This document shows positions 1-64,000 of a DNA stretch of 64,000 nt, one piece after another. The stretch lies in assembly GCA_039636775.1 (NCBI GenBank), contig CP143429.1, positions 1,302,001 to 1,366,000 on the forward strand, given 5' to 3'. The notes below the pieces were generated by a model. The model was not told where the DNA came from and did not search any database. It was given only the letters and a program-made list of their open reading frames with translations. The position numbers and the translations under genes were made by a program. Position 1 is the stretch's first letter, and every line of letters starts with the position of its first letter. The DNA is from Micrococcaceae bacterium Sec5.8. Lineage in GTDB: Bacteria; Actinomycetota; Actinomycetes; Actinomycetales; Micrococcaceae.

Positions 1-144
1 GCCCAGCGGGACAAAACCACGCGCCGCCTGGCGTCGATGCTTGCGCGCAAGGGCTACCAGCCCGCCCAGGCGTTCCGGATCGTGGGCGAGGTTTTGGACG
101 AAGCCGTGGCCGGTCCCGGTGCCGGCTTCGAACCGGAATTTTGA
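1..144 (+). CDS. recX: RecX regulatory protein, C-terminal end (partial)
   Basis: The window opens inside an open frame that reads AQRDKTTRRLASMLARKGY and stops with TGA at 142-144. The basic three-helix pattern with a 'RRLASMLARKGY' helix is typical of the last RecX repeat. RecX binds RecA filaments and limits recombinase activity. It is expected to follow recA, which would lie just left of the window. The next gene is miaB, the order seen in many actinobacteria. Only 47 residues are visible, so the name rests on this short match and the context. Confidence 0.8.
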   Translation, partial: AQRDKTTRRLASMLARKGYQPAQAFRIVGEVLDEAVAGPGAGFEPEF

Positions 145-171
145 GGACGCCCCGGCGCCGCGTCGACCCGG

Positions 172-177
172 TACCCT
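172..177 (+). promoter_or_regulatory. -10 hexamer TACCCT of leaderless miaB
   Basis: TACCCT is followed by 6 nt (taacag) and then the GTG start of miaB. No Shine-Dalgarno sequence is present, so transcription probably begins at the start codon. Confidence 0.5.
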
Positions 178-183
178 TAACAG

Positions 184-1749
184 GTGAGTTTGACCATTCC
201 CTCCCCAGCAGCCACCACTCCTTCCATAGCCGCTGATTCAGCGGCCGGCGCCGCATCCGGGCTCCCGAAGCCCCGCACCTACCAGGTGCGCACGTTCGGG
301 TGCCAAATGAACGTGCACGACTCCGAGCGGATGGCCGGGATGCTCGAAGCCGCCGGCTACGTGCCCGCAGCCGGCGAACTTGCCGACGTCGTGGTCTTCA
401 ACACCTGTGCCGTGCGGGAGAACGCCGATAACAAGCTTTATGGCAACCTCGGCATGCTGGCGCCCGTCAAGGCCGCCAACCCCGGAATGCAGATCGCCGT
501 CGGAGGCTGCCTGGCGCAGAAAGACCGCGAGACCATCGTCAAGAAGGCACCCTGGGTGGACGCCGTGTTCGGCACCCACAACGTGGGTGCCCTCCCGGCC
601 CTGCTGGAGCGGGCGCGCCACAACAACGAAGCCCAGCTCGAAATCCTCGAGTCGCTCGATGTCTTCCCCTCCACGCTGCCCACCAAGCGGGACTCGGTCT
701 ATTCCGGCTGGGTCTCCATTTCAGTCGGCTGCAACAACACCTGCACCTTCTGCATCGTCCCTGCCTTGCGCGGCAAGGAGAAGGACCGCCGCCCCGGTGA
801 CATCCTGGCCGAAATCCAGGCCCTCGTCGCCGATGGAGCCATTGAAGTGACCTTGCTGGGCCAAAATGTGAACTCCTACGGCGTGGAATTCGGCGACCGG
901 CAGGCGTTCTCGAAACTGCTGCGCGCCTGCGGCGACATCCCCGGCCTCGAGCGGGTCCGGTTCACCAGCCCGCACCCTGCCGCGTTCACTGACGACGTCA
1001 TCGACGCCATGGCGGAAACCCCGAACGTTATGCCGCAGCTGCACATGCCGCTGCAGTCCGGTTCCGACAAGGTTCTCAGGGACATGAAGCGGTCCTATCG
1101 ATCCACCAAGTTCCTCGGCATCCTGGACAAGGTCCGCGAGAAGATCCCGCACGCAGCGATTTCCACGGACATCATCGTTGGCTTCCCGGGCGAGACCGAG
1201 GAGGACTTTCAGGCAACGCTCGACGTCGTGGAAAAATCCCGCTTCGCCACCGCGTTCACGTTCCAGTACTCCAAACGGCCCGGAACGCCTGCCGCGGAGC
1301 TGCCTGATCAGCTGCCCAAGGCAGTGGTGCAGGAGCGCTTCGAACGCTTGACTGCCCTGCAGGACAGGATCGCCGCGGAGGAGAACGCCCGCCAACTCGG
1401 CCGGCGCGTTGAGGTTATGGTCACGGCCCACTCCGGACGCAAGTCCGAGGAAACGCACCGGCTCTCCGGCCGCTCCCAGGACCAGCGGCTCGTGCACTTC
1501 TCCGTGCCCGCCGGCGCCGAGGCACCCCGGCCCGGCGACCTCGTCACCGTAACCATCACCGAGGCTGCAGCCTTCCACCTTGTCGCCGATCCTGTGTCCG
1601 CGGAGGACTACAGCTTGCGGCGCTCCCGCGCCGGCGACGCCTGGGACAGGTCCCAGGCGGATTCCTGCGGTGCGCCGGCGCCGGTGTCCACCTCCGGCAC
1701 CACGGGGGTCTCCCTGGGCATGCCCACCCTGCCAAGCCGCAGCCGCTAG
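184..1749 (+). CDS. miaB: tRNA-2-methylthio-N6-dimethylallyladenosine synthase MiaB
   Basis: Radical SAM methylthiotransferase that converts i6A37 to ms2i6A37 in tRNAs reading UNN codons. The 521-residue protein has the N-terminal MTTase domain with cluster-binding Cys40 (FGCQMN), Cys75 (FNTCAVRE) and Cys109 (GGCLAQ). The radical SAM motif is [10 protein letters not shown] (Cys183, 187, 190), and the C-terminal TRAM domain is near residues 405-470. A low-complexity Ser/Thr/Pro tail of about 45 residues follows and is unlikely to be catalytic. The GTG start at 184 lacks a ribosome binding site but has a -10 hexamer 6 nt upstream, which suggests a leaderless mRNA. miaA starts 3 nt after the stop; MiaA makes the i6A substrate of MiaB, so the two enzymes act in series. 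Confidence 0.96.
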
Positions 1750-1752
1750 GCC

Positions 1753-2709
1753 GTGTCCGCCCAGCAGGGTTTTCCGGCGGAGCTGCCCACGGCGGACGGC
1801 GCCCTCCCGGGACCGCCGGTGATCGCCGTCGTCGGGCCAACCGGTTCCGGAAAGTCCGATCTCGCCGTCACACTGGCGCTGGAGCTCGACGGCGAGGTCA
1901 TCAACGCCGATTCCATGCAGTTCTACCGCGGCATGGACATTGGCACCGCCAAGATCACCAGCGCCGACCGCAGGGGAGTGCCGCACCACCTCCTGGACAT
2001 CCTGGACGTGACCGCGGAAGCGTCCGTCTCGGACTTCCAGCAGCAGGCCCGGGCGCTCATCGCCGACATCCACGCCCGCGGCAAGCGCGCCATCCTCGCC
2101 GGTGGTTCCGGGCTGTACGTCCGTGCCGCCCTGGACGTCCTCGAATTTCCGGGCACCGATCCTGCCATCCGGCGCCGGCTCGAGGCGGAACTCGAAGCCG
2201 GCGGGTCTGCGCCTCTGCGGGCGCGGCTGGAACGTGTGGACCCGGTCTCCGCCGGCCGGCTCGGCGACGCGCGGCGGATTATCCGTGCGCTTGAGGTGTT
2301 CGAGCTGACCGGGCGGCCCTTCAGTTCGTTTATGCCCACCCGCGAGTACGTCCAGCCGGCAGTCCAGCTGGGGCTGGACGTCGACCGGGCACAGCTCCGG
2401 GAACGTCTCGCAACCCGCGTGCACACCATGGTGGACAGTGGGTTGCTCGAAGAGGTCCGGGCGCTCGACGGCGCCGGGCTTCGGCTCGGCCGGACCGCCC
2501 CGCGCGCCCTCGGCTACGCGCAGTTCCTCAAAGTTCTCGACGGCGAAACGGATGTAGCGCAGGCTGCGGAGGAAACGATCGTTGCCACCCGGCAGTTCGC
2601 CCGCCGCCAGCTCACCTGGTTCCGCGCCGACCCCCGCATCCACTGGCTCGACTGGCATGACCCGGCCCTTCCCGCCCGGGCAGCCGCGCTGAGCCGCGGT
2701 ACGCGGTGA
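1753..2709 (+). CDS. miaA: tRNA dimethylallyltransferase MiaA
   Basis: Transfers a dimethylallyl group from DMAPP to N6 of A37 in tRNA. The P-loop GPTGSGKS lies at residues 28-35. It is followed by the DSMQFYRG substrate motif and the GGSGLYVRA segment typical of the family. The length of 318 aa is normal. The GTG start sits 3 nt after the miaB stop with no ribosome binding site of its own inside the gap, so translation is probably coupled to miaB. dapF follows after 22 nt and has its own -10 element, so miaBA may be a two-gene unit. Confidence 0.95.
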
Positions 2710-2719
2710 CCCGGGACGG

Positions 2720-2725
2720 TAACCT
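2720..2725 (+). promoter_or_regulatory. -10 hexamer TAACCT of leaderless dapF
   Basis: TAACCT, then tggatc (6 nt), then the ATG of dapF. The site overlaps the region just after the miaA stop and implies that dapF has its own promoter. Confidence 0.5.
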
Positions 2726-2731
2726 TGGATC

Positions 2732-3688
2732 ATGGACGAAACCCTGGCCGTGGCCCCTGACCGCACCTCATCCGGTGACACAGCAGCCTTGCGCGGACTC
2801 AAATTTTCCAAAGGCCACGGCACGGGCAACGACTTCATCCTGCTGGCCGATCCCCACGGCACACTGGACGTCACCGCCGAACAGGTCGCCGCCCTGTGCG
2901 ACCGCCACCGCGGCATCGGCGGAGACGGACTGATCCGTGCCGTGCCGTCCCGCCTGCTCGCCGAGGGCCGGGAACTGTTGGCCCACACCCCGGATGCTGC
3001 ATGGTTCATGGACTACCGCAACGGTGACGGTTCGCTGTCTGAGATGTGCGGCAACGGCGTCCGCGTCTTTGTCCACTTCCTCCTCACCGAGGGCCTTCTC
3101 GAGCTTCCCGCCGGAGAGTCACTGACCATTGGCACCCGGGCGGGGGCCAAGCGGGTGGTCCGCACTGCTGCCGGCTACGCCGTGGACATGGGCCCCTGGG
3201 AGTTCATTTTTCCCGGCGAAGCCACCGGCCGGGCCATGGACTCACTGGTCAGCGCGGCAGGGCTGGACGTCGCGCGGCCGGCCCTGTCCGTCAGCATGGG
3301 AAACCCGCACACCGTCGTGGCGCTGGCGGAGATCGCCGAGCTGGAGGCCACCGAACTCTTCACCGCACCGCACGTTGATCCAGCCCCGCCGCTCGGCACC
3401 AACGTCGAGTTCGTGGTCCCGTCGGAACCCCTGGTGCATGAGGGGGTAGGAACCATCACCATGCGCGTTCATGAACGGGGCGTGGGGGAGACGCAGTCGT
3501 GCGGGACCGGAGCGTGCGCCGCGGCCGTCGCCATCCGCCATTGGGCCGGCCAGGGCGCGCCCGATGTCTGGAACGTCCACGTACCGGGCGGCGTGGTCGG
3601 GGTGAAGTTCTTCCTCGGTGCGGAGGGCCACGAGCACGTCGAGCTCAGCGGTCCCGCGGTCATCGTCGCTAGTGGGATGCTTTCCTGA
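2732..3688 (+). CDS. dapF: Diaminopimelate epimerase DapF
   Basis: Interconverts LL- and meso-diaminopimelate, supplying lysine and peptidoglycan precursors. The two catalytic cysteines are visible as MCGNGVR (Cys106) and SCGTGACA (Cys257), each in one half of the pseudo-symmetric protein. The N-terminal KGHGTGNDF motif is also present. At 318 aa it is slightly longer than typical 275-290 aa enzymes because of a short N-terminal extension of about 22 residues. The last 20 nt overlap the 3' end of the convergent methyltransferase gene. Confidence 0.95.
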   Translation: MDETLAVAPDRTSSGDTAALRGLKFSKGHGTGNDFILLADPHGTLDVTAEQVAALCDRHRGIGGDGLIRAVPSRLLAEGRELLAHTPDAAWFMDYRNGDGSLSEMCGNGVRVFVHFLLTEGLLELPAGESLTIGTRAGAKRVVRTAAGYAVDMGPWEFIFPGEATGRAMDSLVSAAGLDVARPALSVSMGNPHTVVALAEIAELEATELFTAPHVDPAPPLGTNVEFVVPSEPLVHEGVGTITMRVHERGVGETQSCGTGACAAAVAIRHWAGQGAPDVWNVHVPGGVVGVKFFLGAEGHEHVELSGPAVIVASGMLS

Positions 3689-4283
3689 CCCGAAGGATCC
3701 GGAAAGACTTCGAGGTGCTCTCCCGGGTCACGGTAAAGCTGCTGTCCAGCTCCGCTGCGAGCCAGCGCTGAAGGGAATCCGAGCCCAGGTTCTTCTGCAC
3801 CACGAGCCAGGCCGAGCCGCCCGGCGCGAGCCGCGGCAACCACAGGAGCAGCAGGGCATGCAGTTCGTCTTTGCCGATCCGGATGGGCGGGTTGGACCAG
3901 ATGGTGTCGAAGCGGAGCTCCGGGTCGATGGCGTCTGGGGTGCAGGCAGTGACGTTCCGCAATCCCAGCAGTCCCGCGTTTTCGTTGGTCAGGGTCACGC
4001 ACCGCTCGTTGACATCCACAGCGTAGACGTGGGAATGCGGTGCCCGCAGGGCCATGGTCAGCGCGATCGGACCCCAGCCGCAGCCGATATCCAGCAAGGC
4101 GCCCTGCGGCGCGGGGGCCGGAGCTTCCGCCAACAGCACCGCAGTACCCTTATCGACGCCGTCAGGGCTGAAGATCGCCGAGGACGTCTGCAGCTGCCGG
4201 GGTTCGCCGGCCAGCTCCACTGTCAGTGGCTTGCGGGTGAACGGTCCGGCAGGCCGGGCGCTGAAATAGTGTGCAGACTCCAT
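3669..4283 (-). CDS. Class I SAM-dependent methyltransferase, RsmC/MTS family
   Basis: The 204-residue protein has the SAM-binding motif LLDIGCGWGPIAL near residue 85. It also has the catalytic motif SNPP (WSNPPIRIGK), which is typical of N-methyltransferases acting on exocyclic amines. The combination fits the MTS domain of 16S rRNA G1207 N2-methyltransferase (RsmC-like), in single-domain form. The substrate in actinobacteria is not certain. A TAATCT hexamer lies 8 nt upstream of the ATG on this strand. The gene converges on dapF with a 20 nt overlap, so it belongs to a separate transcription unit. Confidence 0.85.
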   Translation of the reverse strand: MESAHYFSARPAGPFTRKPLTVELAGEPRQLQTSSAIFSPDGVDKGTAVLLAEAPAPAPQGALLDIGCGWGPIALTMALRAPHSHVYAVDVNERCVTLTNENAGLLGLRNVTACTPDAIDPELRFDTIWSNPPIRIGKDELHALLLLWLPRLAPGGSAWLVVQKNLGSDSLQRWLAAELDSSFTVTRESTSKSFRILRVRKASH

Positions 4284-4357
4284 AACTGCCCAGATTAGTT
4301 GGCCGCCGGGCTCAGGCGAAACCAGGGCCGGGCGGCGGAAGCTGCCGGGACGTCTGC

Positions 4358-4363
4358 TAGGCT
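4358..4363 (+). promoter_or_regulatory. -10 hexamer TAGGCT of the hflX leader transcript
   Basis: TAGGCT, 7 nt, then the ATG of a six-codon ORF. It is the best promoter candidate for hflX, although it lies about 380 nt before the hflX start. Confidence 0.5.
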
Positions 4364-4370
4364 TAAAGAC

Positions 4371-4391
4371 ATGCTCTCGAACTTCAAGTAG
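4371..4391 (+). CDS. Putative leaderless 6-codon leader peptide (MLSNFK) upstream of hflX
   Basis: ATG CTC TCG AAC TTC AAG TAG directly follows a TAGGCT -10 element by 7 nt, the same geometry as leaderless genes elsewhere in this window. No protein gene starts nearby. The next annotated gene, hflX, begins about 265-355 nt later. A very short leaderless ORF ahead of a long untranslated leader is the layout of ribosome-sensing attenuators. HflX rescues or splits stalled ribosomes, so translation-dependent control would make sense. Function is inference. Confidence 0.4.
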   Translation: MLSNFK

Positions 4392-4744
4392 CCGGCACGG
4401 GTCTTGTCCCGTCCCCGCAGCGACGCAGGTAGTTACCTTCCGCTCAGTGCGCCATCTCCGACTTTTCCGTAATGGAATTTTCTACCGGCGCCCCGAATTC
4501 CTTGAAGTCCGGCCGCGCCGGCAAGGCGCAGCCCGGCGGAGCGTTCCTTCCTCCTACAGGCCAGACGGCCTCATCATTCCCCACCGCACAAGCTCCCCCG
4601 CGGAGCCCACTCTCCGCCCGGCACCGCTGCCGCAGGCATCCCAGGAGGCCCGTTTTGACCACCAGTCGTCAGCCCAGCGCGAATACCGCCCCGGACAGCT
4701 CGGATCCGCACTATTCTGAAGTTGCCAAACCTCTAAAGGAGACC
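4392..4744 (+). promoter_or_regulatory. Long hflX leader region with a second, stronger ribosome binding site and TTG start
   Basis: This 353 nt stretch has no recognisable gene. It contains AGGAGG at 4643-4648 placed 6 nt before TTG at 4655, which is in frame with hflX and would add 30 residues. The ATG at 4745 has AAAGGAG only 3 nt upstream. The codons between 4655 and 4744 show weak GC3 bias, so I prefer 4745, but the TTG has the better ribosome binding site. Confidence 0.4.
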
Positions 4745-6313
4745 ATGACCAGTCAGCCCAACACCGGACCCGATTCAGCAGCCCAGGACATGAGTCCTGC
4801 GGAAATCCAGGCTGTCATCGACCGGATCCTCGCCAAGGACACCCCTGCACGGAAAGCGGCCCCCGCTGCCGGCGAGCCCTCATCGGTGCTCGGCAAGGCG
4901 CAGGCAATCTCCGGGCTGAACGAGGAACACAGCACCTTCGACGGTGACCAGCAGGACCTTGAGGAACGCCACGCCCTGCGTCGCACCGCCGGGCTGTCCA
5001 CCGAACTCGAAGACGTCACCGAGGTCGAATACCGGCAGTTGCGCCTGGAGCGTGTCGTCCTGGCCGGCCTCTGGACCGAAGGCACCCTCGCGGACGCGGA
5101 GAACTCGTTGCGCGAACTTGCCGCCCTCGCCGAGACCGCCGGTTCGGAGGTCCTCGACGGCATCGTCCAGCGCCGGGCCAAGCCGGACCCCGGGACCTTT
5201 CTCGGTTCCGGCAAAGCCCAGGAGCTCAAGGACATCGTGATGTCCACGGGCGCGGATACTGTCGTCGTCGACGCCGAACTGGCACCCTCGCAGCGCCGCA
5301 GCCTGGAAGACATCGTCAAGGTCAAGGTCATCGACCGCACCGCCCTGATTTTGGACATCTTCGCCCAGCACGCCAAGAGCCGCGAGGGTAAAGCCCAGGT
5401 GGAACTGGCCCAGCTCGAATACCTGCTCCCGCGCCTGCGCGGCTGGGGCGACTCGATGTCGCGCCAGGCCGGCGGCCAGGTGGGCGGTGCCGGTGCCGGC
5501 ATGGGTTCGCGTGGTCCCGGCGAAACCAAGATCGAACTGGACCGCCGCCGCATCCGGACCAGGATGGCCAAACTGCGTCGCGAAATCGCCGCCATGAAGC
5601 CCGCACGGGAGACCAAGCGGGCCAACCGCCGTCGTCATGCCGTGCCGTCCGTAGCGATCGCCGGATACACCAACGCGGGCAAGTCCTCGCTGCTGAACCG
5701 GTTGACCGATGCCGGTGTCCTGGTGGAGAACGCGCTCTTTGCCACCCTGGACCCGACCGTACGCAAAGCGGAAACTTCGGACGGGCTGGGCTACACCCTG
5801 GCCGACACCGTCGGTTTCGTACGTTCGCTGCCCACCCAGCTCGTGGAGGCTTTCCGTTCCACCCTGGAGGAAGTCGCCGACGCGGACCTGATCCTGCACA
5901 TCGTGGACGTCTCCCACCCGGACCCGGAAGGCCAGATTGCCGCCGTCCGGGCGGTGTTCAGCGAAGTCGACGCCCGCAAGGTGCCGGAAATCATCGTCCT
6001 GAACAAGGCCGACGCCGCGGACCCCTTCGTGATTGAGCGGCTCAAGCAGCGCGAACCGCGCCACGTTGTGGTCTCGGCGCGCACGGGCGAAGGCATTCCG
6101 GAACTGCTCAAGGCCATCAGCGAGGGCATCCCGCGGCCCAGCGTGAAACTTGAACTGATGATCCCGTACAACCGTGGGGACCTGCTGAGCAAGCTGCATG
6201 AAACCGACGCCGAGATCCTCAGCCTTGACCACGAGGAAGCGGGCACCCGTGCCGTGGTGATGGTGCGCGAAGGTTTCGCCGCTGAACTGGATTCCTTCAT
6301 CAGCAATGACTGA
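4745..6313 (+). CDS. hflX: Ribosome-associated GTPase HflX
   Basis: HflX binds the 50S/70S ribosome and splits stalled or hibernating ribosomes under heat or antibiotic stress. The protein (522 aa from this start) has the HflX N-terminal domain with the Gly-rich stretch GGQVGGAGAGMGSRGPGETK. A coiled linker follows, then the G domain with G1 GYTNAGKS (residues 307-314), the switch/G3 DTVGFVRSLP and G4 LNKAD. An in-frame TTG at 4655 with a perfect AGGAGG is an alternative start (552 aa). The 3' end overlaps the next gene by 8 nt. The long leader with a mini-ORF suggests regulated expression. Confidence 0.95.
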   Translation: MTSQPNTGPDSAAQDMSPAEIQAVIDRILAKDTPARKAAPAAGEPSSVLGKAQAISGLNEEHSTFDGDQQDLEERHALRRTAGLSTELEDVTEVEYRQLRLERVVLAGLWTEGTLADAENSLRELAALAETAGSEVLDGIVQRRAKPDPGTFLGSGKAQELKDIVMSTGADTVVVDAELAPSQRRSLEDIVKVKVIDRTALILDIFAQHAKSREGKAQVELAQLEYLLPRLRGWGDSMSRQAGGQVGGAGAGMGSRGPGETKIELDRRRIRTRMAKLRREIAAMKPARETKRANRRRHAVPSVAIAGYTNAGKSSLLNRLTDAGVLVENALFATLDPTVRKAETSDGLGYTLADTVGFVRSLPTQLVEAFRSTLEEVADADLILHIVDVSHPDPEGQIAAVRAVFSEVDARKVPEIIVLNKADAADPFVIERLKQREPRHVVVSARTGEGIPELLKAISEGIPRPSVKLELMIPYNRGDLLSKLHETDAEILSLDHEEAGTRAVVMVREGFAAELDSFISND

Positions 6314-8387
6314 GGCGGCGGTGAGCGGAGCGGACACGGACCCAGGCAGCAAGGGCGGGGGAGAGTTCGTTATTGAACTGCTCGACCGTGCCGTGTCCGG
6401 CATGGGCGGCCAGAGCCGCGAGGGCCAGCACGAAATGGCCCGGCAGGTGGCGCACGCGATTGACAGCGGCGACCACCTGCTGGTCCAGGCCGGCACCGGC
6501 ACAGGTAAGTCCCTCGCGTACCTGATCCCGCTGATCGCGCATTCCCTGGTCAGTGAGAAGCCCACCCTGGTCTCGACGGCTACGCTGGCCCTGCAAACCC
6601 AGATTGTCGGCCGGGACCTGCCCCGGCTGTTGAAAACCATCACGCCGGCGCTGGAACGGCCCGTTAAGATCGCCCTGGTCAAGGGCCGCTCCAACTACGT
6701 GTGCCGGCACAAGCTCGAGGGTGGCTTCCCTTCCGAAGAACCCTCGGAAGGGCAGCTCTTCTCGCTCGGCGAGGACACCTCCGTGCCGCACTTTGCTGCC
6801 GCCATGGGCGGGCCATCCTCCCAGCTCGGCAAGGAGGTGGTCCGGCTTCGTGAATGGGCTGAGGACACCGTCACGGGAGACCGCGACGAACTCCTGCCCG
6901 GGGTCACGGACCGTGCCTGGCGGCAGGTGTCCGTCACGTCCATGGAGTGCCTCGGCGCGCAAAAATGCCCCCTGGCGGCGGAATGCTTCAGCGAGCTGGC
7001 CCGGCAGAACGCCGCGGACGCCGACGTCGTGGTTACCAACCACGCCATGCTGGCCGTCAGCGCCTTCGAGGGCCTTGCCGTGCTGCCGGAATACGACGTC
7101 GTGGTGGTGGATGAGGCCCACGAGCTCCAGGACCGGGTGACCGGAGCCGTCTCCGGGCAGCTCTCCGTCGCGATGGTCCACGCTGCGGCGTCCGGAGCCC
7201 GCAAGCACACCGGCATCACGGTGGACGCCCTGAACAATGCCGCGTCCAACCTCGAACTCGCCATCGAGGGCGTGCCCAGCGGACTGATGCCCAACGGCCT
7301 CAACAGCGAACAACTCGACTGCGTGGACCAGTTGCGGGATGCCTGCCGTGCTGCGCTCTCCGACTCAAAAGGGGACAGCGCCAACACGGTCGACGGCGGC
7401 CGGCAGCTCGCGCGTTCCCGCCTGATGGTGATCCTGGAACTTTGCGAACGGCTGCTCGCGGCGCGGGAGAACCGCGAGGTGGTCTGGTTTTCGCGCAACA
7501 GCACCTTCGACCCGCAGCAGGGGTACTCCCAGCCGGACGAGTCCGCGCCGGCCCTGGTCAATGTCGCGCCGCTGAGCGTCGCCGGCCGGCTCCGCGAGGG
7601 CCTGTTCGCCGACCACACCGTTATCCTGACCTCGGCCACCTTGGCGATCGGATCCGCCTTCGAGCCCGCGGCCGGAGGCCTCGGGCTGCTCGGACCCGGT
7701 GCGCCCAGCTGGACCGGCATCGACGTGGGCTCACCCTTCGAGTACCCCAAGCAGGGCATCCTCTACGTCGCCAAACATTTGCCCAAGCCTGGCCGCGGCA
7801 CCTCACCTGAGGCCCTCGATGAGCTTGAAAAGCTGATCCGCGCCTCGGGCGGCGGCGCTTTGTGCCTGTTTTCCTCCCGGCGTGCCGCCGAGGACGCCGC
7901 CGAAGCCATGAGACCACGGCTGGACATGACCATTCTCTGCCAGGGTGACTCGACGATGACGGCACTCGTGAAGCAGTTCGCCGACGAACCGGACACCTGC
8001 CTCTTCGGCACCATGTCCCTGTGGCAAGGCGTCGATGTGCCGGGAACGGCCTGCCGTCTGGTGGTCATCGACCGGATTCCCTTCCCGCGGCCCGATGATC
8101 CCCTCATGACGGCCCGGTCCCGCGCGGTGGCCCAGGCCGGCGGCAACGGATTCATGAGTGTTTCCGCAACCCACGCCGCGATCCGCCTGGCCCAGGGCGC
8201 AGGCCGGCTCATCCGCACAACAACAGACAGGGGAGTCGTGGCAGTGCTGGATTCCCGGTTGTCCACTGAGCGCTACGGAGGATTCCTTCGGGCCGCCCTG
8301 CCGCCGTTCTGGCCGACTACGGATCCGGCGATAGCCCTCGCGGCCCTGGAACGGCTCGGAAAAAAACCCGGCCAGTCCGCAGACTGA
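6306..8387 (+). CDS. ATP-dependent DNA helicase, DinG/XPD-like superfamily 2
   Basis: The 693-residue helicase has Walker A GTGTGKS (residues 63-69), the DEAH box (VVVDEAHEL) and a C-terminal helicase motif near LAQGAGRLIR. Between Walker A and DEAH there are four spaced cysteines (NYVC, MEC, KC, EC). These match the 4Fe-4S cluster of XPD/DinG helicases. DinG enzymes unwind 5'-3' and resolve R-loops, D-loops and G-quadruplexes. The start overlaps hflX by 8 nt, so translation is coupled. The gene ends against convergent lexA. No LexA box is seen in front of it, so any SOS control would have to act through hflX. Confidence 0.92.
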   Translation: MTEAAVSGADTDPGSKGGGEFVIELLDRAVSGMGGQSREGQHEMARQVAHAIDSGDHLLVQAGTGTGKSLAYLIPLIAHSLVSEKPTLVSTATLALQTQIVGRDLPRLLKTITPALERPVKIALVKGRSNYVCRHKLEGGFPSEEPSEGQLFSLGEDTSVPHFAAAMGGPSSQLGKEVVRLREWAEDTVTGDRDELLPGVTDRAWRQVSVTSMECLGAQKCPLAAECFSELARQNAADADVVVTNHAMLAVSAFEGLAVLPEYDVVVVDEAHELQDRVTGAVSGQLSVAMVHAAASGARKHTGITVDALNNAASNLELAIEGVPSGLMPNGLNSEQLDCVDQLRDACRAALSDSKGDSANTVDGGRQLARSRLMVILELCERLLAARENREVVWFSRNSTFDPQQGYSQPDESAPALVNVAPLSVAGRLREGLFADHTVILTSATLAIGSAFEPAAGGLGLLGPGAPSWTGIDVGSPFEYPKQGILYVAKHLPKPGRGTSPEALDELEKLIRASGGGALCLFSSRRAAEDAAEAMRPRLDMTILCQGDSTMTALVKQFADEPDTCLFGTMSLWQGVDVPGTACRLVVIDRIPFPRPDDPLMTARSRAVAQAGGNGFMSVSATHAAIRLAQGAGRLIRTTTDRGVVAVLDSRLSTERYGGFLRAALPPFWPTTDPAIALAALERLGKKPGQSAD

Positions 8388-8392
8388 CCGGG
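8360..8392 (-). terminator. Intrinsic terminator of lexA
   Basis: An 11-bp stem (8367-8377 with 8382-8392, one G-T pair, loop cgca) is followed on the minus strand by a run of T residues (A-run at 8359-8366 on the plus strand). It lies downstream of lexA and overlaps the last codons of the convergent helicase gene. Confidence 0.8.
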
Positions 8393-8410
8393 TAGTTCGG
8401 GCGCGATGCC

Positions 8411-9160
8411 CTAAAGGGAGCGCATCACCGAGACGACCTTGCCCATGATGACCGCGTGATCGCCAAGGATGGGTTCGTACTGGGTGTTCTGCGGCAGCAG
8501 CCAGGTGTGGCCATCGCGCTGACGGAACGTCTTGACGGTGGCTTCGTCGTCCAGCAACGCCGCGACGATGTCGCCGTTGACGGCGTCGCCCTGCTGGCGT
8601 ACCACCACCCAGTCACCGTCACAGATGGCGGCGTCGATCATCGAATCCCCGGCGATCTTGAGCATGAAGAGCTCGCCGTGGCCCACCAGCTGGCGGGGCA
8701 GTGGCATGACATCTTCCACGACCTGGTCGGCCAGGATCGGACCGCCCGCGGCGATCCGGCCCACCAGCGGCACCATGGCCGTGTCAGTTGCGCTTGCCAG
8801 CTCCGATACGGACAGGCCGCCGACGGTGCGCAGGGAACCAGACGTCGCCACCCCCGAAGTCTTCGTGGTCCCCTCATCCAGGGTCAGCGGTATCAGCACT
8901 TCCATGGCCCGGGGGCGCTTGGGGTCACGCCGCAGGTAACCGAGCTTTTCAAGCTGCGAAAGCTGGTGGGTGACGCTGGACAGGCTCGCCAGACCCACGG
9001 TGTCACCGATCTCGCGCATCGACGGCGGATAGCCGTTGTCCGTCACGGACCGCTGGATGGTTTCCAGGATCTTTCTCTGCCGGACGGTAAGGCTCTTGGG
9101 TGGCCGGGCCGCCTGCGGGCCCCGTGCAGGGGCCCTGCCGCCAGTGGCTTGTGCTGCCAT
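8411..9160 (-). CDS. lexA: SOS-response transcriptional repressor LexA
   Basis: LexA represses DNA-damage genes and cleaves itself when bound to RecA filaments. The 249-residue protein has an N-terminal winged helix ([15 protein letters not shown], then [12 protein letters not shown]). The Ala-Gly cleavage site is in [10 protein letters not shown]. The peptidase serine is in [13 protein letters not shown], and the lysine is in ATVKTF. An N-terminal Ala/Gly/Pro-rich stretch of about 24 residues precedes the HTH. I chose the ATG at 9160 over one 33 nt upstream because GGAAAGG lies about 11 nt before it. Two LexA-like boxes lie in the shared upstream region, consistent with autoregulation. Confidence 0.96.
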
Positions 9161-9300
9161 GTTCGCCAACGCCTTTCCGTTCCGCCCGGCCACCGTGGCT
9201 GCGGCTGCCGGGAACTTCCGGCCTGAAATGTCAGACCCTGCTGATCAACTGCAGAAGTGGTTGTTCTTGAACACAAACGTAGGCCAGCCGCACCGCTTTT

Positions 9301-9316
9301 TCAAACATTTGTTCTA
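9301..9316. promoter_or_regulatory. LexA box (SOS operator) 1 between lexA and the LysM gene
   Basis: TCAAACATTTGTTCTA matches the actinobacterial SOS palindrome TCGAAC-N4-GTTCGA with two mismatches. It lies 141 nt upstream of the lexA start. Confidence 0.65.
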
Positions 9317-9367
9317 GCGAGTCTCGACAATGTTCGTTCATAAGTGCTAAAACAGAACAAGCGGGAT

Positions 9368-9383
9368 TCGAATATGTGTTCTA
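9368..9383. promoter_or_regulatory. LexA box (SOS operator) 2 between lexA and the LysM gene
   Basis: TCGAATATGTGTTCTA matches TCGAAC-N4-GTTCGA with two mismatches. It lies about 137 nt before the LysM gene and 208 nt before lexA, so it can serve either divergent promoter. A weaker half-match (TTGAACACACGTA) follows at 9385. Confidence 0.7.
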
Positions 9384-9519
9384 GTTGAACACACGTATTT
9401 GGCCGGACGCGGGGAGAACCCGGCGCATCGTTCGGTTCTTTGTTCGAAGATTAGGCCGGTTGGCGGCGAGTACGTGGAGTACGCCGGGCGGCACAGTAAG
9501 GTCCAGGAGGGCTCAGTTC

Positions 9520-9993
9520 ATGTCAGCATCAAGCGCGTTTTCCACCACATTGGCCCGCGGCGCATCCGGGCACGACGGCAGGCGCGAGGCCGCGGCCTCG
9601 ATCAGCAGGCTCAGCCCCGCAGCTCAGAAAGCCCCGAGCGGCGTGCCCGCCTCCACCCGCCGCGGAGCCCGAACCACACAGGCACCGCTGAAGCTCACGC
9701 GGCGGGGACGCTTTGTCTTCATCGGCGTGCCGCTGATCCTGCTGGCCGCCCTCATCCTGTCCTTCAGTGGATTCTTCAATGCACCCGCCAAGGCCGCGGA
9801 GTCTGCTGCCGAACTCTCCCCCACCCCCTCGGTGACTGTCACGGTGCAGCCCGGTGAGTCCTTGTGGGCCATTGCCCGCTCGGTGGCCCCGGAACGGGAT
9901 CCCCGAGACGTCGTCAGCGAAATCATCGAGCTGAACAATCTGGAGGCATCCCAGCTTGAGGCCGGCCAGGCCCTCTTCATTCCGTCGAAGTAG
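9520..9993 (+). CDS. LysM-domain membrane protein, likely SOS-induced cell-division inhibitor (ChiZ/DivS/YneA-like)
   Basis: The 157-residue protein has a cytoplasmic basic, Ala-rich N-terminus (about 60 residues) and one transmembrane segment (FVFIGVPLILLAALILSF, near residues 66-83). A short linker leads to a LysM domain starting VTVQPGESLWAIARSV. AGGAGG at 9505-9510 supports the ATG at 9520. The gene is divergent from lexA and shares LexA-like boxes with it. Mycobacterium ChiZ (Rv2719c), Corynebacterium DivS and Bacillus YneA occupy the same spot next to lexA and block division during SOS. Role here is inferred from architecture and position. It could also be a generic peptidoglycan-binding protein. 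Confidence 0.85.
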   Translation: MSASSAFSTTLARGASGHDGRREAAASISRLSPAAQKAPSGVPASTRRGARTTQAPLKLTRRGRFVFIGVPLILLAALILSFSGFFNAPAKAAESAAELSPTPSVTVTVQPGESLWAIARSVAPERDPRDVVSEIIELNNLEASQLEAGQALFIPSK

Positions 9994-10059
9994 TGCCAGG
10001 GAACCCTGCCGACCCGGCCCGGTGGAGCACGTGGTTTCCCGGGTTGCGGCCGCGTCACT

Positions 10060-10065
10060 TAAACT
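10060..10065 (+). promoter_or_regulatory. -10 hexamer TAAACT of leaderless hisC
   Basis: TAAACT, then agggac (6 nt), then the GTG of hisC; no ribosome binding site. It probably drives the his cluster. Confidence 0.55.
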
Positions 10066-10071
10066 AGGGAC

Positions 10072-11190
10072 GTGACTGATCAGCTAGAGCGACTGAACCG
10101 ACTTCCCCTTCGGACCAACTTGCGCGGCCTGACGCCGTACGGTGCGCCGCAGCTGGACGTTCCCATCCTGCTCAACGTCAACGAGAACTCCCATGGCGTT
10201 CCCGCCGAGGTCCGCGCCGCTATCTCCGAAGCCGTCACGATCGCCGCGGCGGGCCTGAACCGATACCCGGACCGGGAGTTCACCGAGCTGCGGGAGGCAC
10301 TGGCGGAGTACCTCGGCCATGGACTGGGTGCCCGGAACATCTGGGCGGGAAACGGGTCCAACGAGGTCCTCCAGCACATCCTCCAGGCGTTCGGCGGACC
10401 CGGACGCACCGCGCTCGGGTTCCCTCCCACGTACTCCATGTACCCGCTGCTGGCTGCCGGCACGGACACCGAGTACATCGTCGGGGTCCGCGCCGGGGAC
10501 TACGGCCTCAGCGCCGCATCGGCTGCCCGCCAGGTCAGGGAACTCCAGCCGAATATTGTCTTCCTTTGCTCACCGAACAACCCCACCGGCACCGGGCTTG
10601 GCCTGGACGTCGTGGAGGCCGTCTACGCGGCCGGTGACGCCAGCCAGACCATCGTGATCGTCGACGAGGCGTACCACGAATTCGCCCACGACGGCACGCC
10701 CAGCGCCCTGACCCTCCTCCCGGGCCGGGAGCGGCTGATCGTCTCGCGCACCATGAGCAAGGCCTTCGCCCTTGCCGGCGCCCGGGTCGGCTACATGGCA
10801 GCAGCACCCGAGGTCACCGACGCGCTGCGGCTGGTTCGGCTTCCGTACCACCTCTCAGCCATCACCCAGGCAACAGCGCTGGCAGCCCTCCACCACCGGG
10901 TTGCACTCATGGCAGACGTCAAGGACATCATGCGACAGCGGGACAGGATCGTCACCGAACTGCAGCGGATGGGGCTCAAGCCCGCCGTCTCGGATTCTAA
11001 CTTCGTCTTCTTTGGCGGCCTCGAGAATCCGCATGAAGTTTGGCAGAGGCTGCTCGATGCCGGGGTGCTCATCCGGGACGTCGGCATTCCGGGGCACCTG
11101 CGGGTGACCGCCGGAACTGAGACGGAAACCACAGCCTTCCTCTCAGCCCTTGAGCGGATCCTGGCCGGCCGTGCAGTGCAGCCCGCCTAG
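10072..11190 (+). CDS. hisC: Histidinol-phosphate aminotransferase HisC
   Basis: PLP-dependent class I/II aminotransferase that converts imidazole-acetol phosphate to histidinol phosphate. The 372-residue protein shows NVNENSHG near the N-terminus, the [10 protein letters not shown] motif and VDEAYHEF with the PLP-contacting Asp. The Schiff-base lysine lies in [16 protein letters not shown]. The GTG start is leaderless by position (-10 hexamer 6 nt upstream). hisD is not seen upstream; the preceding gene is the LysM protein, so hisC heads its own cluster here, followed by hisB and hisH. Confidence 0.95.
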
Positions 11191-11254
11191 ACTTAACACC
11201 GGACATTCACATTGCCTGCCTGCCGGGCACCGTCGTCATCCAAAGGACACGCAC

Positions 11255-11881
11255 ATGAGCAACACCGGATCCACCGCTGGCGAGGGCCGGACCGCACGCA
11301 TGGAACGGACCACCAGCGAGTCGTCCGTGCTGGTCGAGATCAACCTCGACGGCACCGGCGTCTCGGACATCAGCACCTCCGTGCCGTTCTACGACCACAT
11401 GCTGACGGCCCTGAGCAAGCACTCCCTGATCGACATGACTGTCAAGGCCACCGGCGACACGCACATTGATGTCCACCACACGGTCGAGGACGTAGCCATC
11501 ACGTTCGGTGAGGTCCTGCGCACCGCCCTCGGCAACAAGGCCGGGATCCGCAGATTCGGCGAGGCCACCGTCCCACTCGACGAAGCCCTCGCGCAGGCCG
11601 TCGTCGATGTCTCCGGACGCCCGTACCTCGTGCACGGCGGGGAACCAGCCGGCCAGGAATACCACCTCATCGGCGGACACTTCACCGGTTCCCTGACCCG
11701 GCACGTCTTCGAAGCTATCACCCTGCACGCCGGAATCTGCCTGCACATGAACGTCACTGCCGGCCGGGATCCGCACCACATCGTCGAGGCCCAGTTCAAA
11801 GCGTTCGCCCGTGCCCTGCGCGCAGCCGTCGAACCGGATCCCCGCGTCACAGGCATCCCCTCGACCAAGGGTGCGCTGTGA
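11255..11881 (+). CDS. hisB: Imidazoleglycerol-phosphate dehydratase HisB
   Basis: Dehydrates imidazole glycerol phosphate to imidazole-acetol phosphate, the step before HisC. The 208 aa protein is the monofunctional dehydratase. It has FYDHML, the metal-binding HHTVEDVAI and a second related motif, [23 protein letters not shown] lies upstream of the ATG at 11255. A longer open frame continues upstream but lacks family similarity. The stop overlaps the GTG of hisH by 4 nt, indicating translational coupling. Confidence 0.95.
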
Positions 11882-12633
11882 CCGGCAAGGTGCTGCAGGA
11901 CGGCGCCATCATCAACCCCGACGCCGGCAAAAAGCCCGCGTCGCCCGAGGGCAAGCCCACGGTCACCGTCCTTGACTACGGCTCCGGGAACATCCGCTCG
12001 GCAGTGCGCGCCCTCGAGCGCGCGGGCGCCGAGGTCATCCTCAGCTCCAAACCGGAGGACGTGCTCAACGCGGACGGACTCGTGGTGCCCGGCGTCGGCG
12101 CCTTCGAAACGGTGATGAAAGAACTAAAGGCTGTCGACGCCGTCCGCATGATCGGACGGCGCGTCGCCGGCGGCCGTCCCGTTCTGGCCATCTGCGTGGG
12201 CCTGCAGGTTCTCTTCGAGGCCGGCGTGGAGCACGGCACCGAAGCCGAAGGTATGGGGGAGTGGCCCGGCAAGGTCGAACTCCTCCCCGCCGACGTCGTC
12301 CCGCACATGGGCTGGAACACCGTATCTGTTCCGGCGGGCTCACGCCTCTTTGCCGGTGTCGAAAACGACCGGTTCTACTTCGTGCACTCCTACGGCGTCC
12401 AGACATGGGACTTTGACGTCATCCAGCCGCGCATGGCGGCGCCCCTGGTGACGTGGTCAGAGCACGGCGCCCCGTTCATCGCGGCCGTGGAAAACGGCCC
12501 GCTGTGCGCCACCCAGTTCCACCCCGAGAAGTCCGGCGACGCCGGGGCGCGCCTGCTGCGCAACTGGGTCGATGGCCTGCGGGAGAGCGCCGGAACAGCT
12601 CAACCCCCGGCAGCGGCAGCGGGGACCGCCTAG
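11878..12633 (+). CDS. hisH: Imidazole glycerol phosphate synthase, glutamine amidotransferase subunit HisH
   Basis: The class I glutamine amidotransferase supplies ammonia to HisF to form IGP and AICAR. The 251-residue protein carries DYGSGNIRS near the start and the nucleophile motif [11 protein letters not shown] (nucleophile Cys). The catalytic His-x-Glu is in QFHPEKSG. There are about 25 extra N-terminal residues and an Ala/Pro-rich tail of about 20 residues. hisF is not in this window. The gene overlaps hisB by 4 nt, and the next small ORF starts immediately after its stop. Confidence 0.95.
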
Positions 12634-12792
12634 ATGTGGTCCCTGGTGCTGATGGGGCTCGCCGGCCTGCTGGTTGGCGGCGCGCTGTCATTCCGCCAGC
12701 AGAAGAGCCCTCGCTGGGTCCAGATTGTTTTCTATCTCCTGGCCGCGATGGCGCTGGTCGCCGCGTATCTCCTGACATTGCCTGCCGCGTGA
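12634..12792 (+). CDS. Small two-helix membrane protein in the his cluster
   Basis: The ATG directly follows the hisH stop (TAG-ATG), and the 52-residue product begins MWSLVLMGLAGLLVGGALSF. Two hydrophobic helices (about 2-19 and 28-47) flank a short basic loop, RQQKSPRW. The tight junction with hisH suggests translation by reinitiation. High GC3 continues through it. I know of no function. It may stabilise or localise a neighbour, or simply be a conserved orphan. Confidence 0.65.
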   Translation: MWSLVLMGLAGLLVGGALSFRQQKSPRWVQIVFYLLAAMALVAAYLLTLPAA

Positions 12793-12870
12793 GGCTGCCG
12801 GCCACCTGACACTGCCTGCCGCTGCACCAGTGGCGGCGCCCCGCTGACCCGAAAGAGCTGAGGACCCACC

Positions 12871-13617
12871 ATGACCACCGAAACCCCGCTGCCCGTGCTG
12901 GAATTGCTGCCCGCCGTCGACGTCGTCAACGGCCAGGCCGTCCGCCTCGTCCAGGGCGAGGCCGGCAGCGAGACAAGCTACGGCACACCGCTGGAGGCCG
13001 CACTCAACTGGCAGGAGCAGGGCGCCGAATGGGTCCACCTCGTTGACCTGGACGCAGCCTTCGGCCGGGGCTCCAATGCCGAACTGCTCCGCGAAGTCGT
13101 GGGCCGGCTCGACATCAAAGTGGAGCTTTCCGGCGGCCTGCGCGATGACGAGTCGCTCGAGAAGGCGCTCAGCCTCGGCGTCGCCCGGGTGAACCTCGGC
13201 ACTGCCGCGCTGGAAAACCCGGAATGGACCGCCAGGGTGATCGAGCGTTTCGGGGACAAGATCGCGGTCGGACTCGATGTCCGCGGCACCACGCTGGCCG
13301 GCCGGGGCTGGACCAAGGAGGGCGGTGACCTCTGGGACGTCCTCGGCCGCCTCGAAGACGCCGGCTGCTCCCGGTACGTCGTCACCGACGTCACCAAAGA
13401 CGGCACCCTTCAGGGACCCAACGTCGAGCTGCTGCGCCAAATGGTGGACAAGACCGGCAAACCTGTTATCGCCTCCGGCGGAATCTCCAGCTTGGACGAC
13501 CTCAAGGTGTTGCGCTCCCTGGTGCCGCTCGGCGTCGAGGGCGCCATCGTCGGCAAGGCCCTCTACAACGGCAACTTCACGCTGCCCGCGGCCCTCGACG
13601 TCGCAGGCCGGCGCTAA
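12871..13617 (+). CDS. priA: Bifunctional phosphoribosyl isomerase A (HisA/TrpF-type)
   Basis: TIM-barrel isomerase that opens the ProFAR ring in histidine synthesis. In actinobacteria the PriA form also performs the TrpF step of tryptophan synthesis. The 248-residue protein has the N-terminal [15 protein letters not shown] with the catalytic Asp, and a second catalytic Asp in VTDVTKDGT. The phosphate-binding ASGGIS and GAIVGKALY are also present. GAAAGAGCTGAGGACC precedes the ATG. Assignment as PriA rather than plain HisA rests on the actinobacterial context; no trpF is visible in this window. Confidence 0.93.
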
Positions 13618-13630
13618 GCCGGCCCGCAGC

Positions 13631-14530
13631 ATGGAACAGCCTCCAGCGCAGAACACCACAGCTGATCCTGCCGCCGCATCCCGGCCCTTGCCCGGGCACA
13701 TTGCAGCGGCTCTGGCCGGCGCCGGGGGACCGGCGGACTCAGCCGGCCGGCCGTGGGCCGGACGCAGCCTTACCGGCCAGGACGCCAGGATCCACAACTT
13801 CGAGGACGACGACGGCGCAGCGGACCCCGGCTACCTGGCGGCACTGGCAGCACTGCTCTCGGGCGACGGGGACGAGGCCGCGGTGGTGGCCTCGTTGGCC
13901 ACGGCCCGGGTCTTTGTGCCGATCCTCGCCACGCTCGCCGAAGAGGGCGAAGGTGCCGGGGGTCTCCAGGCCGACAAAAAAGCCGACATGGCCCTGGTCA
14001 CCCTCAAGGCTCCGGACGGCCGTACTGCCATGCCCGTCTTCACCTCCGCGGCATCGTTGACGGCCTGGCACCCGGAGGCCCGTCCGGTGGCCGTCTACGC
14101 TGCCCGCGCGGCGCTTTCTGCGGTTGCGGAGCACGCGGAGCTGCTCGTGCTCGACCCCGGGTCGGCATTGACGTTTGTGGTGCGCCGGCCGGCGGTCTGG
14201 GCCCTGGCGCAACAGCGGAACTGGACGCCGTCGTACGCTGACCCGGAACTGGCCCGCGGCCTCGGCGAGGCCGCAGTTGGCTTTCCCGCCGTCCGGCGTG
14301 TTGAAATTCATCCAGGCGGAGGAGTTGCTTCGCTCACGGCCGATGGCAGCCAGGTTCCCGGCGGTGGCTCAGGCCCGGAGCTCCGGGTGGTGCTTTACCT
14401 GGAAGAAGGACTCGATGCCGCCGGTGTCCAGTCCATCGTGTCCGGCCTCAACAGTGCCTGGGCGCGGAATGAAGAATTTGCTGAGCGGGTTGACTCCATC
14501 GAGGTCACATTGCAGCGCGCAGCACCGTAG
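13631..14530 (+). CDS. SseB-family protein
   Basis: The 299-residue protein begins 13 nt after priA (ATG at 13631). The central region has the SseB N-terminal fold, seen in ARVFVPILATL, DMALVTLKAPDGRTAMPVFTS, LLVLDPGSALTFVVRRPA and a C-terminal ELRVVLYLEEGLDAAG half. SseB proteins were named in enterobacteria for serine-sensitivity effects, but their biochemical role is not settled. The frame can be extended upstream into priA but the extra sequence is not protein-like. The spacing suggests co-transcription with priA. Confidence 0.8.
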   Translation: MEQPPAQNTTADPAAASRPLPGHIAAALAGAGGPADSAGRPWAGRSLTGQDARIHNFEDDDGAADPGYLAALAALLSGDGDEAAVVASLATARVFVPILATLAEEGEGAGGLQADKKADMALVTLKAPDGRTAMPVFTSAASLTAWHPEARPVAVYAARAALSAVAEHAELLVLDPGSALTFVVRRPAVWALAQQRNWTPSYADPELARGLGEAAVGFPAVRRVEIHPGGGVASLTADGSQVPGGGSGPELRVVLYLEEGLDAAGVQSIVSGLNSAWARNEEFAERVDSIEVTLQRAAP

Positions 14531-14592
14531 CTGACGGCCAGCGGGGGAAACCCTGGTGCTGCCGGGAAGCAGGACCAGAAGGATGTCGTTTC

Positions 14593-15927
14593 GTGAATTT
14601 CGCGCTTTACCGGGAGCTGCTGGCCATTCGGCCCATCAGGAGGCTCCTGCTGGTGGGGATGGTTGCCCGGATACCGCACTCCGCAGCCGGGGTGCTCCTG
14701 ACCCTGCACATCGTCCTGACCCTCGGCCAGGGCTACGCGGCAGCCGGGGCCGCCGCCGCCGTCATGACGATCGGCATCGCCGTCGGTGCCCCGTGGCGCG
14801 GCCGGCGGGTCGACACGGTGGGGCTGCGCCGGGCGCTCATCCCCTCCGTCATCTCTGAAACGGTCATCTGGTCCGTGGTGCCGCACGTCTCGTATGAGGT
14901 GCTCCTGCCGCTGGTGTTCGTCGGCGGCCTGCTGACGCTGCCGATCTTCAGCGTGGTGCGCCAGTCCCTGGGCGTCCTCGCCACGGGGGAGCAGCGCCGC
15001 ACCGCCTTCGCCCTCGACGCCATCTCCACCGAACTGGTGTTCATGATTGGACCTGCCGCGGGCGCGCTGGTCGCGACGGCAGGCTTCTCGGTGCTCGGAC
15101 TGACGATCGTCGGCATCGCCACCTCGGTCTCCGGGCTTTTCCTCATGTGGTTCAACCCGCCAACCCGCAGCGCAGAGTCTGTCCTTGGGTCCGATGCAGA
15201 GTCGGAGGCAGCGTACGTGGCGAGCCAGCAGGCCGCCGCAGGGGCGGCCGTCGTCGCCGCTGCCCCGGCCCACGTGCAGGACGCCGCCACCGAGTTCGCG
15301 CCCCTCGCCGGTGCGGAGGACAGGCGCCGGGAACGGTCCGGGCTGCGCCAGAAGGTCATCCACAATTTCGCCTGGTTTACCTCAGCCGTGGCCGCAGTCT
15401 TCGCCGTCGCGGCCGGAGCCGGGATGGTGCTCAGCGGCACCGACGTCGGCATCGTGGCGGCCCTGGAAACCGGTGGCCACCAGGCCGAGATCGGGCTGGT
15501 TTTCCTGTTCTGGTGCGCGGCCTCGGTGGTCGGCGGAGTCATCTATGGCGCCATGCACCGGCCCATTTCCCCCATCCTGCTGCTGCTGGGCATGTCGGCG
15601 TTGACCATCCCGATGGCCTTCGCCCAGGACACCTGGACCCTGAGCCTGCTCTCACTCCTGCCCGGCCTGCTTTGCGCGCCGGTGCTCTCGGCTGCCTCCG
15701 AGAAGGTCGCCGAGCTCGTCGAGGAGCGACGCCGCGGCGAGGCGATGGGCTGGTATGGCTCGGCGCTGACCGGCGGCGTCGCGCTCGGTGCCCCGCTTGC
15801 CGGTGTCTTCATCGATGGCATCGGGCCGTCCACTGGATTCGTGGCCGTGGGGGCCGGCGGAGTGGTGCTGTGCCTCCTGGGCCTCGGGCTGCAGCACCGC
15901 CGCCGCCGGCGGCTTGCGGGAGTTTGA
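14593..15927 (+). CDS. Major facilitator superfamily transporter
   Basis: The 444-residue protein has about 12 hydrophobic segments split by a long hydrophilic loop (about residues 190-265) between the two six-helix halves. The pattern 'GRRVDTVGLRRALI' matches the loop 2-3 MFS signature. Its sequence resembles the sugar-efflux/multidrug branch of MFS, but the substrate cannot be told. AGAAGGA lies upstream of the GTG at 14593. A strong hairpin follows the gene. It is not obviously part of histidine synthesis. Confidence 0.85.
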   Translation: MNFALYRELLAIRPIRRLLLVGMVARIPHSAAGVLLTLHIVLTLGQGYAAAGAAAAVMTIGIAVGAPWRGRRVDTVGLRRALIPSVISETVIWSVVPHVSYEVLLPLVFVGGLLTLPIFSVVRQSLGVLATGEQRRTAFALDAISTELVFMIGPAAGALVATAGFSVLGLTIVGIATSVSGLFLMWFNPPTRSAESVLGSDAESEAAYVASQQAAAGAAVVAAAPAHVQDAATEFAPLAGAEDRRRERSGLRQKVIHNFAWFTSAVAAVFAVAAGAGMVLSGTDVGIVAALETGGHQAEIGLVFLFWCAASVVGGVIYGAMHRPISPILLLLGMSALTIPMAFAQDTWTLSLLSLLPGLLCAPVLSAASEKVAELVEERRRGEAMGWYGSALTGGVALGAPLAGVFIDGIGPSTGFVAVGAGGVVLCLLGLGLQHRRRRRLAGV

Positions 15928-15969
15928 CCAAGCTGCAAGGCCGGGAACAATGCCTGGGGCACGAACGAC

Positions 15970-16010
15970 GGCGGCGGCCGGACCGATATGGTCCGCCCGC
16001 CGCCGTCGTT
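15970..16010. terminator. Strong hairpin between convergent MFS and DUF1844 genes
   Basis: A near-perfect inverted repeat, acgacggcggcgg ... gccgccgtcgt, has an inner stem ggacc/ggtcc. It lies between two converging genes, so it may terminate both. T-tracts are short. Confidence 0.65.
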
Positions 16011-16037
16011 ACTTCTGGTGGAGCTCGGTGCTCTTGC

Positions 16038-16424
16038 CTAGTTGACTGCTCCGGTGTATTTCTCGCCCGGGCCCTTGCCCGGCGGGTCCGGAATGATGGA
16101 CTCTTCACGGAAGGCCAGCTGCAGGGACCGCAGGCCATCGCGCAACGGTCCGGCGTGCTGGGAGCCGATCTCGGGCGCTGCGGCGGTGACCAGCCCGGCC
16201 AGGGCGGTGATCAGCTTCCGGGCCTCGTCGAGGTCCTTGAGTTCTTCGGCGTTCTCCTCGGCGGCGAGTCCAAGCTTCACGGCCGCGGCACTCATGAGGT
16301 GCACGGCGGCGGTGGTGATGACCTCGATTGCAGGCACCTCAGAGATGTCGCGGATCTGCTGTGAGACGTCGGCCGGGGCCCCGGCGGGTTCGTACACGTG
16401 TGAATTACTATCTGCTGTGCTCAT
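16038..16424 (-). CDS. DUF1844 domain-containing protein
   Basis: The 128-residue helical protein contains the DUF1844 core, with VITTAAVHLMSAAAVKLGL followed by LDEARKLITALAGLV. The start is the ATG at 16424 (MSTADSNSHVYEP); the longer upstream frame is not protein-like. The function of DUF1844 is unknown. In actinobacteria it commonly sits just upstream of and divergent from infC, as here. The divergent arrangement means the roughly 400 nt upstream region is shared with the infC leader. Confidence 0.8.
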   Translation of the reverse strand: MSTADSNSHVYEPAGAPADVSQQIRDISEVPAIEVITTAAVHLMSAAAVKLGLAAEENAEELKDLDEARKLITALAGLVTAAAPEIGSQHAGPLRDGLRSLQLAFREESIIPDPPGKGPGEKYTGAVN

Positions 16425-16569
16425 GCTGGTAAGCTTGTCACAGACCGACTGATTGTCGTTATTTCGTTCCAGTTCAGATTCATCTGAACCGCTGGAGCAG
16501 AAAGACAACGGAACCCCGTTAGCAGCCAGCATGCACGTCATGCAGGTGCGCCGGACGGGATTTGTTCTG

Positions 16570-16575
16570 TACAAT
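16570..16575 (+). promoter_or_regulatory. Putative -10 element TACAAT for the infC-rpmI-rplT leader
   Basis: TGTACAAT is the clearest -10-like hexamer in the region before infC. It would give a leader of about 240 nt. No good -35 is visible. Confidence 0.35.
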
Positions 16576-16740
16576 CGACTTTCAGTTTGCAAGCGGAGTT
16601 CTCTCCCACCCGCGTCAGCCGCTCTCCTTCGGGAGGCTTCCCAGGAAGCAAGGTTGCCGGGTACCTGGTCGGGCATTCCCGCGGACACCAGTCCGTGGAA
16701 TGTATCGCCGTCTCATATGGGACAGGCACTTCCGATCTTC

Positions 16741-16782
16741 GAGGCCTTCGATTGCTCCGGCAATTGGGGGCCTTCTCTTTTT
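16741..16782 (+). terminator. Attenuator-type intrinsic terminator in the infC leader
   Basis: GCCTTCGATTG (16744-16754) pairs along all 11 positions, including G-T pairs, with CAATTGGGGGC (16761-16771) around the loop ctccgg. The outer GAG/CTC pair, with a 3-nt bulge, leads into TTTTT at 16778-16782. It ends 39 nt before the infC start and lies inside the leader, so it fits a transcription attenuator controlling infC-rpmI-rplT. Confidence 0.65.
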
Positions 16783-16820
16783 GCCGGTGGAATACCCCTC
16801 ACGAACACAGGAGCTTTAAC

Positions 16821-17948
16821 ATTAGCGAGCCAAGAATCAATGAGCGTATCCGCGTCCCCGAGGTGCGGCTGGTCGGCCCTGCAGGCGAGCAAGTAGGGGT
16901 TGTCCGTATTGAGGATGCCCTGCGTTTGGCTGCCGAGTCCGATCTTGATCTCGTTGAAGTAGCACCCCAGGCCAAGCCTCCGGTGTGCAAGCTGATGGAC
17001 TTCGGCAAGTACAAGTACGAGGCCGCCGTCAAGGCACGTGAAGCCCGGAAGAACCAGACCAATACGGTCCTGAAAGAAATCCGCTTCCGCCTGAAGATCG
17101 ACACCCACGACTACGAAACCAAGCGCGGCCATGCGCTGCGCTTCCTCGGCGCCGGTGACAAGGTCAAGGCCATGATCCAGTTCCGCGGCCGCGAGCAGCA
17201 GCGCCCCGAAATGGGCATCCGGTTGCTCCAGCGCTTCGCGGACGACGTCGCCGAAGTCGGTATCGTCGAGTCCAGCCCGCGCATCGATGGCCGCAACATG
17301 GTCATGGTGGTCGGTCCCCTGAAGAACAAGGCCGAGGCCAAGGCAGAAGCACGCCGCGCAACGCAGCGTGCGGATGCCAAGGCCGAGAACGAAGCCAAGG
17401 CTTCAGGTGGGTCCCGCGTCGATACATCCGGACCCGAGGCGCCCCTGACCCAGTCGCTGGCCGACCTTCTTCCGGAGGGCTACCAGGTCCGGACCGAGCC
17501 CTCCGCGGCCGAAGTCACGGCCACGGAGGCTCCGGCAGCAGAGGCCCCTGCAGCCGAAACCGCTCCGGACGCCGTGAAGGCGCCGGCCGGCAACGTTCAG
17601 ACTGACGCCGTAGAAACCACACCGGCTCCAGCCGTCACGGTGGAGGAGACTCCGGCTGCCAAGGCCACGGTCCAGGCAGCGCCCAAGCAGGAGGCTGCCA
17701 AGGCCCCCAAGGCAGAAGCTCCGAAAGCGGCCGCCAGGCCGGCAGCAACCAAGCCGGCTGCGGCCAAGGCTGCAGAGACCAGGCCGGCTGCAGCCAAGGC
17801 TCCCGCGGTTGACACCGCAGCCCCGGCTGCGGCACCAAAGCCGGTCGCGGCTCCCAAGCCGGTTCCGCGCCCTTCCGCGCCGAAGCCTGCTGCACGGCCG
17901 GCTGCCCCCAAGGCCGCCGCCAAGCCGGGAACCAAGAAGACCAACTAG
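16821..17948 (+). CDS. infC: Translation initiation factor IF-3 with AUU start and long Ala/Pro/Lys-rich tail
   Basis: IF-3 prevents 70S formation and checks start-codon fidelity on the 30S subunit. The start is ATT at 16821, placed 7 nt after AGGAG. It is followed by [18 protein letters not shown], the standard IF-3 N-terminus; no ATG or GTG fits. AUU starts on infC are known to allow autoregulation because IF-3 rejects them. The N-domain runs to about residue 75 and the C-domain ([14 protein letters not shown], then [12 protein letters not shown]) to about 170. A further 205 residues are low-complexity Ala, Pro, Lys and Glu, roughly doubling the usual 180-aa size. rpmI and rplT follow. Confidence 0.93.
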
Positions 17949-17957
17949 TTCAGGGCC

Positions 17958-17977
17958 GCCGGACAGCAATGTCCGGC
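17958..17977 (+). promoter_or_regulatory. Hairpin between infC and rpmI
   Basis: A perfect 8-bp stem GCCGGACA/TGTCCGGC with loop gcaa (a GNRA tetraloop) lies just after the infC stop. No T-run follows, so it is not a simple terminator. It may be a processing site or a ribosomal-protein binding element. Confidence 0.5.
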
Positions 17978-18024
17978 AGCAAGCAACCAGCATGCCGCCC
18001 GCAGGGGCGGCTGCACGAAAGACT

Positions 18025-18039
18025 GCAGACCTTGTCTGC
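18025..18039 (+). promoter_or_regulatory. Hairpin in the rpmI leader
   Basis: GCAGAC-ctt-GTCTGC forms a 6-bp stem 24 nt before the rpmI start codon, just upstream of its ribosome binding site AAGGAG. Confidence 0.4.
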
Positions 18040-18063
18040 GGATACGTAAGGAGATCGGTTACC

Positions 18064-18258
18064 ATGCCGAAGATGAAGACCCACAGCGGTGCTAAGAAGC
18101 GCTTCAAGCTGACCGGCAGCGGCAAACTGCGCCGCCAGCAGGCCAACCGCCGTCACTACCTCGAGCACAAGTCCTCCAGGCTGACCCGCCGCCTCGCCGG
18201 CGACAAGATCGTCTTCAAGGGCGACGCCAAGGTTATCCGGAAGATGCTCGGCATCTAA
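18064..18258 (+). CDS. rpmI: 50S ribosomal protein L35
   Basis: The 64-residue, highly basic protein ([20 protein letters not shown]) matches L35 over its full length. TAAGGAG lies upstream of the ATG at 18064. It sits between infC and rplT as in nearly all bacteria. L35 is a late-assembling component of the large subunit. Confidence 0.97.
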
Positions 18259-18376
18259 GTTCCAAGTTCTCTGACTGTTGCCACCTGGCAGCGGTCAACT
18301 ACCAAAAAGGCTTCTCAGGCCAGCCGGTTGTTCCGGCAGTAGATGCTTGGGATCAGATTTTCGAAGGAGTACGCAC

Positions 18377-18862
18377 GTGGCACGTGTGAAGAGGGCGGTC
18401 AACGCCCACAAGAAGCGCCGGGTTATCCTTGAGCGCGCCAAAGGCTACCGTGGACAGCGTTCACGCCTGTACCGCAAGGCCAAAGAGCAGCTGCTGCACT
18501 CGTTTGTGTACAGCTACGGCGACCGCAAGAAGAAGAAGGGCGACTTCCGTCGCCTCTGGATCCAGCGCATCAACGCTGCATCCCGCGCCAACGGCCTGAC
18601 CTACAACCGTCTGATCCAGGGCCTGAAGGCCGCTGAGGTCGAGGTTGACCGCCGTATGCTGGCCGAGCTTGCCGTCTCCGACGCCAACGCCTTCGCCGCG
18701 CTGGTCCAGATTGCCAAGGATTCGCTGCCCGCCGACACGTCGGCTCCGGCCGTCCAGGTCCAGGCTGAGGCTGCTCCGGCTGTCCAGGCGCCGGCCGCGA
18801 AGAAGGCTCCGGCCAAGAAGGCCGCTGCCAAGAAGCCTGCCGCCGACAAGGCTGCCGAGTAG
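18377..18862 (+). CDS. rplT: 50S ribosomal protein L20 with Ala/Lys C-terminal extension
   Basis: L20 is an early-binding 23S rRNA protein needed for large-subunit assembly. In several bacteria it represses its own operon. The GTG start at 18377, after GAAGGAG, gives [15 protein letters not shown], the canonical N-terminus. The core ends near residue 118. A further tail of about 43 residues is rich in Ala, Pro and Lys, ending in [17 protein letters not shown]. The tail resembles the one on IF-3 in the same operon. Total length is 161 aa versus the usual 117-130. Confidence 0.95.
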
Positions 18863-18914
18863 TACCCGAGGTACTTCACGAACCCTGCGTTCAGGAACCG
18901 GCTGAAAAAGCTAC

Positions 18915-18920
18915 TAAGGT
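18915..18920 (+). promoter_or_regulatory. -10 hexamer TAAGGT of leaderless trmH-like gene
   Basis: TAAGGT, then tcttgt (6 nt), then the ATG of the methyltransferase gene; no ribosome binding site. Confidence 0.5.
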
Positions 18921-18926
18921 TCTTGT

Positions 18927-19838
18927 ATGAACGAAACCGGGCGCCCGCAAGATTTGATACTTTCCAACCCCCGAGCTGATCGGGTCCGGAAGGTGGCTCA
19001 ACTTGCCGGGCGTCCGGCCCGTTTAAAGCGCCGCGAATTCCTCGCGGAGGGTCCGCAGGCGGTTCGTGAAGCTCTTTCACTGCATCAGAAAAGAGTTGCT
19101 GCGGGCGAGCCCGGCATCGTCTACGAGGTCTACGCCAGCGAATCCTGCCTGGACCGGCATCCTGACCTGGAGGCGCTGGCAGAGGGCACCACGGCGTTCC
19201 TCGCCACCGACGAAGTGCTGGCGGCAATGGCCGATACTGTTACGCCCCAGGGCATTCTCGCTGTCTGCGGTTTCCTGGACGTGAGCCTCGAACAGGTGCT
19301 CGACGCCGGGCCCCGCCTGGTGGCGGTGCTCTGTGAGGTCCGGGACCCGGGCAACGCCGGCACGGTGCTCCGGGCCGCTGACGCAGCCGGGGCGGACGCC
19401 GTCATCCTCACGGCGTCGAGTGTGGACATTTACAACCCCAAGGCCGTGCGCTCGACAGCGGGCTCGCTGTTCCACCTCCCGGTGGCGCTGGGCGCCGGGG
19501 TCGAGGAGATCGTCGCGCGCTGCAAGGAGCGCGGCATCGGCGTCCTGGCTGCTGACGGGCACGGCCAGCTCAATCTGGACCGGCTGCAGGATCAGAATGC
19601 CGCCCGGCGGCTCGGCGCACCGGCCCAGAGTGGAGGGTACGCCTTGGAAGCCCCTACTGCGTGGCTCTTCGGCAACGAGGCGCAGGGCTTGTCCGAGGAT
19701 GATCTTGCCTTGGCCGATCACGGCGTTGCCGTCCCCGTCTACGGCGCTGCCGAAAGCTTGAATTTGGGCACCGCCGCTACGGTCTGCCTGTACGCCAGTG
19801 CCCGTGCCCAGCAGGGTCGCATCCCGGCGGCGGAGTAG
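18927..19838 (+). CDS. TrmH/SpoU-family RNA 2'-O-methyltransferase
   Basis: The 303-residue SPOUT enzyme has an N-terminal substrate-binding domain (KVAQLAGRPARLKRREFLAE, residues 21-40). The SpoU knot motifs are CEVRDPGNAGTVLRAADAAG, LFGNEAQGLSEDD and the C-terminal VPVYGAAESLNLGTAATVCLY. It methylates ribose 2'-OH in rRNA or tRNA. The position after rplT matches the tsnR-like gene of Mycobacterium, but the target nucleotide is not known. A leaderless promoter is likely, so it can be expressed apart from the ribosomal operon. Confidence 0.88.
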   Translation: MNETGRPQDLILSNPRADRVRKVAQLAGRPARLKRREFLAEGPQAVREALSLHQKRVAAGEPGIVYEVYASESCLDRHPDLEALAEGTTAFLATDEVLAAMADTVTPQGILAVCGFLDVSLEQVLDAGPRLVAVLCEVRDPGNAGTVLRAADAAGADAVILTASSVDIYNPKAVRSTAGSLFHLPVALGAGVEEIVARCKERGIGVLAADGHGQLNLDRLQDQNAARRLGAPAQSGGYALEAPTAWLFGNEAQGLSEDDLALADHGVAVPVYGAAESLNLGTAATVCLYASARAQQGRIPAAE

Positions 19839-19925
19839 TCGCCACGCTGGCGGGCGCCGAACCGCTCCACCGCCGTACCCCCGGGACGCCGCGGGGGAGT
19901 GCCCGGGGGCTGCACCTCCAAGGGC

Positions 19926-19970
19926 AAAAAAGTACGGCGGGCGTCCACCCGAAGGTGAGCTCCCGCCGTC
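19926..19970 (-). terminator. Intrinsic terminator of the GlsB-like gene
   Basis: On the minus strand GACGGCGGGAGCTCACC-ttcgg-GTGGACGCCCGCCGT forms a long stem followed by acTTTTTT. It lies just after the stop of the minus-strand gene at 19983. Confidence 0.8.
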
Positions 19971-19982
19971 GCTCGCGCAGCG

Positions 19983-20249
19983 TTAGGTGGTCTTGTTCCG
20001 TCCCGTGATGGCGCCGTAAATACCGGCAACCGCCAGGCCGCCGACAATCGCGAGAACCCAGGAACCGAGATTCCAGAATTCCATTCTGCCGCCGCCGAAC
20101 AGCAGGTCGCCGATCCACCCGCCGACAATGGCGCCGACAACGCCAAGCACGAGGCTGGTGACCCAACCGCCGCCGACCCTGCCAGGCATGACTGCCTTGA
20201 CGATTGCACCTACTATGAGTCCGAGAATGATCCAGCCTAGAAAGCCCAT
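19983..20249 (-). CDS. GlsB/YeaQ/YmgE-family stress-response membrane protein
   Basis: The 88-residue protein has three hydrophobic, glycine-rich segments, beginning MGFLGWIILGLIVGAIVKAV. The repeated Gly-x-x-x-Gly patterns typify the transglycosylase-associated (YeaQ/GlsB) family. The ATG at 20249 has AGGAGG 4 nt upstream. The upstream in-frame ATG at 20279 has no ribosome binding site. Family members are induced by general stress; the molecular role is unknown. It has its own terminator and is divergent from the CDF transporter. Confidence 0.85.
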   Translation of the reverse strand: MGFLGWIILGLIVGAIVKAVMPGRVGGGWVTSLVLGVVGAIVGGWIGDLLFGGGRMEFWNLGSWVLAIVGGLAVAGIYGAITGRNKTT

Positions 20250-20509
20250 TACTCCTCCTACATATTCGTCGGCATTCAAAGAGTGAATCCCGATTATGGC
20301 TTCAAGCTAACATAGGCGGGTTTGCTTGTCAGCAGGATCACCCCCAATCGTTACCTGCCCCCTTGACCTGCCCTCATGGGCTGCCGTGGAGATGGCTCCG
20401 GCGCCCGGCGGCGATGCCCGGTGACCTCGATAACGGGTACGGTATTCCATGTGGACGCAGGCACCGGCCGGAGTCCACCATCCGGTCAAACCCCTAAGGA
20501 GAAGCTCTT

Positions 20510-21499
20510 TTGGCTGCAAACGGCGGTACCAAGGCGATAGTTGCAGCGCTTGCTGCCAACCTGACAATCGCCGTCCTGAAATTCGTCGCGTACTTCCTGA
20601 CGTTCTCCTCCTCGATGCTGGCCGAAGCGATCCACTCGCTCGCCGACTCCGGCAACCAGCTCCTCCTCCTGGTGGGCGGCAAGCGCGCCAAGAAGGCCGC
20701 GAGTCCGGAGCACCCGTTCGGTTACGGGCGTGAGCGCTATATTTACGCTTTCATCGTCGCGATCGTGCTGTTCAGCGTGGGTGGCCTGTTTGCCTTGTAC
20801 GAAGCGTGGGGGAAGCTCCAGCACCCGCACGCTATCGAGGGCGCGTTCTGGTGGGTTCCACTTGCTGTGCTGGTCGGCGCCATCCTGGCCGAGTCCTTCT
20901 CGTTCCGGACGGCGATCATCGAGTCCAACCACATCCGCGGCAAGCAGACCTGGATCAGGTTCATCCGCAGTGCCAAGCAGCCCGAGCTTCCCGTCATCCT
21001 GCTCGAGGATTTTGGCGCCCTGCTGGGCCTGGTCTTCGCGCTCTTCGGCGTTGGCCTGACGCTTTTGACCGGAAACGGTATTTGGGATGCGTTGGGCACC
21101 GCGATGATCGGCTTGCTGCTGGTGGCGATCGCCGCCGTCCTCGCCGTCGAAACGAAGTCGCTGCTTCTGGGTGAATCAGCCACCAAGGACGACGTCGCCA
21201 AGATCGAAGCGGCCATCGAATCCGACGGTACGTCGATCATCCATCTCAAGACCTTGCACCTCGGCCCCGAGGAACTGCTGGTTGCGGCCAAGATCCGCAT
21301 CGGCCGCTCCGATACCGGCCAGGATATTGCCCGCGCGATTGACAGTGCCGAGACGCGGATCCGCGAGGCCGTTCCGATCGCCCGCGTGATCTACCTGGAA
21401 CCGGATGTGCAGCGCGACAGTGCGGGGCGGCCCTCAGCCGTGGTTCCGGGGCCGGCACGGCAGGAGCCCGAGCCGGTGAAGTCCCAGCACCGCAATTGA
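20510..21499 (+). CDS. Cation diffusion facilitator (CDF) family transporter
   Basis: Efflux of Zn2+, Fe2+, Mn2+ or similar in exchange for protons. The 329 aa protein has TM helices near the N-terminus with the metal-site motif HSLADSGNQ in TM2. A second site, LLEDFGALLGL, is in TM5, and a cytoplasmic C-terminal domain covers residues 220-300. The TTG start at 20510 is supported by AAGGAG placed 8 nt upstream. The TM5 site reads E-D-F rather than the H-x-x-x-D of zinc exporters, which suggests a different metal preference. A last stretch of about 25 residues is disordered. Confidence 0.88.
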   Translation: MAANGGTKAIVAALAANLTIAVLKFVAYFLTFSSSMLAEAIHSLADSGNQLLLLVGGKRAKKAASPEHPFGYGRERYIYAFIVAIVLFSVGGLFALYEAWGKLQHPHAIEGAFWWVPLAVLVGAILAESFSFRTAIIESNHIRGKQTWIRFIRSAKQPELPVILLEDFGALLGLVFALFGVGLTLLTGNGIWDALGTAMIGLLLVAIAAVLAVETKSLLLGESATKDDVAKIEAAIESDGTSIIHLKTLHLGPEELLVAAKIRIGRSDTGQDIARAIDSAETRIREAVPIARVIYLEPDVQRDSAGRPSAVVPGPARQEPEPVKSQHRN

Positions 21500-21503
21500 C
21501 GGG

Positions 21504-21553
21504 GGCCGCGGGTCCGGTAGACGCAGTACGCGCTACCGGACCAGCGGCCTTTT
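21504..21553. terminator. Terminator after the CDF gene
   Basis: GGCCGC-g-GGTCCGGTAG (21504-21520) pairs with CTACCGGACC-a-GCGGCC (21533-21549), followed by TTTT. It overlaps the 3' end of the convergent MFS gene. Confidence 0.8.
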
Positions 21554-22741
21554 GCGTTCCACGAGTCCGCTGATGAGGGCAACTCCCAGGCCCAGGACCG
21601 CCAGCACAGCACCAACCAGGGCAGGAGCGACGTAGCCCCAACCCCACGCGATGACGAGTCCTCCGAGGAACGCGCCCAGGGCGTTGGCGACATTGAGGGC
21701 CGCATGGTTGAGTGAGGAAGCGAGCGAGGGCGCATCCGGAGAAGCGTCCAGCAGCCGGGTCTGGAGCGCAGGAACCAGCAGGGAGCCTGCGCCGCCGACG
21801 ACGAAGACCATGACGTAGGCGGACCACGGCCAGTGCACGGCGACGGCGTAGACCACGAGTGCAACGGCGATGCCCGGCAGCACCCAGTAGATGGTTCCCA
21901 TCACGGACTTGTCCGCGATCCGGCCACCAATGATGTTGCCGGCCACCATGCCCAGCCCGTAGAGGGCGACCACCAGCGGCAGCCAGGCAGCAGGGATGCC
22001 CGCCACGGAGGTCATGGTGTGCGCGATATAGGTGTAGGTCGCGAAGAAACCGCCGAACCCGACGATCCCGATCAGGATTGCCAGCCAGACCTGGAGCCGT
22101 TTCAAGGCGCCCAGTTCGCGGCGGAAGCTTGCATCGGCGTGCGGCTCTTGGAACGGCAGGAACTTGAAGAGCATCACCAGCGTGAGAATGCCGATCACGC
22201 CCACCAGCAGGAACAGCAACCGCCAGCCATAGGTCTGTCCCAGCCAAGTGCCGAACGGAACTCCGATGACGTTGGAGACGGTCAGCCCGGCCATCACCAT
22301 CGAGATGGCCCAGCCACGCCGTGTCGGGGCGACCAATGATGCCGCGATCACGGCGGCAACGCCGAAGAAGGCACCGTGGGGCAGCCCGGCAGCGAAGCGG
22401 GAGATCAGCATGGTGCCATAGTCCGGTGCGATGAACGAGGCAAGGTTGGCGATGCTAAAGAACAGCATGAGCCCCAACGCAAGGTATTTCCGCGGCATCT
22501 TAGCGCCGATGGCCGCCAGCAGTGGTGCTCCGACCACCACACCAAGTGCGTAGGCCGAAATGAGGTGCCCCGCCTCCGGGGTGCTGATGTTGAGACCCTG
22601 CTCCACCTCCTTGAGCAGCCCCATCATGGTGAACTCGGTGGTGCCGATACCGAATCCGCCCATGGCAAGGGAAAGAATGGCCAGGGCAAGATGGCGGTTG
22701 GTGCTCTTGGCTGTCGCCGGGGCTTGTGCTGTGGTTGTCAT
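21533..22741 (-). CDS. MFS transporter, drug-efflux (AraJ/Cmx-like) branch
   Basis: The 402-residue protein has 12 predicted TM helices. The N-terminal pattern GGFGIGTTEFTMMGLLKEV is characteristic of the DHA1 group that includes chloramphenicol and arabinose-polymer exporters. GMVAGNIIGGRIADK is the loop 8-9 signature. It has its own promoter region in the 170 nt shared with the divergent Nudix gene. Its last codons lie within the terminator of the CDF gene. The substrate is unknown. Confidence 0.87.
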   Translation of the reverse strand: MTTTAQAPATAKSTNRHLALAILSLAMGGFGIGTTEFTMMGLLKEVEQGLNISTPEAGHLISAYALGVVVGAPLLAAIGAKMPRKYLALGLMLFFSIANLASFIAPDYGTMLISRFAAGLPHGAFFGVAAVIAASLVAPTRRGWAISMVMAGLTVSNVIGVPFGTWLGQTYGWRLLFLLVGVIGILTLVMLFKFLPFQEPHADASFRRELGALKRLQVWLAILIGIVGFGGFFATYTYIAHTMTSVAGIPAAWLPLVVALYGLGMVAGNIIGGRIADKSVMGTIYWVLPGIAVALVVYAVAVHWPWSAYVMVFVVGGAGSLLVPALQTRLLDASPDAPSLASSLNHAALNVANALGAFLGGLVIAWGWGYVAPALVGAVLAVLGLGVALISGLVERKRPLVR

Positions 22742-22899
22742 TCATCTGCTTTTCAGGAACGTTCCCGGCTGATGCCAGGAGAATGCGGCAAGTTAAATCG
22801 GAGGTGGAGACTGAGGTGTCCAACGGGACAGGCGGGCACGGTATTCCGGGCGCTCAGGTAAGTGTCCACTCCTATTCTCCTTCATGCTTGTGCCGCACC

Positions 22900-22905
22900 T
22901 AGACT
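22900..22905 (+). promoter_or_regulatory. -10 hexamer TAGACT of leaderless Nudix gene
   Basis: TAGACT, then tggggac (7 nt), then GTG at 22913; no ribosome binding site. Confidence 0.5.
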
Positions 22906-22912
22906 TGGGGAC

Positions 22913-23380
22913 GTGAACGGACTGGTACAGGTTGTGGGCGGCGCGGTAGTGGATTCCTTGACGGGGCCCTGCCGGCTACTGGTGGCGCGCCGGACGGCGC
23001 CCCCGCAGTTCGCCGGGATGTGGGAGTTCCCCGGCGGCAAGGTCGAGCCGGGCGAGACCGCCGAGCAGGCCCTGCACCGCGAGCTGCTGGAAGAACTGGG
23101 CGTGAGCATCCTGCTCGGCACCGAACTGGACAGTGGGTCCGCTGAGGGCTGGCCCCTCAACGCCCGGGCAAGGATGCGGGTGTGGTTGGCGGAAGTACGT
23201 GACGGAGTTCCGCACCCACTCCAGGACCACGATGAGCTGCGTTGGATCGACATCCGCGACCGCGATGAGGTCTTGGGACTGCCTTGGATCCCGGCCGACC
23301 TGCCCATTGTCGGGGCCTTATTGGACCGGCTGCCGGCAGCGGAGACCGGACAGGGCATCCGTCCCGGGCCGAAAGAGTAA
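22913..23380 (+). CDS. Nudix hydrolase, probable 8-oxo-dGTP diphosphatase (MutT-like)
   Basis: The 155-residue protein has the complete Nudix box GKVEPGETAEQALHRELLEE followed by LGV. WEFPGG just before the box is typical of MutT enzymes that cleanse oxidised nucleotides. The GTG at 22913 has a leaderless promoter pattern; a longer frame begins upstream but overlaps the promoter. The gene ends 6 nt from the end of the convergent radical SAM gene. Without biochemical data, other nucleotide substrates remain possible. Confidence 0.87.
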   Translation: MNGLVQVVGGAVVDSLTGPCRLLVARRTAPPQFAGMWEFPGGKVEPGETAEQALHRELLEELGVSILLGTELDSGSAEGWPLNARARMRVWLAEVRDGVPHPLQDHDELRWIDIRDRDEVLGLPWIPADLPIVGALLDRLPAAETGQGIRPGPKE

Positions 23381-23386
23381 AAACTT

Positions 23387-24577
23387 CTAAAACAGAGTGG
23401 GCTGCGCGACCGGTGTGCCCGGCCGCGGTCCGGCGGGGGCCTCTGCCGCCTCAGGAATGCTGCCCGCGGGGTACTGCGCTTCCTCGTCCCTGGGGTCGCC
23501 GCTGCCGGCGGGGTCGTTGAGGCCGCGGTGGCCGAAGCCCTGCGATCCGAGAAAGCCATGGCGGGCTTTGAAGTACCTGATGCGGCCGGCCAGCCAATCG
23601 AAGTACTCCTTGGAGGCGTACGAACCTGATCCGTAGAGCCGGCGGTACTTGCCGGCGAGCTGCGGATGTTCCCTCGCGATCCACTGCATGAACCACTCCC
23701 GGGTGCCGGGCTTGAGGTAGAGCGCGCCGGCGGTAACGCCGGTGGCACCCGCCTCGGCCAGGGACCCGAACAGGGAATCGAGAGCTTCGTCGCTGTCCGA
23801 GAGCCACGGCAGGATGGGCATTGCCATGACCCCGCACGGCAGCCCCGCCTCCCGCAACCGGGTGATGAGCTTTAGCCGGGCCCGGGGACCGGGCGTACCT
23901 GGCTCCACCGCTTCGGCAAGCCGTTCGTCCGTCATTGCCAGGGAAATCCCTACGCCGACGGGAACCTGGGCCGCGGCGTGCTTCAGGAGGGGAATGTCCC
24001 GGGCCAGCAGCGTCCCCTTGGTCAGGATGGACAGGGGAGTGCCGGAGTCCGCCAGCGCTGCAATAATGCCCGGCATGAGCCGGTACCTGCCCTCGGCCCG
24101 CTGGTAGGGATCGGTGTTGGTGCCCAGGGCCACATGCTGCCGGCCCCACGACGGTTTTGCCAGTTCCCGGCGCAGGACCTCCGCGGCGTTGATCTTCACC
24201 ACCACCTGACTGTCAAAGTCCAGCCCGGCGTCGAAATCAAGGTAGGTGTGGCTCTTCCGGGCGAAGCAGTAGACGCAGGCGTGGCTGCAGCCCCGGTAGG
24301 GGTTGATGGTCCACTCGAACGGCATCCGGGAACCGGCGGCCACTTTATTGAGCACCGATTTTGCGGTGACCTCGTGGAAAGTGACGCCGGCGAATTCGGG
24401 GGTGGTTACGGACCGCACCAGCCCTATGAGGGGTAGCAGGGCATCGGCGGCGGGCGCTGTCCCGGCCCTGCCGGGACCGAGGGCACCACCGACGGCAGTG
24501 TCCTCTTCTGTTGCCGCACTGCTGCCTCCTGCGCTGCCGGCAGGCGCCGGCCTGAGTGCTTGTGCGTCCCATCTCAT
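23387..24577 (-). CDS. Radical SAM protein, Rv2578c family, SOS-box preceded
   Basis: The 396-residue protein has the radical SAM cluster motif CSHACVYC (in NPYRGCSHACVYCFARKS). It resembles the SplB-like/Rv2578c group, with VALGTNTDPYQRAEGRYRLM and ILTKGTLLARDIPLL. The reaction is unknown. The chosen ATG (MRWDAQALRP) lies 8 nt after a near-perfect LexA box; an upstream frame would read through the box. Mycobacterium Rv2578c is, from memory, in the DNA-damage regulon, so a DNA-repair-like or damage-linked role is plausible. The tail after about residue 355 is a disordered Pro/Gly/Ala stretch. Confidence 0.85.
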   Translation of the reverse strand: MRWDAQALRPAPAGSAGGSSAATEEDTAVGGALGPGRAGTAPAADALLPLIGLVRSVTTPEFAGVTFHEVTAKSVLNKVAAGSRMPFEWTINPYRGCSHACVYCFARKSHTYLDFDAGLDFDSQVVVKINAAEVLRRELAKPSWGRQHVALGTNTDPYQRAEGRYRLMPGIIAALADSGTPLSILTKGTLLARDIPLLKHAAAQVPVGVGISLAMTDERLAEAVEPGTPGPRARLKLITRLREAGLPCGVMAMPILPWLSDSDEALDSLFGSLAEAGATGVTAGALYLKPGTREWFMQWIAREHPQLAGKYRRLYGSGSYASKEYFDWLAGRIRYFKARHGFLGSQGFGHRGLNDPAGSGDPRDEEAQYPAGSIPEAAEAPAGPRPGTPVAQPTLF

Positions 24578-24585
24578 CGCTCTAT

Positions 24586-24601
24586 TCGAAGGTATGTTCG
24601 A
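24586..24601. promoter_or_regulatory. LexA box (SOS operator) of the radical SAM gene
   Basis: TCGAAGGTATGTTCGA differs from TCGAAC-N4-GTTCGA at one position and is the best SOS box in the window. It lies 8 nt before the start codon on the minus strand, and about 100 nt before the divergent pcp gene. Confidence 0.8.
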
Positions 24602-24687
24602 GTTTAAGTCAAGGACCTTGCCGCTTTCGAATCCCCCCGGCCCCGCCCCGCAGGCCACCGCTGGTGCCCAGCACCCGCAGCCGTTGC

Positions 24688-24693
24688 TAGGCT
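24688..24693 (+). promoter_or_regulatory. -10 hexamer TAGGCT of leaderless pcp
   Basis: TAGGCT, then ggggcg (6 nt), then the ATG of pcp. Confidence 0.5.
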
Positions 24694-24699
24694 GGGGCG

Positions 24700-25341
24700 A
24701 TGATTTTGCTGACAGGATTCGAGCCGTTTGGCGGCGAAAGCACCAACCCGTCCTGGTCGGCCGCGAGGCAGGCTGCTGCCCGGCTCCGTGCGGAGGGACT
24801 GGACGCGCGGGCCGTGGAACTGCCGTGTGTCTTCGGGGAAGCGACCCGGGTCCTGGAAGCGGCGCTGGATCACTACGGACCGGATCTCGTGGTCTGCGCC
24901 GGCCAGGCCGGGGGAAGGCCCCGGATTTCGCTGGAACGGATTGCCATCAACTGCGACGACGCGCGGATTCCTGACAATGCGGGCAACTCACCCGTGGACC
25001 AGGCGGTGGTCAGCGGGGGACCGGCAGCCTACTTCAGCACCCTTCCGGTTAAGGCTGCACTCGCAGCGCTCCTCGCGGCGGGGATCCCGGCCGAGATCTC
25101 GCAGACGGCCGGCACCTACGTCTGCAACCACGTTTTCTATGGGTTGATGCATGCCCTGCGGCACCGTCCCGGAACGCGGGGAGGGTTCGTCCATGTTCCC
25201 TACGAACCGGCCCAGCTGCCCCCGGGGAGCAATCAGCCGTCGCTGACGCTGGAGCACATGACGGAGGCGCTCGCCGCCGTCGTCCGCACCACCCTGGGCA
25301 CGACGGCGGACCTGAAGATCGCCGCCGGCGCCACCCACTAG
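24700..25341 (+). CDS. pcp: Pyrrolidone-carboxylate peptidase (pyroglutamyl-peptidase I)
   Basis: C15-family cysteine peptidase that removes N-terminal pyroglutamate from peptides. The 213-residue protein starts MILLTGFEPFGGESTNPSW, the family signature. The catalytic Glu is in RISLERIAIN, the Cys in GTYVCNHVFYGLMH and the His in FVHVPY. It is cytosolic. The leaderless -10 pattern supports the start. It converges on the SIMPL gene with a 39 nt gap. Confidence 0.93.
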   Translation: MILLTGFEPFGGESTNPSWSAARQAAARLRAEGLDARAVELPCVFGEATRVLEAALDHYGPDLVVCAGQAGGRPRISLERIAINCDDARIPDNAGNSPVDQAVVSGGPAAYFSTLPVKAALAALLAAGIPAEISQTAGTYVCNHVFYGLMHALRHRPGTRGGFVHVPYEPAQLPPGSNQPSLTLEHMTEALAAVVRTTLGTTADLKIAAGATH

Positions 25342-25380
25342 CTGGACAAGCAGCGCGCGCCCGGCACGCGACCCGCCGGC

Positions 25381-26019
25381 TCAGTCGAGCAATTCCCACA
25401 CCACGGAGACCGTGGCGGTGACGCTGGACTGGCCGGCCTCCACAGCCAGCGGCTCCACCGCGGCGGCCCGCTGCATCCTCGCGAGCGGGATCGGCGCAGG
25501 GTGCCCGGTTTGCTGCGCCAAGGAGACCACTCTGCCCAGCGATGTGCCGGCGAGAGAGGCAAAATGCCCAGCAGTGGTGAGGGCGTCCTGCCAGGCTGCT
25601 GCGCGGGCCAGCGCGGTGACCGCGGCGGGATCAGCGAAGCCGAGCTCCAGCCCGTTCAGCCGGACGTCGTTGCCGCCGGCCGAGACCGCCGCTGCGATGA
25701 CGTCCGAGGATGAGCCCAGCTCCCTGATCCGTACACTGAGCGCACTGGAGGCCAGGTAGCCCGAGACCACTTGCCCCTGGCCTTCTTGCCAGTTCACTTC
25801 CGCACGGACGTTAAGTCCCGACGTCGTGATGTCCGGGTCCGCGATGCCATGGCGGCGAAGTGCGGCGGTCATGGCGGCGGAGACGCGGCCTGCCTTACCG
25901 TACGCCCTGTCCACGCCTTCCTGCCGGCACTCGACGCCGATCGAAAGGGTCAGCAGGTCCGGCGCTGCTTCCGCGCTGCCGGTTCCACTGACTGAGATGG
26001 TCCTGGGGCTGTCGGTCAT
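25381..26019 (-). CDS. SIMPL (DUF541) domain-containing protein
   Basis: The 212-residue protein begins MTDSPRTISVSGTGSAEAAP, the usual SIMPL start, and runs through NVRAEVNWQEGQGQVVSGY. It has no signal peptide here, although many SIMPL proteins are periplasmic. The ATG at 26019 overlaps the stop of the upstream HExxH gene by 4 nt; the longer frame upstream is not protein-like. SIMPL proteins are linked to oxidative stress or signalling, but the biochemical role is unresolved. It is very likely co-translated with the HExxH protein. Confidence 0.82.
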   Translation of the reverse strand: MTDSPRTISVSGTGSAEAAPDLLTLSIGVECRQEGVDRAYGKAGRVSAAMTAALRRHGIADPDITTSGLNVRAEVNWQEGQGQVVSGYLASSALSVRIRELGSSSDVIAAAVSAGGNDVRLNGLELGFADPAAVTALARAAAWQDALTTAGHFASLAGTSLGRVVSLAQQTGHPAPIPLARMQRAAAVEPLAVEAGQSSVTATVSVVWELLD

Positions 26020-26474
26020 GTCGTGCCTCGATCCGTTCGGGGGCCGCTGGGCCTGTGTGGGGAGTGGGCGTGCGTTGGCTCCGGATAGCCCCCGGCCCGG
26101 AGGCCGGCGTGCCGTTCGAAAACGTTGCGCGAGCCGGGGTTGCCGGTTCGGGCCAGGGACCAGCCTGCCGCAAGGAAGTACAGCGGCAGAAACGGCAGGC
26201 CCAGGCACCAGGCGTACTGGGTGCAGTGGCGCTCCTCATGCCCCAGCAGCACGGGGCTGGCCAGGACTTCCGCAGGTCCGGAGCGGAAGATCACCACGTT
26301 GCCCACCGTGAAGGCGCCGGCTTTGGGCAATCGCCAGCGGTATCCGGTGGCGATCAGCAGTCCGCGTGGACCGCCGCGGAGAGGGGTACGGGCACAGCCG
26401 GCCAGCAGCAACCCCAGCGGGGTGGTTCCGTTCACTACATTGGCCAGCTGCCGCAGCCGTTCTCCCGGCGTCAT
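26016..26474 (-). CDS. Uncharacterised actinobacterial protein with HExxH motif and membrane segment
   Basis: The 152-residue protein contains GHEERHCTQYAW, an HExxH motif of the kind found in zinc peptidases. A hydrophobic stretch follows (LGLPFLPLYFLAAGW). The N-terminal half is Gly/Leu-rich with no clear helix. The C-terminus (RNVFERHAGLRAGG) contains one more His and a Glu that could serve as a third ligand. I do not recognise the family and do not claim activity. A leaderless promoter (TAGCAT, 6 nt upstream) and the 4 nt overlap with the SIMPL gene indicate a two-gene operon. Confidence 0.7.
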   Translation of the reverse strand: MTPGERLRQLANVVNGTTPLGLLLAGCARTPLRGGPRGLLIATGYRWRLPKAGAFTVGNVVIFRSGPAEVLASPVLLGHEERHCTQYAWCLGLPFLPLYFLAAGWSLARTGNPGSRNVFERHAGLRAGGYPEPTHAHSPHRPSGPRTDRGTT

Positions 26475-26480
26475 GGCCCC

Positions 26481-26486
26481 ATGCTA
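26481..26486 (-). promoter_or_regulatory. -10 hexamer TAGCAT of leaderless HExxH-SIMPL operon
   Basis: On the minus strand TAGCAT is followed by 6 nt (ggggcc) and the ATG at 26474. Confidence 0.5.
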
Positions 26487-26663
26487 ACCGTGCGCCGTTC
26501 CGATTGGGTCGACCGGACGCGTTCACCGGGTCGGTTCAACTAGACTGAAGACGAGTGCCCGCCGGAGTTATTTGGCGAGCCCTGCCCTTTGTCGGTGCGC
26601 CGGTCCCTGCAGCTAATGGTCCCGTGCCGCCGGCATGAACCGACTCATAGCTAAGAACAGTAG

Positions 26664-27725
<1,062 letters not shown>

Positions 27726-27727
27726 GC

Positions 27728-30271
27728 ATGCGTATCCCACTTTCCTGGCTGCGTGAATTCGCAGCAGTACCGGCCGAAGCGACAGCCGAAGACGTAATGG
27801 CAGACCTCGTCAAGGTCGGCTTTGAAGAAGAAGCAGTGCACCGGCCTACGGACGCGCTCCAGGGCCCCATCGTGGTGGGTCAGGTCCTGAGCATCGTCAA
27901 GGAACCCCAGACCAACGGCAAGACCATCAACTGGTGCCAGGTCCGGGTGGTCCCTGAAGGTCAGCAACAAAGCCTCACGGGTGAGGGCATCGACCCCTCG
28001 GGCGTCCAGGGCATCATCTGCGGCGCCCACAACTTCGTCGAAGGTGACAAGGTGGTGGTCACCCTTCCGGGTGCTGTGCTGCCCGGCGACTTCCGCATTT
28101 CCGCCCGCAAAACTTACGGGCACCTGTCCGCCGGCATGATCGCCTCCGTGCGTGAACTCGGCATCGGCGAGGACCACGACGGCATCCTGGTGTTGTCAAG
28201 GATCGGGCTGGACCCGGAAATCGGTTCGGACGCCATGGAGCTGCTGGGCCTCTACGACCAGGCCGCCGAAATCAACGTCACCCCGGATCGTGGTTACGCT
28301 TTCTCGATCCGGGGTGTGGCCCGGGAGTATGCCCACGCCACCGGCACGGCTTTCACGGACCCGGCAACCAGAGTCCAGGCACCTGCTGAGCTTGCAGGGG
28401 GCCACGGGGTGAAGCTCAACGATGACGCCCCTATCTACGGCAAGCCCGGCTGCGACCGGTTTGTGGTCCGCACCGTCCGCGGCGTCGACGCCACGAAGCC
28501 CACGCCCCCGTGGATGACCTCCCGGCTGCGGCTCGCCGGAATCCGCTCAATTTCGCTGCCAGTGGACATCTCCAACTACGTCATGCTGGAACTTGGCCAG
28601 CCCACCCACTGCTACGACCGGGACACCCTGTCCGGTGACATCGTGGTCCGTCGGGCGGTGGCCGGGGAAAAGATCACCACCCTGGACGACAAGGAACGCA
28701 CGCTCGACGTCGAGGACCTCCTCATTACCGACGATTCCGGTGCGATCGGCATCGCCGGCGTGATGGGCGGGGCCGCCACTGAGGTGTCCGACTCCACCAC
28801 CAACGTCCTCGTGGAGGCCGCGCACTTCGACGAAGTGTCCATCGCACGCTCCCGCCGCCGCCACAAACTCCCGTCCGAGGCCTCCAAACGCTTCGAACGC
28901 GGCGTCGACTGGCACGTCGCCAACATCGCCGCCCAGCGGGTCGTTGACCTCCTCGTGGACCTTGCCGGCGGCACTGCCGTCGCCGAGGGGACCGACGTCG
29001 GAACCGCGCCGGATGCCGTTGCCGTAGAACTGCCCGCAACCTTCGCCGCGGAACGCATCGGCATCGATTTCACCGAGAGCCAGATCCGCACCTCGCTTGA
29101 GGACCTGGGCGCCGTCGTCGACAAGAGCGACAGCGGCTACCTGGTGACGGCCCCGAGCTGGCGGAACGACCTGGAAACCAAGGAGGATCTGTCCGAGGAG
29201 ATCGCCCGGCTGGTTGGTTATGACAAGATTCCGGCGTCCCTGCCGGTGGCGCCTCCAGGCCGCGGACTGACCCGCGTGCAGCAGCAACGCCGACGTCTGG
29301 TGCAGGCGTTGGCAGCGTCGGGGCTCACCGAGGTGCTTGCGTACCCGTTCGTCTCGCAAGCCGCCAATGACACTTTTGGCGTACCCGCGGCGGGAACCGC
29401 GAGGAAAGCGCTCAAGCTCGCCAACCCCATCAGCGAGGAGCAGGGCTACCTGCGCACCTCGATCCTGCCGGGGTTGATCGAGGTAGCCAAGCGCAACCAT
29501 TCGCGCGGCTTCCGGGATCTTGCCTTGTTTGAGGCCGGACTCGTCTTCCTGCCGGGCGATACGCTGGGCACCGCCACGATCCCGCCACTGGGAATCCGGC
29601 CCACTGACGAGGTGCTGGACGGCCTGTACGACGGCGTCCCGGACCAGCCGCTGTACGTTGCCGCGGTGCTCACCGGACATGACTCACCCGTCGCCGCAGG
29701 CCACACGGCCCGGGCCTGGGACTGGGCCGATGCGCTGGACATCGCGCGGATCGCAGGAGACGTGCTCGGCGTCGAAATCGTCATCAGCCAGGGCAGCCAC
29801 CAGGCCTTCCACCCGGGACGGGCGGCGCAGCTTGCGCTCCGCACCGGCGAGGTCCTGGGCTACGCCGGCGAACTGCACCCTAAGCTGCTGGCCGCGCACG
29901 ACATGCCCGCCCGCTCCGTTGCGCTCGAATTCAACGCCGACGCGCTCTTCGAGGCCGCGGCCGACGTGATTGTCTCCCGGCACCTCTCCACCTTCCCGGT
30001 CGCCACCCAGGATGTAGCCCTCGTGGTGCCGCTGGACGTCCCGGCGGAAGAGGTGCTTGCCGCTCTCCGGACGGGTGCCGGTGGCCTCCTCGAGGACGTC
30101 GCCCTGTTCGACGTGTACGCGGGCCAAGGCATCGAGGAGGGCAAGAAGTCGTTGGCCTTCAGCTTGCGCTTCCGCGCCAGTGACCGCACGCTGACCGCCG
30201 ATGAGGCGTCGGCGGCCCGTGAAGGCGCGGTTGCCGTTGCCCACGAGCGCTTCGGAGCAGTCCAACGCTAG
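27728..30271 (+). CDS. pheT: Phenylalanine-tRNA ligase beta subunit
   Basis: The 847-residue beta subunit binds tRNA and edits mischarged Tyr-tRNA-Phe. The start MRIPLSWLREFAAVP and the EMAP-like tRNA-binding domain (residues 40-160, with GIICGAHNF and ISARKTYGHLSAGM) are intact. The B3/B4 editing domain (about 220-400), B5 domain (about 420-500, with DLETKEDLSEEIARLVGYD) and C-terminal FDX-ACB domain (SRHLSTFPVATQDVALVVP) follow. The ATG at 27728 sits 2 nt after pheS, so the pair is coupled. In Mycobacterium pheT is close to argC, whereas here about 18 kb of other genes follow. Confidence 0.96.
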   Translation: MRIPLSWLREFAAVPAEATAEDVMADLVKVGFEEEAVHRPTDALQGPIVVGQVLSIVKEPQTNGKTINWCQVRVVPEGQQQSLTGEGIDPSGVQGIICGAHNFVEGDKVVVTLPGAVLPGDFRISARKTYGHLSAGMIASVRELGIGEDHDGILVLSRIGLDPEIGSDAMELLGLYDQAAEINVTPDRGYAFSIRGVAREYAHATGTAFTDPATRVQAPAELAGGHGVKLNDDAPIYGKPGCDRFVVRTVRGVDATKPTPPWMTSRLRLAGIRSISLPVDISNYVMLELGQPTHCYDRDTLSGDIVVRRAVAGEKITTLDDKERTLDVEDLLITDDSGAIGIAGVMGGAATEVSDSTTNVLVEAAHFDEVSIARSRRRHKLPSEASKRFERGVDWHVANIAAQRVVDLLVDLAGGTAVAEGTDVGTAPDAVAVELPATFAAERIGIDFTESQIRTSLEDLGAVVDKSDSGYLVTAPSWRNDLETKEDLSEEIARLVGYDKIPASLPVAPPGRGLTRVQQQRRRLVQALAASGLTEVLAYPFVSQAANDTFGVPAAGTARKALKLANPISEEQGYLRTSILPGLIEVAKRNHSRGFRDLALFEAGLVFLPGDTLGTATIPPLGIRPTDEVLDGLYDGVPDQPLYVAAVLTGHDSPVAAGHTARAWDWADALDIARIAGDVLGVEIVISQGSHQAFHPGRAAQLALRTGEVLGYAGELHPKLLAAHDMPARSVALEFNADALFEAAADVIVSRHLSTFPVATQDVALVVPLDVPAEEVLAALRTGAGGLLEDVALFDVYAGQGIEEGKKSLAFSLRFRASDRTLTADEASAAREGAVAVAHERFGAVQR

Positions 30272-30375
30272 AAAACGGCAGAACACTTGCCGCAGCCGGA
30301 ATCACCGTCCGGTCCGTTCGTCTTGCCGACGTCGGACCGGACGGGTGGCCGGACGGCGGGGCAGTTCTCGACTCT

Positions 30376-30978
30376 GTGGAACGTGTACGGGCCGCCCGCA
30401 TCGCGGACCCCCTCGTGCGGCACGACTTTCTCTCCGGCAGGATGGCACTGCGCGGATTCGCGGCGGAGATCCTCGGCGTACACCCCGAAGATCTGTCAGC
30501 GAACTATTCGTGCCCGGACTGCGGCACAGGCCCGGAGCTTGACCACGGCCGGCCCGGCTACCGGGTCGACGGAGGAGCCGCGTGTCTCACCCTCAGCCTG
30601 TCCCGCAGCCGGGGCTGGGCCCTGCTGGCCGCCAGGGGTCTGGGGGCGAACGGTGCACTTGCGGCCTCTGTCGGCGTCGACCTGGAGCACAGCGCCGGTG
30701 TGACGTTTCCCGGGTTCGACGCCGTTGCCCTCACACCGTCCGAACGGCAGCTTCTACGCGCCCTGGCGCCGGATACGGCGACTCTGTGGCGGGCGTCCGC
30801 GTGGGCCCGCAAGGAGGCCCTGCTGAAGTCCCGGGGTACCGGATTGCGGGTCGACCCGGCCACGGTGGAGGCATTTGTGGCACCCGGGAACGGCGGCCTG
30901 CTTCTGGACTTGGACGCTGTGGCGCTGGGACTGCCCGCGGGCTTCGTCGGCGCGCTGGCCGCCGTCGACGCCGCCTAG
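30376..30978 (+). CDS. 4'-Phosphopantetheinyl transferase superfamily protein, N-terminus uncertain
   Basis: Sfp-type enzymes load phosphopantetheine on carrier-protein serines. The 200-residue frame has the metal motif SVGVDLE and WARKEALLKSRGTGL, the family's core signatures. Upstream, codons from about 30301 look protein-like (ITVRSVRLADVGPDGWPDGG), but the frame contains no ATG, GTG or TTG between the stop at 30220 and GTG at 30376. The start may be rare, the gene may have lost its start, or translation may begin at GTG. It lies about 11 kb from the Pls/PosA synthetase, whose carrier domain needs this activity. Confidence 0.8.
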   Translation: MERVRAARIADPLVRHDFLSGRMALRGFAAEILGVHPEDLSANYSCPDCGTGPELDHGRPGYRVDGGAACLTLSLSRSRGWALLAARGLGANGALAASVGVDLEHSAGVTFPGFDAVALTPSERQLLRALAPDTATLWRASAWARKEALLKSRGTGLRVDPATVEAFVAPGNGGLLLDLDAVALGLPAGFVGALAAVDAA

Positions 30979-31019
30979 CAGGTTACGCCCAGCCGGGTAC
31001 TTTGCAGCGGGAGGCGTCC

Positions 31020-31809
31020 TCCAGCGCTTCCGTGAGCCATCGCACGGCAGTCCAACGGGAAGGGGCTCCGGGTCAGTGCGTCGGGACGCGGCGACGATCC
31101 GGTTGTCGTCTCGTGGCAACGACAGCAGGGGTGCTGGGAGATGTCACGGTTGGCTTTTCGCGGCTACCGTCGCCGGTGGGTTCCGGCGGCAAAGCTCATC
31201 ATCATCGGGCTCGTTGCGGTCCCGGCTGTCGGCATTTGTGCACCACGTGGTTGATAACGCTGTTGGGCGCACGACGGTGGCGGCAGATGCCGACGCCGCA
31301 GCAGAGCGGCGCTGGGCCGGATACGGCAGTGAACCCGCCGCAGCAGGAAACCCTGCCGCGCTGGCCGTGCCCCTTCAGCAACGCCCGGAAACGACTGCAG
31401 TGCTGGCCTTTTCTGCCCCGGCCCGGGCCTGTCTACCGGGGACGCCGTCGGCGTTGCAGTCGACTTTGCGGACGTGGCCAGTGATGCCCTGCGCCGTGGC
31501 ATCAGAATCTGCTCAGCGGATCTGCTCAGCGGATCTGCTCGGCGGTCATCGAAGGGCGCGATGGAGGGCAGGACAGCGATCAACCTCGCCTGCGGGGTGA
31601 TCATTGCGCAGAGCAGGTGCTCGCAGGAGGAAGCCTCCGACGTCCTTCCTCAGGCCTCGATCAGCCGCAACCAGAAGTTGCACACCATGGCCGCAGAGAT
31701 TCTCAGGCGTTGCTTCGACACCGCCGGAACGACAACCCGTGGCCTAACAACCCGTCAAGCCGGCAGGACAGGTGCCTGGACGGGGTGCATGGATGGGGCG
31801 CAGATTTGA
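31020..31809 (+). pseudogene. Decayed GAF-ANTAR antitermination regulator
   Basis: An ANTAR-like block is readable at about 31550-31710 (MEGRTAINLACGVIIAQSRC, then SQEEASDVL). ANTAR domains bind RNA hairpins to block termination. Upstream, GAF-like pieces lie in other frames: PAALAVPLQQRPETTAVLAF in one, GDAVGVAVDFADVASDALRR in another. An earlier REPSHGSPTGR piece near 31031 may be the N-terminus. Three copies of a 13-bp repeat at 31507-31545 sit just before the ANTAR block and alone shift the frame. At least two frameshifts are needed, so no intact product is likely. Confidence 0.6.
31507..31545 (+). repeat. Tandem 13-bp repeat (3 copies) inside the ANTAR pseudogene
   Basis: ATCTGCTCAGCGG, ATCTGCTCAGCGG and ATCTGCTCGGCGG occur head to tail. 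Two extra copies add 26 bp, which shifts the reading frame. Confidence 0.85.
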
Positions 31810-32262
31810 GCCGCGGATGATGGGGCCGACACGCCTCAGAGGATGCCCTGCCGGTTCTTCCCGGCGCTGATCCCGCCCCAGTTCGTGATCGATGATCTCC
31901 AGCATCTGCCGGCTCGTGAAGTTGTCGCGAGTACCGAGTAGCTCAACCATGTTGAGCAGGATTCGGCCCACGACCGGGGCCGAGAGTTCCGGAAGCGACC
32001 GCGCCGGGTCGAGGACTGTCGGCGCCATTTTCGTGCGCGGGTGTGGGGATTCTGCGGTGAGCCGCGCTTCTGAAACGGGTAAGGACGGGGCCGGGTCGCC
32101 GAATGAGGGATGCCGGCCGGACCGGTACGCAGAGGCGATGATGGGTTCGAGTCCGTTGAGGACAGTCCGGTTCCCGGGAAGAACCACGGGGGCCAGGAAC
32201 TCCGTTCGAGGGTGGCGGTGTTTGCCGCCGCCGCTGCCGCCCAGAACTGATCGATCACCCAT
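31744..32262 (-). CDS. Hypothetical protein, weakly supported
   Basis: A 172-codon open frame on the minus strand contains LSAPVVGRILLNMVELLGTR and MLEIIDHELGRD, which look like amphipathic helices. I recognise no family. A competing 140-codon frame overlaps it. It lies in the decayed segment, so it may be a remnant. It overlaps the tail of the ANTAR pseudogene on the other strand. The 155 nt between 32263 and 32417 hold nothing I can name. Confidence 0.3.
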   Translation of the reverse strand: MGDRSVLGGSGGGKHRHPRTEFLAPVVLPGNRTVLNGLEPIIASAYRSGRHPSFGDPAPSLPVSEARLTAESPHPRTKMAPTVLDPARSLPELSAPVVGRILLNMVELLGTRDNFTSRQMLEIIDHELGRDQRREEPAGHPLRRVGPIIRGSNLRPIHAPRPGTCPAGLTGC

Positions 32263-32417
32263 GGCTGTGCCTATCCCGACGTGGTTCTGACGTCACCTGC
32301 GGCGTGAGCCGTGTTTTTGGTGCGTACCCGTGAAGACGATCCGCTGCGACCGTAACCATCATGGGCCCGATCGGCACCGCTCCTTGGCGACGGAAGGAAG
32401 GAAGGGTTTCGATTCGG

Positions 32418-34196
32418 TCATATGGATTGCCGGTAGCCAAAGAACTCGTGGTCGTTGTTGTAACCGCCCAGCCCGCCCCCGATGTCCGCAAAGCTTTCGA
32501 CGAACTCGATGGCTTGGATCCACTTCACCATTTTGAATCCGAGCTCGACTTCGTTGCGAAGGCGAAGCGGTGCCCCGTGGCCGAACGAAACGGGTGCGCC
32601 GTTCATGTCGTACGCGAGCATCGTGAGGTGGTAGCTCATCTGCTCGATGGCGTGGGCGTCATAGTAGAGACCGCCCTCCGGGCCGTTGGCGAACGAGTAG
32701 AAGACCACCCATCTGGCTTCGGGCTTTGGACGGACGGTGTCCAGGATCGTCTGCATGGAAATCCCGCCCCACTTTGCCACGCCGGACCAGCCTTGAATGC
32801 AGAAATGCTGCGTAATCTGCTCCTGATAGGGAAGTGCCCGGAGCTCCCCGAGGGACAGCTCGACCGGGTTCTCGACGAGGCCGCCGACAGCGAGCTTGAA
32901 ACCGATGAAGCCATCCGCCTGGAGTTGCTTGTACTTTGCGCTGTCGGGGTAGTTGCCGTTGTGCCAGAAATAGGGCGAGACGTCTTTCTCTGTGTACTCG
33001 CCGGGTTTCGAGTCGACATGTTCGAACAGCCGCTGAGCGGGTCCTACGAGTGCGTAACCCAGGCGTTGCACGACCCGCGGATGGCGATACGTGAACGGGG
33101 TCGCGGCGACCCACCCGACGATGATCACGACCATTGAGGCGGCGAAAATCCAGAACCCGGTCCAGGATGCCGTGTTCTGCGAAGCGTAGATGTGGTTCAG
33201 ATTGCGCAGGGCACCGGTGGTGAACACAAGAGCGACGTGAATGACGATGAAGAGGATGAACCAGCACAGCACGAAGAAGTGCAGGGACCGGGCCACCTGG
33301 ATGTTGAAGAACCGGCTCACCCAACGGAACCGGGTGGACAACGCCGGGGACATGCCGAGCCCGGTCAGGAGCGCCACCGGCGGGGCGATGAACACCGTGA
33401 TGAAGTACGCGAGAAGTTGCAGGCTGTTGTAGTTGTTCCACCCGCTCTCGACCGGCCAGCGCAGCGAGAGGTACTGAATCGCGACCGAAACGGCGTTCGG
33501 GAAAACATCCCACCGCACCGGGACCAACCGCATCCACTGTCCGGTGGTAAACAACAGGATGTAGAAGACGACGCCGTTTGCCAGCCACAGAGTGTCGATG
33601 CCCAGATGCCACCAGCGGGCCAGACCGATCGAATGCCGCCGACCCGGGAGACCGACACCGTCAGGCAGCGTGATGGAGTCCTGCTTCGCCGTATAGAGCG
33701 GGGCCGTGGGCACGGGCTTCTGCACCCGGAACCAGTCCTTGCCGGGCGTCGAGTGGCGGGTCCAATAGAGCCGCGGATGGTCTGCGAGGATCGTCACCCC
33801 GGAACGGATGATGAAGATCATGAAGAACATGTTGAGGAAGTGCTGCCAGCCGACCCACGCGGGCAATCCAACCGGAGCATTCGGCAGCGGCTGTGACTCG
33901 CCGGGATAACGCTGGAGGAAGGCCTCCACCTGAGGCAGTTCACGGATGCCCTGGGCGACCGCCACCCCGACGATTAGCAGCAGCAGCCCGATAGGGATCA
34001 GCCAGAGAAGGTTGAACCATTTGTTCTGTCCGATTCTGATTCTTGGCGCCACTCCGTATTGCGGCTGAACTCCGCCAGCCCAATGCTCGTCGACGGCAGA
34101 ATAACGGGTGGCGTCGAGCTCGCTGCGGATGCTCATCCGTGCTGCCGCGCTGAACCCTGCGGCGGGAGGAGACGGTTCATTCGAAGGTTCACTCAT
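32418..34196 (-). CDS. Membrane cytochrome b - molybdopterin oxidoreductase fusion
   Basis: The 592-residue protein joins a membrane cytochrome b-type domain to a sulfite-oxidase-fold molybdopterin domain. The membrane part is about residues 60-380. It has helices around LLWLIPIGLLLLIVGVAV, WQHFLNMFFMIFIIRSGV and LHFFVLCWFILFIVIHVALV, with histidines suited to haem ligation. The Mo domain is about 395-590. HFCIQGWSGVAKWGG carries the cysteine that ligates molybdenum in the SUOX/YedY fold, and the C-terminal part has GAPLRLRNEVELGFKMVKWI. It may reduce or oxidise a small substrate using quinone-linked electrons. The substrate is unknown. A leaderless -10 hexamer precedes the ATG. It looks intact amid decayed neighbours. 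Confidence 0.85.
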   Translation of the reverse strand: MSEPSNEPSPPAAGFSAAARMSIRSELDATRYSAVDEHWAGGVQPQYGVAPRIRIGQNKWFNLLWLIPIGLLLLIVGVAVAQGIRELPQVEAFLQRYPGESQPLPNAPVGLPAWVGWQHFLNMFFMIFIIRSGVTILADHPRLYWTRHSTPGKDWFRVQKPVPTAPLYTAKQDSITLPDGVGLPGRRHSIGLARWWHLGIDTLWLANGVVFYILLFTTGQWMRLVPVRWDVFPNAVSVAIQYLSLRWPVESGWNNYNSLQLLAYFITVFIAPPVALLTGLGMSPALSTRFRWVSRFFNIQVARSLHFFVLCWFILFIVIHVALVFTTGALRNLNHIYASQNTASWTGFWIFAASMVVIIVGWVAATPFTYRHPRVVQRLGYALVGPAQRLFEHVDSKPGEYTEKDVSPYFWHNGNYPDSAKYKQLQADGFIGFKLAVGGLVENPVELSLGELRALPYQEQITQHFCIQGWSGVAKWGGISMQTILDTVRPKPEARWVVFYSFANGPEGGLYYDAHAIEQMSYHLTMLAYDMNGAPVSFGHGAPLRLRNEVELGFKMVKWIQAIEFVESFADIGGGLGGYNNDHEFFGYRQSI

Positions 34197-34202
34197 ACGC
34201 CC

Positions 34203-34208
34203 AACCTA
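34203..34208 (-). promoter_or_regulatory. -10 hexamer TAGGTT of the leaderless Mo-cytochrome gene
   Basis: On the minus strand TAGGTT is followed by gggcgt (6 nt) and the ATG at 34196. Confidence 0.5.
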
Positions 34209-34740
34209 GCCCTCACGCGAACAAGCGCTGCATCACTCCATATCCCAGCCTCCCGCCCGTCAAGGGGACGGGGGAGGGCTTCAGGGACCTGTCACCTCGA
34301 TAGTTCTCCCCAGCCAGATGACAAATATGCTAGGGCGAGCCGTACGCAAGGGCCCCCGCGAAGGCCGTGCCGTTACGTCCGATAACCGGGCCGGGGACAG
34401 CCGGATCAACGTGGCCCCGGTGGGGCCATCGAAGCCGCCGCGGCATCCCGTCAGAGCGCGGGCCAGTTCGCGGGATCGTAGCCAAACCGTCCGCCGCAAG
34501 TTTCCCTTACTGTCGGCGCCGGGCGGTCCGCCGGAGGCTCTCGCGGGTCTTTCTGCCTGAGCGTCCGTGGTGCCGGACATGCACGCTGCCCGGCGGCGGC
34601 ACCGGGTGCGTCCTGATCTGTGGACATGCGGATTCCCCCTAGTTCATGGACTGCGTGGACACCGGCCCGATACCTGGACCGCCGTGCACCTCACAGCACG
34701 CTAGTGGCCACGGGCGGCACCGTCATAGGGGCTTTGTGCC
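34209..34740. other. Non-coding / unassigned stretch
   Basis: About 530 nt with no gene I can support. Short open frames on both strands lack family features. The tail of the alpha/beta hydrolase pseudogene begins at 34741. Confidence 0.5.
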
Positions 34741-35340
34741 TTATCCTGCCACCGCGATGACGTTCTCCGCGGAGCGGTTGTTCTCATCGATGAGCGCCGG
34801 GTCGGCATAGTTGTGGATCGTCATCAGCCGGATCTGTTCGAGGTCCCGCTCGGAGCAGACCCCGTCCGATGGTGACGAGGGCTGAGACTTCCCCGGGGAA
34901 GCGGTTCACATAGTCCAGGCTGTCGATTCCCGCCAGGGAGTGGGCTATCAGGGCGTAGGAATCGTCCACACCCGGCGTCGAGAGTGTGGCATGCAGTTCG
35001 GTGGAGATGTTCTTCACGGTGCGGTGCGGTGCAGTGCGTGACATCCAGGTCGCTGTCGCCATATCCGGACCGTTAGATCACGAGAACGGTGGAAGCGTCG
35101 TCGAGCCCGCTTATCAGGGGTGTGACGTCCGGTACCGGCGAGGCGGTGTCGTCACCGCTGAGCAGCACCACGATCTGTTTGCCCTGCCCTGTCACGGATC
35201 CGTTGACCTGGCCCCCGTCTCTGCCGATCCTCTCGTTATACGGGTGCAGCAGATTCCTTACGATGCTTCCACGGGCGGTGCCAACGGCATCCGGTTTCGG
35301 CCGCCGTCGGCGGGCACCCGGGCAGGGCCCGAGCCGGCAC
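34741..35340 (-). pseudogene. Decayed alpha/beta hydrolase
   Basis: Pieces of one hydrolase are readable in order on the minus strand, in three frames. The first is GSIVRNLLHPYNERIGRDGG, then QIVVLLSGDDTASPVPDVTP and ASTVLVI, ending in an in-frame TAA near 35074. The second begins PHRTVKNISTELHATLSTPG and holds the nucleophile elbow AHSLAGIDSLDYVNRFPGE. The third is SERDLEQIRLMTIHNYADPA followed by LIDENNRSAENVIAVAG and a stop at 34741. At least two frameshifts and one stop disrupt it. The elbow reads HSLAG, as in hydrolases with an AHSxxG motif. Confidence 0.75.
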
Positions 35341-35341
35341 G

Positions 35342-35902
35342 TCAGCGTCCCCGGCTAAGCGGGGTGTTCTCCAGGGAGCGGGCGGACGAGCGAAGCAGGA
35401 AAGCGAAGACCATGAGCAGTGCCCCGGTGAACCATCCGCCGACGGTGGACGGGACGGGCAGCCCAGACAGGAGGAGGACGCCTGGTACCACCAGTGCTGC
35501 GGACAGGACGGCGAACAGGCGCATGCCGTAGAGGAAGACGAAGGGGAGGTAGTGCGCCCCGACGATGACCATGCCAGCTGGAAAGAACAGGTCAGTGCGT
35601 CCGTCGAGCATGGCCACGATCACGAAAAAGCCGATCGGTACCGTGAACGCTATCTGCATCGCCAGGGGTGCCATCGGGTGCCCGGCCGGCAACGACGAGG
35701 GCCGTCCGGAAAGCCGAATGACGAGTGTCGTCAGCGGGTAGATCAGCATTCCACCGAAGAACAGTGCGCCGACAGCGGCCGGTGGAGAGAACCATGTGGC
35801 CGCCGCGGCGGCCACAAGCCACACCGCCCCGGACACCAGCTGACCGTAGAATCCGCCCGCATAGACGCGCCGCACATCGCGTTGGGCTGCGGCGATCGAC
35901 AC
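35342..35902 (-). CDS. Multi-pass membrane protein, probably DUF7010 family
   Basis: The 186-residue protein has about six hydrophobic segments, for example SGAVWLVAAAAATWFSPPAA, ALFFGGMLIYPLTTLVIRLS and ALLMVFAFLLRSSARSL. HYLPFVFLYGM is a conserved-looking patch. It resembles the DUF7010 family, of unknown function; I hold this name loosely. The GTG start directly abuts the stop of a 35-codon ORF (TAG-GTG), suggesting coupled translation. It looks intact, unlike its immediate neighbours. Confidence 0.65.
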   Translation of the reverse strand: MSIAAAQRDVRRVYAGGFYGQLVSGAVWLVAAAAATWFSPPAAVGALFFGGMLIYPLTTLVIRLSGRPSSLPAGHPMAPLAMQIAFTVPIGFFVIVAMLDGRTDLFFPAGMVIVGAHYLPFVFLYGMRLFAVLSAALVVPGVLLLSGLPVPSTVGGWFTGALLMVFAFLLRSSARSLENTPLSRGR

Positions 35903-36010
35903 CTATCCGGCCCTGCCCGTCAGGGCGGATTCCACTGGGACCAGGTCGGTGTGCGCGATAGACCCGCAGGCCATCCTGACCCTGTCAATGTGCACGCGCG
36001 CTTCGACCAT
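35903..36010 (-). CDS. Possible 35-residue ORF upstream of the DUF7010-like gene
   Basis: ATG at 36010 preceded by GGGGGAAG gives MVEARVHIDRVRMACGSIAH and 15 more residues. The stop touches the next GTG. It could be a small coupled ORF or the remnant of a larger gene. No family is recognised. The 240 nt from 36011 to 36252 hold nothing else I can support. Confidence 0.3.
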   Translation of the reverse strand: MVEARVHIDRVRMACGSIAHTDLVPVESALTGRAG

Positions 36011-36252
36011 GATTCTTCCCCCGGATTCGGCCGTGGCGGCCGTTGGCCCCACTCTAGACCCCATGAGGTGTGGTGGCTCCGATGCAGGGCTGCAACCACA
36101 GGCACTGCAGCTGTGAGGGCCATACCGCCGGCGTGGAACCCGAGGACGCCTGACGCGGTGGCGTGCAGGGGTGGCGTCCTCCCTGGTTGGAGCAGGGGCG
36201 GGGTTCCTACTACTCCTGCTATTGACTGACGATGCTCGGTGGTGCTCCAGCT

Positions 36253-37002
36253 TCATGCCACCTTGAGGGCCGGGGCGCTGACCGCAGGGCCGGTCGTGGC
36301 GAGGCGATTGCGCAAGAACAGAATGTAGGGGATCATCACGGCCGCGATGATTCCTACCGTCACGGAGTCCCCGACCACGGAGTGCGCGGTAATCGTGCCG
36401 CTGATGTTGAACAGGATGTGGAAGGCAACGCCGGGCATGATGCTCCCGGTGAGCGCCACGCAGTATGCCAGGGCAATGCCGATGAGCACTGCCGCGACCA
36501 CCTGCAGGGCCTGGTCAGTGGGCGAGTATCCCCGCAGGAGGTTAACGATGTGCCCCAGGCCGAAGGTGACTCCTGAAATGATGATCGCGCGGGTGAAGCT
36601 GCCGCGCGTCCGCAGCGCCTGGAGCAGGAAACCGCGGAAGAGGAGCTCCTCAATGAAACCCACGGCCGCCATCAAAAGAATCGCGAAGACGATGGCTTCC
36701 AGGTCAAGTCCGGGCGCGAATCCTTTGGTGTACGCCAGGAATGCGATCGCGAATAGAGGAAGGTAGAAGAGCGTGGGTGGCAGTGTGCCGGGCTGCACGG
36801 GACACACCCCGTAGAACGTAAGCCGGCCACCCACGCGCAGGTAGATGATGAGCACGATCGACAGAATAATCAGCACGATGCCCGTGAGGCCGGGGAAGCC
36901 GAGTGCTTCCCCGATGATGTCGCCGATGTTAACGGCGACGAGGTAGATCGCAATCCAGATCAGTGCGTGCCCGATGGGCTTGGTGTCCTTTAGCTTGCGC
37001 AT
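36253..37002 (-). CDS. CPBP-family intramembrane glutamic endopeptidase
   Basis: The 249-residue protein has about eight TM helices and the CPBP/Abi motifs. These are FIEELLFRGFLLQAL (EExxxR with the catalytic Glu) and VTFGLGHIVNLLRGY (His), followed by MPGVAFHILFN (third motif). Members process CAAX-like or peptide substrates, and some confer bacteriocin immunity. GGAGTCAC precedes the ATG at 37002. It lies just after (on this strand) a broken ABC-2 permease, and the pair is reminiscent of bacteriocin export/immunity loci. Confidence 0.85.
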   Translation of the reverse strand: MRKLKDTKPIGHALIWIAIYLVAVNIGDIIGEALGFPGLTGIVLIILSIVLIIYLRVGGRLTFYGVCPVQPGTLPPTLFYLPLFAIAFLAYTKGFAPGLDLEAIVFAILLMAAVGFIEELLFRGFLLQALRTRGSFTRAIIISGVTFGLGHIVNLLRGYSPTDQALQVVAAVLIGIALAYCVALTGSIMPGVAFHILFNISGTITAHSVVGDSVTVGIIAAVMIPYILFLRNRLATTGPAVSAPALKVA

Positions 37003-37199
37003 GTGACTCCTCCGATGGGTGATCCGCGATAGCGGGTCTTGGCCGGACTATGTATCTTGCCGGGACTGGGTGAGCTGCCGGGGTTCGCGGCGTGGGGTTC
37101 CAGAGCAGATGGTGGAAGCGTTCAGGAAAAGCCGTCAACGCCCGCGCGTGCCGGCGGGGACGGAGTCGTTTCCCGGTGAGGGCGTTGCGTTTGCGGAAG

Positions 37200-37884
37200 G
37201 TTCCGGCGAGGGAGAGTTTGCCTGAGTATTGGATGGATCCGTAGCGGAAGAGGTGGACGGCGAAGCGGAGGATGAGGAACCCGATGACGAGGAACCCGAT
37301 GACGAGGGTGGCCTTGAGGGTGCTGAGGGTCCCGATGCCGTTGCGAAGCATGGCGGTCACGGGGGTCGAGAGCGGGAAGTACGTGAAGATCTGCACGATG
37401 GGTGCCCGGTGGTCCAAGAGGATAAGAGTCACGGCGAAGAAAGGGGACGAAAATCAGGGCCATGAGAGGGGTCCGAAGATCGTTCCGGCGTCTTTGGCGG
37501 TGGGCATGATCGCGCCGATCGCGACGAGACACCGGTGAAGTCCGTGAAGCCTCCGATGAGCAGCAGCGCTCCGACGATCATGGTCCATGGTTCGAAGCTG
37601 AGGTGGGAGAGGTCGACGTCGGGGAGGGCGAGTTTTTCCCGGAAGAAGAGGTAGCCGATGACGACGAGGGTCTGAAAGACCAGGATTTGGGCGAGGCTGA
37701 CCATGAAGCGGGCGATGACTTTGCCAACGATCAGTGTGGTGGGGTTCAGGGTGGTGAGGACCATTTCGGTGACCCGGTTCTCTTTTTCCTCCAAAGTCGA
37801 GTTGAGCATCTGGCTGGAGAGCAGAATGATCGAGACGTAGTCCTGAAGGTGTATCAGCGGACCGGCCGCGTCCCCCAACGTCAT
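37200..37884 (-). pseudogene. Broken ABC-2 type transporter permease (NatB-like)
   Basis: The C-terminal half of an ABC-2 permease is readable. It begins YVSIILLSSQMLNSTLEEKE and continues NRVTEMVLTTLNPTTLIVGK and FMVSLAQILVFQTLVVIGYL. After a frameshift near 37540 comes AIGAIMPTAKDAGTIFGP, then LMALIFVPF, and after another, VTLILLDHRAPIVQIFTYFP. The C-terminus is SIQYSGKLSL near 37205. The first half (about 200 residues) and the ATPase gene are missing. At least three frame changes and a 5' truncation make it non-functional. The exact right boundary is uncertain. Confidence 0.8.
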
Positions 37885-37958
37885 GCCCTCACTCTAACCG
37901 GGGTGCACAAGGGTGCCATGTGGCCCTGCCGCACGCTCCCGTGCCGTACCGTGAGCCC

Positions 37959-38144
37959 ATGGACTCTCCCCAAAGACCGCGGCTGCGGGTAGTCGCCTTC
38001 ATCGCTGCGGTGGTGCTCGGTACAACCGTGGTCATCGTCTTAACGCGCTGGGTGACTGGTTCCTGGTCCACCGGCGCGACGGCCGGAGTCATTGCCGGCA
38101 CACTGTCCGCAGCAATGTACCCGCTCCTGTTTCGCAAGCGCTGA
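37959..38144 (+). CDS. Small membrane protein
   Basis: The 61-residue ORF starts MDSPQRPRLRVVAFIAAVVL. It has two hydrophobic helices separated by a short hydrophilic turn (TRWVTGSWSTGA), ending in LLFRKR. I know of no family. A longer in-frame start lies 39 nt upstream without a ribosome binding site. It looks intact and has an ordinary topology for small actinobacterial membrane proteins. Confidence 0.45.
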   Translation: MDSPQRPRLRVVAFIAAVVLGTTVVIVLTRWVTGSWSTGATAGVIAGTLSAAMYPLLFRKR

Positions 38145-38198
38145 CCGCCCCTAACCAACGGAAGTCACGCCAATCCATTTTCCCGACCAGGGCGTGGT

Positions 38199-38633
38199 CT
38201 GACCGCAACCACGACCGGCACCGTCACGACCGGCACCGTCACGACCGGCACCGCTGAGCCCGTAGCCGCACCGGTTCTTCCCGCGGACGACAGGGCAGGC
38301 GACGGGTACAACTGGGTGGACACCCTCGAAGTCACGCCGTGGTTTGGGCTGCCGGGGCAGCGAAGGCTGGGACGCCGGATCCTGGCCCTGCATCATCTTC
38401 GCCGTCGCCCGCACCCGCGATGAGGACGGGAACTTGTTCGGCTATGGCACCTGCGTCGAAGGCGACGTCTCCACGCACTGGTTCCGGGCCCAGGTCCCTT
38501 GTTGAGAAGCGATCACCGCCGACGTGTTCTTCCACTGGGCATCCGGCCAGTCCCACGGTCCGGACAACCTCCCGCCACCGCCACCGACCTGCCGGACCCG
38601 GCTCGGAAGCTCTACCCCGGCTGGACAGACTAA
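38199..38633 (+). pseudogene. Frameshifted remnant of an unidentified protein
   Basis: Three consecutive frames give consistent protein-like text. The first is TGTVTTGTAEPVAAPVLPAD followed by DRAGDGYNWVDTLEVTPWFG. The second is GSEGWDAGSWPCIIFAVART followed by RDEDGNLFGYGTCVEGDVST and HWFRAQVPC-stop. The third is ITADVFFHWASGQSHGPDNL, and a final frame gives DLPDPARKLYPGWTD-stop. Three frame changes break it. It looks like an aromatic-rich cytoplasmic protein of unknown role. Confidence 0.6.
38211..38255 (+). repeat. Tandem 15-bp repeat (3 copies)
   Basis: ACGACCGGCACCGTC occurs at 38211 and 38226, and ACGACCGGCACCGCT at 38241. In the pseudogene frame it encodes TTGTV repeats. Confidence 0.85.
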
Positions 38634-38797
38634 AAGTGCTCCGGTGCTCCGGCCGGGACACCCGAAAGGTACACCGACATCCGTGGACACAGCATTGAGA
38701 TTCCTTCGCTTCGAAGAAGCTGACGAAGCGTGTGCTGTCGATTCCGTGTCTCCGGTGCCCCAGCAGCGGTGGGATCAGGATTGTCGGTGCCCCGGTT

Positions 38798-38803
38798 TAG
38801 TCT
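38798..38803 (+). promoter_or_regulatory. -10 hexamer TAGTCT of the leaderless 13E12 gene
   Basis: TAGTCT, then gaaggt (6 nt), then the GTG at 38810. Confidence 0.45.
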
Positions 38804-38809
38804 GAAGGT

Positions 38810-40657
38810 GTGAAGAGCGGGGAAGCTTTGAGCAGGGAGTGCGTGGAGGCGGTGGGTGCCGTTGCCGGCTCTGTTGCGGCGCTTGCCGCGATCTTCGGGG
38901 CGGACCTGCCCGGTGGGGGGCCGGGTTCCGCGGAGCCGGGCGGGGCGGGTGGGGATCTGTTGCGGGACGTCGCGGATGCGTGTCTGGAGGGGTTGGCTGA
39001 GGTGGCGCGGTTGGAGGCCCGGGCCGCGGCGGTGAAGGTCCGGTTGACCGGTGAGTATGTCCGGGCCGCGGAGGCACTGGCCCCGCCGGCGGTCTCGCCG
39101 CAGCAGCGCACCGCGTGGGAGATGGCGGTCGTGGCGGAGGTCGCGTGTGTGTTGACGGTCAGCGAACGTGCTGCCGGGGCTTTGATCTGCGAGTCCCGGG
39201 CACTGTGCTCGGGGTTGCCGTTGACTCTGGCGGCGTTGCAGGCCGGGGAGTTGTCCTGGCAGCACGCCCGGGTCATGGTCGGGGAGAGCACCGGCCTGGA
39301 CCGGGGAGGGACGGCCGGGCTGGAAGCGCATTTTTTGGATCCCGCGGCGCCGAACCCGGCCCGGGGCTGCCCGGCCGGGGAGCTTGTCCCGGGCCGGTTC
39401 CGGGCCAAAGCCCGGACCTGGCGTGAACGCCACCACCCGGTCAGTATCGAGGCCCGGCACGCGACCTGCGTCGGGGACCGGCGGGTGGAGTTCGTCCCGG
39501 ACCGGGATGGCATGGCCTGGTTCTCGGCCTACCTCCCGGCCGTGACCGCGTCCGCGGCCTGGGACCGGGCCACCACCGCCGCGCGCGCCCTTCAGGGCCC
39601 GGCCGAGACCAGGACCTTGACCCAGCTCCGCGCTGACATCACCGCGGCGTGGCTGCTGACGGGCGGGACAGATCGAACGGATGCCACGGGTGGAACGGAT
39701 GGAACGGATGGAACGGATGGAACGGGTGGAACGGGTGGGACGGGGACAGGGGGTGTGCCGTCGCCGCGGGCGCAGGTCCTGATCACCGTCCCGGTGCTCT
39801 CACTGCTCGGTCTTACCGGGGAACCGGCGGTGTTGGACGGGTACGGGCCGGTTCCGCCGTCGGTGGCCCGCCGCCTGGTCGCCGACGGGTCCGGGTCCTT
39901 TTACCGGGTCCTGACCGATCCCCGCGACGGGGCACCGTTGGAGATCGGCCGGAGCAGTTACCGGCTCACCACCTCCCAGCGGCAGTGGCTGCGGCTCCGG
40001 GACGGGAAGTGCCCCTTTCCAGGGTGTAACAATGCTTCCCTGGACAACGAAGCAGACCACCTGTTGGCCTGGGCCGACGGCGGCACCACCGGGATCACGA
40101 ACCTCGGCCAGCCCTGCCGCAAACACCACCGCCTCAAACACACCTCAGCCTGGACACCCACCGGGGCCAGCAAAAACCACCCGCCCGGATGGACCTCACC
40201 AATGGGACGGCGGTACCCCAGCGAATCCCAGGACTGGGAACCACCACCCTGGCCAGCCATCCTCGCAGCACTGACCCAGCCCCCGGACCGGGGCTCCCCG
40301 GCGGAGAAGACCCCGGACCGGCAAGCGGACCCGGGGCCGCCACTGGACAACGGCCAGGGCCGGACACCGCCCGCGGACGAGGAACACGACACGGACCTGG
40401 ACTGGAACCCGCCACCGGACCAGGAACACGACACGGACGTGGACTGGGACCCGCCACCAGACGAGAGACAGGGCTGGGACCCGCCCGCGGACGAGGAACA
40501 GGACACGGACGTGGATTGGAACCCGCCACCAGACAAGAACCCGGGCTGGGACCTGGACGCGGAGCTGGACTCGGGACTGCCGCCGGACCCCGGCCCGGAC
40601 CCCGACCAGGAACTCCCCGTCGACCCTCTACCCGCAAAGTACCAACCCGCGGCCTGA
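38810..40657 (+). CDS. 13E12-repeat family protein (DUF222) with C-terminal HNH nuclease domain
   Basis: The 615-residue protein has a DUF222 helical region (about residues 15-330). The HNH motif starts at Cys401 (CPFPGCNN), with EADHLLAWADGGTT and CRKHHRLKH as the His-Asn-His-type metal and catalytic residues. An acidic tail (about 475-615) repeats DTDVDWNPPPD-like units. A Thr-Asp-Gly repeat lies near 295-312 from a 9-bp DNA repeat. The family is multi-copy in actinobacteria, of unknown role. Several M. tuberculosis members carry SOS boxes, but I see none here. The large size suggests an intact copy. It could be a mobile-element-associated nuclease. Confidence 0.88.
   Translation: MKSGEALSRECVEAVGAVAGSVAALAAIFGADLPGGGPGSAEPGGAGGDLLRDVADACLEGLAEVARLEARAAAVKVRLTGEYVRAAEALAPPAVSPQQRTAWEMAVVAEVACVLTVSERAAGALICESRALCSGLPLTLAALQAGELSWQHARVMVGESTGLDRGGTAGLEAHFLDPAAPNPARGCPAGELVPGRFRAKARTWRERHHPVSIEARHATCVGDRRVEFVPDRDGMAWFSAYLPAVTASAAWDRATTAARALQGPAETRTLTQLRADITAAWLLTGGTDRTDATGGTDGTDGTDGTGGTGGTGTGGVPSPRAQVLITVPVLSLLGLTGEPAVLDGYGPVPPSVARRLVADGSGSFYRVLTDPRDGAPLEIGRSSYRLTTSQRQWLRLRDGKCPFPGCNNASLDNEADHLLAWADGGTTGITNLGQPCRKHHRLKHTSAWTPTGASKNHPPGWTSPMGRRYPSESQDWEPPPWPAILAALTQPPDRGSPAEKTPDRQADPGPPLDNGQGRTPPADEEHDTDLDWNPPPDQEHDTDVDWDPPPDERQGWDPPADEEQDTDVDWNPPPDKNPGWDLDAELDSGLPPDPGPDPDQELPVDPLPAKYQPAA
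39691..39744 (+). repeat. Tandem 9-bp repeat (6 copies) in the 13E12 gene
   Basis: TGGAACGGA three times, TGGAACGGG twice and TGGGACGGG once, encoding a Thr-Asp/Gly-Gly run. The unit keeps the frame, so copy number can vary without loss of function. Confidence 0.9.
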
Positions 40658-40699
40658 AAGGACCCTCGGCGAGCACGTGGAGAAAAGAATCCCCCGAGT

Positions 40700-42085
40700 T
40701 TAGTCGCTGCCTGGCAAGGGTGGCAGCGCTTCCTGATACAACCACGGGTGAAGGAGAGTTTCGGTGTCGAGCCCGGTCGCATGGTCAGCGGTAAGGATGA
40801 ACTGCGCCGTCGAGACAGAGCCATGACGGTTCTGGCCGGCCCAGTCGTGGAGCAGGGAGAAAAATGCCAGGTCGCCGCAGCGCAGGCGCAGGGCATGCAG
40901 TGCCAAGGCGCCGCGTTTATAGACGCGGTCATCGAACATGAGCTCCGGTCCAGGGTCGCCCACCAGCAAGTCCTGCTTGCCGGCCTTGAGTTTCCGCCAC
41001 GCACCTGCCGCGCGGCGCGCCACAGACATAATGCCGGCTTCCTCGGACCAGATCCATTCCGCGTAGCAGGCGAATCCCTCGTGGAGCCAGATGTCCTTCC
41101 ATGAGGCCGCCGTCAGCGAATTGCCGAACCACTGATGGGACAATTCATGGGCAATGAGCCGCTGGGACTCCCAGTCCTGCGTCAAGTGGTTGGGACCGAA
41201 GATGGACAGGCTTTGCGCTTCCAATGGGATTTCCAGGTCGTCCCCGGTCACCACGGCCGTGTATTCCGAAAAGGGGTAGGGCCCGAAACAATCGATGAAG
41301 GTGCGCATCATCTCGGGTTGTCGCGTCAGCCCCGCGCGGGCCATATCCGCCAGCACCGCCGGAACGGCCGCATACTGCGGTACGTGGGATTCCGGATGGC
41401 CGGGATTGAGCACCAGGAGTTCATAGCGGCCGATTTGTACTGTGGCGAGGTAGGTGGACATGGGCTCGGTTTGCTCATAGATCCAGGTCTCGCGGCTCGA
41501 CCGGCTGGTACGGGAGACCAGGAGGCCATTGCACACGGCCCGGTAGTTGGCGTCGGTGGTCACCGAAATCCGGTAGCTTGCCTTGTCCAGCGGGTGGTCG
41601 TTGCAGGGAAACCAGGACGGCGCGCCGTTGGGCTGCCCGGCCACGAGCACCCCGTCGGTCAGTTCTTCCCAGCCCACTTCGCCCCACAAACCCCGGCGGG
41701 GAGAAGGGTTGCCCTCGTAGCGGATATCCAGGATGAAGTCCTCGCCCGGGAGCAATGCGGCCTCGGGAACCACGACGAGCTGGTCGGCCCGGTGGCTGAA
41801 CTTTCGAACCTTTCGGCCGCCGAGCTGAATCTTCGTGGCCCGGAGCCCGGTCAGATCCAGGACGATGGCCGACGTCGGCCGCTGGGTCACGCCGTGGACC
41901 ACAGCGCGCCCGTTCAGGCGGTTGCTGCTGAGCTTATAGTCCAGCTCGATTTCATAACGGGTAACACGGTAGGCGTCGGTGCCATGCCCTGGCAAGTAAG
42001 GATCCGGAGAGACGGCGGGTTGATCGGAGGACGGGAGTCCTCCGGTGCCAGCGGCAGCGGTGGAACTCTGGGGGCTGGAACTCAT
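40700..42085 (-). CDS. M1-family metallopeptidase
   Basis: Zinc aminopeptidase of the gluzincin M1 type. The 461-residue protein has HELSHQWFGNS followed by exactly 18 residues and the Glu of LHEGFACYAEW (HExxH-x18-E). The N-terminal beta domain precedes the catalytic domain, and no signal peptide is seen. At 461 aa it is roughly half the size of aminopeptidase N, lacking the C-terminal helical domain. I chose the ATG at 42085 (MSSSPQSSTA) rather than an upstream in-frame one. It begins 44 nt after the synthetase stop on the same strand, so co-transcription is likely. It may trim or hydrolyse the synthetase product. Confidence 0.88.
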   Translation of the reverse strand: MSSSPQSSTAAAGTGGLPSSDQPAVSPDPYLPGHGTDAYRVTRYEIELDYKLSSNRLNGRAVVHGVTQRPTSAIVLDLTGLRATKIQLGGRKVRKFSHRADQLVVVPEAALLPGEDFILDIRYEGNPSPRRGLWGEVGWEELTDGVLVAGQPNGAPSWFPCNDHPLDKASYRISVTTDANYRAVCNGLLVSRTSRSSRETWIYEQTEPMSTYLATVQIGRYELLVLNPGHPESHVPQYAAVPAVLADMARAGLTRQPEMMRTFIDCFGPYPFSEYTAVVTGDDLEIPLEAQSLSIFGPNHLTQDWESQRLIAHELSHQWFGNSLTAASWKDIWLHEGFACYAEWIWSEEAGIMSVARRAAGAWRKLKAGKQDLLVGDPGPELMFDDRVYKRGALALHALRLRCGDLAFFSLLHDWAGQNRHGSVSTAQFILTADHATGLDTETLLHPWLYQEALPPLPGSD

Positions 42086-42129
42086 CGAGGGACCTTCGGG
42101 ATTGCAGGAGCGTATTGGGTTGGGGCTGG

Positions 42130-45100
42130 CTACTTCGACGTGGGGGATGGCGCAGCAGGCCCACCCCACGGACTGACCGGATTACCCATCCAGTACGTCC
42201 CGGCGGGCACCGTCTCACCCCGCATCACGAGGGACGCCGGGCCCACCGTGCCGCCCTTGCCGATCCGGGCCTGCGGAAGGATCACTCCGTGCGGGCCCAT
42301 CGTTGCCCCATCTTCGAGCGTAACAGTGTCAATGCTCATCACGCGGTCGTGGAACAAATGGGTCTGGACGACGCAGCCCCGGTTGACCGTGGAGTTCTTC
42401 CCCAGGGTCACGAGGTCTGCTTCGGGCAGCCAATAGCTTTCGCACCAGGTGCCGGCGCCGATCTTTGCGCCGAGGGCCCGGAGCCACCAGACCAAGGCCG
42501 GTGTTCCGGTGGCGGAGCGGGCGAACCAGGGGGCGCTGACCATTTCGATGAACGTGTCAACCACCTCGTTGCGCCAGATGAAAGAGCTCCACAGCGTGTG
42601 CTCGCCGGGTTTGATGCGTCCCACCAGCAACCATTTCGCTACGACGGCGCTGCCGGCAGCCACGGCGCCGGCGATCAGGACCACGACGCCGCCCAAGAGT
42701 GCCGCGACGCCGTAATTGGAGACCGCGGCAAGCCAATCGAGGGCAATCAAGACGCCGGCCGCGATCGCAACCGTCGCCACGACCGGGACGAAGCGGCACA
42801 GTTCCCACAGCGCGCGGGCGATCTTTAGTTTCCGTGGCGGCTGGTACGTCCTGGTGTCATCGGAGGCGATGGCGGTGCGCCGGAGCCGGACCGGCGGGCT
42901 GCCCAACCAGGAAGTCCCGGACTTCGATTTTGCCGGGGTAGCGGAAAGCACTGCCACCAGGGAGTTCTTGGGCACACTGCGTCCGGCCGCGGTCATCCCG
43001 GAGTTGCCGAGGAACGAGCGTTTGCCGATCTTGGCGGGGGCGATCCGCAACCACCCGCCGTCGAGTTCGTAGGTGGCCACCATGGTGTCGTCGGCAAGGA
43101 ATGCGCCCTCGCCCACCGTGGTCATCTTCGGGATCAGCAGAACAGTTGACGCTTCCACGTTTTTGCCGATTCTGGCGCCGAGCAGACGCAGCCAAACAGG
43201 CGTGAAGAGGCTGGCATAGATGGGAAAGAGCAGGTCTCGGGCCATGTCCAGCACCCGCTCGGTCGCCCAGACCTGCCAGCCGATCCTGCTGCGCACCCGG
43301 TAGTAGCCTTCGGCCAGCCCCGCGCCGAGAAGTCGGGTGGTGGCAAGGATCAGCACAAGGTTTAAAAGGAACCAGACCAGGGCTGCCGGCGGCAGAGACA
43401 GCAGGACCTGGGGGAGCGCGGCCGTCAGTGATTCGCTGCCCCGGATGAACGCGAAGACCACAGAAGCTGCCCCGGCAGCGGACAGAAAGGGGATCAGGGC
43501 CAGGGCGGCGGAGGCGGTGGCGAAGCCGGCGAACCAGAGCCGGCCGATCAGCGGATTCTCCGGGGGAGTGTCCGGCCAGGTGTGCTTGGCTTTGCCCCGC
43601 CGCTCAGCGGGAGACCCCGACACGAGTTGGCCGGCCTTCACCTTGCCCAGCACGGCCGATCCGGCGGCCACCTGGGCCCCGGCTCCGATGGTGGCACCGG
43701 GCATCAGAGTGCTGCGGCTGCCGACCGCAGCGCCGGGCCCGATGTGGATGGCGCCGATGTGGACGATGTCGCCGTCGATCCACCAGCCGGAAAGATCGAC
43801 TTCAGGTTCAATGTTGCAACCGCTGCCAAGCGAGAGCAGGCCGGTAACGGGAGGCAGTGAGTGGAGCTGGACGTTGTGGCCGATTTTCGCCCCGAGGGCC
43901 CGGGCGTAATAGGGCACCCAGGGGGCGCTGGCCAGGCTGACCGCGCCTGCCAGGTCCTGGATCTGCTCCGCCAGCCAGAGGCGGAGATGCACCCGGCCGG
44001 AGCGTGGGTAGGCTCCCGGGACCACCCCGCGGAGCAGTAGGCGGGCGGCGGAGACGGAGATCAGCATCCGGCCGGCAGGGCTGACGAAAACGAGCCAGGA
44101 GGCCGCGACCCACCACCAGGACACGGTGGGCGCAGCCGTGAAACCGGCAAAGGAGAAGAGCAGGTTGTTAGCAGCCATGAGATATGTCAGCCAGCGCATG
44201 CCTACCAGGAGGTGCAACGGTATGCCCATGAGCGTCTGAAAGACCTGCGATTTGCGGGCCGTGGGCCGGACTGTGCGCTCCGGGACCGGAACCAGTCCTC
44301 CGTCGGGCAGCGACTGTCGCGCGGTGTCGATGAGCGCCCCGACCCGGGGGGTCGCGTAAATGTCCGCAACCGTGATGGTGGGAAAGCGCACGCGAAGGGC
44401 GGACACAAGCTGCGCAGCGGCCAGCGACCCGCCCCCGTAGGCGAAGAAGTCGGCGTCGAGGCTGGACACCGCATTCCCCAGCACCGCGCTCCACTGCTCC
44501 ACGATCCACGAGGCATCCTCAGGAAGGTTCAACGGGGCCGCATCGGCGCCGGCAGCGCCGGCGCCGGCCAGCGGCCACGGCAGCGCACGGCGGTCCACCT
44601 TGCCGCTGGTCTTGGTGGGCAGCGAATCAACGACTGTCAGCAGCGGGATGAGCGCAGCCGGCAGGCTTTCACCGAGGGCTTCCCGGGCGGCGGCCAGATC
44701 GAGCCCGCGTCCCTCTGCCGCTGCGAGGTATCCGACGAGGATCTGGTTGCCGGCCGCCGTTGTCTGCACCGTCGCCGCCGCGCCGGCGACATCAGGCAGA
44801 GCCTGCAGGGCGGCATCGATCTCGCCCAACTCAATCCGGCGTCCACCGAGCTTGACCTGCTCATCGGCGCGGCCCTGGAAAATCAGCCCCTCAGCTTCAT
44901 AGCGGACCAGGTCTCCGGAGCGGTACGCACGGGTCCAGCCCAGCGACGGCATGGGGGCATATTTCTCGGCGTCCTTCGCCGGGTCCAGGTACCGGGCCAG
45001 GCCAACGCCGCCAATGATCAGTTCACCGATCTCGCCTTCGCCGACAGGTACGGCGTTGGCGTCGACGACGGCGAGGTCCCAGCCGTCCAGGGGAAGGCCG

Positions 45101-46095
45101 ATCCTGATCGGACCGGGACCGCCCATCCGGGCGGCGCAGGCGACGACTGTGGCCTCGGTGGGTCCGTACGTGTTCCAGACCTCGCGACCCTCGACGGCCA
45201 GCCGTTCGGTGAGCTCCGGCGGGCAGGCTTCCCCGCCGAAGATGAGCAGGCGGACGCTCTCCAGAGCCTCTACCGGCCAGAGAGCGGCGAGGGTGGGCAC
45301 AGTGGAGACGACCGTGATGCCGTGGCTGATCAGCCACGGGCCGAGGTCCATGCCCGTCCGGACGAGGGCCCGCGGCGCCGGCACAAGGCAGGCGCCGTAC
45401 CGCCAGGCGAGCCACATCTCCTCACAGGAGGCGTCGAAAGCAACGGACAGTCCAGCCAGGACACGGTCCTGCGGGCCGATCGGATCGTCCTGGAGGAAAA
45501 GCCGGGCCTCGGCGTCAACGAAGGCTGCCGAGGACCGGTGCCGCACCGCGACGCCCTTGGGGGTCCCCGTGGACCCGGACGTGAAGATCACCCAGGCGTC
45601 GTCCTCCGGGCCGGGGAGCCGGGGAGCGGGAAACGGGCGGGGGCGCAAGCTGTTCGTCACGATCTCGCCGCCGCGCAGGACACCGGCCACCCTCGCCTCA
45701 CCGAAGACGAGTTTGGCCCGTTCATTGGGATCATCGGCGTCCACCGGGACATAGGCCGCCCCAACCATCAGGATGGCCAGGATGGAGACGTAGAGCAGGT
45801 TGGAGCCGGACGGAATCCGGACGCCGATCTTGTCGCCCGCTCCCAGGCCGGCGGCGTGGAGCTCCCGCGCCTTGGCCCGGACCGCTACCAACAGCTGGGC
45901 ATAACTGAGCGACTGATGCCCGTCATCGAGCGCAGAGGCATCCGGGAAACGCCCGGCCGTGTCCTTCAGGATGTCAACGAGCGTCCGCTCCGGCGGCGTC
46001 GCCAGGGTGCCCGCAAGCTGCGCCTGGAAGGCCGCTCCGGCAGTGGCAGCAGCCCGCGGAAGGTCGCTGTGCTGGGTTTGTTGTTGCTCAGTCAC
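42130..46095 (-). CDS. Pls/PosA-family non-ribosomal peptide synthetase
   Basis: The 1321-residue membrane synthetase has three parts. The adenylation domain (about 40-510) has FTSGSTGTPKGVAVRH, NTYGPTEATVVACA, GRADEQVKLGGRRIELGEID and TKTSGKVDRRALPW. A carrier domain (about 535-600) has the phosphopantetheine serine in FFAYGGGSLAAAQLV. The last 700 residues alternate TM segments with three hexapeptide-repeat (LbH) blocks, e.g. GAIHIGPGAAVGSRSTLMPG, GARIGKNVEAST and GPHGVILPQARIGKGGTVGP. This A-T-membrane-triple-condensing layout matches epsilon-poly-L-lysine synthetase (Pls), which is also about 1.3 kb in residues. The amino acid polymerised cannot be told. No termination or release domain is present, as in Pls. 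Confidence 0.9.
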   Translation of the reverse strand: MTEQQQTQHSDLPRAAATAGAAFQAQLAGTLATPPERTLVDILKDTAGRFPDASALDDGHQSLSYAQLLVAVRAKARELHAAGLGAGDKIGVRIPSGSNLLYVSILAILMVGAAYVPVDADDPNERAKLVFGEARVAGVLRGGEIVTNSLRPRPFPAPRLPGPEDDAWVIFTSGSTGTPKGVAVRHRSSAAFVDAEARLFLQDDPIGPQDRVLAGLSVAFDASCEEMWLAWRYGACLVPAPRALVRTGMDLGPWLISHGITVVSTVPTLAALWPVEALESVRLLIFGGEACPPELTERLAVEGREVWNTYGPTEATVVACAARMGGPGPIRIGLPLDGWDLAVVDANAVPVGEGEIGELIIGGVGLARYLDPAKDAEKYAPMPSLGWTRAYRSGDLVRYEAEGLIFQGRADEQVKLGGRRIELGEIDAALQALPDVAGAAATVQTTAAGNQILVGYLAAAEGRGLDLAAAREALGESLPAALIPLLTVVDSLPTKTSGKVDRRALPWPLAGAGAAGADAAPLNLPEDASWIVEQWSAVLGNAVSSLDADFFAYGGGSLAAAQLVSALRVRFPTITVADIYATPRVGALIDTARQSLPDGGLVPVPERTVRPTARKSQVFQTLMGIPLHLLVGMRWLTYLMAANNLLFSFAGFTAAPTVSWWWVAASWLVFVSPAGRMLISVSAARLLLRGVVPGAYPRSGRVHLRLWLAEQIQDLAGAVSLASAPWVPYYARALGAKIGHNVQLHSLPPVTGLLSLGSGCNIEPEVDLSGWWIDGDIVHIGAIHIGPGAAVGSRSTLMPGATIGAGAQVAAGSAVLGKVKAGQLVSGSPAERRGKAKHTWPDTPPENPLIGRLWFAGFATASAALALIPFLSAAGAASVVFAFIRGSESLTAALPQVLLSLPPAALVWFLLNLVLILATTRLLGAGLAEGYYRVRSRIGWQVWATERVLDMARDLLFPIYASLFTPVWLRLLGARIGKNVEASTVLLIPKMTTVGEGAFLADDTMVATYELDGGWLRIAPAKIGKRSFLGNSGMTAAGRSVPKNSLVAVLSATPAKSKSGTSWLGSPPVRLRRTAIASDDTRTYQPPRKLKIARALWELCRFVPVVATVAIAAGVLIALDWLAAVSNYGVAALLGGVVVLIAGAVAAGSAVVAKWLLVGRIKPGEHTLWSSFIWRNEVVDTFIEMVSAPWFARSATGTPALVWWLRALGAKIGAGTWCESYWLPEADLVTLGKNSTVNRGCVVQTHLFHDRVMSIDTVTLEDGATMGPHGVILPQARIGKGGTVGPASLVMRGETVPAGTYWMGNPVSPWGGPAAPSPTSK

Positions 46096-46252
46096 GGGGA
46101 AATCGTCTCCGGCTTAGGTGAACGGAAGGTTATCCGGCGTCGCACGTGCGTTAACGGTGCCGCTCGTGTGTTAATACCGTGCGTCGGCCCGGACGAACGC
46201 ACCAGAGTCCCATTATGTGCCTGGAATCTCAGGCGCGGACCCGGGGACCGGT

Positions 46253-47218
46253 TCAGGGAACCAGGAGGACTTTTCCAGTGGTGCGCCGCTGCTCCAGGTC
46301 ATCATGCGCCTGGGCGGCTTCGGCAAGGTCGTAGCGGGCGCCGACCCGGACCTTGAGGGACCCGTCGGCAACCGAGGCGAAGAGCTCATCCGAACGCCAG
46401 CGGCGCTCCTTGGCGTCACGCAGGAAATGCACGATCGTCGGCCGCGTCAGGTACAGCGAGCCGCTGGCGTTGAGCCGCTGCGGATCGAAGGGGGGCACCG
46501 GACCGGACGCGGCGCCGAAGAGAACAAGGGTCCCGCGGATGCGAAGGGAGGCCAGGGACCCGTCAAAGGTGTCCTTCCCGACGCCGTCGTACACCACATG
46601 CGCGCCGGCGCCGCCGGTCAGCTCGCGGACCCTGACGGCGAAGCCCTCGTAGCGCAGCACATGGTCAGCGCCGGCTTCCCGGGCCAGCGACTCCTTCTCG
46701 TCGGTAGAGACGGTGGTGATGACGTGGGCACCCCGGGCTTTGAGCAGCTGGATCAGCAGGAGTCCGACGCCGCCCGCTCCGGCATGCAGCAGGACCGTGT
46801 GGCCCGGCTCCACTTTGAACGAGGAGTTGATCAGGTAGTGCGCAGTAATGCCCTGCAGCGGCAGAGCCGCGGCCGTGAAGTCGTCCACACCGGCGGGGAC
46901 CGGCAGCGCCTTGTCCTCATCGATCAGGGTGTAACCGGCGTAGCAGTTGGCGCCTTCGGCCGTGGCCACCCGGTCACCGGATGAAAAACCGGTCACTCCG
47001 GCGCCGATCTCCGCCACAGTTCCGGAGGCCTCGGAGCCTGGGGTGAAGGGGTAACCCACCTTGTAGCTGCCGCTGCGTTTGTAGGTGTCGATAAAGTTCA
47101 CGCCGATGGCGGCAACCTTCACCAGCAGCTGGCCGGGTCCCGGGACCGGGCGCTCCACCTCCGACAGCTCAAGGACCCGGGGGCCGCCGGATTCGCGGGC
47201 GACGATTGCATGCATCAT
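46253..47218 (-). CDS. NADPH:quinone reductase-like zinc-independent MDR oxidoreductase
   Basis: The 321-residue protein has the quinone oxidoreductase signature GIHCGDWLL-like N-domain (AAIGVNFIDTYKRSGSYK). The nucleotide-binding stretch is HAGAGGVGLLLIQLLKARGA. It lacks the structural zinc cysteines, as expected of the zeta-crystallin/QOR branch. It probably reduces quinones or enones with NADPH. AAGGAG lies upstream of ATGATG, so the start could be 47218 or 47215. The 157 nt between this gene and the synthetase hold its promoter region and nothing else I recognise. Confidence 0.88.
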   Translation of the reverse strand: MMHAIVARESGGPRVLELSEVERPVPGPGQLLVKVAAIGVNFIDTYKRSGSYKVGYPFTPGSEASGTVAEIGAGVTGFSSGDRVATAEGANCYAGYTLIDEDKALPVPAGVDDFTAAALPLQGITAHYLINSSFKVEPGHTVLLHAGAGGVGLLLIQLLKARGAHVITTVSTDEKESLAREAGADHVLRYEGFAVRVRELTGGAGAHVVYDGVGKDTFDGSLASLRIRGTLVLFGAASGPVPPFDPQRLNASGSLYLTRPTIVHFLRDAKERRWRSDELFASVADGSLKVRVGARYDLAEAAQAHDDLEQRRTTGKVLLVP

Positions 47219-47315
47219 GTGACTCCTTGCTGGGCTGGGATCCCTCGGCGCGGATTCCGGGCCGCAAATACCGGCCCTCATCCTGTCCCCATCCTAAGGA
47301 CACCGGCACCAACGA

Positions 47316-47348
47316 CGAAGTGACGGCCGCTATCCGGCCGTCACTTCG
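47316..47348. terminator. Perfect 14-bp inverted repeat between desaturase and QOR genes
   Basis: CGAAGTGACGGCCG pairs with CGGCCGTCACTTCG around a 5-nt loop (ctatc). It lies after the desaturase stop on the minus strand. No T-run follows, so Rho-independent action is uncertain. Confidence 0.6.
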
Positions 47349-47404
47349 GGTCGAACTGGAAGATCACGTCAATTATTTTCGCGTCCGCGGAGGCGGGTAG
47401 CTAC

Positions 47405-50914
<3,510 letters not shown>

Positions 50915-50923
50915 GGAACGCCA

Positions 50924-51880
50924 GTGCACACCGAGACCCGCGAAACCACGTCCATGTCCGACGCCCAGGACAAAGCCGGCACCCTGATCGAGGCATTGCC
51001 GTGGATCCAGCGCTTCGCCGGGACCACGATGGTGATCAAGTACGGCGGCAACGCCATGGTCAACGACGGGCTCCGCCGCGCCTTCGCGGAGGACGTCGTC
51101 TTTCTGCACCACGTCGGGATCCACCCCGTGGTGGTCCATGGAGGCGGCCCGCAAATCAACGCCATGCTCAGCCGGCTCGGGATCGAATCAGAATTTAAAG
51201 GGGGATTGCGGGTCACCACCCCGGAGGCCATGGACGTGGTCCGCATGGTCCTCACCGGCCAGGTGGGCCGGGAACTTGTCGGCCTGATCAACTCGCACGG
51301 CCCGTACGCTGTGGGCATGTCCGGTGAAGACGGCGGCCTGCTCCGCGCCGTCCGCACCGGCACCGTGGTCGACGGCGAAGAGGTGGACCTGGGCCAGGTC
51401 GGTGAGGTCATCGGGGTAAACCCCGAGGGAATCCTGGACATTATTGCAGCCGGCCGTATCCCGGTGATTTCGACAGTTGCGCCGGAGATCTTCGACGACG
51501 GAACTGGCGACCCGGGCGCAAAGCAGGCACAGACCACTGGCCAGGTCCTGAACGTCAACGCGGACACCGCCGCCGCCGCCCTCGCCGAAGCTCTGGGCGC
51601 CTCCAAACTCGTGATCCTTACCGATGTCGAGGGCCTCTTCGCCAATTGGCCGGACCGCACCTCCCTGATTTCCTCGCTCACCGCGACGGAGTTGCGCGAG
51701 CTGCTGCCGCGCCTGGAGTCCGGCATGATCCCGAAAATGGAGGCCTGCCTCACAGCCGTCGAAGGCGGCGTCGAACGGGCGCACATCGTCGATGGCAGGC
51801 TGCCGCACTCGATGCTCCTGGAGACCTTTACGACGGCGGGCATCGGCACCCAGGTCGTCCCGGACGAGGAAAACTCATGA
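50924..51880 (+). CDS. argB: Acetylglutamate kinase
   Basis: Phosphorylates N-acetylglutamate; usually the arginine-inhibited step in cyclic pathways. The 318 aa protein has the Gly-rich [11 protein letters not shown] and [14 protein letters not shown] loops, and the ADP-binding [14 protein letters not shown]. The GTG start at 50924 lies 9 nt after argJ; an in-frame ATG at 50954 is an alternative. The N-terminal helix preceding the kinase core matches the arginine-sensitive, hexameric class, so feedback inhibition is likely. Confidence 0.95.
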
Positions 51881-53151
51881 ACCAACTCGACATATCCCCC
51901 GAACTCGGCGAAATCGTCGGAACTGCCGGTCCCGGCAGCGGAGCCGACTGGCTGGCCCGCTACTCCACCTCACTGCTGGGCGTCTTCGGCACCCCGCAGC
52001 GCGTCCTGGTGCGCGGTGCCGGCTGCCTCGTCTGGGACGCGGACGGTAAGGAATACCTGGACCTGCTCGGCGGGATCGCGGTCAACGCCCTGGGCCACGC
52101 CCACCCGTTCGTCACCTCGGTTGTCGCCAGTCAGCTCGCCACCCTGGGGCACGTCTCCAACTTCTTCACCAGCCCCACCCAGATTGCGCTGGCCGAGAAG
52201 CTGCTGGAGATCACCGGGGCTCCAGCCGGGTCCAAGGTATTCTTCGCCAACTCCGGCACCGAGGCCGTCGAAGCCGCCTTCAAGCTGGCGCGGCGCAACG
52301 GTGGCATCGGCGATCCTGACGCGGAAGCCAAGCCGCGCACAAAAATCATCGCCATCGAAGGCGCCTTCCACGGCCGGACCATGGGTGCCCTGGCGCTCAC
52401 CGCCAAAGAGGCCTACCGGGCGCCGTTCGCTCCGCTGCCCGGCGGCGTCGTGCACGTCCCTTTCGGGGACATCGACGCGCTCCGGGCCGCGGTGGATGAG
52501 ACCACCGCAGCCGTCTTCCTTGAACCCATCCAGGGCGAGGCCGGCGTCCGGCCGCTGCCTGCCGGCTACCTGGCGGCCGCGCGGCAGGCCACCCGCGCCG
52601 CCGGCGCCCTGCTGATCCTGGATGAAGTCCAAACCGGGATCGGCCGCACCGGAAAGTGGCTCGCCAGCGCGGACGCCGGGATTGTGCCCGACGCCGTCAC
52701 CCTCGCCAAGGGCCTCGGCGGCGGATTCCCGATCGGCGCTCTGGTCACCTTTGGCCCGGAGACGTCCGCACTGTTGACCGCCGGCCAGCACGGGACGACG
52801 TTCGGCGGCAACCCGGTGGCTACGGCGGCGGCACTGGCCACCCTGCACGTGCTCGGGACCCAGCATGTGCTGGAGCACGTCAGAGACGTGGGGGAGCACC
52901 TGCGGGCAGGCCTCACCGCCATCGAGGGCGTCACCGAGGTCCGCGGCGAAGGGCTCCTGATCGGATTCGACCTCGACGCCGACGTCGCCCCCGCCGTGGT
53001 GGCCGCGGGACTCGACGCCGGCTTCATCGTGAACAGCCCCGGCCCGCGCACCATCCGCCTCGCGCCTCCCCTGATCCTCACCACCGGGCAGGCCGACCGC
53101 TTCCTTGCGGCCCTGCCCGCCCTCCTCCGGACCGCAAAGGACGCCCAGTGA
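51877..53151 (+). CDS. argD: Acetylornithine aminotransferase
   Basis: PLP-dependent class III aminotransferase that makes N-acetylornithine (also able to act in lysine synthesis). The 424 aa protein has [36 protein letters not shown] and the PLP lysine in [17 protein letters not shown]. The start [10 protein letters not shown] overlaps argB by 4 nt. The frame extends upstream but the extra residues are not protein-like. Confidence 0.95.
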
Positions 53152-54191
53152 CCGCCCCTTCGACTGCAGCCGCACCCACCCGCCACTTCCTCAAGGACAC
53201 CGACCTCACCCCGGCCGAGCAGGCAGAGGTCCTGGATCTCGCCCTCCGGATGAAGGCCGCCCCGTACAGCATTCAGCCCTTCGCCGCAGCCGGGAGCGCA
53301 CGCAAGACCGTGGCCGTAATCTTCGACAAAACCTCCACCCGCACCCGCGTTTCCTTCGCCACCGGCATCGCGGACCTGGGCGGCAACGCCCTCATCATCA
53401 ACCCCGGCGAGGCCCAGATCGGGCACAAGGAATCAGTCGAGGACACCGCGAGAGTCCTCGAACGCATGGTGTCCACCATTGTCTGGCGCACCGGCGCCCA
53501 TGCCGGTCTGGTCGCCATGGCCGGGAATTCCCGCGTTCCCGTTATCAACGCCCTGTGCGATGACTACCACCCCTGCCAGCTCCTCGCGGACCTGCTGACC
53601 ATCAAAGAACACAAGGGCGGGCTGGCGGGACTCACCATGACCTACCTCGGCGACTCGGCCAACAACATGGCCAACTCCTACCTGTTGGCAGGCGTCACTG
53701 CGGGTATGCACGTCCGGATCGCCGGACCCGACGGCTACCTGCCGTCCCCGGAGATCATCGCGGCCGCCGAGGACCGGGCGGCGGAGACCGGAGGCTCGGT
53801 GCTCGTCACGGTGGACGCCGCCGAGGCGCTGCTCGGAGCCGACGTCGTGGCCACCGACACGTGGGTGTCCATGGGCCAGGAGGACGAGAAAGCGGCCCGG
53901 ATGCAGCTGTTCCGCGGCTACGCGGTGGATGAAGCGGCCATGAAGCTCGCGGCGCCGGACGCCGTCGTACTCCATTGCCTGCCCGCCTACCGCGGCTATG
54001 AGATCGCCGCCGGTGTGATTGACGGCCCGCAGTCCGTGGTGTGGGACGAGGCCGAGAACCGGCTGCACGCCCAGAAGGCGCTGATGGCGTGGCTGATGCA
54101 CCGCTCCGGCCTCGCCGTGGTCGATGGGCTGGCGCCGGTTGATGGGCTGGCGCCGGTTGATGGGCTGGCGCCGGCGGAGGGCCTCGGATAA
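53148..54191 (+). CDS. argF: Ornithine carbamoyltransferase with repeated C-terminal tail
   Basis: Makes citrulline from ornithine and carbamoyl phosphate. The 347 aa protein has the carbamoyl-phosphate motif [17 protein letters not shown]-like [14 protein letters not shown] and the C-terminal [10 protein letters not shown]. The GTG start overlaps argD by 4 nt. The final ~24 residues are [20 protein letters not shown], created by three copies of an 18-bp repeat after the normal end of the fold. Normal enzymes end near 310 residues. The tail is probably neutral. Confidence 0.95.
54123..54176 (+). repeat. Tandem 18-bp repeat (3 copies) at the 3' end of argF
   Basis: GATGGGCTGGCGCCGGTT occurs at 54123 and 54141, and a copy ending CGCCGGCG at 54159. 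In-frame, it encodes DGLAPV repeats. Confidence 0.9.
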
Positions 54192-54721
54192 TGTCCGTCC
54201 AGCCAGCTTCGCCGGGGGCCAGCCCGGCCACGAAGACGGCCCGGCAGGCGCGCATCACCGCGATCCTCACCGGCGAGTCCGTCCGCTCCCAGGCGGAACT
54301 CGCGGCGCTGCTCGCGGACGACGGCGTGCAGGTCACCCAGGCCACACTGTCCCGCGACCTCGTGGAGCTCGGCGCTGTCCGGGTCCGCGGCAAGGAAGGC
54401 GTCCTCGTCTACGCGGTACCGGGAGAGGGCGGGGAACGCGCCGCCCGGAGCGGCGTCACCCAGGAAATCCTCGACGCGCGGCTGGCCCGGCTCTGCGGGG
54501 AACTGCTGGTCACGGCCGAGGCATCAGCGAACATCGCGGTGCTCCGGACTCCGCCGGGCGCGGCCAACTTCCTGGCCCTCGCCATTGACCACTCCGTCAT
54601 GCCGTCCGTTCTGGGCACCATCGCGGGGGACGACACCGTGCTGCTGGTCAGCCGGGACGCCCTGGGCGGCGCGGCCCTGGCTGCGCGGTTCCTGCAGCTG
54701 GCTGAGGAAGCCGGCCAATGA
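54191..54721 (+). CDS. argR: Arginine repressor ArgR
   Basis: Represses arginine biosynthetic genes with arginine as co-repressor. The 176 aa protein has an N-terminal winged helix ([20 protein letters not shown] then [20 protein letters not shown]). The C-terminal hexamerisation/arginine-binding domain shows [15 protein letters not shown]. The ATG shares its A with the argF stop (TAATG). It lies within the operon it is expected to control, giving direct feedback through the sites before argC. Confidence 0.95.
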
Positions 54722-54770
54722 TTTTTCATCACACACCTAAGATTTCCCAAACAACTAAGGAGCAATTGAA

Positions 54771-57465
<2,695 letters not shown>

Positions 57466-57502
57466 CTTCCGCCGCATCAGGGGCCATGCCCCACGCACCC
57501 CA

Positions 57503-57557
57503 CGAGTTGGCACTTCGCGACATTGTTTTTCGGACACTGCCGCCAAGTGCCAACTCG
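57503..57557. repeat. Perfect 13-bp inverted repeat with 29-nt loop after argH
   Basis: CGAGTTGGCACTT (57503-57515) and AAGTGCCAACTCG (57545-57557) are exact inverted copies. The loop contains TGTTTTTCGG. It could terminate argH, but the long conserved-looking loop is unlike a plain terminator and suggests a REP-like dispersed element. Confidence 0.75.
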
Positions 57558-57564
57558 CGGCGCT

Positions 57565-57570
57565 TAAGGT
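57565..57570 (+). promoter_or_regulatory. -10 hexamer TAAGGT of the leaderless PdxH-like gene
   Basis: TAAGGT, then ggatgc (6 nt), then ATG at 57577. Confidence 0.5.
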
Positions 57571-57576
57571 GGATGC

Positions 57577-58104
57577 ATGAGTCAAACCTTCCGCCAGATG
57601 CTGCGCGCCCTGCCCGATTTCCCTGAACAGCTCCCGGACTTCGACCCGGCCACGGCCCCCGCGGACCCGGCGGTGCTGTTCCGGCAATGGCTCATCGAGG
57701 CCCTGGACGCGGGCGTGGCCCAACCCAACGCCTGCAGTCTGGCCACCGCGGATGGGCTCGGTCAGCCGTCCTCCCGGATGCTGATCCTTAAGGACATCGA
57801 CGACGACGGCTGGCACTTCGCCACGTCCCGGGCCTCACGCAAGGGCCGGGAGCTAGCGGCGAATCCGCAGGCCGCGCTGAACTTCTACTGGCAAGAGCAG
57901 GGCCGGCAGGTCCGCGTCGCCGGCAGCGTTGTGGAGTTGTCCACTGCTGCGTCCGCGGACGACTGGCACGCCCGGCCCGGCGCCGACGGCAGCGACAACC
58001 CGGACTGGCAGTTGTACGCCGTTCAGCCGCGCGAAATTGAGTTCTGGCAGGCCCGGCACGACCGCCGGCATCTGCGCCACCGCTACGGCGCGGCGGCCTC
58101 TTAG
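57577..58104 (+). CDS. Pyridoxamine 5'-phosphate oxidase family protein (short PdxH-like)
   Basis: The 175 aa protein has the PNPOx core: SLATADGLGQPSSRMLILKD, WHFATSRASRKGRELAANP and ALNFYWQEQGRQVRVAGSV. The C-terminal REIEFWQARHDRRHLRHRY resembles the PdxH active-site end. Normal PdxH is about 215-230 aa. The stretch between the VAGSV strand and WQLYAVQP is shortened, missing the usual YF..RP..S....W.S..S segment. It may still oxidise PNP/PMP, or be a related F420/FMN enzyme, so I give no gene symbol. Confidence 0.82.
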   Translation: MSQTFRQMLRALPDFPEQLPDFDPATAPADPAVLFRQWLIEALDAGVAQPNACSLATADGLGQPSSRMLILKDIDDDGWHFATSRASRKGRELAANPQAALNFYWQEQGRQVRVAGSVVELSTAASADDWHARPGADGSDNPDWQLYAVQPREIEFWQARHDRRHLRHRYGAAAS

Positions 58105-58133
58105 TTAATCCGGATTCATCGAGAACGCTCGGT

Positions 58134-58139
58134 TAGGAT
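58134..58139 (+). promoter_or_regulatory. -10 hexamer TAGGAT of the leaderless MDMPI gene
   Basis: TAGGAT, then 7 nt, then ATG at 58147. It favours that ATG over the one at 58138, which overlaps the hexamer. Confidence 0.5.
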
Positions 58140-58146
58140 GTTCGCC

Positions 58147-58887
58147 ATGACTCCAATCACTCCGGAACAACTGCTGGACGAACTCCGCCGCGCCGCCGGC
58201 GCAGTGACGGACATTATCGCCGGACTGGCCGAGGACGACGTCAAGTCGCCCTCGGACCTGCCGGGCTGGACCCGCGGCCACGTTTTGGCCCACGTCAACG
58301 GAATCGCCACCGCGATGGCGCGCCAGGTGGAATTCGCGTCCCGCGGAGACTCCGTCGAGCTTTATGACGGCGGTTTCGAGGGCCGGACCCGGGCCATCGA
58401 GATGGCGGCCGGCCACAGCCTCGCGGAACACCGGGCCGACGTGGAGGCGGCCCTGAGCCGTGCCCTGCAGGCCTTTGGTGCGCTGGACGGCGCAGGCTGG
58501 CAGGCGCCGATCAGCTTCCGCGGGGGAGCCGCGTTCGACGGCGGGCTGGCCCTCTGGCGCGAGCTCACCATCCACGCCACCGACCTCGGTACCGGCCGCG
58601 GCCCGGAAACCTGGAGCCGGCCGTTCTGCGAGCACCTGTTCGACTTCCTGGCTGCGCGCGTTCCGGACGGGCAGCGGTTTGTCCTGCAGCCGCTCGGCCT
58701 GCCGGCCGTGGCCCTCGGCGCCGCCGGAGGCCGGTCGACGGCCATCAACGGAATGCTGACCGACATTGCAGCCTGGCTCGCGGGACGGACGCCGACGCTG
58801 GGCAGCCTGCGGGCCACAGCGGCGGCCGACGGCGTCGACCTCCCTGCGCTGCTGCCCTGGCCGGCGGGGGTGCCCGTCACCCGCTGA
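58147..58887 (+). CDS. Maleylpyruvate isomerase-family mycothiol-dependent enzyme (DinB-like)
   Basis: The 246-residue protein has the MDMPI N-terminal four-helix metal domain. The first metal-His segment is LPGWTRGHVLAHVNGIATAM, and a second His is in LWRELTIHATDLGTG. The family uses mycothiol, the actinobacterial thiol, for isomerase or transferase reactions; most members have unknown substrates. The start at 58147 is chosen from the -10 spacing; the frame also allows ATG at 58138 three codons earlier. Confidence 0.82.
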   Translation: MTPITPEQLLDELRRAAGAVTDIIAGLAEDDVKSPSDLPGWTRGHVLAHVNGIATAMARQVEFASRGDSVELYDGGFEGRTRAIEMAAGHSLAEHRADVEAALSRALQAFGALDGAGWQAPISFRGGAAFDGGLALWRELTIHATDLGTGRGPETWSRPFCEHLFDFLAARVPDGQRFVLQPLGLPAVALGAAGGRSTAINGMLTDIAAWLAGRTPTLGSLRATAAADGVDLPALLPWPAGVPVTR

Positions 58888-58938
58888 ACGGTTCCCGGAG
58901 TGAGGCGCCGCGCCCAGGTGCGACACGGGCGCGGGCGC

Positions 58939-59460
58939 TTAGCCCGGCGCTGACGGGAGAAGTGCCTGCTGCCGTTCACGGGCCAGCAGGCTCTCCTTGA
59001 TGGCCAGCCCCCAGCGGAAGCCGCCCAGGCTGCCGTCGGAGCGGATGACCCGATGGCAGGGTACGAACAGCGCCGCAGCGTTGAAGGCGCAGGCGCTGGC
59101 CGCTGCCCGGACGGCTTTGACGTTGCCGGACAGCTCCGCATACTCGGTGTACGTCACAGGATGTCCCGGCGCGACGGTGCGGAGCATATCCCAGGCGTGG
59201 CCGCGGAACGGACCGGACTTCTGCAGCACTGGAACCTGCATTGCAGGTGCCGGATTGCCGGCATAAAACTCCGCCACGGCTTCCGAGACGGCGCCCAGCC
59301 GGGGAACGGTTTCGTATTCGCCGGGCAGCAGGCCCGGGTGGATCTGCCCGGTCAGCTCACCGGGAACCGCGGTCCACCCGGAGGCAAGCACCACGCCGTC
59401 CCGGGCAATGATGGTGAAGGGTCCATCCGGGGTGGACATGGTCAACAACTGGGCTTTCAT
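58939..59460 (-). CDS. Methylated-DNA-[protein]-cysteine S-methyltransferase
   Basis: Suicide repair of O6-methylguanine. The 173 aa protein has the acceptor cysteine in [16 protein letters not shown] and the HTH-like [20 protein letters not shown] short N-terminal domain precedes it, as in Ogt. Start [11 protein letters not shown] overlaps the stop of the AdaA-AlkA gene by 4 nt (ATGA). Together with the next two genes it forms an alkylation-repair group. Confidence 0.93.
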
Positions 59461-60986
59461 GGTGTCGCTTTCTTCGCAGGGGGTGTCGGTTTCCGCGCGG
59501 CGGCCTGGGCAGCGGCCGCCACGCGCCACAGGTGCATTGTGGCGTAGGAGCGCCAGGGGCTGAGCTCGCGGAAATCAGGACTCGAGCCGGCACCGGGGGA
59601 CTCCGGCACGCGCCCAGGGCCTGTGGCCAGGGCGCGGATGCCGTTACGCACCGCGGCGTCGTTGGCCAGGAACACGTCGGGGGCGCCGATGACGCGCATC
59701 GCCACATAGCCCACTGTCCAGGGCCCGACGCCGGCAAGCGGCAGCAGTTTGGACTCCAGCCCTGGCAGGTCATCGCCGTAGCCGAAGTCGAGCGCACCCG
59801 AGGCCATTGCGGCTGCCGCCCCCCGGATCGCGTCAATACGGCGTTGCGGGCCCCGGATCAGTTCGAAACCGCCGGCGGCGATCTGCCCGGCTGTGGGGAA
59901 CAGCCGGTGCAAGGTTCCGGAGGGAACCAGACACCCGCCCCCGGCGGCAGAGAGCCGCACGAGAGCGGTCCGGGCTGCGGCCACCGTGATCTGCTGACCG
60001 ATCATGGCCCGGATCAACAGCTCCTGGGGGTCGACGGCACCCGGCAGCCGGATGCCCGGACTGGCCGCCACGATGGCTGCCAGCCGGGAGTCACCTCCCA
60101 GTGCGCTGTCGATGGCGACCGGATCGGCGTCGAGGTCCAGCAGCCTCCGGACCCGGCTGAGCAGGGATGGCAGGTCCCGGAGGTCAACGGCGCCGATGGT
60201 CAGCACCAGCGGACGGCCCGCTGCGACGGCGTCGTAGTCCACCCGGAACCGGGCGTCACCGTGGGCCAGGCGCAGCGTCCGGGCGTAGAAAGTGGGCGAG
60301 CCTTCCTCGATGCCGGGGATGGCGCGGACCGCCAGGAAACCGAAGACCCCCGGGTCGAACGGCTCGCGGTAGGGCAGGTTCAGCGTCAGGGCAGTGGACT
60401 CCCCGGCGGTTCCGGCGGGGAGGCGGTGGTGCCGGGCAGTGGCCCTCAGCGCCGAGGGCGTCATGGCGAAGACCCCGCCAATGGTCTCGTTGAACTGCCG
60501 GACGCTGTTGAAGCCGGCCGCGAAGGCAATGTCCGCGACTTTCATTGCCGTGGAGACAAGCAGGGTGCGCGCGGTCTGGGCCCGGCTGGCCCGCGCCAGG
60601 GAGAGGGGCCCGGCGCCGAGCTCGTGGCTGAGGATCCGGTTGAGCTGGCGGGAGGAGTAACCGAGGCTGGCCGCGAGCCCTTCCACGCCGTCGCGGTTGA
60701 TCACCCCGTCGTTGATCAACCGCATGGCACGGCCGGCGACGTCGGAGCGGAGGTTCCAGGCGGGGGTGCCGGGAACAGCCTCGGGCAGGCAGCGCTTGCA
60801 GGCCCGGTAGCCGGCGTCGTGCGCGGCGGCGGACGTCTCGTAAAAGGTGACGTTCCCCGGTTTGGGGGTCCGCGCCGGGCAGGACGGCCGGCAATAGATG
60901 CCTGTGGTGCGGACCGCGGTGTAGAACTGCCCGTCGAACCGGGTGTCCCGGGCATCGATGGCCCGGTAGCGCTGCCAGAAGTCCAT
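59457..60986 (-). CDS. AdaA - AlkA fusion: methyl-sensing transcription factor and 3-methyladenine glycosylase
   Basis: The 509-residue protein combines three parts. The first is an Ada N-terminal zinc domain with Cys32, Cys36, Cys63 and Cys66 ([16 protein letters not shown]); one Cys accepts methyl from phosphotriesters. The second is an AraC-type HTH (about 90-180; [36 protein letters not shown]). The third is an AlkA domain with the HhH-GPD motif [18 protein letters not shown] and the catalytic Asp in [11 protein letters not shown]. It likely senses damage, activates the operon and excises alkylated bases. An upstream CAGGAT hexamer 6 nt before the ATG hints at a leaderless mRNA. Confidence 0.9.
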
Positions 60987-61065
60987 GCGTCCATCCTGCC
61001 AGCTTCCCGGCACCGCTGCTAGCGGGAATCGGACATGGCCGTGGAGGGGGATTAGGGGCTTTTGT

Positions 61066-61071
61066 TAAAGT
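61066..61071 (+). promoter_or_regulatory. -10 hexamer TAAAGT of leaderless mpg
   Basis: TAAAGT, then cggagc (6 nt), then the ATG at 61078. Confidence 0.5.
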
Positions 61072-61077
61072 CGGAGC

Positions 61078-61722
61078 ATGATCATTCCGCCGCCCGGCAG
61101 CGCAGATCTCCGGACGTTTCTCTCCGCGGACGCCCGGCAAGTGGCTCCGTTGCTGCTCGGCGCGGTGCTGACGCACCAAGGGCATGATGGCCCGGTGTCG
61201 GTGCGGATCACGGAAGTGGAGGCTTACCTGGGCCCGCACGACTCGCTGCACCCGGACCCGGGCTCGCACACATTCCGCGGAGCCACCGCGCGCAACGCCC
61301 CGATGTTCGGCACGGCCGGCCATCTGTATGTCTACTTCACGTATGGCATGCACCACTGCGCCAACATCGTGTGCGGGCCGGCAGGCGTGGCGTCCGCCGT
61401 GTTGTTGCGGGCAGGGGAAATCGTCGCAGGCGGTGACCTGGCGCTCACCCGCCGGCCGACGTCGAAGTCCGCCAAGGACCTGGCGAGCGGACCAGCCCGC
61501 CTTGCCACGGCGCTCGGCCTCACGACGGCGGACAGCGGCCGGGACGCGCTGGCGGCACCGTTCCGGCTGGAACTGCCGCCGGCCCGTGCTTCAGAGATCA
61601 GCGCCGGACCCCGCGTCGGAGTCTCCGGCGCCGGCGGCTCCGCCGACTACCCGTGGCGGTTTTGGCTCACCGGGGACCCCACCGTCTCCCGGTACAAGGC
61701 GGCGAAGATACGGTTGCCCTGA
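61078..61722 (+). CDS. DNA-3-methyladenine glycosylase, Mpg/AAG family
   Basis: Removes 3-methyladenine, hypoxanthine and ethenoadenine. The 214 aa protein has RITEVEAYLGPHDSLHPDPG with the catalytic Glu and the tyrosine-rich AGHLYVYFTYGMHHCANIVC. It is divergent from the AdaA-AlkA gene, about 90 nt away, so the region between can be read by AdaA. Mpg and AlkA are unrelated folds with overlapping activities; having both here points to a strong alkylation defence. Confidence 0.93.
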   Translation: MIIPPPGSADLRTFLSADARQVAPLLLGAVLTHQGHDGPVSVRITEVEAYLGPHDSLHPDPGSHTFRGATARNAPMFGTAGHLYVYFTYGMHHCANIVCGPAGVASAVLLRAGEIVAGGDLALTRRPTSKSAKDLASGPARLATALGLTTADSGRDALAAPFRLELPPARASEISAGPRVGVSGAGGSADYPWRFWLTGDPTVSRYKAAKIRLP

Positions 61723-61770
61723 CGCCGCGGACATTCGGGGCCCGGCAAAAAGCGGGCAGGCAGAACCCCG

Positions 61771-61776
61771 TAAGGT
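61771..61776 (+). promoter_or_regulatory. -10 hexamer TAAGGT of leaderless apt
   Basis: TAAGGT, then tgacgg (6 nt), then the GTG at 61783. A later ATG (61810) is a weaker alternative. Confidence 0.5.
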
Positions 61777-61782
61777 TGACGG

Positions 61783-62355
61783 GTGAACCAACGCCAGATC
61801 CACCCCATCATGACCGCACCGAACGGCACTTCCCCGCACGTGGCAGGGCTCATCAACAGCCTGTGCGCCACCATCCCGGACCACCCCAAGCCCGGCATTG
61901 TCTTCAGAGACCTGACCCCCGTCTTCGCGGACGGGACCGCACTGCGGGCGGTGGTCAACGCTCTGGTGGAGCCATATGAAGGACAATTCGACGCCGTCGC
62001 CGGTGTGGAGGCCCGCGGGTTCCTGCTGGCGTCCGCCGCGGCGTACGCCAGCGGAACGGGCGTCATCACCGTCCGTAAAGCCGGAAAACTCCCGCGCGAA
62101 GTGGTCTCCGAGGACTACGCCCTTGAATACGGCAACGCCACCCTGGAACTGCACACCACGGACCTCGCTCCCGGCAGCCGCGTGCTGATCCTCGACGACG
62201 TCCTCGCGACGGGCGGCACGCTGGGCGCTGCGGTCAAGCTCTTCGAACGCTGCAGCGTGCAGGTCGCCGGCGTGGGAGTCGTCCTGGAGCTTGCTGATCT
62301 CCAGGGCCGTTCGGCGCTGGGCGGCCACCCGGTCAGCTCCTTGCTCCGCCTCTAG
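61783..62355 (+). CDS. apt: Adenine phosphoribosyltransferase
   Basis: Salvages adenine with PRPP to AMP. The 190-residue protein has the PRPP loop VLILDDVLATGGTLGAAV and GVEARGFLLASAAAYASG. KPGIVFRDLTPVFADG near the N-terminus is the Apt start pattern. Conserved end ALGGHPVSSLLRL. The GTG start has a leaderless promoter pattern; the ATG at 61810 would shorten it by 9 residues. Confidence 0.94.
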   Translation: MNQRQIHPIMTAPNGTSPHVAGLINSLCATIPDHPKPGIVFRDLTPVFADGTALRAVVNALVEPYEGQFDAVAGVEARGFLLASAAAYASGTGVITVRKAGKLPREVVSEDYALEYGNATLELHTTDLAPGSRVLILDDVLATGGTLGAAVKLFERCSVQVAGVGVVLELADLQGRSALGGHPVSSLLRL

Positions 62356-62387
62356 GCAATGTCCCTCCGCCGGACGGAAGCAAGCCG

Positions 62388-62426
62388 GACGGGAGCACTG
62401 GACGGGAGCGCTGGACGGGAGCGCTG
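62388..62426 (+). repeat. Tandem 13-bp repeat (3 copies) between apt and helD
   Basis: GACGGGAGCACTG then GACGGGAGCGCTG twice, just after apt. It is the same copy number and length as the repeat in the ANTAR pseudogene but an unrelated sequence. Confidence 0.85.
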
Positions 62427-62497
62427 GACGACTGCGACCTGCTCGATAGACTGCCTGCAAAAAACAGACATGTGCCGGTGGGAAGGCCGAAATGGTT

Positions 62498-62503
62498 GTA
62501 GAA
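62498..62503 (+). promoter_or_regulatory. Putative -10 element TAGAAT before helD
   Basis: TTGTAGAATGG lies about 36 nt before the helD start; AGGGGAA near 62526-62532 is the likely ribosome binding site. Confidence 0.4.
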
Positions 62504-62538
62504 TGGTTGGTCTGTCTTTTTCGATAGGGGAACGTTCG

Positions 62539-64000
62539 ATGCATGACGCTGATTTGGTCCATGAACGCGACTACGTGGCCGGACTTTATACCCGGTTGGA
62601 TGAGTTGCGGGCGGAAAAGCGTGCCCAGCTGGCGCAGGTCCGGCGCGCAGGCGCGGTGGGCACCATGCAGAACGTTTCCGAGCGGGATGCGTTCGCGGCC
62701 CTGTACGAGGACCGCCTGGCGCAGCTGGACGCCGTCGACGACCGTTTGGTATTCGGCCGTCTAGACCTCGACTCGGGCGAAGCCCAGTACATCGGCCGGA
62801 TCGGCCTGACCACCGAGGACCTCCAGCGTCTCATGCTGGACTGGCGTGCCCCGGAAGCCGGACACTTTTACCAGGCCACCGCGTTCGACCGGCAGGGTGT
62901 GCGCCGCCGCCGGCACCTCATCCTGCAGGGCCGCGAGGTTAAAGCGATCGAGGATGATGTCCTTGACGCGGACCTTCTCGCCGACAACGACTCCCTCCAG
63001 GGCGAGGGTGCCCTGCTGGCAGCTCTGAACTCCAAACGGACCGGCCGGATGTCCGACATCGTCGGAACCATCCAGTCCGAGCAGGACCGGATCATCCGGT
63101 CCTCAATCTCGGGCGCCCTCGTGGTCCAGGGCGGTCCCGGAACGGGTAAAACCGCCGTCGCGCTGCACCGTGCTGCCTACCTGCTGTATACCCACCGCGA
63201 CCGGCTCAAGACCGCCGGCGTCCTGCTCGTGGGACCGTCGTCGTCGTTCATGAAGTACATCGAGCGGGTGCTTCCATCACTGGGTGAAACGGGTGTCGTG
63301 ATGGCCAGTGTCGGCCGCCTGATGCCAGGAATCCATGCGGTCGCCGAGCCGGAATCCGAGGTCGCAGCCATCAAGGGCCGGTTGGAGATGGCCGACGTGG
63401 TGGCCAACGCTGTGGCCAACCGGCAACGCATACCCGCGGAAAACCGGGTCCTCGAGGTCGACGGACGCAAACTCCTCCTCACCCCCCGGCAGGTACGCCG
63501 CGCCCGGGACCGGGCGCGCTCCACCGGCAAGCCGCACAACGAGGCCCGCGTCTCGTTCGTGAAGATCCTGCTGCGCGAACTGACCGAGCAGATGACCGAA
63601 CTCGTGGAAGCCGGCAGCATCGGCAACAACGCAGACCGCTCCTATCTGGCTGAAGACGTCCGCTCCGCCCGGGACGTCCGCATCGCTATCAACCTGTGCT
63701 GGATGCCCATGACGCCGGAGAAGCTCATCGGCGAACTCCTCACCCGGCCGGCGATCCTGGAAGCCTGCACCCCCCATCTCAGCCCGGCCGAGCGGGCACT
63801 GCTGCTGCGGCCCGCCGACGCACCGTGGACCGAAGCGGATGTGCCGCTGCTGGACGAGGCCGCCGAGCTGCTGGGCGAACTCGACGCTGCAGCCGGCAGG
63901 GGACTGGCCCAGCAGGAAAGCGACCGCGCACGCGACCTCGCCAATGCCAAGCAGACCCTGGTCAACATGGAAACCGCGGGCGTGGATGTCCTGATCTCCG
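62539..64000 (+). CDS. helD: HelD-type UvrD/Rep-like ATPase, RNA polymerase recycling factor (partial)
   Basis: The frame stays open to the window end (487 codons seen). The N-terminal coiled region (LVHERDYVAGLYTRLDELRA) is followed by a QYIGRIGL-like loop and the Walker A motif GGPGTGKTAVALHRAAYLLY near residue 200. This is the class of HelD in mycobacteria, which inserts arms into RNA polymerase channels and frees it from DNA. The gene is truncated by the window boundary, so the C-terminal helicase motifs are not visible. Alternative: another UvrD-like helicase. Confidence 0.85.
   Translation, partial: MHDADLVHERDYVAGLYTRLDELRAEKRAQLAQVRRAGAVGTMQNVSERDAFAALYEDRLAQLDAVDDRLVFGRLDLDSGEAQYIGRIGLTTEDLQRLMLDWRAPEAGHFYQATAFDRQGVRRRRHLILQGREVKAIEDDVLDADLLADNDSLQGEGALLAALNSKRTGRMSDIVGTIQSEQDRIIRSSISGALVVQGGPGTGKTAVALHRAAYLLYTHRDRLKTAGVLLVGPSSSFMKYIERVLPSLGETGVVMASVGRLMPGIHAVAEPESEVAAIKGRLEMADVVANAVANRQRIPAENRVLEVDGRKLLLTPRQVRRARDRARSTGKPHNEARVSFVKILLRELTEQMTELVEAGSIGNNADRSYLAEDVRSARDVRIAINLCWMPMTPEKLIGELLTRPAILEACTPHLSPAERALLLRPADAPWTEADVPLLDEAAELLGELDAAAGRGLAQQESDRARDLANAKQTLVNMETAGVDVLIS

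Follow-up and report, generated by a model that had tools for sequence, protein, structure and literature searches.

A predicted epsilon-poly-L-lysine operon with a PldII-like M1 peptidase and a PHO-box-like promoter repeat in a bacterium of the Micrococcaceae

Epsilon-poly-lysine is a polymer with antimicrobial action. The product of the Pls synthetases and the roles of the enzymes are known from the homologues of Streptomyces albulus and Corynebacterium variabile (literature; available excerpts of PMC8117764). In S. albulus the start of pldII overlaps the stop of pls by 4 nt (PMC4361855, in the part accessible). According to the same excerpts of PMC8117764 a peptidase is reported in the C. 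variabile operon, and C. variabile Pls yielded epsilon-poly-lysine in S. coelicolor; C. variabile itself gave no polymer in culture, and the authors suspected an unknown trigger. Arthrobacter is listed there among the genera with Pls homologues. The core pls–M1 pair that we describe is therefore of a kind already known, the pls-pldII operon, and is not a new system. In the literature consulted we met no published account of a phosphopantetheinyl transferase in the cassette, of an M1 enzyme without a leader, or of a PHO-box-like repeat at pls.

The window, the whole stretch of 64,000 nucleotides analysed, comes from Micrococcaceae bacterium Sec5.8. The synthetase and the peptidase lie within it as follows.

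42130..46095, minus strand: pls, predicted epsilon-poly-L-lysine synthetase, GTG start, 1321 aa (TIGR02353 and A domain pocket)
44563..46029, minus strand: adenylation (A) domain of pls, residues 23-511 (alignment to the PDB 7wew A domain)
44326..44508, minus strand: peptidyl carrier domain of pls, residues 530-590, phosphopantetheine serine S557 (PF00550)
42175..44244, minus strand: membrane polymerisation part of pls, residues 618-1307 (TIGR02353, full length)
40700..42085, minus strand: M1-family metallopeptidase, PldII-like, 461 aa, ATG at 42085 (Pfam Peptidase_M1 and M1_N)

A first-pass annotation had placed a Pls/PosA-type synthetase at 42130..46095, and both position and family are borne out: the NCBIfam profile TIGR02353 ('Pls/PosA family NRPS') spans residues 618-1307 with 706.6 bits, where the cut-off is 423.1. 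Pfam finds AMP-binding at residues 44-368 and the carrier at 530-590 of the 1321-aa protein, and lists no thioesterase among its matches, in agreement with the A domain, carrier serine and absent thioesterase claimed earlier. The layout is that of the family, with an A domain, a carrier, a membrane part with three tandem blocks, and no C or TE domain (Pfam, TIGR02353). The transmembrane helices and three hexapeptide-repeat blocks of that annotation are consistent with the full-length TIGR02353 match, and recovered in part by our own scans. A crude hydropathy scan gave two strong transmembrane pairs (849-929 and 1095-1161) and weaker stretches at 663-695 and 955-973, and Pfam a single, sub-threshold hexapeptide match at 783-815. 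The predicted arrangement of six helices and three blocks thus owes more to the family profile than to our scans. Residues invariant in 34 aligned sequences of the membrane part include W1174, E1177, Q1244, H1246 and D1250. Given the scores, chance matching is not an issue for the family calls of Pls, M1 and the transferase.

The Pls A domain is 65% identical to that of the crystallised S. albulus epsilon-poly-lysine synthetase (PDB 7wew). The pocket positions were picked by motif, the ten residues being chosen on what we take to be PheA numbering; they are D221, A222, E225, S264, I285, G287, T309, V317, V318 and K499, reading DAESIGTVVK. This is identical to the 7wew pocket at 10/10 positions and is common to 139 of 144 aligned rows, which include 7wew and three copies of the window gene. 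Since both pocket and A domain match the S. albulus lysine enzyme, and the pocket is no other ligase's, the substrate in this strain is most likely L-lysine; it had previously been left open between lysine, diaminobutyrate and another residue.

The M1 peptidase was said to start 44 nt downstream on the same strand, and the distance from the pls stop to the M1 ATG is exactly that. Its HEXXH-18-E active site comprises H313, E314, H317 and E336, with Y389; the HEXXHX18E motif and tyrosine are present in 121/121 M1 entries, three being the window's own. Of 139 Pls-clade entries examined, three represent the window locus itself, and L059 and L109 are the same protein; in 123 of the other 136 an M1 gene immediately follows pls. 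The 13 misses include four loci cut by contig ends (L076, L120, L122, L123) and L095, where the M1 is ~2 kb off. No M1 was found beside pls in L080, L111 and L042 (the last with 1.5 kb seen), nor in L083, L084, L089, L103 and L136 (Kitasatospora-type). Under a stricter rule the counts were 27/27, 28/29, 67/80, 20/20 (genus loci) and 0/23 (Corynebacterium-like) in sets that overlap, part of the 20 recurring among the 27; in the 27 loci L009-L035 the synthetase is covered from about residue 120 onwards. Across 150 genus genomes, which are related and hence not independent counts, the synthetase family and M1 are both present in 123 and both absent from 27. Distances for pls and M1 are correlated at r = 0.915 (116 loci), a value reached by 0/999 permutations. 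A chance neighbourhood of the two genes was dropped on this co-occurrence. Thus in relatives the M1 gene is not unconnected to the synthetase, and the link holds in the genus and in most Pls-clade entries; it fails in the Corynebacterium-like loci, where M1 is missing within 1.5 kb of pls in 23/23. These and the other loci lacking M1 indicate that Pls can do without it.

No export leader was seen in the window M1 by a hydropathy heuristic. This screen flagged 11 of 138 loci, of which seven (L074, L075, L077, L078, L079, L081, L082) have clear RR leaders; L037, L054, L094 and L133 were judged not to be RR leaders, and the RR leader of L092 falls slightly below threshold. Thirteen entries were dropped as repeats, two of which (L165 and L179) are in fact non-repeats, neither with an RR leader. 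S. albulus PldII is published as lying outside the membrane, a placement not found for the leaderless window enzyme, which we therefore term PldII-like and not PldII. The lack of a leader means that it most likely works inside the cell, and we think it fairly probable that it acts in the cytosol. By extension, intracellular breakdown of the polymer may be usual in most lineages bearing the pair, in contrast to the S. albulus model. The zinc sites proposed for PldII from a model, D44, T45, D173 and K174 (PMC9223678), are at odds with the HEXXHX18E motif, provided that PldII belongs to this M1 family.

The cassette extends further than the pair.

30376..30978, plus strand: phosphopantetheinyl transferase, third cassette member (PF01648, synteny)
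30979..40699, no strand assigned: ~9.7 kb between transferase and M1, with a molybdopterin oxidoreductase, a CAAX protease and a DUF222 gene (probable insertion)
27536..30271, plus strand: pheT, bordering the cassette site on the left (gene neighbourhood)
46253..47281, minus strand: quinone-oxidoreductase-like gene, bordering the cassette site on the right (gene neighbourhood)

Two such transferase genes were found in the genome; this one is 11.2 kb from pls, matching the earlier figure of about 11 kb. It adjoins M1 in 18 of 20 genus loci, and this synteny makes it part of the pls–M1 cassette; the notion of a transferase merely at a distance and unlinked was dropped. In five of eight pls-less relatives examined all three genes are absent from the site, with pheT abutting the oxidoreductase gene. 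In the genus relatives examined the ~9.7-kb stretch does not come between transferase and M1, and here it would be an insertion. It is likely that the transferase serves Pls, and if so it is the probable activating enzyme for heterologous expression of pls.

Upstream of pls there is a further conserved element.

46113..46134, minus strand: PHO-box-like 11-bp direct repeat GATAACCTTCC-GTTCACCTAAG, 17 nt before the GTG start of pls

The PHO box of S. coelicolor consists of 11-bp direct repeats with a GTTCACC/GTTCATC core (PMC4415409 and PMC9019756, available parts). The second unit of the pls box has GTTCACC exactly, and the first, GATAACC, has two differences. The pls mRNA is possibly leaderless. 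A repeat of this kind is found at the pls promoter in 22/24 upstream regions from the genus and its close relatives, a partly circular count because the training sites of the matrix were chosen by a GTTCA-like regular expression; of the remainder, L157 is without the repeat and L147 has other GTTCAC repeats. The matrix was built from 21 sites, and the window site, pstS, phoU, 100 other loci and 62 further loci all lie outside the training set. The window site scores 21.0, and the next best place in the 64 kb 10.2. The promoter of the organism's own pstS (gene identified by TIGR00975) scores 13.8, and that of its phoU (TIGR02135, over cut-off) 8.2 when read in the direction of the gene and 9.9 on the opposite strand, a level matched by about seven places in the window. 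Beyond the genus and its close kin, 13 of 100 loci score 13 or higher, against 7/7090 control tiles, as do 3 of 62 in the further set (63 loci, with L216 left out as having no match). L099, L107, L121 and L147, excluded from the 100 as close kin, score 6.6, 19.1, 7.8 and 6.8; scores are low in L099, L121 and L147, as they are in four loci from three further genera within the same family. The box is absent from the S. albulus-type loci scored (no more than 1.6) and lacking in 23 Corynebacterium-like loci. With a single mismatch tolerated, as the window site requires, a consensus pattern has 10 matches in the genome against 4 for a reversed control, and in our reading most lie within genes. The second synthetase of this genome has no PHO-like box, the best score being 10.0 at ~6 kb from its start. 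A separate TTAACACACGAGCG / TTAACGCACGTGCG repeat lies upstream of pls; none of the other upstream regions compared has both units.

Three other readings must be weighed against these assignments. The product might be another cationic homopolymer, gamma-poly-diaminobutyrate, poly-diaminopropionate or delta-poly-ornithine, whose synthetases fall in the same family (PMC10522769, accessible text), and the second synthetase in the genome does have the other type of pocket. In that source the residue at pocket position 2 is Ala for lysine, Met for ornithine and Phe for diaminopropionate or diaminobutyrate; the window pocket is the lysine enzyme's, with Ala and neither Phe nor Met. Moreover pls is flanked directly by M1 and the oxidoreductase gene, dat and ask adjoining the second synthetase instead, and the A domains of the two synthetases are only 34% identical. 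The window Pls thus lacks the marks of the poly-diaminobutyrate synthetase PldA, having Ala at position 2 and no direct dat/ask neighbours. On pocket and neighbouring genes we dropped these other polymers, which we regard as very improbable products, and a lysine-specific Pls with a linked PldII-like peptidase is a reading in which we place high confidence.

The M1 enzyme could alternatively be a general aminopeptidase, co-transcribed with pls by coincidence and leaving the polymer untouched. Among solved structures the M1 zinc metalloprotease 6a8z/6iff is nearest to it, it has no leader to take it to the site of polymer accumulation, and Pls occurs without it in the 23 Corynebacterium-like loci. 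Yet its presence and absence are coupled to those of the synthetase in the 150 genomes, the gene order is kept across much of the class, and M1 corresponds to pldII, the epsilon-poly-lysine-degrading enzyme (PMC8117764 and PMC9223678, parts available). A general aminopeptidase is accordingly unlikely, and we expect the enzyme to act on the polymer. Thirdly, the conserved promoter block sits at the expected -35 position, and most other taxa scored are without it, as might be the case if it were an ordinary promoter element or bound a different regulator. Against this, it is an 11-bp direct repeat with the core seen in S. coelicolor (PMC4415409, PMC9019756, same parts), and the same repeat is found at the organism's own pstS promoter, with a weaker one at that of phoU. 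We therefore lean towards phosphate control of pls, while giving the ordinary element or other regulator appreciable, if lesser, weight.

Taken as an epsilon-poly-L-lysine operon of the pls-pldII type, the locus would work as follows. The phosphopantetheinyl transferase would charge the Pls carrier; the A domain would activate L-lysine and then load the carrier; and the membrane part would link lysines through the epsilon-amino group and export the chain. M1, probably on the same message as pls, would hydrolyse epsilon-poly-lysine, most likely ridding the cell interior of polymer or aborted chains, for self-protection and lysine recycling. A PhoP-type regulator probably activates the operon at low phosphate by binding the 11-bp repeats, so that phosphate limitation becomes a candidate trigger in the genus. 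Pls-like synthetases are common in non-filamentous actinobacteria: a match to the window Pls at E ≤1e-150 is found in 89/297 genomes of the window's order and in 276/301 of the family of G255, a few of these being distant (34-35% identical). A broader and rather doubtful idea ties epsilon-poly-lysine outside Streptomyces to the physiology of phosphate and polyphosphate, with a PhoP-induced cassette of pls, cytosolic M1 and transferase here, and ppk2 beside Corynebacterium-like pls. If so, the polycation might be a counter-ion or mobiliser of polyphosphate, or a weapon freeing the phosphate of neighbours, and the intracellular M1 would keep it out of the cytosol.

How does the locus compare with its relatives? 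With S. albulus pls-pldII it shares the synthetase layout, the pocket, and a co-directional gene for an M1-type peptidase immediately after pls. That S. albulus pldII is of M1 type we infer from the S. albulus-type locus L074, whose A domain is 92% identical to the 7wew piece and whose pls and M1 genes overlap by 4 nt, stop with start. The two differ in spacing (a 4-bp overlap in S. albulus, a 44-nt gap in the window), in the twin-arginine-like leader of the S. albulus-type M1, in the linked transferase of the window, and in its PHO-box-like promoter, not seen in S. albulus-type loci. The short (474 aa) M1 zinc metalloprotease 6a8z/6iff, presumably the Deinococcus enzyme M1dr, gives a 190-bit match over nearly the whole window M1; we know of no link between it and a synthetase. 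The C. variabile enzyme is alike in belonging to the Pls family, with epsilon-poly-lysine as the product demonstrated after transfer. Corynebacterium-like loci differ in that M1 is missing within 1.5 kb and a polyphosphate kinase 2 gene frequently follows pls, so that with respect to the reported peptidase C. variabile may differ from them, or their genus assignment may be wrong. The gamma-poly-diaminobutyrate cluster pldA-dat-ask has a synthetase of the same family, and such a cluster is present elsewhere in this genome, where the second synthetase has the pocket DFECLSVVTK and dat/ask neighbours, with no M1 match in 16 kb around. Finally, PosA of Acinetobacter baumannii, which makes delta-poly-ornithine, has the domain layout of the window Pls; its gene forms a single-gene operon and its pocket is DMEHNGTVSK (PMC10522769, accessible text), in contrast to the DAESIGTVVK of the window.

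The pls reading frame, for a Pls/PosA-type synthetase, is followed by an M1 peptidase gene, and the first-pass annotation saw in the pair a candidate poly-amino-acid system with its substrate left open. This interpretation is right in kind and the finding is real; its description of a synthetase with an M1 gene 44 nt on is exact. The relevant features are:

46095..42130, minus strand: pls, synthetase of 1321 aa
42085..40700, minus strand: M1 peptidase of 461 aa, ATG at 42085, starting 44 nt past pls
30979-40699: block of 9.7 kb lying between the transferase and M1 genes, with a molybdopterin oxidoreductase, a CAAX protease and a DUF222 gene
30376..30978, plus strand: phosphopantetheinyl transferase

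The synthetase has an adenylation domain, then a carrier (S557), then a C-terminal membrane part that matches the Pls/PosA family model TIGR02353 over its whole length (706.6 bits). Neither a thioesterase nor a classical condensation domain was found among the Pfam matches of the protein. When PDB sequences were searched with phmmer, S. albulus Pls (7wew) came top by far among adenylation domains, at 656 versus 376 bits, with 65% identity over 490 positions. The ten pocket positions, taken from a motif alignment with PheA numbering, are D221, A222, E225, S264, I285, G287, T309, V317, V318 and K499 (DAESIGTVVK). The alignment of specificity residues that the first-pass annotation had proposed returns the pocket of the S. 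albulus lysine enzyme, with 10/10 matching 7wew. These residues recur in 139 of 144 aligned rows, a set that holds 7wew and, in triplicate, the window gene; a single position is changed in one Kocuria row, and four rows, from other synthetases, carry DFECLSVVTK (L002 and L066 being the same gene). PMC10522769 relates pocket position 2 to substrate: lysine goes with Ala, ornithine with Met, and diaminopropionate or diaminobutyrate with Phe. Because the pocket is common with 7wew and has Ala at position 2, lysine is the most likely predicted substrate in the window.

M1 is connected to the synthetase in related genomes. Among 136 Pls-clade entries (the window's own left out; one protein counted twice), 123 have it behind pls and in the same orientation, as do 20/20 genus loci of 16 kb. 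The two are also present or absent jointly among 150 genus genomes: TIGR02353 exceeds its cut-off in 123, exactly those that also have a strong M1 match (E below 1e-90), and the remaining 27 lack both. Pls and M1 protein distances correlate over 116 loci with r = 0.915, a value that kinship of species alone could give. HEXXHX18E and the tyrosine are kept in all 121 M1 entries examined. At L074, whose adenylation domain shares 92% identity with the piece in 7wew, the M1 start overlaps pls by 4 nt. Since this equals the 4-bp overlap that PMC4361855 reports for S. albulus pldII, that gene is most likely a member of this M1 family. M1 was not found within 1.5 kb of pls in 23 Corynebacterium-like loci, nor in the flanks of L042, L080, L111, four Kitasatospora loci and a Streptomyces locus resembling these; these loci count against a universal rule. 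Of them, the Kitasatospora-type pls loci L083, L084, L089, L103 and L136 have a lysine pocket and a flank in which M1 was not found.

By our heuristic reading, 8 of the 138 loci, those of S. albulus-type Streptomyces, have an M1 that begins with a leader of the twin-arginine-like kind; none was seen on the window's M1 or the remaining M1 proteins. PMC9223678 places PldII outside the membrane. In contrast to the S. albulus-type protein, the leaderless M1 of the window would most likely work in the cytosol.

By synteny, the transferase belongs to the cassette. It lies behind M1, convergent, in 18 of 20 genus loci (exceptions L157 and L164), the matches being 18 to 128 nt apart save in L171 (1.6 kb). 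On its far side is pheT in 17 of those 18, while the other side of pls holds an oxidoreductase gene and argC in 19/20. Among eight pls-less genus genomes examined, pheT adjoins the oxidoreductase gene in five, with 83-120 nt between matches, so that pls, M1 and transferase are absent together from the site; the remaining three have other DNA there. Two PF01648 genes, the transferase included, were found in the genome. Among 133 other loci the transferase is near pls in at least 7 (L099, L107, L121, L147, L153, L106 and L119), many flanks being short, so that distant transferases may be missed. A literature search for transferase and synthetase together listed a single review. Since the 18 genus relatives have no gap of such size, we read the 9.7-kb block as a probable insertion. 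No tRNA was found in the window.

Aligned pls upstream regions share a conserved block ending shortly 5′ of the start codon. This is an 11-bp direct repeat with GTTCACC or GTTCATC as its second half, the same form described for actinobacterial PHO boxes in PMC4415409 and PMC9019756. Against a matrix built from 21 sites, excluding that of the window, the window site scores 21.0, the next best place in the 64 kb 10.2, and the genome's own pstS promoter 13.8. At the genome's own phoU gene (TIGR02135) the box in the gene's direction scores 8.2, a level reached by about seven window places, and one on the opposite strand 9.9. A looser consensus search of the genome gave 10 matches, including the window site and phoU, versus 4 for the reversed pattern. 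Scores of at least 13 near the pls start occur in 13 of 100 loci outside the genus and close kin, versus 7 of 7090 control tiles, and in 3/62 of a further set, none among its 23 Corynebacterium-like loci; no such box was found at the S. albulus-type pls loci scored. Given these counts, the candidate PHO box is conserved in the genus and scattered elsewhere, but is not general. Upstream of it lie two TTAAC-headed 14-bp repeats (window 46141-46174), one with the palindromic CGCACGTGCG; the two were not found together in relatives.

The polyphosphate kinase 2 neighbourhood may be a second hint to phosphate. Of the 23 Corynebacterium-like loci (L231-L253), 14 have a convergent match 3′ of pls, which lies within 9-223 nt in 12 of them; the matches in L245 and L251 are partial and further off. 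The three proteins tested exceed the TIGR03707 cut-off. Among Arthrobacter-type loci, L099 has the gene (6046-6867) about 110 nt upstream of pls on the same strand, and L121 (12350-13183) and L157 (12382-13269) have it beside or near pls. S. albulus is reported in PMC10012588 to have been engineered with polyphosphate kinases to raise ATP for epsilon-poly-lysine. Among the matches listed, titles and abstract openings gave no report joining epsilon-poly-lysine with phosphate control or polyphosphate kinase, a silence that is weak evidence of novelty.

The core of the system is known: the pls-pldII operon has already been described, and the genera for which PMC8117764 lists Pls homologues include Arthrobacter. 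New at this locus are the substrate prediction, a third gene in the cassette, an M1 that lacks a leader and a promoter with a PHO-box-like repeat.

Other Pls-like systems occur in these bacteria. Genus relatives have a split form (L067:1727-8522 and L071:2044-9012, both with a PLP enzyme; similar in L072 and L073), in which one protein carries three tandem carrier domains fused with the membrane part of Pls, and the A-T unit, a protein of its own, has DIWQSTADDK or DIWQCTTDDK at the pocket positions; no match to it was found in the window's genome. That genome does hold a second Pls/PosA-family synthetase of 1422 aa with the pocket DFECLSVVTK (L066:4697-11915, equal to G000:C1 2540696-2547914). 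Genes for aspartate kinase and diaminobutyrate transaminase are on the same strand, and further upstream lie genes for an M28 peptidase and an MFS protein; this gene content is that of a gamma-poly-diaminobutyrate cluster.
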